From Melaminivora suipulveris (GTDB lineage Bacteria; Pseudomonadota; Gammaproteobacteria; Burkholderiales; Burkholderiaceae_C), in contig NZ_CP027667.1 of NCBI RefSeq assembly GCF_003008575.1, positions 2,380,001 through 2,444,000 of the forward strand: 64,000 bases of DNA, given 5' to 3'. Below, piece after piece: positions 1 through 64,000 of this stretch. The translations under genes and the position numbers were made by a program. The notes beneath the pieces were generated by a model. It did not search any database. It had not been told where the DNA came from and saw only the letters and a list, made by a program, of their open reading frames with translations. Positions within the stretch are counted from its first letter, which is position 1, and each line of letters starts with the position of its first letter.

Positions 1-2401
<2,401 letters not shown>

Positions 2402-2551
2402 TAACTTTGATGCACACCAACACAAGCAACCAAAGACCACAACACACACAGTTGTGCCAACGCAATCAAACTCCAAAACGCTGACCAACCCGACTCTATG
2501 AATCCCAGGGCCGCTGAAACCCAAACAACTTCAGCCGCCCCAACCCGTTAA

Positions 2552-2668
2552 AGCCTGACGACCATAGCAAGTCGGAACCACCCCTTCCCATCCCGAACAG
2601 GACCGTGAAACGACTTCGCGCCAATGATAGTGCGGTTACCCGTGTGAAAGTAGGTCATCGTCAGGCTA
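2552..2668 (+). rRNA. rrf: 5S ribosomal RNA
   Basis: A 117-nt sequence with the complementary 5S ends (GCCTGACGACC ... GGTCATCGTCAGGC) and the conserved CCCATCCCGAAC and GAAAGTAGG internal boxes. It follows the 23S gene after a 150-bp spacer (2402-2551) in which no tRNA is recognisable. Ends are inferred from helix I pairing and may be off by 1-2 nt. Confidence 0.96.
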
Positions 2669-2680
2669 GTTGTAAACACC

Positions 2681-2724
2681 ACGCCCTTCAACTCAAAGAT
2701 GAGTTGGAGGGCGTTTGTGTTTTC
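2681..2724 (+). terminator. Intrinsic terminator of the rrn operon
   Basis: A 14-bp stem (ACGCCCTTCAACTC / GAGTTGGAGGGCGT, a single non-Watson-Crick pair) with a short AAAGAT loop is followed by TTGTGTTTTC. It lies 12 bp after the 5S gene and closes the ribosomal operon. Confidence 0.9.
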
Positions 2725-2857
2725 TGGACAAGACTTGGCTGGATATAGCGGCGCGCGTCAAGGTGGTTGCTGCCTGACTCACGCAGCCCTTTGTCGAGTA
2801 TGCAGGCCACCTGCGGCTGTCCAGTATGGCCCGTGTGCTCAAGGCCCACGGCCCGCT
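2725..2857. other. Unassigned stretch between rrn terminator and insertion sequence
   Basis: 133 bp with no gene I can recognise. Open frames run through it on the minus strand, but they continue straight into the insertion sequence and give no familiar protein. It may be a gene remnant cut by the insertion. Confidence 0.4.
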
Positions 2858-4306
2858 GGCTCCTCGTCGATTCGTGTGGATCCCAACACCCACAATTGGC
2901 CCCTGGGGCAACACTGAGTAGATCAGAAGAAAGATGCAAACCGACATGACCGCAGGAGCAGGGATCGAGGCGTTGTTCACCACGGCACTGGGCCTGCAGC
3001 CGCCCTGGGAGGTGGTGCAGGTGCAGCTTGAGACGGCCCGCCGGCGCATCGACTTTGAAGTGCGCTGCAGCGCCAAGCGCCTGGCTTGCCCGCACTGCGG
3101 CCTGGCCGAGCAAGGCATCCACGACCGGCTGCGCCGCTGCTGGCGCCACCTGGACTTCTTTCAATACGAAGCCTGGCTGCACGCCGACGTGCCGCGCGTG
3201 GCCTGCTGGGGCTGCGGCAAGACGGCGCAGGCGCCTGTTCCCTGGGCCCGGGAGGGATCGGGTTTTACGGCCTTGTTTGAAGCGCTGGCGCTGTCGCTGT
3301 GCGCGCAGATGCCGGTGCGCCAGGCGGCTGAGCTGCTGCGCTGCTCGGACAAACAGCTGTGGCTGCGCATCGAGCACTACGTCGGGTGCGCTCGCCACGG
3401 CGACGACATGAGCGGCGTGCGCCGCATCGGCATCGATGAGACCAGCCTGCGCAAGGGGCACAACTACATCACCGTGGTGCATGACCTGGAGGCCAAGCGG
3501 CTGCTGTTTGCCACCGAAGGGCGCGACCATGAAACGGTGCACGCCTTCGTGCAGGACTTGCAGGCGCACCAGGGCGATCCCGCCAAGATCGAGCATGTCT
3601 GCCAGGACATGAGCGGCGCCTACCTCAAGGGGGTGAGCCAGGCGCTGCCCCAGGCGGCCATCAGCTACGACCGCTTTCACGTGCTGGCCCTGGCCGGCCA
3701 GGCCATGGACGAGGTGCGCACCAGCGAGTGGCGCAGCCACCCCAAGGCGGTCACGGAGGTCTTTGGTGACAAGGACAGCGAAACCCGCAAGGGCTTGATG
3801 TGGGGCATGCGCAAGAACCCGCAGGGCTGGACGGCCAGGCAAGCCGCCGCCATGCACTGGCTGCAGCGCTCGCATCTTCAGTCTGCCCGTGCCTGGCGCA
3901 TGAAGATGAGTTTGCGTGAGGTGTACGCCAGGGCGCGTGAACACAACGACTCGGGCAGCGCGCAGCTTGAGCTCAGGCGCTGGCTCAGCTGGGCCAGGCG
4001 AAGCCGCCTGAAGCCCTTTGTGCGTCTGGCCAAGACCATCACCGAACACTTCGATGGCGTCGTGCGGGGGATGCTGGACAACCGCTCCAACGCCTATGTG
4101 GAGGCCATGAACGGGCTGCTGCAGCAGGTCAAGCGGGCGGCCCGGGGCTTTCGCACAGCCAAGAACTTCATCGCGATTGCGCATCTGCGCATGGGCCGGC
4201 TCAAGGATTTGCCGCAAAGCCCATTCAAGATGGCTGAGCCTGGCAATGACACGGGCTACCGCCATGTGTAGTGCCTGTCAGATTCCACACGAATCGACGA
4301 GGAGCC
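2858..4306 (+). mobile_element. ISL3-family insertion sequence, apparently complete
   Basis: Perfect 23-bp terminal inverted repeats bound the element: GGCTCCTCGTCGATTCGTGT plus GGA at 2858-2880, and its exact reverse complement at 4284-4306. One intact transposase gene lies between them. The total length of 1449 bp and single-gene plan fit the ISL3 family. Members usually create 8-bp target duplications. The flanks here (GGCCCGCT on the left, CGGCCCCG on the right) are similar in composition but not a direct repeat, so no duplication can be claimed. The element sits between a ribosomal operon and liuR. Confidence 0.92.
2934..4271 (+). CDS. tnpA: ISL3-family transposase
   Basis: A 445-residue transposase that catalyses movement of the surrounding insertion sequence. 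The N-terminal third has two CxxC pairs (CPHCGL near residue 52 and CWGCGK near 94), the zinc ribbon of the DDE_Tnp_ISL3 family. The catalytic acidic residues are seen in GIDETSLRKGHNY, CQDMSGAYLKG and, near the C terminus, in YVEAMNGLLQQ followed by RAARGFR, the usual ISL3 signature. Length is typical for the family and no frameshift is present, so the enzyme is probably active. The ATG at 2934 is preceded by a purine-rich AGAAGAAAG. Base composition does not stand out from the host genes. Confidence 0.95.
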   Translation: MQTDMTAGAGIEALFTTALGLQPPWEVVQVQLETARRRIDFEVRCSAKRLACPHCGLAEQGIHDRLRRCWRHLDFFQYEAWLHADVPRVACWGCGKTAQAPVPWAREGSGFTALFEALALSLCAQMPVRQAAELLRCSDKQLWLRIEHYVGCARHGDDMSGVRRIGIDETSLRKGHNYITVVHDLEAKRLLFATEGRDHETVHAFVQDLQAHQGDPAKIEHVCQDMSGAYLKGVSQALPQAAISYDRFHVLALAGQAMDEVRTSEWRSHPKAVTEVFGDKDSETRKGLMWGMRKNPQGWTARQAAAMHWLQRSHLQSARAWRMKMSLREVYARAREHNDSGSAQLELRRWLSWARRSRLKPFVRLAKTITEHFDGVVRGMLDNRSNAYVEAMNGLLQQVKRAARGFRTAKNFIAIAHLRMGRLKDLPQSPFKMAEPGNDTGYRHV

Positions 4307-4401
4307 CGGCCCCGCCCCCCTGGGTTGATCTATGGAGGCAATCACTGTTCTGACGCGGGGGAAGGGGGGCAGGTGCAGTCATTCGGTGGGCTGCGCTACC
4401 A

Positions 4402-4417
4402 TTGACGTTAACGTCAA
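4402..4417. promoter_or_regulatory. LiuR operator upstream of liuR
   Basis: TTGACGTTAACGTCAA is a perfect 16-bp palindrome 48 bp before the liuR start. It shares the TGACGTT/AACGTCA half-sites with the second operator at 4874. Palindromes of this kind are the recognised targets of LiuR-type MerR regulators of leucine catabolism, so autoregulation of liuR is likely. Confidence 0.8.
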
Positions 4418-4465
4418 CATCTCCGGCGCGCTGGAGCGCCTGCAGGTCTCCTTTACTTTGCCCTC

Positions 4466-4876
4466 ATGGCCACCTACACCATCAGCGACCTCGCCCGTGA
4501 GTTCGACCTCACCACGCGAGCGATGCGTTTCTACGAAGACATGGGACTCCTGCGGCCCGAACGCGCGGGACCGGGCGGGCGCAACCGCATCTATAGCGCT
4601 CGCGATCGCACGCGATTGCGGCTGACCTTGCGCGCCAAACGGCTCGGTCTCTCGTTGACCGAAGCCAAGGAAATCATCGACCTGTACGACAGCCCGCGCG
4701 ACACTGGCGTGCAGCTGCGCAAGTTTCTTCAAGTGCTGGGCACGCACCGCGAGCAACTCGAAGAGCAGATGACCGATCTGCAGGCAAACCTGGACGAAGT
4801 ACGTGAGCATGAGCGCGAAGCGCGCGAACTGCTGCAAAAAATCGACCCCCCAGCGAGCAAACTCATGGATAATTGA
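4466..4876 (+). CDS. liuR: MerR-family regulator of leucine/isovalerate catabolism (LiuR)
   Basis: A 136-residue DNA-binding regulator. Residues 1-70 form the MerR winged helix ([20 protein letters not shown], then GLLRPER and the R-x-Y-S wing). The rest is a coiled-coil dimerisation helix (about 80-130) with no cysteine-rich metal-binding tail, so an organic ligand rather than a metal is expected; LiuR proteins respond to pathway acyl-CoAs. It lies directly upstream of isovaleryl-CoA dehydrogenase and is framed by two palindromic operators. Its own TGA stop (4874-4876) is the first three bases of the second operator. The start was chosen as the ATG beginning the canonical MerR N terminus. 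Confidence 0.9.
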
Positions 4877-4893
4877 CGTTTACGTAAACGTCA
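4874..4893. promoter_or_regulatory. LiuR operator upstream of isovaleryl-CoA dehydrogenase
   Basis: TGACGTTTACGTAAACGTCA is a perfect 20-bp palindrome. It begins on the stop codon of liuR and ends 29 bp before the liuA start, so it can control liuA independently of the liuR promoter. The same TGACGTT half-site is found in the operator at 4402. Confidence 0.85.
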
Positions 4894-4922
4894 TTGAAAG
4901 CCTTTCGCACCGGAGCCTATCC

Positions 4923-6113
4923 ATGAGTACTGCCACACAGCTGCCTGGCCTGAACTTCCAGTTGGGCGAAGACATCGACGCCTTGCGCGACGCCGTGCGC
5001 GAGTTCGCTCAGGTCGAGATCGCCCCGCGTGCCGGTGAGATCGACCACAGCGACCAGTTCCCCATGGACCTGTGGAAGAAGCTGGGCGATCTGGGCGTGC
5101 TGGGCATCACGGTGTCCGAGCAGTACGGCGGCGCCGACATGGGCTACCTCGCCCACATGGTGGCGATGGAGGAAATCTCCCGCGCCAGCGCTTCGGTGGG
5201 TCTGTCCTACGGCGCCCACAGCAACCTGTGCGTGAACCAGATCAACCGCAACGGCAACGAGGCGCAGAAAGCCAAGTATCTGCCCAAGCTGATCAGCGGC
5301 GAGCACGTCGGCGCGCTGGCCATGAGCGAGCCCGGCGCCGGCTCCGACGTCATCAGCATGAAGCTCAAAGCCGAGGACAAGGGCGGCTTCTATCTCCTGA
5401 ACGGCAGCAAGATGTGGATCACCAACGGCCCGGACGCCGACACGCTGGTGGTCTACGCCAAGACCGAGCCCGAAATGGGTGCGCGCGGCGTGACGGCCTT
5501 CCTGATCGAAAAGGGCATGAAGGGCTTTTCCATCGCGCAAAAGCTCGACAAGCTGGGCATGCGCGGCAGCCATACGGGCGAGCTGGTGTTCGAAAACGTC
5601 GAGGTGCCGGCGGAGAACGTGCTGGGCCAGGTCAATGGCGGCGCCAAGGTGCTGATGAGCGGCCTGGACTACGAGCGTGCCGTGCTGACCGGCGGCCCCC
5701 TGGGCATCATGCAGTCCGTCATGGACAACGTGATCCCCTATATCCACGACCGCAAGCAATTCGGCCAGAGCATCGGTGAGTTCCAGCTCATCCAGGGCAA
5801 GGTGGCCGACATGTACACCGTGCTCCAGGCCGCACGCTCGTTTGCCTACACCGTGGCCAAGAACCTGGACATGCTGGGCACCGAGCACGTGCGCCAGGTG
5901 CGCAAGGACTGTGCCAGCGTCATCCTCTGGACAGCCGAGAAGGCCACCTGGATGGCGGGCGAAGGCATCCAGATCTTCGGCGGCAACGGCTACATCAACG
6001 AGTACCCGCTGGGCCGCCTGTGGCGCGACGCCAAGCTGTACGAGATCGGCGCCGGTACCAGCGAGATCCGGCGCATGCTGATCGGCCGCGAGCTGTTCGC
6101 CGAAACCTGTTAA
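4923..6113 (+). CDS. liuA: Isovaleryl-CoA dehydrogenase
   Basis: A 396-residue acyl-CoA dehydrogenase that oxidises isovaleryl-CoA to 3-methylcrotonyl-CoA with FAD, passing electrons to ETF; second committed step of leucine breakdown. The FAD/substrate signature [11 protein letters not shown] and the C-terminal signature ([11 protein letters not shown], then [15 protein letters not shown]) are present. The catalytic glutamate lies in [13 protein letters not shown] (E251), the helix-G position characteristic of isovaleryl-CoA dehydrogenases rather than the C-terminal position of most relatives. The frame is open further upstream, but the ATG at 4923 has a GGAG seven bases before it and gives the normal length. 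The first promoter-proximal gene behind the LiuR operator. Confidence 0.96.
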
Positions 6114-6155
6114 GCGCGCTACAGAAAATTTCTTTCACTCACCCAAGGAGTTCCG

Positions 6156-6818
6156 ATGACCACCACCTCCATTGAAGAGCTGTTCGTACACAACCGTGAA
6201 TGGGCACAGCAAATGGAGCGTGACCGACCGGGCTTCTTCACCGGCCTGATGGCGCAGCAAAAGCCGCGCTACATGTGGATCGGCTGTTCCGACAGCCGCG
6301 TGCCCGCCAACCAGATCACGGGCCTGGAGCCGGGCGAGGTGTTCGTGCACCGCAACATCGCCAACGTGGTCGTGCCCAGTGATCTGAACGCGCTGTCCAC
6401 CATCCAGTACGCCGTGGACCAGCTGCATGTGCAGCACCTCATGGTCGTCGGCCACTACGGCTGTGGCGGCGTGCGCGCGGCGCTTGAAGACATCCGCGTC
6501 GGCCTGGCCGACAACTGGATCCGCCACGTCAAGGACGTGCGCGACAAATACGCCGATCTGCTGGAGGGCCTGTCCCCGCAATGGCGGCTGGACGCGCTGT
6601 GCGAGCTCAATGTCATCGAGCAGGTAGCCAACGTGGCGCACAGCACGGTGGTGCACGACGCCTGGGCGCGCGGCCAGGCACTGACGCTGCACGGCTGGTG
6701 CTACAGCCTGCAAAACGGCCTGATCACCAACGTCGAGGTGACGGTGCCGGGCGAAGGCGGGCTGGACGAGGTGCAGCGCCGCGCGGTGGAGCGCGTCGCC
6801 GCCCGCGAGCGCGGCTGA
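6156..6818 (+). CDS. can: Beta-class carbonic anhydrase
   Basis: A 220-residue zinc enzyme interconverting CO2 and bicarbonate in the cytoplasm. Zinc ligands and dyad are seen as CSDSRVP (C44, D46, R48) and VVGHYGCGGV (H100, C103), the full beta-class set. Length matches the E. coli Can group. AAGGAG at 6145-6150 precedes the ATG. It follows isovaleryl-CoA dehydrogenase by 42 bp. The leucine pathway includes a bicarbonate-using carboxylase (liuB/liuD, later in this window), so a supporting role in that route is a reasonable inference from position, in addition to its housekeeping role. Confidence 0.95.
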   Translation: MTTTSIEELFVHNREWAQQMERDRPGFFTGLMAQQKPRYMWIGCSDSRVPANQITGLEPGEVFVHRNIANVVVPSDLNALSTIQYAVDQLHVQHLMVVGHYGCGGVRAALEDIRVGLADNWIRHVKDVRDKYADLLEGLSPQWRLDALCELNVIEQVANVAHSTVVHDAWARGQALTLHGWCYSLQNGLITNVEVTVPGEGGLDEVQRRAVERVAARERG

Positions 6819-6907
6819 CGGCACGCGCACGGGCAGGTCGCGACACCCAGGTGGACCGAACACGGCAACGGCTTCGCCAGCCCGTTTCGTAGCGGCCCCT
6901 CAGCGCC

Positions 6908-8745
6908 ATGTTCCCCGAACGCCTCGACGCTCCGCAGGCTTGGGCAATAGCCCGGGCCATGATGGACGGCTTCAACCGCCATTACCGGCTGTTTCGCGCT
7001 GAATCCGCCCGCGCCAAGCACCGCTTCGAAACCGCCGACTGGCACGGCCAGCAGCGCGCGCAGCGCGAGCGCATCGAGTTCTACGACCTGCGCGTGAAGG
7101 AATGCGTGCGCCGGCTGGACAAGGAGTTCCAGGCCGGCACCCTGCCCATGGCCGTGTGGCACGAGGTCAAGCTGCACTACATCGGCCTGATGGTGAACCA
7201 CTTGCAGCCCGAGCTGGCCGAGACTTTCTTCAACTCGGTCACCACCAAGATCCTGCACCGCACGCACTTCCAGAACGACTTCATCTTCGTGCGCCCCGCC
7301 GTCAGCACCGAGTACATCGAAAGCGACGACCCCGCCGCGCGGCCCACCTACCGCGCCTACTACCCGCAGGCGGCGCGCCTGCCCGAGATGGTCACGGCCA
7401 TCGTGCAGGACTTCGCCTTGCAGCGCCCCTTCGAAGACCTGCCGCGCGACGTGGCGCTGGTGGTGCAGGCCATCAACGCGCGCTTAGGTAGCGTGAAGTG
7501 GCGCACCAACTTCCAGATCCAGGTGCTGACCAGCCTCTTCTACCGCAACAAGGGCGCGTACCTGGTGGGCAAGGTCATCAACGGCTATGCCGAGCTGCCC
7601 TTCGCCCTGCCCATCCTGCACGGCGAGCGCGGCGGGCTGATCATCGACGCGGTGTTGTTCGGCGAGGCGGATCTGCAGATGCTGTTCTCGTTCGCCCGGG
7701 CGTATTTCATGGTGGACATGGAAGTGCCCAGCGCCTACGTGCAGTTTTTGCGCAGTCTCATGTCGAGGAAGCCCCGCGGCGAGCTCTACACCGCGCTGGG
7801 CCTGGCCAAGCAGGGCAAGACGCTGTTCTACCGCGACTTCCTGCACCACCTCAAATATTCCAGCGACCACTTCCGCATCGCGCCCGGCATCAAGGGCATG
7901 GTCATGCTGGTGTTCGACCTGCCCAGCTTTCCCTATGTCTTCAAGCTGATCCGTGACCGCTTCCCGGCTCCGAAGGACACCACGCGCGAGCAGGTCAAGG
8001 GCAAGTATTTGCTGGTCAAGCAGCACGACCGCGTGGGCCGCATGGCCGACACGCTGGAGTACAGCCTGGTGGCCTTCCCGCGCGAGCGCTTTTCCGACGA
8101 GCTGATTGCCGAGATCCAGCAGCATGCGCCCAGCCAGATCGAGATCAGCGACCGGGACGGCGACGGTCGGCAGGAAGTCATCATCCGCCACCTGTACATC
8201 GAGCGGCGCATGGTGCCGCTGAACATCCACCTGCAGGAGTGCTTCGACGCCGGGCCGCAGGACGCGCAGGCGCAGCGCGCGCTGGAGCAGGCCGTGGCCG
8301 AATACGGCAACGCCATCAAGGACCTGGTGGCCGCCAACATCTTCCCCGGCGACATGCTGTGGAAGAACTTCGGCCTCACGCGCAACGGCAAGGTCGTGTT
8401 CTACGACTACGACGAGATCGAATACCTCACCGATTGCCACTTCCGCCGCGTGCCGCCGCCGCGCAGCGAGGACGACGAGCTGTCGGGCGAGGTCTGGTGG
8501 CCCGTGGGCCCGCGCGATGTCTTTCCCGAGACCTTTGCACCCTTCCTGCTGGGCAACCCCGCCGTGCGCGAGATCTTCCTGCGCCACCACGCCGACCTGC
8601 TGGACGTGCAGTTCTGGCAATCGCACCAGGAACGCATCCGCGCCGGCCACGTCTATGACGTGTTCCCCTACGACGTGCAGCGGCGCTTTCGCGCGGCCGC
8701 ACCCCTACCGATTTCCCAACCGACCTCTGTTTCAGGAGCCATGCC

Positions 8746-8749
<4 letters not shown>
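6908..8749 (+). CDS. aceK: Isocitrate dehydrogenase kinase/phosphatase
   Basis: A 613-residue bifunctional enzyme that inactivates isocitrate dehydrogenase by phosphorylation and reactivates it, steering carbon between the TCA cycle and glyoxylate bypass. The N-terminal AMP-binding regulatory domain is followed by the kinase fold ([19 protein letters not shown] with the ATP-contacting lysine; [20 protein letters not shown] with the catalytic and metal-binding aspartates). It is slightly longer than the E. coli protein. Its stop overlaps the next gene's start (ATGA at 8746-8749). No glyoxylate-bypass enzyme lies beside it here; control of acetyl-CoA use during leucine or acetate growth is the likely purpose. 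Confidence 0.96.
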
Positions 8750-9945
<1,196 letters not shown>

Positions 9946-9974
9946 CCGGACGGACTTGATAAGCCCACGTCCGG
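9946..9974. promoter_or_regulatory. Inverted repeat before the signalling operon
   Basis: CCGGAC ... GTCCGG arms separated by 17 bp lie between the thiolase stop and the start at 9985. There is no T-tract, so it is not an ordinary terminator. It could be an operator for the operon that starts at 9985; function unknown. Confidence 0.35.
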
Positions 9975-9984
9975 ACGGCGCCGC

Positions 9985-12351
9985 ATGGCCGCACAGCAGC
10001 ACCGCCATCCCCTGGCCAGGCTGGTATGGCGCTTCGCCGCCATGCTGGCCTTCATCTGCTGCGCGACGCTGCTGGCCAGCGCCTATCTGATCGAAGGCAG
10101 TCTGCGCAACGCGCAGCAGGAGGCATTTTCAGCCCGCTTCGCGCTGGCGACGCAGCGCGCGGCCACCGCTGCCGAGAACGCCCTCGCGCTGGGCGTGCCG
10201 CTTGCGCCGGACACACCGCTGGCGCAACTGCTGACGCGCGAGGCGGCCTTGGAGCCCGTCCTGTACGGCTTCACCGTCGAGACGGCGCAGGGCAAGACTT
10301 TGCTGCAGGCAGCAGGGCGCCACCCGGCGCCGGCGACGGACGATGCCGTCGCGCTGGCGCAAACCGCCATCCGCAACGACCTGGGACAAACCGTGGGCTG
10401 GACACGCCTGCGCTATGACGAGAGCGCGCTGCACACGGCGCGCCAGCATTTGAGCCAGGCTGTCTGGACCAGCGCCTGGCTGGCCAGCGCGCTCCTGTGC
10501 CTGGGCCTGGCCGGATGTTGCGCCTGGCTGCTGCGGCACACGCAGGGCGGGCGCAAGCGATCGCGCCTGCCCCTGGGCGAGCGCACGGCGCTGCTGCTGG
10601 CCGCCATCGCGCTGTTGACGGCGGTGCTGCTGGCGCTGGGCTGGCGCGCCGCCACGGCCGGCCAGGCCAGCATCGCGCCGGACCAGATGGCCAAGGCCAC
10701 GGCCGTGGCGCGCTCCAGCGCGGCCTTGGTAGCGCGCGCTCTGGCTGCCGGCGTGCCGCTGGACCAGCTCGTCGGGGTCGACGCGCATGCGGCGGCGCTG
10801 CACTCCCGCAGCCCGGAGATCACGGCCCTTGCTGTCGTGACTGCCGATGGGCACACCATGGCCGGCGGCACGCCGCTGCAGCCCGGCCCCTGGACGGTGC
10901 AGGCGCCGGTCACTCTCCCCGGTGCGAATCAGCCGTCAGCCCAGGTGCTGCTGCAGGTCGACTCCGGATTGCTGGCGCGCCGCCTGCAAGGCACCTTGCT
11001 GGACATGGCCTTCCTGGGCGTGGTCAGCCTGCTGCTGGCCCTGGAATGGGTGGCCCTGGGCCTGGGCACGCGCGGCGCCCGTGCGCTGTCGGTCTGGCAG
11101 GCGCGCCGCAGCGCTGATCCGGCCGAGCGCCGCGCCTGGCGCGCCGGCAGCGCCGCAGCGGTGCGGCCCGCGTTGTTCCTGTTCATGCTGGCCGAGGAAT
11201 TCACGCGCCCCTTCCTGCCCACGTGGGGGCGCAGCCTCGCGCCTGAGGGCGCTTTATTCACGCCGGACACCTTGGCCGGACTGCCGCTGGCTGCCTTTCT
11301 GGCTGTGGTGGCGCTGCTGCAGTGGCCGCTGGCCGCCTGGTCCGAGCGTTTCGGCCGGCGGCGCGGCCTGGCCCTGGGCGCCTTGCTGGGCGCCGCCGGG
11401 CTGGCCTGGGCGGCGCTGCAACCTCAGTTCGCGGCCCTTTTGGGCGCGCGCATCGTGAGCGCCGTGGGTTTTGCCATGGTCTTCGTCTCGGCGCAGGGCG
11501 CCGTGATCGACGGCTCCAGCGCGGGCGACCGCGCGCACAGCCTGGCGCAGTTCGTGCGCGCCATCCTCGTGGCCGGGCTGTGCGGCCCGCCCCTGGGAGG
11601 GCTGGCCGCCGAACGCTGGGGTGTGCCGGCCACGTTCGCGCTGGCCGCCGCCGTGTCGCTGCTCGCAGCGGCGGTCGCCTGGCTGCAGGTTCCGCCCGGC
11701 CGTCCGGCGCCGGCATCCGCGCCGCAGGCCGCAGCGCGCCGCGCGCCACTGGCGGCCGTATTGCGCCAGCCCGGCCTGGCGGCCTTGCTGCTGGGCTGTG
11801 CCATGCCGGCCAAGCTGCTTCTGGCTGCGCTGTGCTTTTACCTGCTGCCGCTGCATCTGCAGGACCAGGGCGAAGGCAGCGCCGTGATCGGGCGGCTGCA
11901 AACGGTCTATCCGCTGACCATGGTGCTGCTGGTGCCCGTGGCTGCGCGCCTGGCCGACCGCTGGCGGCAGCGGCGCGGCTTCGTGCTCGCTGGCGGGTTG
12001 CTGGCCGGCGCCGGCGCTGTGTTGGCCTGGCCCACTGCCGGCTCGGCCTGGTACCTGGCCCTGGTGTTGCTCGTGCTGGGTCTGGGACAGGCGCTGTCGA
12101 TCACGCCGCAATCGGCCATGGTGGCGGACCTGGCGCGCAGCCTGCCCGAGCGCCAGGGGGCAGCGGTGCTCGGCCTGTTCCGCCTGACCGAGCGCAGCGG
12201 CAGCGCGCTGGGTCCGGTGATGGCGGCCTGGCTGCTGCCGCTGCTGGGTTTCGGCCCGGCGGTGGCGTTGATCGGCGCGCTGGTGCTGGGCGGAAGCGCA
12301 GCCTACGGCTGGAGTCAGAGGTCAGCACGCGCCCGCGCCGTCAATCCGTGA
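9985..12351 (+). CDS. Membrane protein: two sensor modules fused to an MFS transporter
   Basis: 788 residues in two unlike halves. Residues 1-365 contain four predicted membrane helices (about 13-33, 158-183, 202-222, 338-360) enclosing two extracytoplasmic segments with the same motif: AENALALGVPL near 63-73 with GKTLLQAAG near 103-111, and ARALAAGVPL near 250-259 with ADGHTMAGG near 287-295. Residues from about 390 to 775 are a major-facilitator transporter with roughly 12 helices and an A-type loop (SERFGRRRGLALG near 453-465). The pair of sensor modules in front of an MFS core is unusual. It is the first gene of an operon that continues to the PP2C phosphatase at 18887. Transported substrate unknown. 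A transceptor role (transport plus sensing) is inference. Confidence 0.8.
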   Translation: MAAQQHRHPLARLVWRFAAMLAFICCATLLASAYLIEGSLRNAQQEAFSARFALATQRAATAAENALALGVPLAPDTPLAQLLTREAALEPVLYGFTVETAQGKTLLQAAGRHPAPATDDAVALAQTAIRNDLGQTVGWTRLRYDESALHTARQHLSQAVWTSAWLASALLCLGLAGCCAWLLRHTQGGRKRSRLPLGERTALLLAAIALLTAVLLALGWRAATAGQASIAPDQMAKATAVARSSAALVARALAAGVPLDQLVGVDAHAAALHSRSPEITALAVVTADGHTMAGGTPLQPGPWTVQAPVTLPGANQPSAQVLLQVDSGLLARRLQGTLLDMAFLGVVSLLLALEWVALGLGTRGARALSVWQARRSADPAERRAWRAGSAAAVRPALFLFMLAEEFTRPFLPTWGRSLAPEGALFTPDTLAGLPLAAFLAVVALLQWPLAAWSERFGRRRGLALGALLGAAGLAWAALQPQFAALLGARIVSAVGFAMVFVSAQGAVIDGSSAGDRAHSLAQFVRAILVAGLCGPPLGGLAAERWGVPATFALAAAVSLLAAAVAWLQVPPGRPAPASAPQAAARRAPLAAVLRQPGLAALLLGCAMPAKLLLAALCFYLLPLHLQDQGEGSAVIGRLQTVYPLTMVLLVPVAARLADRWRQRRGFVLAGGLLAGAGAVLAWPTAGSAWYLALVLLVLGLGQALSITPQSAMVADLARSLPERQGAAVLGLFRLTERSGSALGPVMAAWLLPLLGFGPAVALIGALVLGGSAAYGWSQRSARARAVNP

Positions 12352-12395
12352 CGGTGGCGGTGCGCCCAAGCCGATTGCAAGTCACAATTGTTGAC

Positions 12396-13457
12396 ATGAC
12401 GCGCAGAAGTTTTCTTCGCCAATGCCTGCAGGGCGCCGGAATGCCGCTGCTGGCGCCGCTGGCCGCGCGCGCCGCGCAGGCGGCCGCGGACGGGCGCGAA
12501 TTCCATGTCCTGATGATCACCTTCCGCGGCGAGACCGACGTGGACAGGGGTTTCCGCGCCTATCTGGCCGATGCCGGGCTGCGCGTGCGCTACACCCTGC
12601 GCGACCTGGGCCAGGACGCCACGCGCATGCCGGCCATCGTGCAGGAAGCGCGTCGCCTGGCGCCCGACCTGATCTACGTATGGGGGACGCCGGCCACGCT
12701 CGGCCTGGTGGGGCCCTGGGACGGGCGCGACGGCGCCGGCGCCCAGCAGCGCTACATCCATGACATCCCGGTGGTCTTCGCGCTGGTGGCCGCGCCCGTG
12801 CAGTCGCGCATCGTGCAGCAGCTCGACGCACCGGGGCACAACGTCACCGGGGCGGTGCACGTGGTGCCGCCCGAGGTGCAGCTGCGCGTGATGCAGCATT
12901 ACCTGCCCTACCGCAAGCTGGGCGTGCTGTACAACAGCCAGGAGCCGAACTCGCGCGCCATCGTCGAGCAGACCCGGCGCTACTGCGCCGGCGCCGGCGT
13001 GCAGCTGGTCGAACGCACCTTCGCCGTCGGCGCCGGCGGCCAGCCGCTGGCCGACGGCGTGGAGGATCTCATCGCAGACATCCACCGTGCCGGCGCCCAG
13101 TGGCTTTATCTGCTGCCCGACACCTTTCTGGGCACGCTGTACGACCGCGTCTCGCCCACCGCGCTGGGGCTCAAGCTGCCGACCTTCGGCGCGGCCGAAC
13201 TCGCGGTGCGCTCGGGCGGGGCGCTGCTGGGTCTGGTCAGCCGTTACTGGTCGGTGGGCCAGCTGGCGGGCGCCAAGGCCACCGAGATCCTGGTCGGCGG
13301 CAAGGCGCCCGGCAGCATTCCGGTGGAGACCCTCAAGCGCTTTTCCCTCTTGGTGAACATGCGCGCCGCGCACCGGCTGAGCCTGTACCCGCCCATCGAC
13401 ATGCTGAACTACGCCGAGGTCATCGCCGTGGGCGACGGCCCGGCGATCGCCTCATGA
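12396..13457 (+). CDS. Tat-exported periplasmic binding protein (ABC_sub_bind family)
   Basis: A 353-residue protein starting MTRRSFLRQCLQGAG, a twin-arginine signal, followed by a hydrophobic stretch and AARAAQA cleavage site. The mature part resembles the TrpX-like ABC_sub_bind family (two-lobed binding protein; VWGTPATLGLVG, DIPVVFALVAAPVQSRIV, and LYNSQEPNSRA segments). No ABC permease or ATPase accompanies it. Family members with such orphan placement often act as ligand-binding partners of membrane sensors, which fits the surrounding sensor genes. Stop overlaps the next start by ATGA. Ligand unknown. Confidence 0.8.
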   Translation: MTRRSFLRQCLQGAGMPLLAPLAARAAQAAADGREFHVLMITFRGETDVDRGFRAYLADAGLRVRYTLRDLGQDATRMPAIVQEARRLAPDLIYVWGTPATLGLVGPWDGRDGAGAQQRYIHDIPVVFALVAAPVQSRIVQQLDAPGHNVTGAVHVVPPEVQLRVMQHYLPYRKLGVLYNSQEPNSRAIVEQTRRYCAGAGVQLVERTFAVGAGGQPLADGVEDLIADIHRAGAQWLYLLPDTFLGTLYDRVSPTALGLKLPTFGAAELAVRSGGALLGLVSRYWSVGQLAGAKATEILVGGKAPGSIPVETLKRFSLLVNMRAAHRLSLYPPIDMLNYAEVIAVGDGPAIAS

Positions 13458-14122
13458 GCGCCCAGCCCGATGGCGGCGCCGCGCAGCTGCTGTGGCGCGC
13501 GCTGCAGCCTGCCGACCTGCCGGCCATGCACGCGCTGCACCTGGCCAGTGTCGCCGGCGTCCAGGCGGCCATCGTCAAACCGGAGAGCCGGGAGTTCTTG
13601 CAAGCCCTGCTGGCCGGGCGCGGGCGCGTGCTCGGCGGCTGGCGCGGCCAGGAATTGGTCGCCTATGGCGTGTTGCAGCACGATCTGCTGCCCGAGGACG
13701 ACCAGCGCGCGCTGCTGGGCCTGGCGCCGGCGCAGCCGTTGTACAAGCTGGCTGGCGCGGCCGTGGCACCTGCCTGGCGCGGCCGGGGCCTGCAGCGCCT
13801 GCTGATCCAGCGGCGCATGGACTGGGCCGGCGCGGCGGCCGTCATCGCCACGGCCGCGCCTGGCAATTTCGCCAGCTGGCACAGCCTGCTGGCCTGCGGC
13901 CTGCAGGTGCGCGCCGTGGTGCGCCGCTACGGTGGACATGCGCGCTACCTGCTGGCCCACGTGTCGCACGAGGTCCCTTTCGGCGCCGGCGCGCGGGAGG
14001 TCGACGCGCAGGACCTGGCGCAGCAGGAACAGCTCCTGCAGTCGGGCTGGCGCGGCGTGGCGCCGGGCAGCGGGGGCAGCGCGCTGCTGTTCGCGCCGCC
14101 GTCCGGCGGGGGCGGCGCATGA
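13454..14122 (+). CDS. GNAT-family N-acetyltransferase
   Basis: 222 residues. The acetyl-CoA-binding motif A is visible as AAVAPAWRGRGLQRLLIQRR (R-G-R-G-L) near the middle, flanked by the beta strands of the GNAT fold, with the ASWHSLLACGL segment in place of the usual NxxxxxFYxxxGF. Target unknown. The gene overlaps its neighbours by four bases on both sides (ATGA at 13454 and 14119), so it is translated with the binding protein and the racemase-like enzyme. The pairing with an amino-acid racemase suggests a small amine or amino-acid substrate, which is only inference. Confidence 0.78.
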   Translation: MSAQPDGGAAQLLWRALQPADLPAMHALHLASVAGVQAAIVKPESREFLQALLAGRGRVLGGWRGQELVAYGVLQHDLLPEDDQRALLGLAPAQPLYKLAGAAVAPAWRGRGLQRLLIQRRMDWAGAAAVIATAAPGNFASWHSLLACGLQVRAVVRRYGGHARYLLAHVSHEVPFGAGAREVDAQDLAQQEQLLQSGWRGVAPGSGGSALLFAPPSGGGGA

Positions 14123-15270
14123 CACCGCCAGACGCCGCACACGACGGCCCCTGTCTGCTGCTGGATCTGCAGGCCCTGGCCGACAACTGGCGCACCGTGT
14201 GCGCGGCGTGCCCGGCCAGCCGCGTCGGCGCAGTGGTCAAGGGCGACGCCTATGGCCTGGGCGTGGCGCAGATCGTGCCCACGCTGTGGGAGCTTGGCTG
14301 CCGCGACTTCTGGCTGGCCACCGCCGACGAGGCGCTGCGCGTGCGTGCGTGCCTGCCCGGCGATGCGCCGGCGTGCGGGCTGCGCCTGTGGCTGCTCGAC
14401 GGCCTGGGCGGCCATGACGCGCGTGACCTGGCCGGCGAAGGCCTGATTCCGGCGCTGGCCGGCCCGCACGAGGCGGCCCTGCTGGGCGGCGCCAGCTCCT
14501 GCGCCGGCGCGCCGCTGCCGGTGGCCGTCCACCTGGACACCGGCCTGAGCCGGCTTGGCTTCGGTGCGCGCGACCTGGCCCTGTTGCAGCCGCGCGCCGA
14601 GCTGTGGCGCGTTGCGCGCCCGCTGCTGTGGCTCACGCATCTGGGACGCTTCCACGACCCCGAGGCGCCGCAATGCCTGCACCAGCGCGAACTGTTCCTG
14701 CGCTGGACCGCGCAACTGCCGCCGGCTGCGCGCAGCATCGCCACCTCGTCCAGCGTGTTCGCCGGGCCGGGCTGGCACTTCGACCACGTGCGCGCGGGCA
14801 GCGCCCTGTGGGGCGTGCCGACCAGCGTGCGCGTGCAGGCGCCGCTGCGCCCGGTGGCGCATCTGCACGCGCCAGTGCTGCGCGTCGCCGAGGTCGAAGC
14901 CGGCACCGAGATCGGCTACGCCGGCAACCACGTCACCGACCGCGCCCGGCGCATCGCCACCATCGCGCTGGGCTATGGCGATGGCCTGCCGTTCGGCCTG
15001 GTCAACCGCGGGCAGCTGATCGTCGCCGGGCGCTCGGCGTCCATCGTCGGCGGGGTGGCCATGGGCATGCTGGCGCTGGACGTGAGCGATTTCGCGCTGG
15101 GCGAAGTGCGCCCTGGACAGTGGGTCGAGGTCTACGGCGCGCGCCAGCCGCTGGCCACGCTGGCCGCCGCCGCCGGCGTGGCGCCCAACGTCCTGCTGAT
15201 GCTCACCTCGCGCCTGGCGCGGCGGCGTGTCGCGCGCGCCGCCGCGCCGGTGGCGGAGCCGGCGCTGTGA
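14119..15270 (+). CDS. Alanine racemase-like PLP enzyme
   Basis: 383 residues with both domains of a fold-III racemase. The PLP lysine is K41 in AVVKGDAYGLG, where ordinary alanine racemases have KADAYGHG. The second catalytic residue is Y267 in EIGYAGNHV. HLDTGLSRLGF and ALGYGDGLP are conserved, but the SMDML block that borders the active site reads GGVAMGMLALD, losing its aspartate. It is therefore likely catalytic, with altered specificity (alanine, serine or another amino acid). It lies deep inside a signalling operon, not beside dadA, replicative helicase or cell-wall genes, so a dedicated role in making or removing a D-amino-acid signal is plausible but unproven. Overlaps both neighbours by four bases. 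Confidence 0.85.
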   Translation: MTPPDAAHDGPCLLLDLQALADNWRTVCAACPASRVGAVVKGDAYGLGVAQIVPTLWELGCRDFWLATADEALRVRACLPGDAPACGLRLWLLDGLGGHDARDLAGEGLIPALAGPHEAALLGGASSCAGAPLPVAVHLDTGLSRLGFGARDLALLQPRAELWRVARPLLWLTHLGRFHDPEAPQCLHQRELFLRWTAQLPPAARSIATSSSVFAGPGWHFDHVRAGSALWGVPTSVRVQAPLRPVAHLHAPVLRVAEVEAGTEIGYAGNHVTDRARRIATIALGYGDGLPFGLVNRGQLIVAGRSASIVGGVAMGMLALDVSDFALGEVRPGQWVEVYGARQPLATLAAAAGVAPNVLLMLTSRLARRRVARAAAPVAEPAL

Positions 15271-16028
15271 CCCGCGCCGCGCGCATCCAGTTCCTGGCGC
15301 TGGCCGGGCTGGGCCTGCTGCTGGCGCTGCTGTGGGCGCTGTCGCAGCTCGCGGGGGAGCGGCACGCGCGCGAGATGGAGCAGCAGCGCGACGCCTACCT
15401 GCTGCGCCACCTGCGCACCGCCGCCGAGAACTACCTGGCCACCGGCCTGCACCTGGAGCAGATGCAGGCGCTGCAGGACATGATCGAGCGCGAGCGCGCG
15501 GCGTTCGCCGGCATCGTCGCCATCGACGTCTTCAGCCCAGGGGGCGCCGTGCTCTACAGCACCGATCTGGGCAGTCGCGGCAGCGCGGTGCCCGAGCCGT
15601 GGCGTGCCGTGCTGGCCGTCGACGGCCTCTGGGAGGGCGCGGCGCCCGGCCAGCGCCAGGTCGGCCAGCGCTTTGACAGCGACCTGGGCCAGGCCGCGGG
15701 CGGCATCGTCATCACCCTGTCCACCATCCAGCCGCCGCCGTCGCTGGGACAGTGGCAGGAGCGCGGCCGGCGGCTGCTGCGCTGGCTGGCCGCGGCGGCG
15801 CTGGCCGCGCTGGCCGCCGCCGCGGCATTGCACATCGGCCTGCGGCGGCTGGAGCGCCCCTGGGATGAGGCCGCGCGCGTTCTGCAGGCCGAGGGGGACG
15901 TGTCCAAGCCGCCGGCCACGGCGCCGCTGGCCCGGCAGGCATGGCGCCTGCGCCTGGCCTGGCGCAACGAACACCGGCGCTGCCAGCACAGCCTGCGGCA
16001 ACTGGAGGCGCTCGACCATGAGGCGTGA
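15267..16028 (+). CDS. Membrane sensor protein of the signalling operon
   Basis: 253 residues, not recognised as a named family. GTG start overlapping the racemase-like stop (GTGA). A membrane helix at about 8-29, an extracytoplasmic segment with the sensor-like motif AENYLATGLHLEQMQALQDM (53-72) and FSPGGAVLYSTD (89-100), a second helix at about 168-190, and a charged cytoplasmic tail of about 60 residues. There is no recognisable HAMP, kinase or other output domain. The motif resembles those in the MFS fusion and in the next gene, suggesting that these proteins share a sensing domain. It probably works as an accessory sensor to the phosphatase encoded two genes on. Confidence 0.65.
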   Translation: MTRAARIQFLALAGLGLLLALLWALSQLAGERHAREMEQQRDAYLLRHLRTAAENYLATGLHLEQMQALQDMIERERAAFAGIVAIDVFSPGGAVLYSTDLGSRGSAVPEPWRAVLAVDGLWEGAAPGQRQVGQRFDSDLGQAAGGIVITLSTIQPPPSLGQWQERGRRLLRWLAAAALAALAAAAALHIGLRRLERPWDEAARVLQAEGDVSKPPATAPLARQAWRLRLAWRNEHRRCQHSLRQLEALDHEA

Positions 16029-16860
16029 CGGGCTGCGCCAGCGCCTGGCGCACGACCTGCGCTGGCGTGTCGGGCTGCTGGTGTTTGCGGTGCTGGGAGC
16101 GGTGGGCAGCGCCTGCGCCGCGTGGGCGTTGCACGACATGCGCCTGCGCAGCGCGCATGCCGCCTCGCAGGACGCTGGCGCCATGGCGCAGTCGGTGGCG
16201 CAAAACCTGGCGCAGCAGCTGAGCCGGGCCGTGCGCCTGGGCATTCCGCTGCGCGAGCTGCCGGGTGTGCCGGCCTATCTGCAGGGCGCGCTGGACCGGC
16301 AGCCCACCCTGGTGCGCATCGCCGTGGAGGCGCCGGACGGCCAGGTCCTGCACGCCGTCGGCGGCCGCGCGGCGGCGCGGGGCGACGTCCAGTCGCTGCG
16401 CGTGCCGATCACCGCTGGCGGTGTCGAGGCCGGAGCCGTGGCGCTGGGGGTGGACGCCGGCGCCGGCCCGCAGCGCAGCCTGCGGCGCGCCGCCTGGGAG
16501 AGCGCCCTGGCGGTGCTCGTCCTGGCGCTGGCCTGCGCGCTGGCGGTGGCGTTCGGTCCCGCAGCCGGTTGGGAGATGCAGCGCCGCCGCGTGCAGGCGC
16601 GCCTGGCCGCCGGTGCCGAGCACGCGCCCACGCCGCGCGAGGACGGCGCGTCCGATGCGCGCGGCCCGGCCGCGGTGGCGCGGGCGCTTCACCGTGGCGA
16701 CGAGCGCCTGCTGGCCGCCCGCAAGGCTTTGCAGGCCTACGGCGAGGAGCTGCTGGCGCTGGATTTCGACGGACACCTGCGCACCCAGGTCGAGCACCTG
16801 GTGCGGCTTGGCGGCGCCGCGCGCGAGGCCGGCGCGCCGCCGCAAGGCGACAACACCTGA
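16018..16860 (+). CDS. Second membrane sensor protein of the signalling operon
   Basis: 280 residues; overlaps the previous gene by 11 bases. Helix at about 17-39, extracytoplasmic segment with QLSRAVRLGIPLRELPGV (67-84) and APDGQVLHAVGG (105-116), then a helix at about 158-180 and a cytoplasmic tail of about 100 residues. The motif G-I-P-L-x-x-L-x-G-V is the same as in the second sensor module of the MFS fusion (GVPLDQLVGV). No output domain is recognised. The stop is five bases before the phosphatase start, so the two are co-translated or at least co-transcribed. Confidence 0.65.
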   Translation: MRRDGLRQRLAHDLRWRVGLLVFAVLGAVGSACAAWALHDMRLRSAHAASQDAGAMAQSVAQNLAQQLSRAVRLGIPLRELPGVPAYLQGALDRQPTLVRIAVEAPDGQVLHAVGGRAAARGDVQSLRVPITAGGVEAGAVALGVDAGAGPQRSLRRAAWESALAVLVLALACALAVAFGPAAGWEMQRRRVQARLAAGAEHAPTPREDGASDARGPAAVARALHRGDERLLAARKALQAYGEELLALDFDGHLRTQVEHLVRLGGAAREAGAPPQGDNT

Positions 16861-16865
16861 ACCGC

Positions 16866-18887
16866 ATGCTGCTGCGCACCCGCATCACCCTCATGGTCGC
16901 CGCCAGCCTGCTGCTGTTGGCGGCCGGATGGCGCGTGGCCACGCTGGTGCGCGACCAGCTGGCCGAGCGCCGCCTGGCCGTGGCGGTGCAGACGGCGCAC
17001 GCCGCGCTGTGGTCGCAGGCGCTGGCCGCGCAGGACCGTGAACTCGACGAGCGCATGGACAAGCTCTTGCTGATGCCCGGCTTCGCGCTCAGCGCGCGGC
17101 AGGCCGACGCGCCGGCGCTGGAGCGGCTGCTGGCCGACGCCGGCGCGCAGCCGGCGCAGGCGGGCCCGCTGCAGGTGGCCGCCGTGCTCGGCGGCGGGCG
17201 CGCGCCGGCGGTGCTGGGCGTTGCCATGGCGCGCGAGCTGCTGGATGCCGACAGCCTGGAGCGCGCCGTCACCGGCGACTCGGTGGACGGTCTGCGGCTG
17301 GTCGGGCCGCGCCAGGCGCTGGTGCTGTCCACGCGGCGCCTGCCCGGCGAGGGCGAGCCGCAGGTGCTGGTTTTGGCGCGCGACGTGCGCCAGGCGCTGG
17401 ACCACATCCGCGACCGAAGTGGCGCGGAGTTGACCTTGCTGGACCTGCGCGGCCGCCTGGTCGCCACCACCGACGAGGCCCTGTGGCGCCAGGCCGCGGG
17501 CCACGTCGCCCAGCGCGGCGCGCAGGTGGATGCGCTGCGCCTGGACGGACGCAGCTACACCGTGAGCGCGCTGGCGGTGAACGACCTGGCCGGGCACCCG
17601 GCGGGCAGCGTGGTGGCGCTGCTGGACCAGACACGCGACGCGCAGGCCCAGGCCTTTCTGGGCCGGCTGGTGCTGGCCGGCATGGGCCTGGCGGTGCTGG
17701 CCGTGTTGCTGGCGCTGAACGCCTACCTGCGCGCCAGCTTGCGGCCGCTGGAGAAATCCATCGACGCCCTGGCTGCGCTGGCGCAGGGCGACGACAGCGT
17801 GCACCTGCCGGCGGGCGGCAACGACGAGATCGGCCGCATCGCCCGCGCCGTCGCCACCTTCCGGCGCAATGCGCAGGAGCTGGCGGCCACGCGCGCGCTG
17901 CGCGAGCGCGTGCGCCGACGCCAGGAGCGGCTGCTGCGCACGCGGCTGCAGGTACTGGCCGAGGCCACGCAGCAGCCCCTGGCCTGGCATGCCGGCGGCA
18001 GCGACGAGGAGCAGCTGCGCCAGCTCGCCGCCGTCATGAACGAGCTGTCGGGCCGGCTGGTCGAGCAACACCAGCGCCTGACCGGCATGGTGCAGGAGCT
18101 GCGCGAGGCGCTGGTCACCAAGACCCGCCTGGCCGGCCTGGAGCAGGAGCTGCAGATCGCCGCGCAGGTGCAGCTCTCCATCCTGCCGCACAACCCGCCG
18201 CAGGACGCGCGCGTGCAGCTGCACTGCCACATCACGCCGGCGCGCGAGGTCGGGGGCGATTTCTACGACTATTTCTTCATCGACGAATCGCGCCTGGGCT
18301 TCGTCATCGCCGACGTCTCGGGCAAGGGCGTGCCGGCGGCGCTGTTCATGACCATCACCCGCACGCTGCTCAAGGCCACGGCGCAGTTCGTCGGCGAGCC
18401 CACGCGCTGCCTGACGCAGCTCAACGACCTGCTGGCGGCCGAGAACGAGCAAATGATGTTCGTGACCCTGTTCTACGGCGTGCTGGACCTGGCCAGCGGC
18501 CAGGCGCAATACGTCAACGCCGGGCACAACCCGCCCTACGTGCTGCGCGCCGACGGCAGCGTGCAGGCCGTGGCGCGCACCGGCGGCATGGCGGTGGCGG
18601 TCAGCGAGGGCTTCCCCTATCGCAGCGCATTGCTGCAGCTGCAGCCGGGCGAGCGCCTGTTCCTCTACACCGACGGCGTCACCGAGGCCTTCGACCCGGA
18701 CGGGCGGGAATATGGCGAGGAGCGGCTGGAGCGGGCCCTGCGGCGCGCCGCCGCCGCCGGCGCGCCGGACACCGCCGAGGCCCCGGCGCGCGCCGTGCTG
18801 GCCGACGTGCACCAGTTCGAGCGCGGCGCGCCGCAGGCCGACGACATCACCTGCATGGTGCTGCGCTACGTCGGGGCCGCCCACTGA
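16866..18887 (+). CDS. Membrane-bound PP2C/SpoIIE-type serine phosphatase with sensor and HAMP domains
   Basis: 673 residues. Helix at about 5-25, a large extracytoplasmic region to about 258, a second helix near 263-284 and a HAMP domain (about 285-345, PLEKSIDALAALAQGDD). A coiled-coil linker leads to a C-terminal PP2C domain (about 430-670). Metal-binding aspartates are present in REVGGDFYDYF, VIADVSGKGVPAALFM, FLYTDGVTEAFD and PQADDITCMVL. Such RsbU/SpoIIE-like phosphatases dephosphorylate a STAS-domain antagonist and so release a sigma factor or other partner. Both expected partners, an RsbW-like kinase (18997-19473) and a STAS protein (21360-21692), lie just downstream. Last gene of the operon starting at 9985. 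Confidence 0.9.
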   Translation: MLLRTRITLMVAASLLLLAAGWRVATLVRDQLAERRLAVAVQTAHAALWSQALAAQDRELDERMDKLLLMPGFALSARQADAPALERLLADAGAQPAQAGPLQVAAVLGGGRAPAVLGVAMARELLDADSLERAVTGDSVDGLRLVGPRQALVLSTRRLPGEGEPQVLVLARDVRQALDHIRDRSGAELTLLDLRGRLVATTDEALWRQAAGHVAQRGAQVDALRLDGRSYTVSALAVNDLAGHPAGSVVALLDQTRDAQAQAFLGRLVLAGMGLAVLAVLLALNAYLRASLRPLEKSIDALAALAQGDDSVHLPAGGNDEIGRIARAVATFRRNAQELAATRALRERVRRRQERLLRTRLQVLAEATQQPLAWHAGGSDEEQLRQLAAVMNELSGRLVEQHQRLTGMVQELREALVTKTRLAGLEQELQIAAQVQLSILPHNPPQDARVQLHCHITPAREVGGDFYDYFFIDESRLGFVIADVSGKGVPAALFMTITRTLLKATAQFVGEPTRCLTQLNDLLAAENEQMMFVTLFYGVLDLASGQAQYVNAGHNPPYVLRADGSVQAVARTGGMAVAVSEGFPYRSALLQLQPGERLFLYTDGVTEAFDPDGREYGEERLERALRRAAAAGAPDTAEAPARAVLADVHQFERGAPQADDITCMVLRYVGAAH

Positions 18888-18905
18888 ACCGCTGGCGCGC
18901 GAGCG

Positions 18906-18960
18906 TAAAAATTGATAGCAAACTTCCTATGAAACACGCCGGCTGAGGCGGTTTTTCTCT
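18906..18960 (+). repeat. Dispersed Comamonadaceae-type repeat, copy 1 (possible terminator)
   Basis: AAAATTGATAGCAAAC, then CACGCC-GGCTGA-GGCG followed by TTTTTCTC. The short CGCC/GGCG hairpin and T-run resemble an intrinsic terminator; it lies between the convergent phosphatase and kinase genes. Same family as the copies at 21693, 23352, 30364, 47871, 55884, 60321 and 62787. Confidence 0.75.
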
Positions 18961-18996
18961 GGTAATGCTGTGCGCAGGCGCGGCGCTGCGGCTTTT

Positions 18997-19473
18997 TCAC
19001 GCCCGCGGTGGGCGCGCCACTTCCATCAGCAGCCGGTTGCGCCCCTGTTCGCGCCGGTACGACAGCTGCTGCAGATAGTGGCGCATCAGGCGCAGGCCAT
19101 GGCCGCCGATGGCGGCGTTCTCCAGCGTGGCCGCCAGCTGCGGCGAGGCCTGCGCCGTCGGGTCGAAGGCCGTGCCGTCGTCCTCGATGCACAGCGCCAC
19201 GCCGGCGGGCGTGGGCCCGCAGGTCAGCCAGATGCGCGCCGGCGCGCCCTGCGCGGTGCGCGCGTGGTGCGCCACGTTGGCCAGGGCCTCGTCGGCGCAC
19301 AGCGTCAGGGCGAAGCTGACGCTGGCGGGCCATTGCAGGCGCTCGCCCAATGCTTCCAGCCAGGCCAGCGCGGCCGTGATGCCGGCCGGGCCGGTTTCAG
19401 GCGCGAACTGGTGCGTCGGTCCGCTCCAGTCGGGCCAGACCGCAGGGGCGGGGCAGGGCGGCGCGGTCGTCAT
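18997..19473 (-). CDS. RsbW-like ATP-binding serine kinase/anti-sigma factor
   Basis: 158 residues of a GHKL (HATPase_c_2) domain. The N box is ADEALANVAHHA, the G1 box is IEDDGTAFDP and the G2 box is IGGHGLRLMRHY, so ATP binding and kinase activity should be intact. Proteins of this type phosphorylate a STAS antagonist and hold a sigma factor or other target when the antagonist is phosphorylated. It is downstream of and co-directional with the permease gene (which ends at 19504). The frame is open to a GTG at 19497, which would add eight residues; the ATG at 19473 is preferred, with moderate certainty. No sigma factor is encoded nearby, so its output target is unknown. Confidence 0.87.
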   Translation of the reverse strand: MTTAPPCPAPAVWPDWSGPTHQFAPETGPAGITAALAWLEALGERLQWPASVSFALTLCADEALANVAHHARTAQGAPARIWLTCGPTPAGVALCIEDDGTAFDPTAQASPQLAATLENAAIGGHGLRLMRHYLQQLSYRREQGRNRLLMEVARPPRA

Positions 19474-19503
19474 GGCGGGGCTGCGGGGTTGGTGCACACC
19501 TTT

Positions 19504-21261
19504 TCAATGTTGGAAATGCAGGCGCAGCCAGGATTGCCCGTCGGTCTCGCCGCTGCCCACGCGATCGGCCAGATGGTGCAGCAGCCGGCCGGAAACCTGG
19601 GCCAGCGCCGCGTCCAGGGCGCCATCGTCGCCCTCCAGCAGGTCTGCCGCCACTGGCGGCGCCGCCTGGGCGCCTGCCAGTGGTAGTGGCGCGCCGCTGT
19701 GCAGCAGTTCCAGGTCCAGGTTGAATTCGTCGAAGCTGCCGCGTATGCCCGTCACATGCCGACCGCCGCCGGCGATGGCCTCGGCCGCCTCCACGGCCGC
19801 CAGCGCCGCCACCTGCACGGCGCTGCGCCGCGCGCCCCAGGCGGCACCGCGCGCCTCGACGAAGGAGACGATGTCGGCGTGCAGCGCGGGGCTGGCGGCG
19901 TCCAGCGCGGCGCTGGCGCGCTGCGCCGTGCCCAGGCGGAACAGCAGGTTCAGCGCGATGACCAGGATGCCGGTGACCACGAAGGGGTTGCCCAGCAGGA
20001 AGCGCAGGCCTTCGGGCAGCTGCTGCGCCAGTTGCGGCATCTCCATCAGCGCCACGCCGGCGGCCAGCGACAGGCCGACGGCGAAGATGGTGCGGCTGTC
20101 CATGGCGCGAGAGACGATCAGCTCCATGCCCGAGACGATCAGGAAGCCCGCCGCGTACAGCCCCACCGCGCCCAGCACCGGCTCGGGGATCAGCGTCAGC
20201 GCCAGGGTCAACTGCGGCAGGAAGGCCACCAGCGCCAGCAGGGCGGCGGTGGCCAGGCCGATGACGCGCGCCGTCGAGCGCGTGGCGTAGGCCAGCGCGA
20301 TGTTGGCCGAGCAGGTGGCGGTGGGAAAGGCTCCCAGCATGCCCACGACCAGGTCGCCGATGCCGTTGGCCTTGATGCCGCCGGCGATGGCCTGCATGTC
20401 GGCGCGCTTCCAGTCGGCGTTGTCCATCTTGTCCAGCATGATCACGCTGCCCAGCGTGTCCAGGTGCGACAGCACCGCCACCAGGCACAGCGCCACCAGC
20501 ATGCCCGCGTCCAGGCGGATCACCGGGCGGCTGATGCGCGGCAGATCGACCAGCGGCACGCCGGCCAGCGCCTGTCCGCCCTCCAGCCGGCCCAGCGCGG
20601 CCGCGATCAGCACGCCCAGCGCCATGGCCGCCAGCAGCGCCATCAGCCGCAGCCTGCGCCCGCCCCAGACCGACAGCAGCACGATGGCGGCCAGCGTCGC
20701 GCCGCCCACCAGGGCGCTGGCGCCGTCGACCTGCCACTGCCCGGCGCCCACGTTCAGCATCTGCCGCACCGACGTCGACACCAGCGCCATGCCGCCCATG
20801 CAGATCACCACGCCCACCACGGTGGGCGGAAACAGCGGCCGCAGATGGCGCACCAGCGGCGCCATGCCCAGCGCCACCACGCCATAGACCAGCGCCGCGC
20901 TGGCCACGCCGCCCGGCCCGTGGGCCGCCACCAGCGCGGCCACGAAGGGAATCATGAAAGGGTTGGGCATGTGCACCAGCAGCGCGCCGCTGCCCACGCG
21001 CCCGCCCCATGCCTGCAGCGCCGTGCACAGCGCCATGCCCAGCAGCGTCATGGCCACCATGGCCTGCGTGCCCAGGCGGTCCAGCCCGGCCAGGCGCGCG
21101 GCCACCAGCACGTAGGCGATGAAGGCCATGGTCGTGCCGGCGTGTTGTGCGGCCAGCAGCAGCAGGCTGGCGGCGGGTGGGCGTTCGCCTGCGGCGTAGG
21201 CGAGCTCGGGCGGGCGGCGGCGCGCGGCGGTGGCCGGCAGGCGCAGGGGAAAAAAGCGCAT
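19504..21261 (-). CDS. Xanthine/uracil-type permease with extra C-terminal domain
   Basis: About 585 residues. The first 430 or so form a nucleobase-ascorbate transporter core with about 12-14 helices (for example AAQHAGTTMAFIAYVL, GAFPTATCSANIALA, FLIVSGMELIVSRAMDSRTI). A soluble tail of about 130 residues follows (from FVEARGAAWGARRSAV through RGSFDEFNLDLELL to the final LRLHFQH). This tail is known from related permeases and resembles a degenerate GHKL/RsbW-like ATPase, although the N-box asparagine is not evident. The intact RsbW-like gene directly follows at 24 bp or less. Alternative starts lie at 21303 and 21318; 21261 is chosen because the longer forms would overlap the promoter of the divergent STAS gene. 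Substrate not determinable. Confidence 0.82.
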   Translation of the reverse strand: MRFFPLRLPATAARRRPPELAYAAGERPPAASLLLLAAQHAGTTMAFIAYVLVAARLAGLDRLGTQAMVAMTLLGMALCTALQAWGGRVGSGALLVHMPNPFMIPFVAALVAAHGPGGVASAALVYGVVALGMAPLVRHLRPLFPPTVVGVVICMGGMALVSTSVRQMLNVGAGQWQVDGASALVGGATLAAIVLLSVWGGRRLRLMALLAAMALGVLIAAALGRLEGGQALAGVPLVDLPRISRPVIRLDAGMLVALCLVAVLSHLDTLGSVIMLDKMDNADWKRADMQAIAGGIKANGIGDLVVGMLGAFPTATCSANIALAYATRSTARVIGLATAALLALVAFLPQLTLALTLIPEPVLGAVGLYAAGFLIVSGMELIVSRAMDSRTIFAVGLSLAAGVALMEMPQLAQQLPEGLRFLLGNPFVVTGILVIALNLLFRLGTAQRASAALDAASPALHADIVSFVEARGAAWGARRSAVQVAALAAVEAAEAIAGGGRHVTGIRGSFDEFNLDLELLHSGAPLPLAGAQAAPPVAADLLEGDDGALDAALAQVSGRLLHHLADRVGSGETDGQSWLRLHFQH

Positions 21262-21359
21262 GGTGGAGGCGACGAAGAGGCGAAAAAAACGCCGCGCTAT
21301 CATCGCGGCCGCTCGCATTCTGCGATAACCGTGAACTTTCCCAGCCGAGTATTTTCGCC

Positions 21360-21692
21360 ATGACCATCGCCATCGAGGCCACGGACCGCGCCCACATCGT
21401 GGGCCTGCGTGGCCAGCTCAACAGCGGCAACGCCGCCGCCACCGAAGCCGATGTGCTCGGCCTCGTCGATGGCGGCGCGCGCCAGATCGTGCTGGACTTC
21501 AGCGCGCTGGACTACATCTCCAGCGCCGGCCTGCGCGTGGTGCTGGTACTGGCCAAGCGCCTGAAGGCCGAGGGCGGCAAGCTGGTGCTCTACGGCATGC
21601 AGCCGCACGTGCGCGAGGTCTTCGACATCAGCGGCTTCCTGGCCATCCTGAACGTCCAGAGCGGCCGCGCCGAGGCGCTCGCGCAGATCTGA
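21360..21692 (+). CDS. STAS-domain anti-sigma factor antagonist (RsbV/SpoIIAA-like)
   Basis: A 110-residue single STAS domain. The conserved phosphorylation loop reads DYISSAGLRVVLVLAKRL, with S55 the likely phosphorylated serine by alignment to RsbV S56. It is transcribed divergently from the permease and RsbW-like genes. With the PP2C phosphatase (16866-18887) and the RsbW-like kinase (18997-19473) it completes a partner-switching triad: kinase phosphorylates S55, phosphatase removes it, and only the dephosphorylated form sequesters the kinase. The real downstream target is unknown. Confidence 0.92.
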   Translation: MTIAIEATDRAHIVGLRGQLNSGNAAATEADVLGLVDGGARQIVLDFSALDYISSAGLRVVLVLAKRLKAEGGKLVLYGMQPHVREVFDISGFLAILNVQSGRAEALAQI

Positions 21693-21755
21693 TTTGCTAT
21701 TCTTTGAATAGCTACAAAACGTTGAGCCACGCCGGCTGAGCGGCTTTTTTCATAT
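21693..21755 (+). repeat. Dispersed repeat, copy 2 (possible terminator)
   Basis: Starts immediately after the STAS stop codon. GCTATTCTTTGAATAGCTAC is followed by GCCG-GCTGAG-CGGC and TTTTTTC. The GCCG/CGGC hairpin plus T-run would terminate the STAS transcript. Confidence 0.78.
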
Positions 21756-21780
21756 AAAACCCACCGCAGGAGGCCGCGCC

Positions 21781-22911
21781 ATGCTGCTGACCCAGGACCA
21801 GGAAATGATTCGGGGCGCCATGCGCGACTTCGTGCAGGAGCAGATCGCTCCGCACGCCGCGCAGTGGGACCGCGAGCACACCTTCCCGCGCGACGTGCAC
21901 CAGGGCCTGGCGCAGCTGGGCGCCTACGGCATTTGCGTGCCTGAAGGCTATGGCGGCGCCGGGCTGGACTACGTCAGCCTGGCGCTGGTGCTGGAAGAGA
22001 TCGCCGCGGGCGACGGCGGCACCAGCACGGCGATTTCGGTCACCAACTGCCCCGTCAACGCCATCCTGATGCGCTACGGCAGCGAGGCGCAAAAGCGCCA
22101 GTGGCTGGAACCGCTGGCGCGCGGCGAGATGCTGGGGGCGTTTTGCCTGACCGAGCCGCACGTGGGCTCGGACGCCTCGCAGCTCCGCACCACCGCGCGG
22201 CGCGAGGGCGACAGCTACGTCATCGACGGCGTCAAGCAGTTCATCACCAGCGGCAAGAACGGCCAGGTGGCCATCGTGATCGCCGTGACCGACAAGGCCG
22301 CCGGCAAACGCGGCATGAGCGCCTTCATCGTGCCCACCGACGCGCCGGGCTACCAGGTCGCGCGGCTGGAGGAAAAACTCGGCCAGCACAGCAGCGACAC
22401 GGCGCAGATCAACTTCGATGGCTGCCGCATCCCGGCGGCCAACCTGATCGGCGCCGAGGGCGAGGGCTATCGCATCGCCCTGTCGGCGCTGGAGGGCGGG
22501 CGCATCGGCATCGCCGCGCAAAGCGTGGGCATGGCGCGGGCGGCCTTCGAGTTCGCCCTGCAGTACAGCCAGGAGCGCGAGGCCTTCGGCCAGCCCATCT
22601 TCCACCACCAGGCGGTGGGCTTTCGCCTGGCCGACTGCGCCACGCAGATCGAGGCCGCGCGCCAGCTGATCTGGCACGCCGCGAGCCTGCGCGACGCCGG
22701 CCGCCCCTGCCTGAAAGAAGCGGCCATGGCCAAGCTGTTCGCCAGCGAGATGGCCGAGCGCGTGTGCAGCGCCGCCATCCAGACGCTGGGCGGCTACGGC
22801 GTGGTGAATGACTTTCCCGTGGAGCGCATCTACCGCGACGTGCGCGTGTGCCAGATCTACGAGGGCACCAGCGACGTGCAGAAGATCATCATCGCCCGCG
22901 CCCTGGCCTGA
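21781..22911 (+). CDS. Acyl-CoA dehydrogenase (short/branched-chain type)
   Basis: 376 residues; FAD-dependent alpha,beta-oxidation of an acyl-CoA, electrons to [17 protein letters not shown] and FITSGKNG mark the substrate/FAD region, and the catalytic glutamate is in [11 protein letters not shown] (E361), the ordinary short-chain position, unlike the isovaleryl-CoA enzyme at 4923. AGGAGG at 21768-21773 precedes the ATG. Exact chain length specificity cannot be read from the sequence; a branched-chain or short straight-chain substrate fits the size and the amino-acid catabolic genes around it. Confidence 0.92.
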
Positions 22912-22940
22912 CCGCGCTGGCGCCCGCCCGAACGACCGCC

Positions 22941-23351
22941 ATGCCAGCCGACCCGGCCTGCCCTTGCGGCCAGCGGCGCGCCGGCCGGCCCCTGGCCTAT
23001 GCCGAGTGCTGCGGGCGCTACATCGACGCCTTCGACCTCGTGCCCGCACCTGACGCCGAGCAGCTCATGCGCTCGCGCTACACGGCGTTCGCGCGCGAGC
23101 GCGCCGACTACCTGCGGGCCACCTGGCATGCCTCGACGCGGCCGCCCGCCATCGGGTTCGAGCCCGGCGCGCGCTGGCTGGGCCTCACGGTGCGCGCGCA
23201 CCATGCCAGCGGTCCGCGCAGCGCCGAGGTCGAGTTCGTCGCGCGCCAGCGCTCGCGCAGCGGACGCGCCCACCGGCTGCACGAGCGCAGCCGCTTCGTG
23301 CGCGAGGACGACGGGCGCTGGTACTACGTCGACGGCCGGATTTTCGAGTGA
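22941..23351 (+). CDS. ychJ: YchJ-like SEC-C motif protein (UPF0225)
   Basis: 136 residues. The N-terminal zinc-binding SEC-C motif is CPCGQRR ... AECCGRYI, followed by the NTF2-like body with ADAEQLMRSRYTAF-type segment (here APDAEQLMRSRYTAFAR) and the C-terminal ERSRFVREDDGRWYYVDG. Function unknown across the family; no evidence links it to its neighbours beyond a 29-bp gap from the acyl-CoA dehydrogenase. The ATG at 22941 gives the normal family length. Confidence 0.88.
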   Translation: MPADPACPCGQRRAGRPLAYAECCGRYIDAFDLVPAPDAEQLMRSRYTAFARERADYLRATWHASTRPPAIGFEPGARWLGLTVRAHHASGPRSAEVEFVARQRSRSGRAHRLHERSRFVREDDGRWYYVDGRIFE

Positions 23352-23412
23352 AACAAGGCCTCAGTCGGCGTGTCTCAATGGTTTGTTGCTATTGATTGAG
23401 TAGCTAACGCCG
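23352..23412 (-). repeat. Dispersed repeat, copy 3
   Basis: Reverse-complement copy: GCTACTCAATCAATAGCAAC, then GCC-GACTGA-GGC and CTTGTTTC. It lies between the convergent ychJ and peptide-binding-protein genes. Confidence 0.75.
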
Positions 23413-23422
23413 GCGCTGGAAG

Positions 23423-24976
23423 TCAGCCGTCCCACCACATGCTGCCGATGTCGTGGGCGAAGATGGGGTAGTTCATCCAGGCGCCGCGCAGGCCTTTGCG
23501 CACCACGGTCACGATGCTGGGCGTGAAGATCCAGGCGTTGGCCGCATCCTGCGCCAGGTGGCGCTGCAGCCGGGCGAACAGGCGCTGGCGCTCGCGCGGC
23601 CCCGGCGCTTGCGCGTGCTCGCGCGCCAGCTCTCGAAACGCCGCGCTGTCGTAGCCGAAGTAGTACTGCGGGTCGGTGTAGATCAGGTAGTCCAGCGGCT
23701 CGACGTGGTTGATCAGCGTCAGGTCGAAGTGCCCGCGGAACGGGCCGTCCAGCCACTCCTGCCACGACAGGCGCTGCAGCTCGGCCACGATGCCGACTTC
23801 GGCGAGGAATTCGGCGACCACGGCGCCGCCCGAATGCGCGTACGGCGCTGGCGGCAGCGCCAGCCGCAGACGCAACGGCGTGCGCACGCCGGCCGCGCGC
23901 AGCAGCGCGCGCGCACGCTGCGGATCATGCGGATACAGGCTGTCCAGGTGCAGAAAGCCGCTGGCCGTGGGCGCGAAATGGCTGCCGATGGGCGCGCCAT
24001 GCCCATCCAGCGCCCGCTGGATGAAGCTTGCGCGGTCGATGGCATGCGTGATGGCGCGGCGCACGCGCACGTCGCCCAGCGGCGCGCGGCGGTGGTTCAG
24101 CGCCAGCATGCCCTTGCCGCCGGAGTCGCCCAGCAGCACCTGGTAGCGCATGTCGTCCTGGAAGCGCCGCACCGAGCCGGTGGCGAACTGGAAGAACAGA
24201 TCCACCTCGCCGGCGCGCAGCGCTTCCTCGCGCTCCTCGGGCTCGTGGATGAAGCGAAAGACCGCCCCGTCCAGCGGCACGCGGCGCCCCGCGCGGGCGT
24301 GCGGCGCGCGCTCCAGCGTGATGCTGTGGCCGGGCCGGCGCTGCGCCACCTGGTAGGGGCCGGTGCCCACCGGCGCGCGCGCCAGTTGCCCGGCGCTGCG
24401 CGGGTGCACGATGACCGCCGGCCCCTCGCCCAGGCGAAAGTGCAGGTGCGCGTCCGGGTGGTGCAGCGTCAGCGCCACGGTGTGCGCGTCGGGCATGGCG
24501 ATGGCGGCGATGTTGTCGAACAGCGCGCGGCGCGACTTGTTGGTCGTGCCCGCCGCCGCCGCGCGTTCGAAGGAAAACCGCACGGCCGCGGCATCGAAGG
24601 CGCTGCCGTCATGAAAGCGCACGCCCTGGCGCAGGCGAAAGACGTGGCTGCGCCCGCCGTCGCCGGCGGTCCAGGACTCGGCCAGCAAGCCGGTGACGGC
24701 GCCGCTTTCCTCGATGCGCGTCAGGCCCTCCAGCACGTTGTAGTGCACGACCTCGCCCACCGCGGCCGAGGCGGCCATGGTCGGGTCCAGGCTGTCGGGC
24801 TCCAGCGACAGGTTCAGCATCACCGTGCGCCGGTCGCCCGGCGCGCCAGCCGCGTCGGCGGCAGCGGCGCTCCCCAGCGCCGGAGCGCCGGCCAGGGCCG
24901 CGGCACGCGCCAGCCAGGCGCGCCTCGTGGCGCCGTCGGCATCGGCGGAGACAGCGGCAGGATGGGGGTGGGTCAT
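23423..24976 (-). CDS. Periplasmic substrate-binding protein, peptide/nickel ABC family (SBP_bac_5)
   Basis: 517 residues. An N-terminal export signal (RRAWLARAAALAGAPALGSAAA, a twin-arginine-like start) precedes an SBP_bac_5 domain (LEPDSLDPTMAASAA, YNVLEGLTRIEESG, LRQGVRFHDGSAFDA, RRAITHAIDRASFIQ). These proteins bind oligopeptides, glutathione or related solutes for ABC import. No permease or ATPase genes lie beside it, so it is an orphan. It is divergent from the diguanylate cyclase gene with a 66-bp gap. Ligand not determinable. Confidence 0.88.
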   Translation of the reverse strand: MTHPHPAAVSADADGATRRAWLARAAALAGAPALGSAAAADAAGAPGDRRTVMLNLSLEPDSLDPTMAASAAVGEVVHYNVLEGLTRIEESGAVTGLLAESWTAGDGGRSHVFRLRQGVRFHDGSAFDAAAVRFSFERAAAAGTTNKSRRALFDNIAAIAMPDAHTVALTLHHPDAHLHFRLGEGPAVIVHPRSAGQLARAPVGTGPYQVAQRRPGHSITLERAPHARAGRRVPLDGAVFRFIHEPEEREEALRAGEVDLFFQFATGSVRRFQDDMRYQVLLGDSGGKGMLALNHRRAPLGDVRVRRAITHAIDRASFIQRALDGHGAPIGSHFAPTASGFLHLDSLYPHDPQRARALLRAAGVRTPLRLRLALPPAPYAHSGGAVVAEFLAEVGIVAELQRLSWQEWLDGPFRGHFDLTLINHVEPLDYLIYTDPQYYFGYDSAAFRELAREHAQAPGPRERQRLFARLQRHLAQDAANAWIFTPSIVTVVRKGLRGAWMNYPIFAHDIGSMWWDG

Positions 24977-25042
24977 GGTGGTTGGCGCGCGTGCGGCGAC
25001 AATGGTAGCGCCCCATCTGGAACGCCCCGCCACCGCCCGTCC

Positions 25043-27070
25043 ATGCCCCTGCTTCGACCTGCCGCCCATCCCCGCCGGGCCGTGCTCGCGCGCCGCGGCT
25101 GGCTGTTGCCGCTGGGCCTGGCGCTGCTGCTGGCGCTGCTGGGCTGGGGCGGCCATCTGCTGTACCAGGAGCGCGAGCGGCGCTACCAGCACGTCATCGA
25201 AAACGGCCTGTCGGCCATCAACCAGGTGCAGGTGCGCAGCGTGACGCAATGGCGCCAGCGCCGCCTCGGCGAGGCGGAGGCGCTGAGCGACGACGCCGTG
25301 CTGGCCCTGGCCGTGGCGCGCTGGCAGGCCGAGCCCACGGCCGAGCGCGAGGCGCGGCTGCGCGAGCGGCTGCGCGGGCTGGTCGAGTACATGCAGTACG
25401 CCGGCGCCTATCTGGTCGACACCCAGGGCACGCTGCTGCTGGCCTCGCAGGGCGCACCCGGCGGCAGCCTGCCCGAATCCGAGCGCCGGGCGCTGGCCCA
25501 GGCGCTGGCCCAGGCGCAGGCCATCACCAACGGACTGCAGCGCAACGAGCGCTTCGTGTTCCCCTACTACGGCATGCTGGCCCCGCTGTTCGACGGCGAG
25601 CGGCCGGTGGGCGCGATCTGGCTGGTCATGGACGCGCGCACGACGCTCTATCCGCTGCTGGAAGCCTGGCCCGGCGGCAGCCGCACCACGGCGGAATCGC
25701 TGCTGGCGCGCCGCGAAGGCGACGAGGTGGTCTTCCTGAGCCCGCTGCGCACGCACGAAGAGGCCGCGCTGCGCCAGCGCCTGTCGCTTGCCTCGGCCGA
25801 CGAGGGCGGCGACGCCATGGCGCTGGCCGCGCGCGGCGCGCGCGGCACGCTGTACGCCAACGACTACCGCGGCCACCCGGTGCTGGCCACGGTCAGCGCG
25901 GTGCCGGCCAGCGACTGGCTGCTGGTGTCCAAGATCGACCGCGCCGAGGCTTTCGCCGACGCCAGCCGCGGCGGCTGGCTGTCGTTGACGGTCTACGTCA
26001 GCCTGTCGCTGGTGTTGGCGGGCGCGCTGGCGCTGTGGTGGCAGTGGCGCGCCTGGCGGCGCGAGCGCGCGCTCAAGGAGCGGCTGGAGCGCAACATGCA
26101 CTGGCTGGAGAGCGCGCAGCGCGCCGCCAGCCTGGGCTACTTCGCCTACGACGCCGGGCAGCGCCGCTTCGCCATGTCGGCCATGGCCAACGCCATCTTC
26201 GGCCTGCCGCCGCAGGCGCAGATGACGCTGCGGCAGTGGATCGGCCTGCTGCACCCGGACGACCGCGAGGCCATGCTGAACGCGCACGGCCAGGCCATGT
26301 CCGAGCGCAGCGCGCTGCTGGTGCAATACCGCATCCGGCCGCACGGCGGGCTGCCGCTGCGCTGGGTGGAGGTGCGCGGCGAGTTCAGCGGGCCCGGCGA
26401 CGCGCGCGCGCCGGCCAGCCGCATGGCTGGCACCGTGCAGGACATCACCGAACGCCGCCAGGCCGAGGAGCAGCTCGAACGCTACCGCGCGGCGCTGGAG
26501 GCGCAGGTGCGCATCGACACCCTGACACGGCTGGCCAACCGCCTGGCGCTGGACGAACGCGTGGCGCTGGAATGGGCGCGCGCCCAGCGCGGCGGCGCGC
26601 CGCTGGCGCTGTTGATGATCGACGTGGACCGTTTCAAGGCCTTCAACGACACCTATGGTCATGGCGCCGGAGACCGCTGCCTGCAGGCCGTGGCCCAGGC
26701 CCTGGCCGATGGCGTGCAACGCGCCGGCGACATGGTCGCGCGCTACGGCGGCGAGGAATTCGCCGTGCTGCTGGCCGGCGCCGACGAGCGCGACGCGCTG
26801 GCCGTGGCCGAGCGGCTGCGCATGGCGGTGCGGGCCTTGGCCATCGAGCACGCGCCGGCGGGCCGCGACGCGGGCATCGTCACCATCAGCGTGGGCGTGG
26901 CCAGCGTGCGCCCCGCCGCGCAGGGCGCGGGCGCGCAGGAGCTGTTCGAGCGCGCCGACGCGGCGCTCTACCACGCCAAGCGCTCCGGGCGCGACCGCAG
27001 CGTGGTGTATGGGCCGCAGTGCGCCCATCTGCTGCACGATCCGCCCGACAGCCTGCGCGCCGAGCTGTGA
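25043..27070 (+). CDS. Membrane diguanylate cyclase with dCache-like sensor, PAS and GGDEF domains
   Basis: 675 residues that should make cyclic di-GMP. A helix at about 20-40, a periplasmic sensor of about 270 residues, a second helix near 313-333, a PAS fold (about 350-470, ending in GTVQDITERRQAEEQL), then GGDEF (about 500-655). The active site is GGEEF near residue 569 and the inhibitory RxxD site RAGD lies just before it, so the enzyme should be active and product-inhibited. The sensor ligand is unknown. Divergent from the peptide-binding protein, which could supply its periplasmic signal, though that is inference only. Confidence 0.93.
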   Translation: MPLLRPAAHPRRAVLARRGWLLPLGLALLLALLGWGGHLLYQERERRYQHVIENGLSAINQVQVRSVTQWRQRRLGEAEALSDDAVLALAVARWQAEPTAEREARLRERLRGLVEYMQYAGAYLVDTQGTLLLASQGAPGGSLPESERRALAQALAQAQAITNGLQRNERFVFPYYGMLAPLFDGERPVGAIWLVMDARTTLYPLLEAWPGGSRTTAESLLARREGDEVVFLSPLRTHEEAALRQRLSLASADEGGDAMALAARGARGTLYANDYRGHPVLATVSAVPASDWLLVSKIDRAEAFADASRGGWLSLTVYVSLSLVLAGALALWWQWRAWRRERALKERLERNMHWLESAQRAASLGYFAYDAGQRRFAMSAMANAIFGLPPQAQMTLRQWIGLLHPDDREAMLNAHGQAMSERSALLVQYRIRPHGGLPLRWVEVRGEFSGPGDARAPASRMAGTVQDITERRQAEEQLERYRAALEAQVRIDTLTRLANRLALDERVALEWARAQRGGAPLALLMIDVDRFKAFNDTYGHGAGDRCLQAVAQALADGVQRAGDMVARYGGEEFAVLLAGADERDALAVAERLRMAVRALAIEHAPAGRDAGIVTISVGVASVRPAAQGAGAQELFERADAALYHAKRSGRDRSVVYGPQCAHLLHDPPDSLRAEL

Positions 27071-27121
27071 ACAGGCTGCGAGACACCGGATCGCGCGCCC
27101 TTGATCGAGGAGGATGAGGAC

Positions 27122-27808
27122 ATGAACGCTCAGGCCCGACTGCCCGCGGGCTTCTCCGCCGTGCTGTTCGACTGCGATGGCGTGCTCGTGGACAGCGAAC
27201 CCATCACCAACGGCGTGCTGTGCGCCATGCTCAATGAGGCCGGCTGGGCCATCACGGCGGCCGAATGCATGGCCACCTTCATCGGCAAAACCGTGCGCAG
27301 CGAGGCCGCGCGCATCGAGGCGCACACCGGCCGGCCGCTGACCGACGCCTGGATGGCCGAGTTCTACGCCCGGCGCAACGCGCGCCTGGCGGCCGAGCTG
27401 CAACCCATCGCCGGCGCCATCGAGGCCGTGCGCGCCGTGCACGCACGCCTGCACGGGCGCATCGCCTGCGCCTCCGGCGCCGACCGGCAGAAAGTGGAGA
27501 TGCAGCTGCAGCAGGTGGGCCTGGCGCCGCTGTTCGCCGGGCGCGTCTTCAGCGGCCACGAGATGCCGGCCACCAAGCCCGCGCCCGACGTGTACCTGGC
27601 GGCGGCCGCCGCGGTGGGCGTGCCGCCGGCGCGCTGCCTGGTGGTGGAGGACACCGTCACCGGAGTCGCCGCTGGCGTTGCCGCCGGCGCCACCGTGGTC
27701 GGCTACAGCCCGGGCGGCGCGGGGCATGGCTCCGCCCAGGCGCTGCGCGCGGCCGGAGCGGCGCAGGTCATTGGCGACATGCGGCAGTTGCCGGCGCTGT
27801 TGGGCTGA
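27122..27808 (+). CDS. HAD-superfamily hydrolase, phosphoglycolate phosphatase/beta-phosphoglucomutase type
   Basis: 228 residues with motif I FDCDGVLVDSEP, motif II in ACASGAD, the motif III lysine in ATKPAPDVYL and motif IV VVEDTVTGVAAG; cap type C1. Phosphatase acting on a small phosphate ester; substrate unknown. A strong AGGAGGATGAGGA precedes the ATG at 27122, which is preferred to an upstream TTG at 27101. The gene is 51 bp after the diguanylate cyclase. Confidence 0.88.
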   Translation: MNAQARLPAGFSAVLFDCDGVLVDSEPITNGVLCAMLNEAGWAITAAECMATFIGKTVRSEAARIEAHTGRPLTDAWMAEFYARRNARLAAELQPIAGAIEAVRAVHARLHGRIACASGADRQKVEMQLQQVGLAPLFAGRVFSGHEMPATKPAPDVYLAAAAAVGVPPARCLVVEDTVTGVAAGVAAGATVVGYSPGGAGHGSAQALRAAGAAQVIGDMRQLPALLG

Positions 27809-28085
27809 GCGCAGGCAAACGTCTGCGCCCCGGCGCCCCGGCCCGGCACGCGTTGGCGCCCCCTTGCCAGGGGGCCTCGGGCAGCCGACGCCGGCCCCTG
27901 CGCGCCACAACGACGCGTGCCTGCGTCAATCTGGAGCAGGCGCGCCGCTGCCCCGGCAGTGCGGGATGGGCGGGACGGTGCGGCATGGGCATCAACCAGC
28001 GCGGGCACGGATGTTGCTGACCTTGAGGCGCGTCAAGCGCACGCGTCCTTCTTCTGTCAGCTTTCTTTCACACACGGTGTCCGCC
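27809..28085. other. Intergenic spacer with hairpin and FNR-type site
   Basis: 277 bp without a recognisable gene. A CCCCCT-TGCC-AGGGGG hairpin near 27858-27873 lacks a T-tract. The symmetrical CTTGA-N6-TCAAG site at 28022-28037 is listed separately. Confidence 0.5.
28022..28037. promoter_or_regulatory. FNR/DNR-type palindrome before cytochrome c
   Basis: CTTGAGGCGCGTCAAG contains TTGAG-N4-GTCAA-like half-sites with the 14-bp FNR-family layout (TTGA-N6-TCAA). It is 49 bp before the cytochrome start. The same layout, CTTGA-N6-TCAAG, recurs at 47093. Redox or nitrogen-oxide control of the cytochrome gene is inferred. Confidence 0.5.
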
Positions 28086-28421
28086 ATGCGTTTTGCTCTT
28101 TCCTCCCTTTGCGGCGTGCTGCTGGCCTGCGCGACGGCGCAGGCCAGCGCCGCCTCTGGCGATCTGGCCGGCGCGGCCGATCTGGCCAAGGCCAACGGCT
28201 GCTACAGCTGCCATGCCGCGGCCGAGAAAATCGTCGGCCCGTCCTTCGTTTCTGTGGCCGAGAAATATGCCGGCGACAAGGACGCGTCGGCGTCCCTGGC
28301 GCAGTCCATCCAGATGGGTTCCAAGGGTAAATGGGGGCGCGCGGCCATGCCGGCACACCCCAGTCTGAGCCCGGGCGACGTCACGCTGCTGGCCAACTGG
28401 GTGCTGGCCGCACGGCCGTGA
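28086..28421 (+). CDS. Small periplasmic monoheme cytochrome c (c551/c552 type)
   Basis: 111 residues. Signal peptide 1-23 or so (ALSSLCGVLLACATAQASA), then one heme site NGCYSCHAAAEKIVGP and a late methionine ligand in RAAMPAHPSLSPG. The arrangement fits the cytochrome c551/c552 electron carriers that feed terminal oxidases or nitrite reductase. Preceded by an FNR-type palindrome. The next small gene overlaps it by GTGA. Confidence 0.92.
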   Translation: MRFALSSLCGVLLACATAQASAASGDLAGAADLAKANGCYSCHAAAEKIVGPSFVSVAEKYAGDKDASASLAQSIQMGSKGKWGRAAMPAHPSLSPGDVTLLANWVLAARP

Positions 28422-28690
28422 CCGCCACGCCGGTGGTCCATCCGCGCACGCTGCTGGGCGCTGCGCGGCTGCTGCTCAGCCCTGGGCAGGAGCCGGCGCA
28501 GCAACACCTGCAGGCGCGCGCAGCGCGCGCCCTGGGCTACCACGCGCACGCGCGCAGCCTGTGGGAGGCGCTGGCCGCCGGCGGCGACGCGGATGCGCTG
28601 CGCCAACTGGCGTGCATGGCCGACGGTGGCGCTGCTGGCGCCGCGCCCCGGCGGGCCCTCCCGGCATCGGCCGGCGCCTGGGGGGAGTAG
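28418..28690 (+). CDS. Hypothetical 90-residue protein
   Basis: Not recognised. GTG start overlapping the cytochrome stop (GTGA at 28418-28421), which is the main support for it being a gene. The product is helical and alanine/arginine-rich (RTLLGAARLLLSPGQEP; LGYHAHARSLWEALA), without a signal peptide or membrane helix. It ends in low-complexity sequence. The helical first two thirds loosely suggest a TPR-like or accessory protein for the cytochrome; this is a guess. Confidence 0.45.
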   Translation: MTATPVVHPRTLLGAARLLLSPGQEPAQQHLQARAARALGYHAHARSLWEALAAGGDADALRQLACMADGGAAGAAPRRALPASAGAWGE

Positions 28691-28726
28691 AGCGGGCGGC
28701 GGAACGCGGCGGCTGGCGCGGCACGC

Positions 28727-30013
28727 TCAGCCGCCCCAGATGTCGGCGCTCATCGCCGCGTACCAGGCCGCCCCGCTGCGCGCCTCGGTTGCGCGCAGCG
28801 CCGCGTCGCCGTCCAGCGCGCTGGTGCCTACGGCGTGCGGCAGGGCGACGATCTGGCCGTCCTCGACGCGATACACGCCGGACACCGAGATGCCATATCC
28901 AGGGGCCAGCAGGCTGTAGCAGGTGTTGGCGTACCAGGCCACGGGGGCCGGCTGGCCGGTCAGCTCGGCGGCGATGGCGGCGGCCACCACGCGGCCCTGG
29001 TTGCTGGCGGCGAAGCCCGACTTGGGGATGGGCCCGGCCAGCGCGGCGTCGCCCAGCACGTGGATGCCGGGCATCCGGCTCGACTCCATGCTCTCGCCGC
29101 GCACCGGCGCCCAGCCGCTGGCATCGCACACGCCGGCGCGCTGCGCGATCGCCGCGGCCCGCTGCGGCGGGATGACGTTCAGCACGTCGGCGCGGTGGCG
29201 TTCGCCAAACAGCGTCTCGACCTCCAGCGCGCGCGCATCGACGCGCACCACCTGGCCGTCCTGCGCCAGGCTGATCCACTCGACCATGTCGCCGTACAGC
29301 TGGCGCCACCCCTGCAAAAACAGCTCCTTCTTGGAGAAATTGTTCTTGGCGTCCAGCAGCAGGACCTTGCTGCGCGGCTTGTGCCGGCGCAGGTAGTGCG
29401 CCACCAGCGCGGCGCGCTCGTAGGGCCCCGGCGGGCAGCGGTAGGGGTTGTCCGGGATGGCCATCAGGAAGAGGCCGCCATCACGCATGGCCTGCAGCTG
29501 GCGCTTCAGGAGCAGCGTCTGCCCGCCCGCCTTCCAGGCGTGCGGCGCCAGGGCGGCGGCGGCTTCGTCGTAGCCTTCGAGCGCGTCCCAGCGCAGGTCC
29601 ACGCCGGGGGACAGCACCAGCCGGTCCCAGGGCAGGGATCTGCCGTCCGCCAGGCGCAGCGTGCGCGCGCCAGCGTCCACGTCGGCGGCGTGCGCGTGCA
29701 GCACCTGCACGCCGGCGGCGCGCAGGCCGTCGTAGCCGTGCTGGATGCTGTCCCACGCGCGCAGGCCGGCCAGCACGTGGTTGGAAAACGGACATGTGAT
29801 GAAGCGCCGCGCCGGCTCGACCAGCGTCACGCGCACCTTGGGGGCGTAGCGGCGCAGGTAGCGCGCGGCGGTGGCGCCGCCGAAGCCGCCGCCGACCACG
29901 ACCACCTGGGCGCTGGCGGCGCCGGCGCACACGAGCGCCGGGGCCGCCAGCCCGGCTGCGGCGGACGCGGCCCCGGCCAGCAGGCGGCGGCGCGAGGGGC
30001 GATGGCCCGGCAT
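28727..30013 (-). CDS. Flavocytochrome c sulfide dehydrogenase-type flavoprotein (FccB/SoxF-like)
   Basis: 428 residues. A Tat signal (SRRRLLAGAASAAAGLAAP) precedes an FAD-binding Rossmann fold (VVVVGGGFGGATAARYLRR). The family cysteines are present: CPFSNHVLAG, RCPPGPYERAA and NTCYSLLAPGYGIS, the last two matching the redox-active pair of flavocytochrome c. Known relatives oxidise sulfide in the periplasm with a cytochrome c subunit, which here is the preceding gene: the cytochrome stop and this ATG share one base (30013). No other sox gene is seen. The gene is last in a run that starts with pqqA. The substrate may be sulfide or another thiol; certainty is limited to family level. Confidence 0.88.
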   Translation of the reverse strand: MPGHRPSRRRLLAGAASAAAGLAAPALVCAGAASAQVVVVGGGFGGATAARYLRRYAPKVRVTLVEPARRFITCPFSNHVLAGLRAWDSIQHGYDGLRAAGVQVLHAHAADVDAGARTLRLADGRSLPWDRLVLSPGVDLRWDALEGYDEAAAALAPHAWKAGGQTLLLKRQLQAMRDGGLFLMAIPDNPYRCPPGPYERAALVAHYLRRHKPRSKVLLLDAKNNFSKKELFLQGWRQLYGDMVEWISLAQDGQVVRVDARALEVETLFGERHRADVLNVIPPQRAAAIAQRAGVCDASGWAPVRGESMESSRMPGIHVLGDAALAGPIPKSGFAASNQGRVVAAAIAAELTGQPAPVAWYANTCYSLLAPGYGISVSGVYRVEDGQIVALPHAVGTSALDGDAALRATEARSGAAWYAAMSADIWGG

Positions 30014-30408
30014 CAGCGCTCCCTGCCTCCGGCGGGCGCCGTTTGCGCGGGTTGCGCGGGTTGCGCAAACCATTGCGCCAGCGCCTGCATCTGCGCGTCG
30101 TCATAGCCCTGCATGAGCAGGGGCATGACGCTGGCCTGTGGCATCTGCCCCTGGCGGAATGCCCGCATGAGCCGCAGCAGCTCGGCCGCCGGGCGCCCGC
30201 GCAGCCGCGGCAGGGCCTCGGCCGCGCCGGCCGGCGGCACGCCCTGCGGACCATGGCAGGCAAAGCAGGTGCCCGCCAGCACCTCCATGTCCAGGGGCCG
30301 CGGCGGGCCGGCCTGCGCTGCGCCGGCCAGGATCAGCACCGCACAGGGGATACCGTTCACTATGTTTTTTGTAGCAAAGTATCGTTTGAATACGACGGCT
30401 GATGGCAT
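30013..30408 (-). CDS. Monoheme cytochrome c partner of the flavoprotein (FccA/SoxE-like)
   Basis: 131 residues if started at the ATG at 30408. One heme-binding site, GTCFACHGPQG, and a C-terminal MQALAQWFAQ helix. A hydrophobic GIPCAVLILAGAAQA export segment is visible. The N-terminal 16 codons from the 30408 ATG lie inside a copy of the dispersed repeat; the alternative start is GTG at 30360 just outside the repeat, giving 115 residues but a signal peptide without a basic N terminus. The start is therefore unsettled. Probable electron acceptor of the flavoprotein, whose start codon overlaps its stop. Confidence 0.75.
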   Translation of the reverse strand: MPSAVVFKRYFATKNIVNGIPCAVLILAGAAQAGPPRPLDMEVLAGTCFACHGPQGVPPAGAAEALPRLRGRPAAELLRLMRAFRQGQMPQASVMPLLMQGYDDAQMQALAQWFAQPAQPAQTAPAGGRER

Positions 30409-30422
30409 TTTTGACCAAATTT
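30364..30422 (+). repeat. Dispersed repeat, copy 5, at the cytochrome c start
   Basis: TTTTTTGTAGCAAAGTATCG, then ACGGCTGATGGC and ATTTTTGACC. Read on the minus strand, the CAT in GGCAT supplies an ATG in frame with the cytochrome gene, so the repeat may have provided its translation start and part of the signal peptide. Confidence 0.7.
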
Positions 30423-30473
30423 TGCCGCCGGTGACGCCATGCGGCGCCGCGACGCCCGGGCCTGCCATGCCGC

Positions 30474-31619
30474 TCACCCGAGCGCGCGCGAGTGCGCGTC
30501 GCTGCGAAAGACCAGCGGGATGTGCCGGCGCGCCGGCGCGCTGCGCACCAGCTCCACGATCTGCCCGTGTGCCGGCGACTTGGCGCATACCGGATCGGTG
30601 GCCGCCGCGTCACCGGTCAGCAAAAACGCCTGGCAGCGGCAGCCGCCGAAGTCCTTGTGGCGCTCGTCGCAGCTGCGGCAGGGCTCGCGCATCCAGTCCT
30701 CGCCCCGGTAGGCGTTGAAGGCCTGGCTGCGCTGCCAGATGTCGGCGATGCCGTGCTCGCCGACGTGGGGCAGGCTCAGGCCCGGCAGGTCGCGCGCGTT
30801 GTGGCAGGGCATGGCCAGGCCGTCGGGGGCGATGCTCAGGAACACCGAACCCCAGCCGTTCATGCAGGCCTTGGGGCGCTCCTCGAAGTAGTCGGGTACG
30901 ACGAACAGCAGGCGGCAGCGGCTGCCGATGCGCTCGCGCCAGGACTGCACCACGGCCTCGGCCTCGCGCAGCTGCTCGCGCGTGGGCATGAGCTGGTCGC
31001 GGTTCAGCCAGGCCCAGCCGTAGTACTGCGCGTTGGCCAGCTCCAGGTATTCGGCCTGCAGCGCCAGCGCCATCTCGATGATCGCTCCCACGTGCGGCAG
31101 GTTGTGCCGGTGCAGCACGCAGTTCAGCACCATCGGCCAGTCGTGCTCCTTGATGGTGCGCGCCACCTGCTGCTTGAGCTCGAAGGTGCGCGTGTGGCTC
31201 AGAAAGTCGTTGAGTTCGCGCGTGCTGTCCTGGAACGACAGCTGCACGTGGTCCAGCCCGGCGTCCTTCAGGCGTCGCGCGCGCGCCGGGCTCAGGCCCA
31301 CGCCGGAGGTGATCAGGTTGGTGTAGAAGCCCAGGCCGCGCGCCTCCCGCACCAGCTCCTCCAGGTCGTCGCGCAGGAGCGGTTCGCCGCCGGAAAAGCC
31401 CAGCTGCGCGGCGCCCAGCGCGCGCGCCTGGCGCATCACGTCCACCCACTGCGCGGTGGACAGTTCGGCGCCGGTGCTGGCGTAGCGCGTCGGGTTGTAG
31501 CAAAACACGCAGTGCAGCGGGCAGCGGTAGGTGAGCTCGGCCAGCAGCCACAGCGGCGGCGGCACGGCCGGGCCGCCGTGGCCCGCACCGGGCGGTCGGT
31601 TGTCAGTCGAGCCAGCCAC
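30474..31619 (-). CDS. pqqE: PQQ biosynthesis radical SAM protein PqqE
   Basis: 381 residues. PqqE makes the Glu-Tyr carbon-carbon crosslink in the PqqA peptide. The radical-SAM cluster motif is CPLHCVFCYNP near residue 33, with GFSGGEPLLR following. The SPASM-type C-terminal cysteines are CMNGWGS, CHNARDLPG and CRSCDERHKDFGGCRCQAF. The GTG start at 31619 overlaps pqqD by 17 bases; PqqD is the peptide chaperone that works with PqqE. Length is normal. Confidence 0.97.
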   Translation of the reverse strand: MAGSTDNRPPGAGHGGPAVPPPLWLLAELTYRCPLHCVFCYNPTRYASTGAELSTAQWVDVMRQARALGAAQLGFSGGEPLLRDDLEELVREARGLGFYTNLITSGVGLSPARARRLKDAGLDHVQLSFQDSTRELNDFLSHTRTFELKQQVARTIKEHDWPMVLNCVLHRHNLPHVGAIIEMALALQAEYLELANAQYYGWAWLNRDQLMPTREQLREAEAVVQSWRERIGSRCRLLFVVPDYFEERPKACMNGWGSVFLSIAPDGLAMPCHNARDLPGLSLPHVGEHGIADIWQRSQAFNAYRGEDWMREPCRSCDERHKDFGGCRCQAFLLTGDAAATDPVCAKSPAHGQIVELVRSAPARRHIPLVFRSDAHSRALG

Positions 31620-31896
31620 GGCGCGTGCCTTCGTCGATCAGCGATTGCACCTGGGTGGCGATGCCGCGCGTGTCGAACAGCGCCTCCAGCTCGCCGACGA
31701 TGTCCGCCACCGTGTGCCGGCCGTCGCAGCGGCGCAGGATCTCTGCGGCGCTGTCGTTGAGCTGCACCATGCCCTCGGGATACAGCAACACCCAGCGGCC
31801 CTGCGCCGGCTCGTATTGCAGGCGCAGACGGCGCGACAGGCGCGGCAGCGCGGGGGTTTCGGTCAGGTCGGGGAAGGCGGTTTCAGGCGGGCTCAT
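31603..31896 (-). CDS. pqqD: PQQ biosynthesis peptide chaperone PqqD
   Basis: 97 residues. PqqD binds the PqqA peptide and presents it to PqqE. The signature [17 protein letters not shown] and [18 protein letters not shown] is present in the usual order. ATG at 31896 chosen because it overlaps the end of pqqC and gives the normal length; the longer open frame upstream is inside pqqC. Confidence 0.95.
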
Positions 31897-32623
31897 GGCA
31901 GGCCTTTTCGATGGCGTCGAGCATGCTCCACAGGATGTCGAGCTTGAACTGCAGGATGTCCAGCGCACGCTGCTGCGCGGCGCGGGTGGTGAAATGCGCC
32001 AGCGTCACGCGCAGGCCGTGCTCCACGTCGCGGCTGGCCAGCGGGATGCGCGAGCGGAAATACGCCAGGCCCCGCGGGTCTATCCACGGATAGTGCCGCG
32101 GCCAGCCGGCCAGGCGGTCCTTGTGGATCTGCGGCGCGAACATCTCGGTTAGCGACGAGCACACGGCCTCCTGCCAGGGCGCGCGCGCGGCGAAGTTCAC
32201 GTAGGCGTCGCAGGCAAAGCGCACGCCTGGCGCCACCCGGCGCAGGGACCACAGCTCCTCGCGCTCCAGGCCCACGGCCTGGCCGAGCCGCGCCCAGGCC
32301 TCGATGCCGCCAGCCGCGTCGCCTGCGAAGTCACCGTGGCCGTCGTGGTCCAGCACGCGCAGGGTCCACAGCCGGCGCTCGGCGCGGTCGGGCATGTTGG
32401 CGAGGATCGCGGCGTCCTTGCGCGGGATGCAGACCTGGTAGTAGAAGCGGTTGGCCACCCAGCAGCGCACCTCGTGGGGGGTGCAGGCACCGGCGTTCAG
32501 GCGCCGGTTGAAGGGGTGGTGGATGTGGTAGGCCGCGCCTTTGTCGCGCAGCCGGGCCTCGAACTCGGCAGGGCTCCAGGGCGCCGGCGAGGCGGCGGAC
32601 GCGGGCGGGATGGCGATGTCCAT
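31883..32623 (-). CDS. pqqC: Pyrroloquinoline-quinone synthase PqqC
   Basis: 246 residues; cofactor-less oxidase catalysing the final ring closure and eight-electron oxidation to PQQ. Typical blocks are [53 protein letters not shown] and [20 protein letters not shown]. Length and residues are as expected, with no gaps. It follows pqqB by nine bases. Confidence 0.97.
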
Positions 32624-32632
32624 GGACGGGTG

Positions 32633-33550
32633 TCAGAAATCGATGACCATGCCGTCGTGCGCGACTTCGATGCCGCGGCGGACCAGTTCGGCGCGCTGCG
32701 GGCCGTCCTCGACCAGGATGGGGTTGGTGTTGTTGATGTGGATCAGCACCCGGCGCACGCTGGCAGGCAGGCGCGCCAGCTGCTCCAGCATGCCGCCGGC
32801 GCCGCTTTGCGGCAAGTGGCCCATGTCGGCGGCGCTGCGCGTGCCCAGGCCCAGGCGCTGCATCTCGTCGCCGCTCCAGAAGGTGCCGTCGACCAGCACG
32901 GCGCTGCAGGTGGCCATCAGCTCCAGCAGCTCGGGCGTGACCTGGCCCAGCCCCGGCGCATAGAACACGCGCGCGCCGCTGGCCGGGTTGTGCAGCAGCA
33001 CGCCGATGTTGTCGCCCGGCCGGGGCGCGCTGCGGTGCGGTGAATAGGGCGGCGGGCTGGACGCCAGTGCCAGCGCCTGCACCACCACGCCGGGCAGGCC
33101 GGGCACGGAAAAGCGGGTGCCATCCAATGGCAGGACGTGGGGGGCGACGCCGCAGTAGTGCGACAGCACGCGCGCCAGCGGCAGGCTGCCGGCCAGTTCG
33201 TCGTGTACCTCGCGCGTGGCCAGCACCGGCAGGGGACTGCTGCGCTCGCGCAGCATCAGCAGGCCGGTGACGTGGTCGATCTGCGCGTCCATCAGCAGCA
33301 CGGCGGCGATCCCGCTGTCGCGCAGCGCGCGCGCGGGCTGCAGCGCCGGGGTGCGCTGGATCTGGGTCAGGACGTCGGGCGAAGCGTTGATCAGCAGCCA
33401 GTCATGACCATCGGCGCTGACCGCCACCGAGGATTGGGTGCGCGGCGTGGCGCGCACGCGGCCATGGCGCACGCCGTCGCACTGCGGGCAGTTGCAGTTC
33501 CACTGCGGAAAGCCGCCGCCGGCGCTGGATCCCAGGACACGAAGCTGCAT
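32633..33550 (-). CDS. pqqB: PQQ biosynthesis protein PqqB (MBL fold hydroxylase)
   Basis: 305 residues. MBL-fold protein that hydroxylates the Tyr part of the crosslinked dipeptide. The N terminus MQLRVLGSSAGGGFPQWNCN and the zinc-site CNCPQC are characteristic, as are DAQIDHVTGLLMLRE and IHINNTNPIL. The ATG at 33550 gives the standard start; an upstream in-frame ATG at 33583 would add 11 unrelated residues. Confidence 0.96.
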   Translation of the reverse strand: MQLRVLGSSAGGGFPQWNCNCPQCDGVRHGRVRATPRTQSSVAVSADGHDWLLINASPDVLTQIQRTPALQPARALRDSGIAAVLLMDAQIDHVTGLLMLRERSSPLPVLATREVHDELAGSLPLARVLSHYCGVAPHVLPLDGTRFSVPGLPGVVVQALALASSPPPYSPHRSAPRPGDNIGVLLHNPASGARVFYAPGLGQVTPELLELMATCSAVLVDGTFWSGDEMQRLGLGTRSAADMGHLPQSGAGGMLEQLARLPASVRRVLIHINNTNPILVEDGPQRAELVRRGIEVAHDGMVIDF

Positions 33551-33646
33551 GAGGAAAACGGATGAAGAAGGCCGGAAGGGCAAGGCGCGGTGGCGCGCCG
33601 CTGCGGCCCAGGCAATGATTCAGGACGCAGCGGCGCGGACCCGCAC

Positions 33647-33721
33647 TCAGCGGTTGGCGATGTACATGGTGATTTCGAAGCCGAAGCGCAGATCGGTGAA
33701 GGTGGGGGTTTCCCATTGCAT
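33647..33721 (-). CDS. pqqA: PQQ precursor peptide PqqA (24 residues)
   Basis: MQWETPTFTDLRFGFEITMY followed by IANR. The Glu-x-x-x-Tyr pair (E16, Y20) that becomes PQQ is present in the usual FEITMY context. AAGGAGA lies five bases before the ATG. First gene of the pqqABCDE run; a gap of 96 bp separates it from pqqB. It is too short for ordinary gene calling. Confidence 0.97.
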   Translation of the reverse strand: MQWETPTFTDLRFGFEITMYIANR

Positions 33722-33789
33722 GGCAGTCTCCTTGGAAGTGGATGTGGCACGAAACGTGTGTGCACCGCGGGGACACCGCAGCGCACGCC

Positions 33790-34851
33790 ATGACACGCAA
33801 GATCGATGCCATCTCCAGCCTCTGGCCCGCGCCGCGTCGCCTGGCGCGCGGTCCATGGCACCGCATGGCCTGGCGCGACGCGGGCGCGCCGGCGGGGGAG
33901 CCCTGGCTGCTGCTGCACGGCGGTCCCGGCAGCGGTTGCCAGCCGGGCCTGCTGGCGCCCTTCGATCTGCGGCGCCAGCGCGTGCTGGCGCCCGATCAAC
34001 GCAGCGCCGGCGCCTCGCGCCCGCGCGGTGTCCTGGCCGCCCATGCGCTGGGCCGCCAGGTCGCGGATCTGGAGGCGCTGCGCCAGCACCTGGCGCTGGA
34101 ACGCTGGTCGCTGCTGGCTGGCTCCTGGGGCAGCGTGCCGGCGCTCGCGTATGCGCAGCGCCACCCGGCGCGCGTGCAGCGGCTGGTGCTGCGCGGCGCG
34201 TTCGCGGCGTCACGCGCCGAAATCGGCGGGTTGTTGCTGCCTGCAACGCTGCCGCGCAAGACGCCGTTCGCCAACGCCGCAGCCTGGCCGGTTCGCCCCG
34301 GCGTGGCGCTTGCGCCGGCCCTGGCACAGCTGGCGCGACTGCTCCAAGGTGGAGCACTGTCTGTCACAACGCTGCAGTTGGTGCGCGGCTGGGCCCTGCG
34401 CGAGTTGCGCGATGCGCTGCACGGCATGCGCCGCAGCCTGCGCCACGCCGGCAGCGCGGCTGCCGCTGCGGCGGCCCGGCGATCCTGGGCGGCGGCGCAC
34501 CGCCAGGCACGGCGCGGCGCCGCCGCTTTCGCGCGACGCCGGCCGTCGCCTGCGGACCGGCGCGGTCTGGCCAAATACCGCCTGCAGGCGCATTACCTGC
34601 GCCGCCGCGGTCTCGTGCGTCCGGGCCAGCTCGACGCCGCGGTGCGGACCCTGGCGCGCCGGGGCGTCGAGATCGTCTGGGTGCACGGCCGTTTCGACGC
34701 CATCTGCCCGCCGACCAACAGCGCGCGCTGGGCGGCCATGGGCAGCCGCGCCGGCGGCCCGGTGTACCGTGCGCGCCCGGCCTGCGGCCACCTGGCGGGC
34801 GAGGCGCCCATGGCACAAGCTCTGCGCACGCACGTGCAGCGCCGCCTGTGA
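33790..34851 (+). CDS. Alpha/beta hydrolase, proline iminopeptidase-like
   Basis: 353 residues. HGGPGSGC is the oxyanion-hole motif of the proline iminopeptidase (S33) group; the nucleophile elbow is AGSWGSVPAL, and the acid and base are probably in HGRFDAICPP and ACGHLAGEAP. The central cap region (about 190-270) is arginine/alanine-rich and poorly conserved. The gene is divergent from pqqA with a 68-bp shared upstream region. No pqqF/pqqG protease is encoded in the window, so a part in trimming PqqA is conceivable but unsupported by direct evidence. It could equally be an unrelated esterase or peptidase. Confidence 0.8.
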   Translation: MTRKIDAISSLWPAPRRLARGPWHRMAWRDAGAPAGEPWLLLHGGPGSGCQPGLLAPFDLRRQRVLAPDQRSAGASRPRGVLAAHALGRQVADLEALRQHLALERWSLLAGSWGSVPALAYAQRHPARVQRLVLRGAFAASRAEIGGLLLPATLPRKTPFANAAAWPVRPGVALAPALAQLARLLQGGALSVTTLQLVRGWALRELRDALHGMRRSLRHAGSAAAAAAARRSWAAAHRQARRGAAAFARRRPSPADRRGLAKYRLQAHYLRRRGLVRPGQLDAAVRTLARRGVEIVWVHGRFDAICPPTNSARWAAMGSRAGGPVYRARPACGHLAGEAPMAQALRTHVQRRL

Positions 34852-34864
34852 GCGACGCGGCCGG

Positions 34865-34880
34865 TGGCCCGTGTTTTGCT
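34865..34880 (+). promoter_or_regulatory. Sigma-54 promoter before the MxaJ-like gene
   Basis: TGGCCCGTGTTTTGCT matches the -24/-12 consensus TGGCACG-N4-TTGCW, with GG and GC 10 bp apart. It lies 35 bp before the small gene at 34916 and points towards it. Confidence 0.8.
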
Positions 34881-34915
34881 TGCCGCAGCCCCGCCATCCG
34901 AACCCGGAGACCTCC

Positions 34916-35062
34916 ATGCGTTTCGCCGATAAGGCGCGGGCCATGGGGGACGGGTGGGTGGTGCCTGCGCTGGCCGCCAGGCACCGAAGCGAAAGCGCGG
35001 CCACGGACACCATGAAAAGATCAGCAACGGGCTTTTATCCCGAATCGAGGCACGCACCATGA
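34916..35062 (+). CDS. Candidate small protein (48 residues) coupled to MxaJ-like gene
   Basis: Starts MRFADKARAMGDGWVVPALA and ends FYPESRHAP. Supported by position only: it follows a sigma-54 promoter, has a GGAG nine bases upstream, and its TGA overlaps the next ATG (ATGA at 35059-35062). No signal peptide, membrane helix or known domain. It may be a leader peptide for the next gene. Confidence 0.4.
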   Translation: MRFADKARAMGDGWVVPALAARHRSESAATDTMKRSATGFYPESRHAP

Positions 35063-35943
35063 ATCCACCGTTCCAACCTCCACGCTTTCCCAGCCGCCGC
35101 CGCGTGGTGCTGGGCCTGCTGCCCCTGCTGGCCGGCGCCGGTGCCGTGCAGGCGCAGGAGGAACCCGGCGCCCTGGCGCGCATCCGCGCGCGGGGTGCCC
35201 TCAAGGTGGCGCTGTACAACGACTTCCCGCCGTTTTCCGCCAGGTCCGAACAGGGGCTGCAGGGGCTGGACGTCTCGCTGGCCCAGGCCCTGGCGCGCGC
35301 CATGGGGCTGCAGATGACGCTGCTGCCTTTCGATGGCGACGACAACATGAACGACGACCTGCGCAACATGGTCTGGAAAGGCCATTACCTGGGCTACGGG
35401 CCGGCTGACGTCATGCTGCATGTGCCGGTGGACAAGTACTTCATGCAGCAGAACAAGCAGGCGCTGATCTTCGCGCCCTACATGCGTGAGCAGCTGGTGC
35501 TGCTGCGCGACACGCGCCGCCTGCCGCAGGTGGGCGCCGCCTCCGACCTCAAGGACCTGCCCCTGGCGGCCGAGCGCGGGACCGCCGCCGCCAGCGCATT
35601 GATCGGGCAGTCTGGCGGCATGCTCAGCTCGCAGGTGCATCTGCATGAGGACGGCGTGAAGGCAGCGCAGGCCGTGCTGCAAGGCAAGGCCGCCGCCGCC
35701 TACGTCACGCGCGCGCAGGCCGAATCGGCGATCTTTCGCGCTCCGTCCAAGCCCGAAGGCGTGGCCATTGGCGAGCTGCCGCTGCCCGGTACGCCGGCCC
35801 AGGGCTGGCTGGTGGGCATGGCCATCAAGGCCGGCAGCGACGACCTGGGCCAGGCCTTGCAGCAGGCCCTGCAGTCGCTGCGCGACAGCGGCGAGCTGCT
35901 GGCCCTGTTCAAGCAGCATGGGCTGACGCTGACCACGCCCTGA
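35059..35943 (+). CDS. MxaJ/XoxJ-like periplasmic protein of the quinoprotein system
   Basis: 294 residues with an N-terminal export signal (SRRRVVLGLLPLLAGAGAVQA). The mature part is an extracellular solute-binding fold (LKVALYNDFPPFSA, GLDVSLAQALARAMGLQ), but with the segment GYGPADVMLHVPVDKYFM that marks the quinoprotein-dehydrogenase-associated subgroup. MxaJ and XoxJ help assemble or activate PQQ alcohol dehydrogenases; it is not an ordinary amino-acid importer component. It is transcribed towards the TonB receptor gene and separated from it by a two-way terminator. Behind its own sigma-54 promoter. Confidence 0.88.
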   Translation: MNPPFQPPRFPSRRRVVLGLLPLLAGAGAVQAQEEPGALARIRARGALKVALYNDFPPFSARSEQGLQGLDVSLAQALARAMGLQMTLLPFDGDDNMNDDLRNMVWKGHYLGYGPADVMLHVPVDKYFMQQNKQALIFAPYMREQLVLLRDTRRLPQVGAASDLKDLPLAAERGTAAASALIGQSGGMLSSQVHLHEDGVKAAQAVLQGKAAAAYVTRAQAESAIFRAPSKPEGVAIGELPLPGTPAQGWLVGMAIKAGSDDLGQALQQALQSLRDSGELLALFKQHGLTLTTP

Positions 35944-35960
35944 CGTTCAGGCGCGCAATG

Positions 35961-36000
35961 AAAAAACCCCGCGGGCCGATCTGGCCGCGCGGGGTTTTTT
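35961..36000. terminator. Bidirectional intrinsic terminator
   Basis: AAAAAACCCCGCGGGCC-gatct-GGCCGCGCGGGGTTTTTT: a long GC-rich stem flanked by A- and T-tracts, so it works on both strands. It separates the convergent MxaJ-like and TonB-receptor genes. Confidence 0.93.
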
Positions 36001-36013
36001 CATGCAGGTCTCT

Positions 36014-38314
36014 TCAGCGCCACTCGTAGCGCACGCCCACCAGGAAGCTGCGGCCGGCGCCCGGAGCGACGAAGCGTGCCGAGCCGATGTCGTCACCCGG
36101 ACGCACGATCTGGCCACCGGGGAAGGCGTCCTCGTTGCCGGTCACGTAGTTGACGTAGCGCTTGTCCAGTACGTTGTTGACGCGCAGATAAGCCTTCCAG
36201 CCGGGGCTGAACTGCCAGGTCGCGCGGGCGTTGAGCAGGCTGTAGCCGGCCGCCTTGCCCAGAGTGGGCCGCGATCCGCCTTCGTTGCCGGCGACCACCT
36301 GCGAGCTTGCCGCCAGCAGGTCGCCGCCGACGACCACGCTGGGCGTGGCGCGCCAGTCGGCAGACAGCTTGAAGACGTGGCGCGGCAGGGCGGCGATGCG
36401 CGTGCCGGGATGGAACTGGTTGGGCCTGCGCGTCGTGCTGAGCGGGCCGAACAGCACGCCGCTGCTGCGGAACGTCGCGTCCAGGTAGCCGTAGCTGGCG
36501 CGCACGTCCCAGTCGCTGCGCTGCAGGCGCGCGCTCAGCTCCAGGCCCTGGCGGCGGGTCTTGCCGATGTTGTCGAAGAAGCCCGCCTGCGCGACGCCCG
36601 AGCGCATGAAGACGATGTCATCGTCGTTCACCGAGCGGAACACCGCGCCGGTCAGCTGCACGCCCTCGGCCGGGCGCAGGCGCGCGCCGAATTCCAGCGT
36701 GCGCGTGACCACCTGCTTGAGGTAGGGGTCGGCCTGCAGGCCCGTGGGCAGCGTGCACGGCTGCTGCGGATCGGCACAGCCCAGCTCCAGCGCCGTGGGC
36801 ATGCGTGTGCCCTGCGACAGGCTGGCGAAGCCGACGACGGCTGGCGTGAAAGCGTGCGTGATGCCGATGGCCGGGTTGAGCTTGCGGTAGCTGAAGCTCT
36901 CGCGCTCATACGGCGCGGGGTGGCCCAGGTCGTTGCGCACGCGGCTCATGTTCCAGCGCGCCGACAGGCTCAGCTGGGTGCGCTCGGACAGGCTGACGGT
37001 GTCGGCGACGAACAGCCCCAGCCGGGTGCTGCGCCCGCGCAGCGAGACATCGTGCTCCGGGTCCTCGCCGGGCAGGGGCTGGGCGACGCGATGGGCGTCG
37101 AACATGGCTTCCTGTTCGAACTGGTCGTAGCGCGAACTGCTGCGCGCCATGTCGACGCCTGCGGCGATGTGGTGGGCGCCGGCCTGGCGCGACCACTGCA
37201 GCGTCGCGCCGACTTCCGAGTAGCGCGCCTGGCTGCGGTTGAACACGGCGTTGTTCTCGATGTAGCCGGGCGCGTCCGGGTCGGTGCAGTTCATGGTCGG
37301 GCCGGGCCGCTCGCAGTCCTCGATCCACTCGGCCCAGTCTTCGTTCACGTCGCCGTTGCTGCCCTGGCGGCGCGATGAACGGTGCCAGGCGACCAGCGAA
37401 AGCTGGTCGCTGGCGCTCAAGGCGTGGGTCAGGGAGAAGTTCAGCAACCCGCCGCGATTGCGCGTCTGGTCGTAGAAGGTGTAGCCGGCGCGGCGGTCGA
37501 TGTCGTACAGGCTCTGGTTGAGCAGGCCGTTGCCGATCAGATTGCTGCGGCCGTAGCTGTAGCTGAGCGCCCAGGAGGTATCGCCCAGGTTGCGTCCGAG
37601 CTTGAGAAACAGGTTGCCCAGGTTGCCGGGCGAGCGCTCGCGCCAGCCGTCCTCGTCGAACCAGGTGCCGGCGACATAGCCGTGCCAGCCCTCGCCCCAG
37701 CGCGCGCCGTGGCCGAACTCGACGCGCTTGCGCGCATGGCTGCCGAAGGCCACGTCGACTTCGGTGCCCGGATGCGTCCAGCCGGACTTGGTGCCCAGCA
37801 CCAGCGCGCCGCCCAGGGTGTTCAGGCCGTACAGAGGGTTGGTGCCGGGGATCAGCGCCACGTCGGCCAGCGCCATCTCGGGCACCAGGTCCCAGTCCAT
37901 CACGTCGCCCAGCGGCTGGTTGACGCGCACGCCGTCCAGGTACACCGACAGCCCCTGCGGCGAGCCCAGCAGCGGCGACAGGCGGTGGCCGCGGTAGCTC
38001 AGGTCGATCTGGTAGGGGCTGCCCTGGATGTCGGCCGCGCTGACGCCGGGGATGCTGCGGTTGAGGAAGTCGGCCAGGTTGGTGGCGCCGGAGCGTTCGA
38101 TCTGCGCGTCGCTGCGCAGCTGGGCGTTGCCGGGGTACTGCTCCACGGACACGTCCAGGCCGGGCAGCGGCGCCTGGTGCACGACCTCCACCTGTGGCAG
38201 GCGGTGGACCTTGTCCAGATCGACGGATTGCGCCGCGGCCAGCAGCGGGAAGGCGGACGCCGCGGCCAGCCAGACGCACTGGCGCCGCAATGGGTTGGAA
38301 GAAGGATCTTTCAT
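36014..38314 (-). CDS. TonB-dependent outer-membrane receptor beside the quinoprotein gene
   Basis: 766 residues. Signal peptide (CVWLAAASAFPLLAAAQS), a plug domain (VHQAPLPGLDVSVE as TonB-box-like region; SVYLDGVRVNQPLGD; NPLYGLNTLGGALVLG), and a beta-barrel ending in the aromatic GVRYEWR. It takes up a specific ligand with TonB energy. It is downstream of the PQQ alcohol dehydrogenase gene on the same strand (121-bp gap). In methylotrophs TonB receptors near XoxF genes import lanthanide complexes; since the adjacent dehydrogenase has a lanthanide-type site this role is attractive, but the ligand cannot be read from the sequence. Confidence 0.88.
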   Translation of the reverse strand: MKDPSSNPLRRQCVWLAAASAFPLLAAAQSVDLDKVHRLPQVEVVHQAPLPGLDVSVEQYPGNAQLRSDAQIERSGATNLADFLNRSIPGVSAADIQGSPYQIDLSYRGHRLSPLLGSPQGLSVYLDGVRVNQPLGDVMDWDLVPEMALADVALIPGTNPLYGLNTLGGALVLGTKSGWTHPGTEVDVAFGSHARKRVEFGHGARWGEGWHGYVAGTWFDEDGWRERSPGNLGNLFLKLGRNLGDTSWALSYSYGRSNLIGNGLLNQSLYDIDRRAGYTFYDQTRNRGGLLNFSLTHALSASDQLSLVAWHRSSRRQGSNGDVNEDWAEWIEDCERPGPTMNCTDPDAPGYIENNAVFNRSQARYSEVGATLQWSRQAGAHHIAAGVDMARSSSRYDQFEQEAMFDAHRVAQPLPGEDPEHDVSLRGRSTRLGLFVADTVSLSERTQLSLSARWNMSRVRNDLGHPAPYERESFSYRKLNPAIGITHAFTPAVVGFASLSQGTRMPTALELGCADPQQPCTLPTGLQADPYLKQVVTRTLEFGARLRPAEGVQLTGAVFRSVNDDDIVFMRSGVAQAGFFDNIGKTRRQGLELSARLQRSDWDVRASYGYLDATFRSSGVLFGPLSTTRRPNQFHPGTRIAALPRHVFKLSADWRATPSVVVGGDLLAASSQVVAGNEGGSRPTLGKAAGYSLLNARATWQFSPGWKAYLRVNNVLDKRYVNYVTGNEDAFPGGQIVRPGDDIGSARFVAPGAGRSFLVGVRYEWR

Positions 38315-38435
38315 GGGTGCATTCGTTGCGCGGCGCCTGTGCTGGCCGCCGCGTGGAGACGGGGAAGGTGCGTGGGCCGGCACGCCCAGGCCGCGGCCGC
38401 GGAGCGTGCCCGCCGCGCTTGGCGCGCGGCACCGG

Positions 38436-40154
38436 TCACTTCATGATCTTGAAGGTCCAGACGGAGCCACCCTGCTCCAGGAAGTTGACCTTCTTGGCCA
38501 CTTCGCCGCCCCACAGCGGAACGGCGCCGCCCCAGCCGGAGACCACGCTCAGGTACTGCTCGCCGTCCTGCGTCCAGGTGACCGGGGGCGCGACGACGCC
38601 CGAGCCGGTCTGGAACTCCCACACCACCTTGCCGCTCTTGGCGTCGGCGGCCTTCAGAAAGCCCTCGGGCGTGCCCCAGAAGACCAGGTCCCCGGCAACC
38701 AGCACGCCGCCCCACAGGGGTGCCTCGTTCTTGACTTCCCAGGCGACCTTGCCCGTCTTGGGGTCGATGGCGCGCAGCGAGCCGATGTAGTCCTCGAACA
38801 GCGGCTTGATGGTGAAGCCCGCGCCCAGGAAGGCGGCGCCCTTCTTGTAGGTGATGGGTTCGTTCCAGATTTCCATGCCCCACTCATTGGTCGGCACGTA
38901 GAACAGCCCGGTCTTGGGGCTGTAGGCCATGGGCATCTGGTTCTTGCCGCCCAGAAAGCCCGGCGCGGCAAAGACCGACTTGCCCTTCTTGCCATCGGCA
39001 TCCTGGGCCGTGGGGTCGCCGGGGCGGTTGTCGGCGACGAAGTTGGGCCGGCCGGTTTTCAGGTCGATGCCCGTGGCCCAGGTCACTTTTTGCACGAACG
39101 GGAAGGCGTTGACCAGCTTGCCGTTGGCCGCATCCATGACGTAGAAGAAGCCGTTGCGGTCGGCCTTGGCGCCCACGCGCTTGCCGTCCATGTCGAAGGT
39201 GATGAGTTCGTTCACCCCGTCGTAGTCCCAGCCGTCGTTGGGCGTGGACTGGTAGTGCCAGACGATCTTGCCGGTCTTGATGTCCAGCGCCAGGGTCGAG
39301 GCCGAGTACAGGTTGTCGCCCTTGCGCACGTGGCTGTTCCAGGGGCCGGGGTTGCTGGTGCCGATGTAGGCCAGGCCGGTCTTGGGGTCGTAGCTGCCGC
39401 CCAGCCAGGTCGAGGCGCCGCCGGTCTTCCAGGTCTCGCCCGGCCAGGTCGCGTTGAGGGTGCCGGTGAGGCCGTTTTCCTTGCCGTCCTTGTAGCCCAT
39501 GTGGCCTTCCACGGTCGGGCGTGTCCACAGCAGCTTGCCGGTCTTGGCGTCGCGCGCGTCCACGCGCCCGACCACGCCGAACTCGCCGCCGGAGTTGCCG
39601 GTAATGACCATGCCGTCGACCACCAGCGGCGCGGCGGTGTAGCTGTAGCCGGCCTGGTAGTCGTCGATCTTCTCGCGCCACACGACCTTGCCGGTGTCCT
39701 GGTTCAACGCCACCAGTTGCGCGTCCAGAGTGCCGAAGATCACCAGGTTGTCATAAAGCGCCGCGCCGCGGTTGACCACGTCGCAGCAGGGCATGATGCC
39801 CTCGGGCAGACGGTGTTCGTACTTCCACAGCTTCTTGCCGGTCCTGGAGTCCAGGGCGAAGATGCGCGAGTACGAGGCCGTGACGAACATCTTGCCGTTG
39901 TGGATCAGCGGCTGGCTTTCCTGGCCGCGCTGCTTCTCGCCGCCGAACGACATGGCCCAGACGGGCGTGAGGCGCTTGATGTTGCCTTCGTTGATGCCGG
40001 TCAGAGGGGAAAAACGCTGGCCCTGAGTGCCCATGCCCCAGGTCAGCACGTCGTCCGCCGTGTTGGCGTCGTCGTGGATCATCTTGTCGGTCACGACCGC
40101 GCCGGCCTGGCTGGCAGCGAACACGACCAACAAACTCAATAGCGTGCGTTTCAT
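38436..40154 (-). CDS. PQQ-dependent alcohol dehydrogenase, lanthanide-type signature
   Basis: 572 residues with a signal peptide ([15 protein letters not shown]). Eight-bladed quinoprotein oxidising alcohols in the periplasm. The vicinal cysteines that cover PQQ are C123-C124 in [12 protein letters not shown]. Metal ligands are E191 in [10 protein letters not shown] and N268 in TSNPGPWN. The catalytic aspartate is D310 in [11 protein letters not shown], and the residue two on is a second aspartate (D312), the extra ligand found in XoxF, ExaF and PedH but absent from calcium enzymes. No cytochrome domain is attached, so it is a type I enzyme that uses a separate cytochrome c. TAGGAGA precedes the ATG and a sigma-54 promoter lies about 100 bp upstream. 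Confidence 0.93.
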
Positions 40155-40254
40155 CGTCTGTCTCCTAGGTTGTGAGAAAAGCCATGTCTGCGCCCCATGC
40201 CCAGACTCCGCGCAACCGCCCTGTCCGGCGTGAAACTTTTGGCTCGTGTCACTG

Positions 40255-40270
40255 CGCAATATCTGTGCCA
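40255..40270 (-). promoter_or_regulatory. Sigma-54 promoter of the PQQ alcohol dehydrogenase
   Basis: On the minus strand TGGCACAGATATTGCG: GG and GC are 10 bp apart and TGGCAC/TTGC are exact. It lies 101 bp before the dehydrogenase start in a 229-bp gap (40155-40383) that holds no gene. Confidence 0.85.
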
Positions 40271-40383
40271 TCGAGCGCACAGACGCAACCGGAGGCGCGG
40301 CGCTGTTGCAACGCCTTGCCCAGGCCGGGCAGGCTGCTCCAAAAGGCAACAACGGGTGGGAAAGTGCCGCGCCGCCGCCGCGC

Positions 40384-41376
40384 TCAGCGCGCGGCCGCGG
40401 GCGGATGCGCCAGCGCGCGACGCTCGTACGCGGGGTACCACTGCACCAGGCTGCGCTGCAGCTCCGCCGGCTGCGCCGCCCAACGCGCGAAGCGCGGCGG
40501 CACCGGCGTGCGCAGCAGTTCGCTCAGATCGACGCCCTGCTGCGCGCTGTCGTTCAGGAAGCCGGTCAGCCATTGCAGCCAGTCCCGCGTCTGGGCGATG
40601 CCCTCAAGGCCCCGCGCGACCGGCCCGTGGCTGGGCACCAGCAGCTTGAAACGGCCCTGGCCGCGCCATTGGTCCAGCGTGTCCAGGCTGCGCAGCCAGC
40701 GCTCGGGGTCGGCATGCGGTGTGGTTGGCACCCGTTCGGCAAAGACCAGGCCACCGGCGAACAGCACGCCGGTGGACGTGTCCAGCAGCACCAGGTCGTC
40801 CTGCGTGTGGCCTTGCAGGCGGTGCAGCTGCAGCGTGTGCGAGCCCAGGGTGAAGGTGCCGGGCTGCAGCGCCTCCCGCGCGGCAGTGGGCTCGGTTCCC
40901 TTCATCCAGTCGCCGCACAGGCGGTACAGGTTGTCGGCATAGCCGCCGCCTTCGGCGCGCATGCCGGAGATGCTGCCCGCGAGAGCTTGCACCGGCACGT
41001 CGCCCCAGGCCTGGTTGCCGAAGAAATAGTCGGGGTGCAGGTTGAGGTTGAGCACGCGGCGTACGGGCTGCGCCGTGACGGCGGCGATCGCCCGGCGCTG
41101 CTGCTCGCCGTACAGGCGCGAAGGTCCGGTGTTGATGACCACTACCCCATCGCCGGTGTCGATGAACGCGGTGTTGATGATGTTGCAACCGTTGGCCGGC
41201 GCGAAATCGGCCACCGCGCCCTCGATGACCCAGGTGCCGGGGGCAATCTGGCGCGGCTGCAGGCGGTAGTCATGAGTCGCCGGGTCGGGCCGGGCACCGG
41301 CGTGCGCGGGGGCCTGCGCCGGGACGCCAAAGGCGCAGGCCATGGCCAGCAGCGCGGCGGCAGCGGCGGCCCTCAT
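40384..41376 (-). CDS. MBL-fold protein, quinoprotein relay-system type
   Basis: 330 residues with a signal peptide ([15 protein letters not shown]). Metallo-beta-lactamase fold as in the zinc-metallohydrolase family that accompanies PQQ dehydrogenases and SoxYZ-like carriers. The usual HxHxDH zinc motif reads [12 protein letters not shown]: the first histidine is Asn and the last is Tyr, while later ligands seem intact ([20 protein letters not shown]). So a normal two-zinc site is doubtful. It overlaps the SoxYZ-like gene by ATGA. Role in electron or sulfur relay of the quinoprotein system is family-level knowledge only. Confidence 0.82.
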
Positions 41377-42161
41377 GCGCGCACCTGCGCGTCGATGCGG
41401 TTGCCGTTGTTGTCCTGGCCGACCAGGCGGAAGATCTTGGCGCCCGGCACCGGCATCTCGAAGGTGATCAGGGGGTTTTCCGAGACCGGCTCGCGTGGCT
41501 GCAGGCGCCACCAGGGCTCGCCAGCCGCGTCGAGCAGTTCGAGCTGCTCGATGTACAGCGCCGGCACGCCGGCCACCAGGCCGGTGTCCATGGGGTGCAT
41601 GATCTGCAGCCGCAGGCGCCGGGTGCCGGCCGCGACGTTGCTGAAAAAGCGCGCGTGCACCTGGTTCAGGGTCTTGCTCCACGAGCCGTCGGCGCGCGTC
41701 ACGCCGGGCACCGTGCAGCCGCCGCCGGCCGCCTGCGTCATGGCGCCGCCCACGTGCCAGTGCCCATCGCGCGTCTGCACCAGGCAGCGTATCGGCGAGG
41801 CCTGTTCCAGCCGGATGCGAAACGCCAGCAGCGGCAGCGCGCGCAGCGGCTCGAAACTGAGCACCTCCCGGATGGGGTTGCGATCCGCCACCACGACCAT
41901 GCGCGCCACGCCGCCGCCCTGCGCCTGCAGGGCCCGCGCATCCACCTGCAGCGGCACGTTCAGGGCGTCGTCGGCAAAGGCCGGCGTGTGCACCAGCACC
42001 TCGTCGGTGAAACGCAGGGGCGCGTCCTGGGCGTACTGCTTGCGCAGATCCGGCCACTGCATGGAGCCCAGCGGGTCGCCGCCCGTGGGATCGTCGGTTT
42101 TCGCCCATGCGCCGGCCGCCGTGCCTGCCAATACGCCCCACAGGATCTTGCGTCTGTCCAT
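41373..42161 (-). CDS. Quinoprotein-associated SoxYZ-like carrier protein
   Basis: 262 residues with an export signal (RRKILWGVLAGTAAGAWA). An N-terminal SoxY-like part (DEVLVHTPAFADDALNVPLQ) holds a glycine-rich cysteine, AAGGGCTVPG, and a C-terminal SoxZ-like immunoglobulin fold follows (LQIMHPMDTGL, NPLITFEMPVPG). SoxYZ carries sulfur intermediates; the fused quinoprotein-associated version is known only from its genome context with PQQ enzymes. Co-translated with the MBL-fold gene (ATGA overlap). Confidence 0.85.
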   Translation of the reverse strand: MDRRKILWGVLAGTAAGAWAKTDDPTGGDPLGSMQWPDLRKQYAQDAPLRFTDEVLVHTPAFADDALNVPLQVDARALQAQGGGVARMVVVADRNPIREVLSFEPLRALPLLAFRIRLEQASPIRCLVQTRDGHWHVGGAMTQAAGGGCTVPGVTRADGSWSKTLNQVHARFFSNVAAGTRRLRLQIMHPMDTGLVAGVPALYIEQLELLDAAGEPWWRLQPREPVSENPLITFEMPVPGAKIFRLVGQDNNGNRIDAQVRA

Positions 42162-42199
42162 CACCGTTGCCTCCTCGCGTCTGTGCGGCAAACGCGCCG

Positions 42200-43381
42200 T
42201 CACTGGCGGGGCGCTGCCGCCGGGCAGCCGCCGCTGGCGGCGGCCTCGCCCAGGGGACTCATGGCGGCCACCGCGTCGCCGTGCGACAGCAGCACCGGCT
42301 GGCGCAGCTGGCCATCCCCAGGCCGGAACGCCAGGCGCTGGCCCTTGAAGCCGTCGAGAAACACCATGCCACTGCGCAGGCTTTGCAACTGCTGCGCGCT
42401 GCCGGACTGGGGTGCCTGCACGAGCGCCGCGACCACGGCCTTGCCGGCCATCCAGGCGGACCAGTCGGCGCCCTGCATGGGGCGCTGCGCGAGCTTGCGA
42501 AAGCGGCGATTGAGCTGCATGCCGCCATAGCGTTGCCACTGCGGGTGCCAGGCCTGCGCGACCAGTCCCGCTGCGCCCACCACCGGCCGGGGCCACTGTG
42601 TGGCATAGGGCACGCTGCGGGCGAACTCGCCATCGCTGTCCAGCACGGCGACGACGTCGTGGCCCGGCTCGCCGGTGAGCTTGCGCACGTTGGCCAGGTC
42701 GCGCTCGGCGCCTTCGCCGCCGAGCTTGAAACCGCGGGTGGCCACGGTGTGCAAACCATGGTCCTGCGCGGCGCGCGCCCAGGCCGCGCCGAGGGCGGCG
42801 TCCTGCGGCAACGGGCCTTGCAGCACCAGCACCTTGCGCCATTGCCGCCCGGCAAGGAATTGCGCCAGCGCGTCAGCCTCCATTTGCTGGCTGGGCGCCG
42901 TGTGCAGCAGGTTGGGATGGCAGCCGCCGGTGCGCAGGTCGTCGTCGGGCAAAGCGGTGTTGAAGACCATGGCCGCGCCCAGGCCGTCTTCGGCGCCGCG
43001 CACCAGGGCGCGCAGCGCCGGCGGCGGCAGGTCGGCGACGATGTGCGCCACCTGCTCGGCCTGCAACTGCCGCAGCGCATCGGCAACGGCCTCGGCGCCG
43101 GACAGCAGCACCTCGCGCACCTGCAGCTCGATGCCGGCGTCGCGCAGCTCCAGCTCTGAATCCTCCACTGCCAGCTGCACGCCTTCCAGGGCCCGGCCCT
43201 GCGGCTGGCCGGGGTAGGCCAGTTCCAGGCGCCGCTTGGCATAACGCGCGTCGTCGGCCTGGGAGACGACGACCAGCGTGACCTTGCGCGCGGCCGCTGC
43301 CGGCAGCGCCACAGCGCAGGCCAGGCCCGCCCCCAGCGCCAGCGCGCCCAGCGCCCGCCCGCCCAGCGCCCGCCTCCTCAT
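42200..43381 (-). CDS. Periplasmic binding protein of the PQQ alcohol-dehydrogenase system
   Basis: 393 residues. Signal peptide (ALGALALGAGLACAVALPAAA), then a type I periplasmic-binding fold (branched-chain-amino-acid/receptor type: VTLVVVSQADDARYAKRR, LQVREVLLSGAEAVADALRQL, HIVADLPPPALRALV). Orphan binding proteins of this kind recur in PQQ alcohol dehydrogenase clusters; no ABC permease is present. The ATG overlaps the stop of the beta-propeller gene (ATGA). Ligand and function are unknown. Confidence 0.82.
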   Translation of the reverse strand: MRRRALGGRALGALALGAGLACAVALPAAAARKVTLVVVSQADDARYAKRRLELAYPGQPQGRALEGVQLAVEDSELELRDAGIELQVREVLLSGAEAVADALRQLQAEQVAHIVADLPPPALRALVRGAEDGLGAAMVFNTALPDDDLRTGGCHPNLLHTAPSQQMEADALAQFLAGRQWRKVLVLQGPLPQDAALGAAWARAAQDHGLHTVATRGFKLGGEGAERDLANVRKLTGEPGHDVVAVLDSDGEFARSVPYATQWPRPVVGAAGLVAQAWHPQWQRYGGMQLNRRFRKLAQRPMQGADWSAWMAGKAVVAALVQAPQSGSAQQLQSLRSGMVFLDGFKGQRLAFRPGDGQLRQPVLLSHGDAVAAMSPLGEAAASGGCPAAAPRQ

Positions 43382-44388
43382 GGCTGGACCAGGACGCTGG
43401 AGGGCGTGCGCCCCGTGGGCACGGTGCGCAGCGCCTTGGCGGCCTGGGTGTCGATCAGCGTCATTTCGTCGGACAGGCCGTTGGCCACGTAGAGCGTCTT
43501 GCCGTCCGGGTGCATGGCCAGGCCCCAGGCGCGTCGGCCCACCGGCACCTGGTGCAGCACGGTCTTCTTCGCCGCGTCGACCTGCGCCACGCGGTTGGCG
43601 CGGCCCATGCCGACCCAGATGCTGGCGCCATCGGGGCTGGCGGCCATGCCGACCGGCGTGACGTCGGTCGCCGGCACGCCCTGCGCCACCAGCGCGATCT
43701 TGTGCGTGACCTCGTGGCTGGCGGTGTCGACCACCGCCACCGAAGCCTCCAGTTCGTTGGTAACCCACAGCTCGCGTCCACCGGCGGCCAGCAGCAGGCG
43801 GCGCGGGCGCTTGCCGGTCTTGATGGTCTTGACGACCTTTTTTTGCGCCAGATCGACCAGGTGCACCGAGTCCGCCGCCTCCGAGGTGACATAGGCGAAG
43901 CGGCCATCGGGCATGACCAGCACACCCTCGGGCTCCTTGCCGGTGGCGACCTGGAACAGCGGCTTTCGGCTGGCGATGTCGTAGGCCGCCAGCACGTTGT
44001 CGTCCTCGATCGAGACGTAGGCGGTCTTGCCGTCCGGGCTGAGGTCGAAGATCTCCGGGCTCTCGCCCACCGCGATGGTGGCGGCCAGCTTGCCCGCGGC
44101 CAGATCGACGATGCCCAGCTGATCGCTGTCTCCGCAGCTGACGATGATCTGCGTGTGGCCGGGCAGGAACATCATGTGGCGCGGGCGCTTGCAGACCTCG
44201 ATGTCGCCCAGGCGGTCGCCACGGGTGTTGAAGACGTGCAGTTTGTGGTCCTTCTCGGACGACACGTAGACCCGGTCGGGCACCGGCGCGGCCTGTGCGG
44301 CGCCAGCCAGAAGCAGGGCGGACAGGGCTGTCCGGGCAAGGGCGCCGCGGCGCGGCGGTCGTTTCATCGTCGGGGCGTGGCGTGCCAT
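43378..44388 (-). CDS. PQQ-associated YVTN beta-propeller protein
   Basis: 336 residues. Signal peptide (ALARTALSALLLAGAAQA), then about seven YVTN-type blades (DRVYVSSEKDHKLHVFNT, GKTAYVSIEDDNVLAAYD, GRFAYVTSEAADSVHLVD, GRELWVTNELEASVAVVD, GKTLYVANGLSDEMTLID). Matches the PQQ-dependent-catabolism-associated propeller family. An upstream in-frame ATG (44433) is discarded because it falls in the sigma-54 promoter; the ATG at 44388 has GGAGAG just upstream. First gene of the operon running to the MBL-fold gene. Confidence 0.88.
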   Translation of the reverse strand: MARHAPTMKRPPRRGALARTALSALLLAGAAQAAPVPDRVYVSSEKDHKLHVFNTRGDRLGDIEVCKRPRHMMFLPGHTQIIVSCGDSDQLGIVDLAAGKLAATIAVGESPEIFDLSPDGKTAYVSIEDDNVLAAYDIASRKPLFQVATGKEPEGVLVMPDGRFAYVTSEAADSVHLVDLAQKKVVKTIKTGKRPRRLLLAAGGRELWVTNELEASVAVVDTASHEVTHKIALVAQGVPATDVTPVGMAASPDGASIWVGMGRANRVAQVDAAKKTVLHQVPVGRRAWGLAMHPDGKTLYVANGLSDEMTLIDTQAAKALRTVPTGRTPSSVLVQP

Positions 44389-44428
44389 GGGGTGTCTCTC
44401 CGGTGTTGTGGCGGGTGCGCGCAGGCCA

Positions 44429-44444
44429 TACAAGTTCCGTGCCC
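44429..44444 (-). promoter_or_regulatory. Sigma-54 promoter of the propeller operon
   Basis: On the minus strand GGGCACGGAACTTGTA: GG-N10-GT, consensus except T for C at -12. Nearly identical to the site at 51838 (TGGCACGAACTTTGTA). It is 40 bp before the propeller start and just after the cytochrome b561 stop. Confidence 0.7.
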
Positions 44445-44454
44445 GCAGCGCCGC

Positions 44455-44994
44455 TCAGCGCGGGGGGGCCGCGCGCATGCGCTGCAGCAGGGGTTCGCGC
44501 AGGACGAACTGGTGGTAGGCGAAGGCCGCCAGGTGCAGCGCGATGAGCCCGATCAGCGCCATCGCCGACCAGTAGTGCACGCTGCTGAGCAATTCCTTGG
44601 CGCCATCCCAGCGCGCGGCCAGCGTCGGCAGGCGCAGGCCGAAGAACCGGATGGGGTAGCCCGAGTACACCGAGCCGAGGAAACCTGACAGGGGCATCGC
44701 CAGCATCAGCGCGTACAACAGGGCGTGCGTGCCGCGCGCCGCCCGCTGCAGGGCTGGCGCCTGCGGCAGCGGCGCCACGCGTGGGCGCAGCAGCGCCCAG
44801 GCCAGGCGCAGCACGATGAGCAGGCCCAGCACCATGCCCCAGGATTTGTGCACGTTGAACCAGGAAGCGCGCAGGCCGGTGCCGTCCTTGGGCAGGCCGA
44901 TCATCCACAGGCCCAGGGCGATCTGTCCCAGGAGCAAAAGCGCCATGAGCCAATGCAGGGCGCGGGAGACGCGGTCGTAGCGGGCGTGTGTCAC
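44455..44994 (-). CDS. Cytochrome b561
   Basis: 179 residues with four membrane helices and the heme-ligating histidines of the cyt_B561 family (RALHWLMALLLLGQIALG, NVHKSWGMVLGLL, THALLYALMLAMPLSG, SVHYWSAMALIGLIALH). Diheme membrane electron carrier, here probably linking quinone and periplasmic cytochromes or scavenging superoxide as in CybB. GTG start at 44994, 20 bp after the stop of the sigma-54 activator gene, so likely co-transcribed with it. Confidence 0.9.
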   Translation of the reverse strand: MTHARYDRVSRALHWLMALLLLGQIALGLWMIGLPKDGTGLRASWFNVHKSWGMVLGLLIVLRLAWALLRPRVAPLPQAPALQRAARGTHALLYALMLAMPLSGFLGSVYSGYPIRFFGLRLPTLAARWDGAKELLSSVHYWSAMALIGLIALHLAAFAYHQFVLREPLLQRMRAAPPR

Positions 44995-45013
44995 GTCAGG
45001 GCTCCGGCCGCCG

Positions 45014-47023
45014 TCAGTCGAGCAGATCGGGCGGCAGCAGGTTCTTCTTGCGGTAGATGGTGTTGCGCGAAACGCCCAGGGCCTTGGCCGCCGCCGAGAC
45101 GTTGCCCTTGTGCAGACGCAACATCTGTGCCATGGCGTGGATGGCGACGTCCTGCAGGCGTTGGCCGGCCTCGTCGGCTTCGTCCAGGTCGCCGCCGGGC
45201 GCGGCGGCATGAACCGCCGGCGCGACGGGTGCCTGCGGGCGCAGCGGCGCGCCGGCTCCGGACGCGGGCGGGGCGTGTACTTCGTCGAGAAAATCGTCCG
45301 GCAGATGCTCCAGGGACACGGCGCTTCCTTCGTCGACCATCACGCAGGCGGTGCGCAGCAGGTTGTGCAGCTGGCGCACGTTGCCGGGCCAGTGGTAGCG
45401 CTGCAGCAGCGCCATGACCTCGGGGGCGATGCGCACAGGCTGGCCGCGCTCGCGCAGTGCCTTGAGCACTTTCTGCACCACCGCCTGGAAGTCGCTGCGC
45501 TCGCGCAGCGCCGGCAGTCGCACCACCAGGCCGTTCAGGCGGTAGTACAGGTCCTCGCGGAATTCGCCGCTGGCGATCAGCTCCTTGAGGTTCTTGTGCG
45601 TGGCGCTGATGACGGTGACGTCGACCTCGATCTCCTTGCCCGCGCCCAGCGGGCTGATGCGCCGCTCCTGCAGCACGCGCAGCAGCCGCGCCTGCAGGTG
45701 GCGCGGCATGTCGCCGATCTCGTCCAGGAACAGCGTGCCGCCGTGCGCCTGCTGGATCTTGCCCATGGCGCCCTTCTTGCGCGCGCCGGTGAAGGCGCCC
45801 TCCTCGTAGCCGAACAGCTCGGCCTCGATCAGCGTGTCCGGGATGGACGCACAGTTGACGGCCACGAAGGGCTGGCGCGCGCGCGCCGAATCGTTGTGGA
45901 TGGCCTGCGCCAGCAGATCCTTGCCGGTGCCGGTCTCGCCCAGGATCATGATCGGGATGTCGCGGTCGACCACCCGGCGCAGCTTGGCGATGACGCTGGC
46001 CAGCTGCTCGTCGCCCGTGTCCAGGTATTGCAGCGAGGACAGGTGCGGGCGGCGCGCCGGCGCCGGGCGCGGCTCGGCAGCGCCGGGGCGCGATGCGCCG
46101 CCCTCATCGAGGGGCGCCACCATGGGCGCAGCCCAGGGCCCGGCCGGGCGGATCTCGGTGCGGCACCACACGCTCACGCCGTTGTGCAGGCACAGGGAGC
46201 GCGGCGCCGTGCTGGGGCCGGAAAACAGCTCGAACAGCGCCGACATCGGCAGGTCGAACAGCGAGGAAAAAGTGTGCGCCTGCAGCGCATTGACCGACAG
46301 CCCGAACTGGAACTGCGCGCTGCGGTTGGCCGAGATGAAGCGCCCCTCGGGCGTGAACACCGCAATGCCCTCCACCAGCGTGCCCAGGAACTCCGGGCGC
46401 GAATGGAAGTGCAACCGCACGGCTTTGGGAAAGCTGGCGGCGAACATCTGGTTTTCGATCATCTGCGCCGACATGCGCACCAGCGCCAGCGTGTGCTGGT
46501 GGTAGCTGCGGTGGTCGCCCGAGACATCCAGCGCGCCGATGAGCTGGCCCTGCGGCGCGAAGATGGGCGCGCACGAGCAGGTCAGCGCCTGGTTGGCGCG
46601 CATGTAGTGCTGCGCGCCGTGCACGGTGACGGCCTCCTGCTCGGCCAGCGCGGTGCCGACGGCGTTGGTGCCGCGCGCCTGCTCGGACCAGTCGACCCCC
46701 GGCATCAGCGCCACGTTGGAGGCTTTTTCCAGAAAGTCGCTGTCGCCCTTGGAGTGCAGCACCAGACCCTGCGCCGAGGTCAGCACCACCATGCTGTGGG
46801 TGTTGGCGATCTGTTCGTACAGCGTCTCCATGACGGGTACCGCGTGCTGGAACAGAAAGCGGCTTTCCTCCAGCGCCGCGCTCAGCTCGCCCTTGCCGAC
46901 ACGCGCGTAGTCCGGCTTGTCCTCCAGCGCGACGCCGAAGGCCCGCGAGCGCGCGTGCGCCTTGTCGATCAGGCTGTGGTCCTGGGCCGGCGATTCCGCG
47001 CGGCCGAGAGCTTGGCTGTGCAT
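45014..47023 (-). CDS. AcoR-type sigma-54-dependent transcription activator
   Basis: 669 residues: N-terminal GAF sensor (about 60-250), a PAS-like middle, AAA+ domain (about 330-560) with Walker A GETGTGKD, the sigma-54 contact loop [10 protein letters not shown] and Walker [11 protein letters not shown], and a C-terminal Fis-type helix-turn-helix ([20 protein letters not shown]). AcoR relatives control acetoin, alcohol and propane metabolism. It stands among five sigma-54 promoters of the quinoprotein genes and is their likely activator. The ATG at 47023 follows AGGAGA; upstream ATGs at 47113 and 47083 have weaker support. Divergent from the cytochrome c550 gene. Confidence 0.93.
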
Positions 47024-47092
47024 GGTGTCTCCTGCTGCGGGGCCGAAGCCCCGGCACGTGGGGTCGGCCTGCGGTGGCCGCATGCCGGCTGA

Positions 47093-47108
47093 CTTGATTT
47101 GCGTCAAG
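47093..47108. promoter_or_regulatory. FNR/DNR-type palindrome between activator and cytochrome genes
   Basis: CTTGATTTGCGTCAAG contains TTGAT-N4-GTCAA, one mismatch from the FNR/ANR consensus TTGAT-N4-ATCAA. It lies 70 bp before the activator start and may couple the system to oxygen or nitrogen-oxide status. Same layout as the site at 28022. Confidence 0.55.
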
Positions 47109-47269
47109 TTCACGATTTCGCCAGTCTCGTGGCGGAGTCAGCGCCGTGCAAGGGGTGCAACCCCCTGGGTGTACGCTTTTGAAGCAAAAACCGGGCCACC
47201 TGCTCCAGGGGGTGCGGAGTGTTGCAGGCTGGAACACTGGGCGATGCCGCTGGCGCAGCGCGCGCGGCA

Positions 47270-47285
47270 TGGCCCGCATATTGCA
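47270..47285 (+). promoter_or_regulatory. Sigma-54 promoter of cytochrome c550
   Basis: TGGCCCGCATATTGCA matches TGGCACG-N4-TTGCA with GG-N10-GC. It lies 50 bp before the cytochrome start. An inverted repeat AGTGTT-N9-AACACT at 47218-47238 just upstream may be an activator site. Confidence 0.83.
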
Positions 47286-47335
47286 TGGCAGGGGCGATTC
47301 CAACCGCCTTGTACGCCCGATCCAGGAGACAACCC

Positions 47336-47821
47336 ATGCGACGATTCTTTCCGATGCGGCTTTCACGCAGCTTGCTGCTGTGGGCCAGCGCCACCTGCCT
47401 TGCCAGCGCCGCCCTGGCCCACGGCGACGTGGTGCCCCAGGCCGTGGACACCTCCACGCTGCCGCAGCTCGGCCCCAAATGGCTGGAGTCCAATCCCTAC
47501 AGCAAAGGCCCGGCGCACAAGGAGGCGCTGCGTATCGGCAGTTCGGCCTACAACCAGAACTGCGCGCGCTGCCACGGCCTGGAGGCCATCTCCGGCGGCA
47601 TCGCGCCCGACCTGCGCAAGTTCGACGAGGAGTGCACCGGCCTGGCCGACGCCGCCAAAAAGACCGCCTGCTTCAAGGAGATGGACGACTACTACGTCGG
47701 CACCGTGCGCCGCGGCCGCACGCGCGACGGCCGCGTGTACATGCCGCCCTTCGAGGGCACGCTGAGCCAGGAAGCGATCTGGGCCATCCGCACCTACCTT
47801 GAAGACCGCCGCGCGCCCTGA
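47336..47821 (+). CDS. Cytochrome c550, electron acceptor of the quinoprotein (PedF-like)
   Basis: 161 residues. Signal peptide ends in CLASAALAHG. One heme site, NCARCHGLEAISGG, and a probable methionine ligand in YMPPFEGTL. The disulfide-type cysteines CTGLADAAKKTACFKEMDD and the segment YYVGTVRRGRTRDGR are typical of cytochrome c550 that accepts electrons from PQQ ethanol dehydrogenases. CAGGAGA lies before the ATG at 47336. Driven by its own sigma-54 promoter. Confidence 0.92.
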   Translation: MRRFFPMRLSRSLLLWASATCLASAALAHGDVVPQAVDTSTLPQLGPKWLESNPYSKGPAHKEALRIGSSAYNQNCARCHGLEAISGGIAPDLRKFDEECTGLADAAKKTACFKEMDDYYVGTVRRGRTRDGRVYMPPFEGTLSQEAIWAIRTYLEDRRAP

Positions 47822-47870
47822 GGCCGCCAGCCGCCACCGGACTGCCGTACGCGCCCCTTGGCGGCTTATT

Positions 47871-47935
47871 TCAAGCCAAAACCGGCCTCAGTCGGCGTGT
47901 ATCAAGCGCACGCAGCTATCGAAATAATAGCTAAG
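47871..47935 (-). repeat. Dispersed repeat, copy 4
   Basis: Minus strand: TTAGCTATTATTTCGATAGC, later ACGCCGACTGAGGCCGG and TTTTGGC. Between the convergent cytochrome c550 and PqqU-like genes, where it could end transcription from the right. Confidence 0.78.
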
Positions 47936-47954
47936 TGCGCTGTTCGATTCGGGT

Positions 47955-50099
47955 TCAGAACTGGTGCGACAGGTTCAACCCCACCATCCATTGCCGCCCC
48001 GGCGCGCCCTCGAAATAGCGGCCGTTGCCCTCGTTGACGATGACCGAGCCGACGTAGCGGCGGTCGGTCAGGTTGTCGATGCGGGCGAAGGCGTCGAGCT
48101 TCCATGCGCCCCGCAGCACGGTGTGGCCGGCGCTGGCGCCGAGCACGCCGTAGGAGGGCGTGAGCACGCTGTTGCTGTCGTTGGCGGCGATGCTGCCCAC
48201 GTGGCGCCAGTCCAGGCCAACACGCCAGGCGGCATCCGGGCGCCAGTCGAGCGCCAGCGCGGCCTGGCGCTGCGCCGTGCCGGCGATGCGCTGGCCGGCC
48301 GGCACGCAGGTGCCCTTGGCGTCGCAGAAACCTTCGCGCAGCCTGGCGTCCAGCAGGGTCAGCGCGGCGTTGAACTGCAGCGTGCGCGCCAGCCACAGCG
48401 AGGCGCCCAGCTCCAGCCCCTGCCGGCGCGTGCGCCCGGCGTTCTGGTAGGAGGTGCGCCCGCCGGTGTTTTCGGCCGGAACGATCTCGTCGCTGGTGCG
48501 CGTGTGAAACAGCGCCGCCGACCACTCGCCGCGCAGGCCATCGCCGCGCAGGCGCTGGCGCAGGCCGATCTCGGCGCTGCTCGAGGTCGCCGGCTTGAGG
48601 CCGAAGTTCAGGCCGGCCAGGCCCGCCGGGCGGTAGGAGATTTCGTTGAAGGTGGGCGTCTCCAGCCCTCCGCCGACGGAGGCATACCACTGCGTGTCCT
48701 CGCTCCAGGCGTGCTGCAGCGACAGCACCGGCAGCAGGCGCCGGTAGCGCGCGTCGCCGCTGTCGTCGCCGTTGCCGGGGACGATGTAGTGGTCGCGCGA
48801 CTCGAAGCGCACGCGGCTCCAGCGCAGGCCGGCGTCCAGCTTCCAGCGCGGCGCGAAGGCCCATGAGGCCTGTGCGTACGGGTCCAGGTTGCTCAGGGTG
48901 TTGCGCTCGTCGCGGCGCAGCGCGCCTTTCACGCCGAGCTGCTCGCCCAGGAAGTTGTTGTAGCCCTGGCGGTCCTCGCGCACCACGTTGGCCGCCAGGC
49001 CGACGATCACGCCGACCTCGCCGGTCTGCGGCTGCGCGTTGTGCGCCCAGCGCAGGTCCAGGCCGCCGTAGTCGCGCCCCAGGTCGATCACGCCGCCGGC
49101 GCTGGTGGCGGCCTTCTGCGCCGCCACGGGAATGGACTGGTATTGCGTGATGTGCCGGCTGCCGGCGTAGACCATGGCGCGCACGGCGTTGCCGCCGCCG
49201 AGCTGGCGCTCGTAGGTCAGGCCGGTCTGCGTCTGGCGCATGGACTTGCGCGTGTTGAATTGCAGCGGCCCGGCGGCGACGCCGCGTGGGTCGCGCTGCC
49301 ATTCCTCGCGCGTCAGGCCGCTGGGATCCTTGGCGTCGATGTTCACGTGGCTGGCCACCAGGGTCAGCTGGCTGTCCTCGCCGGGGCGCGTGTCCAGCCG
49401 GGCGTTGAGCAGGTTCTTGTCGGCGGCGCTGTGCGCGCGCCAGCCGTCCGTCAGGAAGCGGCTGGCGCTGACCACATAGCCCACGCCGCCGGCCTCGCCC
49501 TGCGCCTTCAGGCCCAGGCGCTTCTGGCCGTTGCTGCCGATGGCGAAGCTGCCCTGCACGCTGGGTGGGCCTTCGCCGCGCTCGGTGTAGGCGTTGATGA
49601 CGCCGCCCGAGGCGTTGCCGTACAGCGCCGAGTACGGTCCGCGCAGCACCTCGATGCGCTCCAGCGAGGACAGATCGATGTGGTTGGTCTGGCCCTGGCC
49701 GTCGGGCATGGTCGCCGGGATGCCGTCGACGAAGACCTGGATTCCGCGCACGCCAAAGGTGGAGCGCGCGCCGTGGCCGCGCACGGAAAGCTGCAGGTCC
49801 TGCGCGTAGTTCTGACGGTTTTGCAGCAGCAGGCCGGGCGTCGCCGCCAGTGCCTCGGACAGGTTGACCTGCCACTGCCGGTCGCGCAGCTGCTCGCCGT
49901 CGATGACGCTGACCGATGCCGGCGTCTGCTCGGCGGACGATTGCAGCAGCGAGCTGCGGATGGTGACGTCCGGCAGCGTGCCGGAGGGCGCGGGTTGCTG
50001 CTGGGCCATCGCGCCCTGCGCCAGCGCCACAAGGGCGACCGCCAGCGCGCCGGCCGTCAGGGGCGAGGCAGCGCTGGCGCTGAGTGGTTCGACGTGCAT
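47955..50099 (-). CDS. pqqU: TonB-dependent receptor, PqqU (YncD)-like, probable PQQ importer
   Basis: 714 residues. Signal peptide (LTAGALAVALVALAQGAMA), plug and 22-strand barrel. Long identical or near-identical blocks to what I recall of E. coli YncD/PqqU: NRQNYAQDLQLSVRG, VDGIPATMPDGQGQT, SALYGNASGGV, QYQSIPVA, VPGNGDDSGDA, TRRQGLELG and VGSVIVNEGNGRYFE. PqqU takes up PQQ through the outer membrane. The setting in a PQQ synthesis and use region agrees. The ATG at 50099 has AAGGA at good spacing; one at 50105 is also possible. No terminal GxY... oddities. If correct, the organism both makes PQQ and captures it. Confidence 0.88.
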   Translation of the reverse strand: MHVEPLSASAASPLTAGALAVALVALAQGAMAQQQPAPSGTLPDVTIRSSLLQSSAEQTPASVSVIDGEQLRDRQWQVNLSEALAATPGLLLQNRQNYAQDLQLSVRGHGARSTFGVRGIQVFVDGIPATMPDGQGQTNHIDLSSLERIEVLRGPYSALYGNASGGVINAYTERGEGPPSVQGSFAIGSNGQKRLGLKAQGEAGGVGYVVSASRFLTDGWRAHSAADKNLLNARLDTRPGEDSQLTLVASHVNIDAKDPSGLTREEWQRDPRGVAAGPLQFNTRKSMRQTQTGLTYERQLGGGNAVRAMVYAGSRHITQYQSIPVAAQKAATSAGGVIDLGRDYGGLDLRWAHNAQPQTGEVGVIVGLAANVVREDRQGYNNFLGEQLGVKGALRRDERNTLSNLDPYAQASWAFAPRWKLDAGLRWSRVRFESRDHYIVPGNGDDSGDARYRRLLPVLSLQHAWSEDTQWYASVGGGLETPTFNEISYRPAGLAGLNFGLKPATSSSAEIGLRQRLRGDGLRGEWSAALFHTRTSDEIVPAENTGGRTSYQNAGRTRRQGLELGASLWLARTLQFNAALTLLDARLREGFCDAKGTCVPAGQRIAGTAQRQAALALDWRPDAAWRVGLDWRHVGSIAANDSNSVLTPSYGVLGASAGHTVLRGAWKLDAFARIDNLTDRRYVGSVIVNEGNGRYFEGAPGRQWMVGLNLSHQF

Positions 50100-50133
50100 G
50101 GCCATCCTTTTTCGAATGTGGCGTTGGAATCGT

Positions 50134-50182
50134 AAAAAAAGCGGCGGAGCCGGGCGCCAGCGGCATGCGCGCTGGCGGCTCC
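50134..50182 (-). terminator. Intrinsic terminator after the aldehyde dehydrogenase gene
   Basis: On the minus strand a GGAGCC-rich stem (GGAGCCGCCAGCG / CGCTGGCGCCCGGCTCC, with a bulge) is followed, after GCCGC, by seven T. It lies 50 bp after the aldehyde dehydrogenase stop. Confidence 0.8.
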
Positions 50183-50231
50183 GGCCCCGTCGGCAGCCCC
50201 TCGGCGGGGCCGCATGCAGGCTGCGCGAGCT

Positions 50232-51758
<1,527 letters not shown>

Positions 51759-51837
51759 GGTGTGCCTCCGGGGGTTGGATCGATGGGTGAGGGCCGGCGC
51801 GAGAAACAGCAGGGAAGGCCGGCTTGGGCTGTGTCCA

Positions 51838-51853
51838 TACAAAGTTCGTGCCA
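51838..51853 (-). promoter_or_regulatory. Sigma-54 promoter of the aldehyde dehydrogenase
   Basis: On the minus strand TGGCACGAACTTTGTA: an exact -24 box and TTGT instead of TTGC at -12. Further upstream, CTGTTCCAAA (51929) and TTTGGTACAG (51959) form a near-perfect inverted repeat that may bind the activator. Confidence 0.72.
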
Positions 51854-51988
51854 GGCCGCGCCCGCCGCCGACGCCGCCACCGCACACGGCCCTGTTGACA
51901 AGGCGCCGCGCAGGGCGTGGAGCAGGCGCTGTTCCAAATTGCGCCAGCGCTGGACTGCTTTGGTACAGGGCGGGGCGCGCCGGGACCC

Positions 51989-53065
51989 TCAGCCGCCCGC
52001 GGGTGTCGTGCGACCGGCGTGGCGGAACTGCGCCGGCGAGTGGCCGGTCCAGCCGCGAAAGGCGCGGATGAAGCTTTTCTCGCTGGCAAAGCCCACCGCC
52101 TGCGCCACCTGCTTGATCGGCCGCTCGCTGCGCTGCAGGAGTTCGCTGGCGCGCGCACAACGCACTTCGTCCTTGAGCTGCTGCAGCGTCGCGCCCTCGG
52201 CGGCCAGCTGGCGATGCAGCGTGCGCGGTGACACATGCAGGGCCCCAGCCACACTGGGGCCGCTGTGCGGGGCGTCGGGCGCGAGCGCCAGCCACTGGCG
52301 CACGCGCTGCGCCAGCAGCCGGTCGCGCCGGTACTGGCGCACCGTCAGCGGCAGGGCACGCTGCAGCATCTGGTCCATGGCTGCCGCATCGCGCACCAGC
52401 GGCAGTTGCAGGTAGCGCGCATCCAGCCGCACGGCGGCGGCCGGCGCGCCAAAGCGCGTCGTGCCATCGAACAGCACGCCGTAGGCGGCGGCATGCTCCG
52501 GCGCAGCGAAGGGAAACTGCGCGTCCAGCACCGGCAGGCGCGAGTCGATGAGCCAGCTCGCCAGACCCAGGGCGTTGCGCAGCACCGAGACCAGGCAGAA
52601 CTCGCGCAGCGGCCCCAGGTCGCGCCGCTCCTCGATGGCCAGCTGCGCCTGCTCGCCGCGCAGCGCCAGGTGCAGCACGATGTCCTGCGTCAGGAGGCCG
52701 TGGTGGCGGCACCAGCGCGCCAGCGCCAGGCCCAGCGTGGGGGCGGACAGAGAGGCGCGTGCCAGAAGCCCATAGCTGCCCCAGGGCAGGCGGCGCCCGA
52801 ACCAGCCCAGCGCCTCGTCGTCGAGCTCGCGCATGGCGCCGTCGCACAGCGTCTCCATTTGCCAGGTGGTGATGCGCGCGCCGGCGTCAGCCAACTGCTC
52901 TGGCGCAATTTGTGCCCGCGTCAGCACGCCCTGCGGGCTCAGACTGCGCTGGGCATAGGCCTGTGCGATCGCGCGCACGAAGGCCATGGGCGTAGCCGCG
53001 ATCCCGCCTTGGCGTGGCGCAGGCGGGCGGGCCGGGGGCAGGGGCGGGAGCGAGGGTGTGAACAT
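51989..53065 (-). CDS. AraC-family transcription regulator (OruR-like, Arabinose_bd type)
   Basis: 358 residues. An N-terminal ligand-binding domain of the Arabinose_bd/OruR type ([36 protein letters not shown]) precedes the C-terminal double helix-turn-helix ([47 protein letters not shown]). Divergent from the acyl-CoA synthetase gene with 114 bp between them, so the synthetase is the likely target. Ligand unknown. Confidence 0.9.
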
Positions 53066-53179
53066 GGCGTGGCCATTATTGCTACCTCGCTGGCCCCATC
53101 TGGGCGGGGCTGCGGCGTATGCTGCGCCCCTGGGCGAGCCATGCGCCGGCTCGTCGCATCCACCTGGGAGACAGCCGAC

Positions 53180-54916
<1,737 letters not shown>

Positions 54917-54926
54917 ATGCCGAACG

Positions 54927-55057
54927 CCCCCCTGAGCGGCTGCGCCGCTTCCCCCCTCTCTCGCAGTGCTTCGCCCTGCGGGAGGGGAGACGCCGCCAGC
55001 GCGGCGGGGCGGCCCTTGCGCGGCGGCTCCCGCCTGCGTAGCGCTGCTGCTAGCCGC
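54927..55057. repeat. Intergenic palindrome-rich repeat
   Basis: A run of GC-rich hairpins: AGCGGC-TGC-GCCGCT (near 54935), CCCCTCTCTCGCAG with CTGCGGGAGGGG (54953-54985), then GCCGCC-AGC-GCGGCG and GCGCGGCGGCTCCCGCCTGCG. This resembles a mosaic repeat common between Comamonadaceae genes. No T-run. It lies between the synthetase and liuB. Confidence 0.65.
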
Positions 55058-55094
55058 GCTGTGCGCCTCTGACCACCCCTATTTCGCACAGATC

Positions 55095-56699
<1,605 letters not shown>

Positions 56700-56712
56700 A
56701 CCGGAGCGTTTC

Positions 56713-57498
56713 ATGAGCCAGAACCTGTCCATCACCCAAGCCGGCGCCGTCGCCCGCATCACGCTGACGCAGCCCGAGATCCGCAACGCCTTCAGCGATG
56801 AGGTCATCGCCGAACTGACGGCGGCGTTCCAGGACGTGGGCGCGCGCGCCGACGTGCGCGCCATCGTGTTGGCCGCGGAGGGCCCGGCGTTCTGCGCCGG
56901 CGCCAACCTGAACTGGATGCGCCGCATGGCCGACTACACGCGCGATGAGAATCTGGCCGACGCGGCCAAGCTCGCCGAGATGCTGCGCGTGATCTACGAG
57001 TGCGAGAAGCCGACCATCGCCCGCGTGCAGGGCGACGTGTACGCCGGCGGCATGGGCCTGGTGGCCGCGTGCGACATGGCGGTCGCCGTGGACACGGCGG
57101 GCTTTTGCCTGTCGGAGGTGAAGCTGGGCCTGATCCCCGCCACCATCAGCCCGTATGTCATCCGCGCCATGGGCGCGCGCGCGGCGCACCGCTACTTCCT
57201 CACGGCTGAGCGTTTCGACGCGGCCGAGGCGCTGCGCATCGGCTTCGTGCACGAGGTGGTGGCTGCCGAGCAGCTGGACGCGCGCGTCGATGCGCTGACC
57301 CGCGCCCTGGCCAGCGCCAGCCCGAATGCCGTGCGCGCCTGCAAGCGGCTGGTGCAGGACGTGGCCGAGCGCGCCATCGACGCGCAGCTGATCGCCGCCA
57401 CGGTCGAGGGCATCGCCGACATCCGCGCCAGCGACGAGGGCCGCGAGGGCGTGCAGTCGTTCCTGCAAAAGCGCAAGCCTGCCTGGATCGCGGGCTGA
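56713..57498 (+). CDS. liuC: Enoyl-CoA hydratase, probable methylglutaconyl-CoA hydratase
   Basis: 261 residues of the crotonase family (NAFSDEVIAELTAAF, FCAGANLNWMRRMADYT, GDVYAGGMGLVAACDMAV, EVKLGLIPATISPYV). The position between the two methylcrotonyl-CoA carboxylase subunit genes and the NLNWMRRM segment fit hydration of 3-methylglutaconyl-CoA to HMG-CoA. Substrate is inferred from context. Confidence 0.92.
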   Translation: MSQNLSITQAGAVARITLTQPEIRNAFSDEVIAELTAAFQDVGARADVRAIVLAAEGPAFCAGANLNWMRRMADYTRDENLADAAKLAEMLRVIYECEKPTIARVQGDVYAGGMGLVAACDMAVAVDTAGFCLSEVKLGLIPATISPYVIRAMGARAAHRYFLTAERFDAAEALRIGFVHEVVAAEQLDARVDALTRALASASPNAVRACKRLVQDVAERAIDAQLIAATVEGIADIRASDEGREGVQSFLQKRKPAWIAG

Positions 57499-57516
57499 CA
57501 CAGCGGCGCACCGGCC

Positions 57517-58236
57517 ATGGACCAGCTCTGGCTCAACATCGTGCAATGGCTCCACACCGTGGGGCTGCACGTGGACGCCGGCACCTCGCGCGCCTTGGCC
57601 GAAGGGGTCGCGCGCGCCACGCAGCAGCTGGACATGGCGAGCCTGCTGGCGCTGGCGGCCGCCCTGGGCTGGGCCAGCGGCTTTCGGCTGTACGCGGTGG
57701 TGTTCATCGTGGGCGCCATGGGCGCGGCCGGCTGGCTGGCGCTGCCCGCGGGCCTGAGCGTGCTGACGCACCCGGCCGTGCTGGGCGTGAGCGGCCTGAT
57801 GCTGCTGGTCGAGTTCTTCGCCGACAAGGTGCCGTGGCTGGACAGCGCCTGGGACGCCCTGCACACCGTCATCCGCGTGCCGGCGGGCATGGCGCTGGCG
57901 GCCGGCGTGTTCAGCGCCGACAGCGCCACCATGGCCGTGGTGGCCGGCCTGCTGGGCGGCTCGCTGTCGGCCACGGCGCTGGCCACCAAGATGACCACGC
58001 GCGCGGCCGTGAACACCTCGCCCGAGCCGTTTTCCAACTGGGGCCTGTCGTTCTTCGAGGACGGCCTGGTCGTCGCCGTGGTCTGGCTGGCCACGCAGCA
58101 TCCGTTCATGTTCGGCATCGCGCTGGTGCTGATGCTGATGCTGTCCGCACTGCTGCTGGTGGTGCTGGTCAAGTTCCTGCGCGCCGTGCTGCGGCGCTTG
58201 TCTTCGCTTTTTTCCAGTTCTGCCAAGGTGGCCTGA
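57517..58236 (+). CDS. DUF4126 membrane protein within the leucine operon
   Basis: 239 residues with about five membrane helices (LALAAALGWASGFRLYAVVF, LLVEFFADKVPWLDSAWD, RVPAGMALAAGVFSADS, DGLVVAVVWLATQHPF, LVLMLMLSALLLVVLVKFL). The FADKVPWLD and TKMTTRAAVNTSPEP segments mark DUF4126. Function unknown. It is squeezed between liuC and liuD: the TGA ends at 58236 and liuD begins at 58237 with no gap. That position suggests translational coupling with the biotin-carboxylase subunit. Confidence 0.85.
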   Translation: MDQLWLNIVQWLHTVGLHVDAGTSRALAEGVARATQQLDMASLLALAAALGWASGFRLYAVVFIVGAMGAAGWLALPAGLSVLTHPAVLGVSGLMLLVEFFADKVPWLDSAWDALHTVIRVPAGMALAAGVFSADSATMAVVAGLLGGSLSATALATKMTTRAAVNTSPEPFSNWGLSFFEDGLVVAVVWLATQHPFMFGIALVLMLMLSALLLVVLVKFLRAVLRRLSSLFSSSAKVA

Positions 58237-60276
<2,040 letters not shown>

Positions 60277-60320
60277 CACGGGCGGTATCCGCGGCTGGCG
60301 AGAGGCAGGCAGGGCGCTCA

Positions 60321-60376
60321 TATTTTGATAGCTTCCGACGCTTGTCTTACGCCGGCTGAAGCCGTTTTTTGCTTGT
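60321..60376 (+). repeat. Dispersed repeat, copy 6 (terminator-like)
   Basis: ATTTTGATAGCTTCCGACGC, then CGGC-TGAA-GCCG (60353-60364) and TTTTTT. The clearest terminator-like member, 44 bp after liuD. Confidence 0.8.
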
Positions 60377-60414
60377 AACGCCCGGTTTTGACCGGGATGC
60401 TACGCTCGCCGGCC

Positions 60415-61335
60415 ATGAAGATTGCCTTTTGCTGTACCGATACCCGCGCCGAGCCCTGGCTGGAGGGTCTGTCCGAAGCGCTGCCGCAGGCCGACATCCA
60501 GGTCTGGCAGCCCGCAGCGCCGCAGGCCGACTGCGCCGTGGTCTGGGCGCCGCCCCAGCAGTTCATCGACGAGCAGCCGGGCCTGCGTGCGCTGTTCAAC
60601 ATCGGCGCGGGCGTCGACGGCCTGCTCAAGCTGCGCCTGCCGCCCGGCATGGCGGTCGTGCGGCTGGAGGATGCCGGCATGTCGGTGCAGATGGCCGAAT
60701 ACGTGTGCCACGCGCTGATCCGGCACTTCCGCGAGTTCGACGCGTATGAGCAAAGCGCGCGCCAGGCGCGCTGGAGCTTTCGCAAGCCGCATGAGCGCAA
60801 TGGCTTTCCCGTTGGCGTCATGGGCCTGGGCGTGCTGGGCGAGCGCGTGGCGCGGGCGGTGGCGCAGTTCGACTTCCCGGTCAACGGCTGGAGCCGCTCG
60901 GCGCGAACGCTGGAGGGTGTGCGTACCTTCAGCGGCCAGGAAGGCCTGCGGGACTTTCTCGCCGCCAGCCGCGTGCTGGTCAACCTGCTGCCGCTGACGA
61001 CCGAGACCGAAAACATCCTGAATCGCCAGACGCTGGGCCTGCTGCAGCCCGGTGGCTACCTCATCAACGTGGCGCGCGGCGCGCATCTGGTTGACGACGA
61101 CCTGCTGGCCCTGCTGGACTCGGGCCACCTGGCGGGCGCGACGCTGGACGTGTTCCGCACCGAGCCGCTGCCGCCCGAGCACCCGTTCTGGCGCCACCCG
61201 AAAATCACCGTCACGCCGCACACCTCGGCGCGCACGCTGCGCAGCGAGAGCATCGCGCAGATCGCCGGCAAGATCGCCCGCCTGGCGCGCGGCGAGGCCG
61301 TGAGCGGCCTGGTGGACGTGGCGCGCGGGTATTGA
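60415..61335 (+). CDS. ghrA: Glyoxylate/hydroxypyruvate reductase A (2-hydroxyacid dehydrogenase)
   Basis: 306 residues of the GhrA group. The NAD(P) Rossmann motif is VGVMGLGVLGERVARAVAQF, followed by NGWSRSARTLEG and the catalytic Arg/Glu/His series (INVARGAHLVDDDLL, HPKITVTPHTSART). Reduces glyoxylate and hydroxypyruvate. The ATG at 60415 is chosen; a TTG at 60388 would add nine residues. It interrupts the leucine genes without an evident role in the pathway. Confidence 0.92.
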   Translation: MKIAFCCTDTRAEPWLEGLSEALPQADIQVWQPAAPQADCAVVWAPPQQFIDEQPGLRALFNIGAGVDGLLKLRLPPGMAVVRLEDAGMSVQMAEYVCHALIRHFREFDAYEQSARQARWSFRKPHERNGFPVGVMGLGVLGERVARAVAQFDFPVNGWSRSARTLEGVRTFSGQEGLRDFLAASRVLVNLLPLTTETENILNRQTLGLLQPGGYLINVARGAHLVDDDLLALLDSGHLAGATLDVFRTEPLPPEHPFWRHPKITVTPHTSARTLRSESIAQIAGKIARLARGEAVSGLVDVARGY

Positions 61336-61369
61336 AACGGCACAACACTTTTTTGATGGAACGCTAGAC

Positions 61370-62278
61370 ATGCAGCTCCCCACCCGCGTGAAGATCATCG
61401 ACGTAGGCCCGCGCGACGGCCTGCAAAACGAAAAGCAGCCCGTGCCGGCGCAGGTCAAGGTCGAGCTGGTGCGGCGCCTGCAGGACGCCGGCCTGGCCGA
61501 GATCGAGGTCACCAGCTACGTGTCGCCCAAGTGGGTGCCGCAAATGGCCGACAACCACCAGGTCATGCAGGCCCTGCCGCGCAAGGAGGGCGTGCGCTAC
61601 TCGGTGCTGACGCCCAACCTCAAGGGTTGGGAGGCAGCGGTGCAGGACGCGCCCGACGAGATCGTGGTCTTCGGCGCCGCCAGCGAGGCCTTCAGCCAGA
61701 AGAACATCAACTGCTCGATCGCAGAGAGCATCGTGCGCTTCGCCCCGGTGGTGGAGGCCGCGCGCGCCGCCGGCATCGCCGTGCGCGGGGCCATGAGCTG
61801 CACGGTGGGCTGCCCCTACGAGGGCGAGATCGCCCCCGAGCGCGTGGCGTATCTCGCGGGGCTGATGAAGGACATCGGCGTCGAGCGCGTGGACGTGGCC
61901 GACACCATCGGCGTGGGCACGCCGCGCAAGGTGCAGCGCGCCATCGAGGCCGCCCTGCAGCACTACGCGCTGGACAGCGTCAGCGGGCACTTTCACGACA
62001 CCTACGGCCAGGCGCTGGCCAACACCCTGGCGGCGCTGGAGCTGGGCGTGTGGAACTTCCAGTCCTCCGTCGCCGGCCTGGGCGGCTGCCCCTACGCCCG
62101 CGGCGCCACCGGCAACGTGTCCACCGAGGACCTGGTCTTCATGCTGCACGGCATGGGCATAGCCACTGGCATCGACCTGGACCGGCTGGTGGACGCGGGC
62201 CAGTTCATCAGCGACTTCCTGGGCCGCAAGCCCAATTCGCGCGTCGCCACGGCGCTGCTCAACAAGCGGGCCGGGTGA
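61370..62278 (+). CDS. liuE: Hydroxymethylglutaryl-CoA lyase
   Basis: 302 residues; cleaves HMG-CoA to acetoacetate and acetyl-CoA, the last step of the leucine pathway. Signatures: DVGPRDGLQNEKQPV (catalytic Arg/Asp), VSPKWVPQMADNHQV, HFHDTYGQALAN (metal ligands) and SSVAGLGGCPYARGATGN with the active-site cysteine. Length and residues as expected. Confidence 0.96.
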   Translation: MQLPTRVKIIDVGPRDGLQNEKQPVPAQVKVELVRRLQDAGLAEIEVTSYVSPKWVPQMADNHQVMQALPRKEGVRYSVLTPNLKGWEAAVQDAPDEIVVFGAASEAFSQKNINCSIAESIVRFAPVVEAARAAGIAVRGAMSCTVGCPYEGEIAPERVAYLAGLMKDIGVERVDVADTIGVGTPRKVQRAIEAALQHYALDSVSGHFHDTYGQALANTLAALELGVWNFQSSVAGLGGCPYARGATGNVSTEDLVFMLHGMGIATGIDLDRLVDAGQFISDFLGRKPNSRVATALLNKRAG

Positions 62279-62283
62279 GCGCC

Positions 62284-62784
62284 ATGGCATCGGATACGCA
62301 AACCCTGCCGGAAGGCGTACAGCGCGTGGCGGCGGTATTGGCGTCGGCTGGCCACCCGCATGCTCCCCGCATGCTCGACGATGCCGCGCGCACCGCGCAA
62401 CAGGCTGCGGACGCGCTCGGCATCGAACTCGGCCAGATCGCCAAGAGCATCATCTTCCGGCGCAAGAGCGACGACGCGGCGGTGCTGGTCGTCACCTCGG
62501 GCGACCGGCGGGTGGATGAGAGGAAGGTCGACGCCCTGGTCGGCAAGACCGGCCGCGCGGATGCGGAATTCGTCAAGGCGGCCACGGGCTTTTCCATCGG
62601 CGGCGTCTCGCCGGTGGGGCATGCCAGAGCCCCGGTCACGCTGATCGACCGCGAACTGCTGCGCTTTGACGTCATCTGGGCGGCGGCCGGCCACCCGCAC
62701 GGCGTATTCCGGCTGCACCCGCAGGACCTGGTGCGCCTGACCGGGGCGCCCGTGGCCGACGTGGTGCAGGCCAGCCATCCATGA
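62284..62784 (+). CDS. YbaK/EbsC-type aminoacyl-tRNA deacylase
   Basis: 166 residues. The YbaK fold hydrolyses mischarged tRNA in trans. LGIELGQIAKSIIFRRKSDD carries the conserved lysine and DRRVDERKV, VGKTGRADAEFVKAATGFSIGGVSPVGH the remaining blocks. A GTG at 62275 could extend it by three codons and would overlap the liuE stop. The stop overlaps the next start (ATGA). Confidence 0.92.
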   Translation: MASDTQTLPEGVQRVAAVLASAGHPHAPRMLDDAARTAQQAADALGIELGQIAKSIIFRRKSDDAAVLVVTSGDRRVDERKVDALVGKTGRADAEFVKAATGFSIGGVSPVGHARAPVTLIDRELLRFDVIWAAAGHPHGVFRLHPQDLVRLTGAPVADVVQASHP

Positions 62785-63047
62785 ATACTACAAAATTGAT
62801 AGCTGAACACGCATATAAATTAACGGCTGAAGGCCTTTTTGACCCAAATTCTGCCGATGCCGTGCCTTCACCCTGCGTGTCCGTGTGCCGCATGACGCCC
62901 GACCGCAGCCACTGCCAGGGGTGCTTTCGCACCATCGACGAGATCCGCGCCTGGTCGCGCGCCGGCAGCGGCGAGCGCCGCGCCATCTGGGCCGCGCTGC
63001 TGGGGCGCGCCGGCGTGGCCGTGCCCGAGGAGTTGCAGCAGGCATGA
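62781..63047 (+). CDS. DUF1289 cysteine-rich small protein
   Basis: 88 residues. The family motif is SPCVSVCRMTPDRSHCQGCFRTIDEIRAW with four cysteines, from about residue 30. The first 25 residues or so (MNTTKLIAEHAYKLTAEGLF and on) are coded by a copy of the dispersed repeat, and the ATG overlaps the YbaK stop. The family usually starts close to the cysteine motif; a GTG at 62861 would give that form. Metal binding is likely and the function unknown. Confidence 0.88.
   Translation: MNTTKLIAEHAYKLTAEGLFDPNSADAVPSPCVSVCRMTPDRSHCQGCFRTIDEIRAWSRAGSGERRAIWAALLGRAGVAVPEELQQA
62787..62850 (+). repeat. Dispersed repeat, copy 7, in the DUF1289 gene
   Basis: ACAAAATTGATAGCTGAAC, then ACGGCTGAAGGCC and TTTTTGACCC. 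It encodes the N-terminal extension of the DUF1289 protein in frame, seemingly without stop codons. Confidence 0.75.
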
Positions 63048-63700
63048 AGCACATCACCTTCCACCTGGATTTCGTCTCTCCGTACGTCTGGCTGGCCTTC
63101 GAACGGCTGCCCCAGGCGCTGGAGGGTCTGAGCTGGCACGCCAGCTACCGCCCGGTGCTGCTGGGCGCGCTGCTGCAGCGCGCCGGCAATCCCGGCCCGG
63201 TCGGCATTCCGGCCAAGCGCGACTGGACGTATCGCCACGTCTCCTGGCTGGGCCAGGCGCTCGGCTGCGGGCTGGACATGCCCGCGCGCCATCCGTTCAA
63301 CCCCCTGCCGCTGCTGCGCCTGGCACTTTCATGCAGCGAGGACGGCAGCATCAACCGCTTCGTCGCCGGCGCCGTGCTGCGCCACGTCTGGCTGGGCGGG
63401 CACGACGCGCTGGACCCGGCGCGGCTGGACGCGCTGGCGCAGACACTGTCGCAGCAGCTGCGCGGCGACGAGACCGAGCGCCAGGAGCGGGCCAAGGCGC
63501 TCCTGCGCAGCAACACCGACGAAGCCGCCGCGCGCGGCGTGTTCGGCGTGCCGGCGTTCGAGGTCGATGGTCGGGTGTTCTGGGGGCTGGACAGCCTGCC
63601 CATGCTGCGCGCGTATCTGCAAGGCGGCGACGGCTGGTTCGAAGGCTCGGCCTGGGACGCGGCACCGAGCGTGCCGTCGGGCCTGCCGCCAGCGGCCTAG
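63044..63700 (+). CDS. DsbA-fold protein, 2-hydroxychromene-2-carboxylate isomerase type
   Basis: 218 residues. Kappa-class GST/DSBA-like fold: HLDFVSPYVWLAFERLP (serine in place of the redox CxxC), LLGALLQRAGNPGP, and a C-terminal RGVFGVPAFEVDGRVFWGLDSLPML. Relatives isomerise naphthalene-degradation intermediates or are glutathione-dependent enzymes of unknown substrate. No aromatic catabolic genes are nearby, so only the family is assigned. Its ATG overlaps the DUF1289 stop (ATGA). The TAG stop overlaps the TAG of the convergent LysR gene. Confidence 0.87.
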   Translation: MKHITFHLDFVSPYVWLAFERLPQALEGLSWHASYRPVLLGALLQRAGNPGPVGIPAKRDWTYRHVSWLGQALGCGLDMPARHPFNPLPLLRLALSCSEDGSINRFVAGAVLRHVWLGGHDALDPARLDALAQTLSQQLRGDETERQERAKALLRSNTDEAAARGVFGVPAFEVDGRVFWGLDSLPMLRAYLQGGDGWFEGSAWDAAPSVPSGLPPAA

Positions 63701-64000
63701 GTCGGCGCGCCGCTCGTGCGTTCTGGCACGCCCTGCGCCAGCTCGCGCTCGGCGAACGCGTCGCACAGGAACTGCACGAACGCAGCCACGCGCGCGCTGA
63801 CCAGCCGCCGCGAGGCGTGCAGGGCCCACATCTCGACCGGCCGGTCGGCCAGCCGTCCCCACACTGCCAGGCCGTCCGGCACCGCGCCGGAGTGCGCCAG
63901 CAGCAGGCGCGGCAGCACTGCGGCGCCAGTGCCGGCCAGCACCGCATCGCGCACCATGATGAGCGAGGACAGACGCAGCCGCTCCTGCGGCGCGATCGAG
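63697..64000 (-). CDS. LysR-family regulator, C-terminal part (cut by window end)
   Basis: About 100 C-terminal residues of a LysR effector domain: APQERLRLSSLIMVRDAVLA, GAAVLPRLLLAHSGAVPDG, and RRLVSARVAAFVQFLCDAF, the usual end of the substrate-binding fold. The gene continues past 64000. Its start and DNA-binding domain are not in view, so target and effector are unknown. Confidence 0.88.
   Translation of the reverse strand, partial: SIAPQERLRLSSLIMVRDAVLAGTGAAVLPRLLLAHSGAVPDGLAVWGRLADRPVEMWALHASRRLVSARVAAFVQFLCDAFAERELAQGVPERTSGAPT

What the first reader, a model, noticed from the sequence alone, without database searches (positions are those of the whole stretch)
9985..21692. Uncharacterised partner-switching locus fused to transport, racemase and acetyltransferase genes
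Seen: an operon with overlapping starts and stops (overlaps at 13454, 14119, 15267 and 16018, then a 5-bp gap) encodes a sensor-MFS fusion, a Tat-exported binding protein, a GNAT, an alanine-racemase-like enzyme, two membrane sensors and a PP2C phosphatase. Next to it are an RsbW-like kinase with intact N/G1/G2 boxes, a permease and a STAS protein with the SSAG phosphosite. Known: phosphatase, kinase and STAS protein together make an RsbU/W/V switch. Inferred: the enzymes produce or modify a small amino-acid-like signal that the sensor proteins and binding protein read. I know of no named system with these parts, and no sigma factor is encoded here.
Basis: partly seen in the sequence, partly recalled or inferred. 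Interest (0 to 1): 0.88.

Follow-up and report, generated by a model that had tools for sequence, protein, structure and literature searches.

The report
Transporter-linked partner-switching signal locus
A block of ten bacterial genes joins a transporter with built-in sensors to a protein-phosphorylation switch, using two copies of the same sensor pair, and the switch genes also lie beside a second transporter that may be what they control.

Summary
In detail: all ten genes are where stated, and the locus is conserved. It has three modules. (1) Transport unit: two extracytoplasmic sensors fused to an MFS transporter, plus a binding protein; MFS lies beside the binding protein in 21 of 21 places in an order-wide sample. 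(2) Phosphatase unit: a second copy of the sensor pair (S1, S2) before a HAMP-PP2C; the tree fits duplication of the pair. (3) An RsbW/STAS switch. Of 17 genomes with this PP2C among 399, 14 also carry the transport unit; in those 14 the GNAT is in 12, RsbW and STAS each in 9, the racemase in 5. Related permeases lie beside PP2C-RsbW-STAS trios in 4 of 7 other genomes. I read it as a partner switch fed by periplasmic sensing, with a STAS target that differs by lineage: here perhaps the permease, elsewhere perhaps a GGDEF protein or type III secretion. Ligand and target are untested.

The parts
9985..12351 (+). MFS transporter (about residues 390-788) with two N-terminal extracytoplasmic sensor domains (about 1-185 and 190-370): transport-unit sensors M1, M2
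   Evidence: Pfam MFS_1; HMM matches to both sensor families; tree
12396..13457 (+). Probably Tat-exported substrate-binding protein, PF04392, TrpX-like below the TrpX cut-off
   Evidence: RR motif read from the sequence
13454..14122 (+). GNAT acetyltransferase
   Evidence: PF00583 23.9 bits, cut-off 20.7; in 12 of 14 loci that have PP2C and MFS
14119..15270 (+). Alanine-racemase paralogue with MG for MD and N at the substrate-gating Tyr position; one sub-clade only
15267..16028 (+). S1 membrane sensor: TM, single Cache-type domain, TM, cytoplasmic helix
16018..16860 (+). S2 membrane sensor, paralogue of the second sensor of the MFS protein
   Evidence: P2 and M2 together on one side of a 100/100 branch
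16866..18887 (+). Membrane HAMP-PP2C (SpoIIE-type) phosphatase with its own N-terminal part; motifs GGDF, DVSGKG, TDG, DDIT present
18997..19497 (-). RsbW-like serine kinase (true start may be internal); possibly one operon with the permease
   Evidence: PF13581 above cut-off, N/G1/G2 boxes; no match in the PDB search
19504..21318 (-). NCS2 (UraA-like) permease, residues about 40-466, with a conserved RsbW-like tail (about 467-604)
21360..21692 (+). STAS anti-anti-sigma-type protein, phospho-site S55
   Evidence: PF01740 and TIGR00377 above cut-off; SSAG at 54-57

Best explanation
This is a transport-coupled partner switch. A more widespread unit, a binding protein plus an MFS transporter carrying a pair of Cache-type sensors, senses (and probably moves) a small periplasmic ligand, likely amino-acid-like. 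The sensor pair was duplicated and the second copy (S1, S2) stands before a HAMP-PP2C phosphatase. Ligand, or ligand-loaded binding protein, at S1/S2 sets the phosphatase; PP2C dephosphorylates STAS at S55, the RsbW-like kinase re-phosphorylates it, and free STAS acts on a target. In this lineage the best candidate target is the neighbouring NCS2 permease through its RsbW-like tail; in relatives the gene beside STAS is different (GGDEF protein, type III secretion genes), so the input is conserved and the output appears to be exchanged. Shown: gene content, linkage, motifs; well supported: sensor-pair duplication. Inferred: ligand type, contact of S1/S2 with PP2C, STAS target.
For: MFS beside the binding protein in 21 of 21 places. 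Transport unit within the fetched stretch (up to 20 kb) around PP2C in 14 of 17 PP2C genomes; S1-S2 directly before PP2C in 13 of those 14, the other contig beginning at PP2C. Sensor tree: M2+P2 on one side of a 100/100 branch (53 rows), 16 of 17 P2 together (93/55), 4 label changes against 54.4 shuffled. Motifs kept. Same STAS-permease-RsbW order in the window, Simplicispira L069 and G576 L137. Permease beside other PP2C-RsbW-STAS trios in G314, G474, G476 and G010. GGDEF gene beside STAS in G412 and G504; FHIPEP gene beside STAS in G524 and a YscD-like gene in G319.
Against: No interaction or phosphorylation data. RsbW and STAS were each found in only 9 of the 14 loci with PP2C and MFS (lower bounds: most were seen in one stretch of about 20 kb); G614, G507, G563 and G626 showed neither. 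The kinase has no match in the PDB search and is far below the RsbW equivalog cut-off (20.8 of 145). The permease has no nearby trio in G319, G102 and G179 and was not found beside most versions of this locus. The tail's RsbW resemblance is weak by sequence (hhalign Prob 5.5%, E 0.007; global mode E 0.15). In the tree the 8 M1 domains of the racemase-bearing clade do not join the other M1. S1/S2-PP2C coupling rests on gene order. A second RsbW-STAS pair in the genome could cross-talk.
Confidence: 0.55

Rival explanations
1. Conventional Rsb-type switch: the kinase is an anti-sigma factor for one of the sigma factors encoded elsewhere, and STAS releases it; the permease is only a neighbour or regulon member.
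For: Kinase, STAS and PP2C fit the Rsb-type Pfam families; closest solved STAS is SpoIIAA; the genome has 7 Sigma70_r2 places.
Against: No Sigma70_r2 match in the window, nearest about 41 kb before it. I noticed no sigma gene in the flanks of STAS that I listed in relatives, but did not scan those flanks for sigma families.
Confidence: 0.2
2. c-di-GMP output as in SiaABCD: STAS activates a diguanylate cyclase.
For: GGDEF proteins adjoin STAS in G412 and G504; in Pseudomonas SiaC activates SiaD (abstract); a PAS-GGDEF gene lies 3.3 kb beyond STAS in the window.
Against: The window GGDEF gene has no match at E 1e-10 in the Simplicispira and G576 stretches that hold STAS; PP2C scores 67.7 against the SiaA cut-off of 700.
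Confidence: 0.12
3. One reading: racemase and GNAT make or modify an amino-acid-like signal, read by the binding protein and sensors, that drives the switch.
For: Both genes overlap neighbours in the operon; racemase keeps PLP Lys and catalytic Tyr but lacks the specificity Tyr; that Tyr controls substrate range (passages).
Against: Racemase not found in 9 of 14 loci with PP2C and MFS; GNAT occurs with the transport unit where no such PP2C was found (G203, G383, G526).
Confidence: 0.2
4. Permease as input, not output: it senses its substrate and its tail competes with the kinase for STAS.
For: Same anatomy as the best explanation; tail keeps a Glu where the N box has its Glu but not the ATP-binding residues (by my alignment).
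Against: PP2C already has two sensor proteins before it and an N-terminal part of its own; no data on direction.
Confidence: 0.15

Closest known systems
RsbU-RsbW-RsbV (Bacillus sigma-B switch) and SpoIIE-SpoIIAB-SpoIIAA
   Same: SpoIIE-type PP2C, GHKL kinase with N/G1/G2 boxes, STAS with conserved Ser; closest solved STAS is SpoIIAA (1th8)
   Different: No sigma factor in the locus; sensors are paralogues of a transporter's sensors; permease next to the kinase; kinase below the RsbW and STAS below the SpoIIAA equivalog cut-offs
Pseudomonas SiaABCD
   Same: HAMP-PP2C and a STAS protein; GGDEF gene beside STAS in two relatives
   Different: SiaC is phosphorylated on Thr68 (abstract), here the motif has Ser55; PP2C far below the SiaA cut-off; the word transporter does not occur in PMC7647112
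Bordetella BtrU-BtrW-BtrV
   Same: Same bacterial order (recalled); BtrV also uses Ser55 (passage of PMC8256260); type III secretion genes near STAS in G319 and G524
   Different: No S1/S2, MFS or binding protein in the passages seen; orthology not tested
TrpX-type binding proteins (PF04392)
   Same: Same family; nearest solved 3lkv, 3lft, 6hni
   Different: 86 bits against the TrpX cut-off of 390; partnered with an MFS protein, no ABC permease or ATPase in the locus
SulP/SLC26 carriers with a STAS tail (tail recalled)
   Different: Here the tail resembles the kinase partner, not the STAS protein

Membership tests
Rsb-type partner switch | SpoIIE-type PP2C phosphatase with metal motifs | tested here: met
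   PF07228 179 bits; GGDF, DVSGKG, TDG, DDIT (motif list recalled)
Rsb-type partner switch | GHKL serine kinase with N, G1, G2 boxes | tested here: met
   PF13581 68.5 bits; boxes at 69, 105, 131; 17 of 18 RsbW HMM matches in the loci keep N and G2. But no PDB match and RsbW equivalog not reached, 20.8 of 145
Rsb-type partner switch | STAS protein with phosphorylatable Ser/Thr | tested here: met
   TIGR00377 74 of 53.45; S55; 15 of 15 STAS matches keep xSxG[LMI]R
Rsb-type partner switch | Sigma factor target encoded nearby | tested here: not met
   No Sigma70_r2 match inside the window
Rsb-type partner switch | Phosphorylation-dependent exchange of partners | not testable with these tools
   needs purified proteins
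SiaABCD | PP2C reaches the SiaA model NF038263 | tested here: not met
   67.7 of 700 bits
SiaABCD | Diguanylate cyclase in the operon | tested here: not met
   GGDEF gene is 3.3 kb from STAS and has no match in the Simplicispira and G576 stretches searched
BtrUWV | Orthology of PP2C, kinase and STAS | not tested
   no named Bordetella switch sequence compared
Alanine racemase (Alr/DadX) | Reaches an equivalog cut-off | tested here: not met
   TIGR00492 151 of 168; PRK00053.2-3 165 of 384; DadX 122 of 600
Alanine racemase (Alr/DadX) | PLP Lys and catalytic Tyr | tested here: met
   VVKGDAYG, EIGYAG; kept in 8 of 8 locus racemases
Alanine racemase (Alr/DadX) | Specificity Tyr (Tyr354 of Geobacillus) and MD motif | tested here: not met
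   MG in 8 of 8; N (6), S (1), A (1) at the Tyr position; own canonical Alr has Y and MD. One of three HMMER alignments gaps this Tyr, and the best-matching solved Alr, 3kw3, has His there
TrpX | Reaches NF041285 | tested here: not met
   86.4 of 390
Cache-type extracytoplasmic sensor (S1) | PAS/Cache fold between two TM helices | tested here: met
RsbW/GHKL domain (permease tail) | Fold | tested here: inconclusive
   order of strands and helices fits what I recall; hhalign E 0.007 over 111 columns, five other profiles E 0.03-0.74 over 4 to 17 columns; global mode E 0.15; first try E 0.012; no Pfam match in the window protein at E 10; fold search covered only 27-466
RsbW/GHKL domain (permease tail) | ATP-binding residues | tested here: not met
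   E510 kept in 49 of 50, but Ala 514 near the N-box Asn position and His 540 (48 of 50) at the G1 Asp position; no GxG seen (positions from my own alignment)

The most novel reading that the evidence does not exclude
The NCS2 permease is the direct output of the switch: its tail is a pseudo-RsbW that docks unphosphorylated STAS, so a PP2C/RsbW/STAS switch gates nucleobase- or urate-type transport without any sigma factor. More generally, one conserved sensing front end is plugged into different STAS targets in different lineages.
Probability: 0.22. Interest if true: 0.85.

Novelty: new variant of a known kind. Interest (0 to 1): 0.6.

Why it matters
It suggests how a transporter's sensors can be copied and rewired to a phosphorylation switch, gives a concrete non-sigma target to test for partner switches in Betaproteobacteria, and offers a natural series of relatives in which the same input appears to drive different outputs. 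It also gives S1, S2 and the permease tail, which matched no Pfam family for the window proteins, a testable role.

Tried and rejected
Chance neighbourhood: rejected by linkage. Canonical Alr: rejected by cut-offs and by a separate canonical Alr at C1:1686769. P2 tails of 421-452 aa in G171, G279, G675, G319 and G524 as decayed MFS domains: only weak support (hhalign Prob 14.7%, E 0.002 over 69 columns; Pfam gave nothing convincing for two of them), left open. Na/Pi-carrier C-terminus as RsbW-like: no support. The fold search of the permease listed mainly matches to residues 27-466, so the tail has no fold-search result. Papers: searches showed no paper on this gene set or on a permease-partner-switch link; these are listings (29 gave one paper I did not open; one listed 12 of 42), and the library lacks most subscription journals. 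The genome-contig scan with the GNAT alone gave 2 loci. My chance estimate for permease-trio adjacency (4 of 5 counting the window) assumes 2 random RsbW sites per 4 Mb and ignores shared descent. The tail search took only candidates of permease-like length, so it could not show the tail on much shorter or longer proteins. The Tat-motif count over relatives (23 of 37) picked up out-of-gene matches and is not relied on; several relatives show no RR.

Slips corrected: a script named files wrongly (redone); the canonical Alr was first taken from the wrong frame (corrected in 47); the GGDEF gene was first given out of frame (corrected in 90). The G507 extension lay inside a stretch already fetched and added nothing.
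Full report
Gene content. The genome is one 3.75-Mb contig and the window is C1:2380001-2444000. It has one strong SpoIIE match, the one here, and three weak ones; a second RsbW-STAS pair; and a canonical Alr elsewhere.

The locus is conserved. In an evenly drawn sample of 300 genomes of the order, the binding protein (E up to 1e-30) occurs in 17, at 21 places. I examined all 21 (window). Profile HMMs built from the window find the MFS domain beside the binding protein in 21 of 21 (in G122 the MFS gene is in three pieces), and at least one sensor domain in 20 of 21 (the G203 contig begins at the MFS gene). PP2C of this kind is in the fetched stretch in 4 of the 21 (window, G240, G171, G279); three contigs were short. 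So the transport unit is the widespread part and the phosphatase unit an addition, or a part often lost.

In 399 genomes of the family, PP2C (E up to 1e-60) is in 17 and GNAT (E up to 1e-8) in 12; 10 genomes have both. I fetched regions for all 17 (window). 14 of 17 carry MFS and binding protein; the exceptions are G313 and G490, which match only in the catalytic domain, and G382, a 6-kb contig. In those 14: S1-S2 directly before PP2C in 13 (the G323 contig begins at PP2C), GNAT in 12, RsbW in 9, STAS in 9 (both counts include G576, from its extension), racemase in 5. RsbW and STAS counts are lower bounds: of the 14, the window aside, only G171, G614, G576 and G412 were looked at beyond the first stretch; G614 showed neither in some 20 kb more, and the G507 extension added no new sequence. 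Racemases were also found in G240, Simplicispira metamorpha DSM 1837 (L015) and a MAG (L014), 8 genomes in all. In six genomes searched whole, the best RsbW match lay at or within about 10 kb of the locus in 6 of 6, and the best STAS match in 5 of 6 (G279 has it on another contig).

Two copies of one sensor pair. The MFS protein carries two sensor domains, and S1 and S2 are their paralogues. In a tree of 105 sensor domains, second-position sensors of both units lie on one side of a 100/100 branch (53 rows), and 16 of 17 P2 group together (93/55); the G504 P2, a long branch, falls among M2. The 17 P1 form one group (74/83). First-position sensors lie apart from these, except that 8 M1 of the racemase-bearing clade fall, with weak support (78/83), beside the M2+P2 group. 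This fits duplication of the pair as a unit, one copy with MFS, one with PP2C; the 8 M1 do not fit neatly. In five relatives the P2 protein has a further 421-452 aa after the sensor and in three 174-177, against 44-47 in G240 and the window; G504 showed 755, and its reading frame was not checked. Whether the long tails are decayed MFS domains is open. S1 models as TM, Cache-type domain, TM, helix, matching WalK, DctB, CitA and other ligand-binding sensors.

The enzymes. The 8 locus racemases keep the PLP lysine and catalytic tyrosine, but have MG where the canonical Alr has MD, and N (6), S (1) or A (1) where most Alr have the tyrosine that limits substrates. I saw passages of two papers stating that this tyrosine controls substrate specificity, that lysine and broad-specificity racemases have Thr or Ala there, and that a Thermoanaerobacter Alr has Gln (PMC3485190, PMC4517790). 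Against over-reading this: one of three HMMER alignments gaps the position, and the best-matching solved protein, named alanine racemase, has His there. A changed substrate is likely; which one is unknown. The binding protein's nearest named family is TrpX, below cut-off; TrpX of S. suis is described as part of a tryptophan uptake system (title and start of abstract only). An amino-acid-like ligand is therefore an inference.

Output. The gene beside STAS differs: permease (window, Simplicispira, G576), GGDEF protein (G412, G504), FHIPEP gene (G524) and a YscD-like gene just under the Pfam cut-offs (G319). Other loci show none of these (for example G323 and the MAG). Known switches act on a diguanylate cyclase (SiaABCD; abstracts of PMC7647112 and PMC8457831) and on type III secretion with Ser55 of BtrV (passages of PMC8256260). 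By analogy, the neighbour of STAS is a candidate target here too. This is inference from gene order.

Verdict. A real, conserved and apparently unnamed locus; a new variant of the partner-switch kind, with a duplicated transporter sensor as input and possibly a permease as output. No named system with this gene set came up in the listings of searches or 81.

Noticed in passing
L133:8233-10840 (own genome C1:2044232-2046839): A second RsbW-STAS pair followed directly by two patatin-like proteins and, further on, cellulose-synthase-like genes (last two names from my reading of the sequence, not from a family scan).
   Followed up: partly
L145, L147, L148 (G314, G476, G474): PP2C-RsbW-STAS trios preceded by a small exported binding-protein-like gene (my reading); a porin-like gene was seen in G474 and G314; in G476 and G474 a Na/Pi-type carrier stands between STAS and the NCS2 permease.
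   Followed up: partly
L016:16308-17954, L124:4354-6138, L129:15989-17695: Na+/Pi-cotransporter-family proteins next to the locus or switch genes in G240, G504 and G313, a second carrier type that recurs there.
   Followed up: partly
L125:17748-19184 and L126:1-648: Type III secretion family genes (YscD-like below cut-off; FHIPEP) beside STAS in two genomes of one genus.
   Followed up: partly
L069:3092-4807 and L137:17992-19716: A second, more distant NCS2 permease with the same kind of tail near RsbW; in Simplicispira a carbonic-anhydrase-like gene (my reading) lies between them.
   Followed up: no
window 2934-4271: ISL3-family transposase.
   Followed up: no
window about 30474-33583: Genes that read like a PQQ biosynthesis cluster (from the sequence only).
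   Followed up: no
L014:8906-9956 and 10672-11756: Binding protein and racemase of the MAG each match in two pieces, perhaps assembly errors.
   Followed up: no
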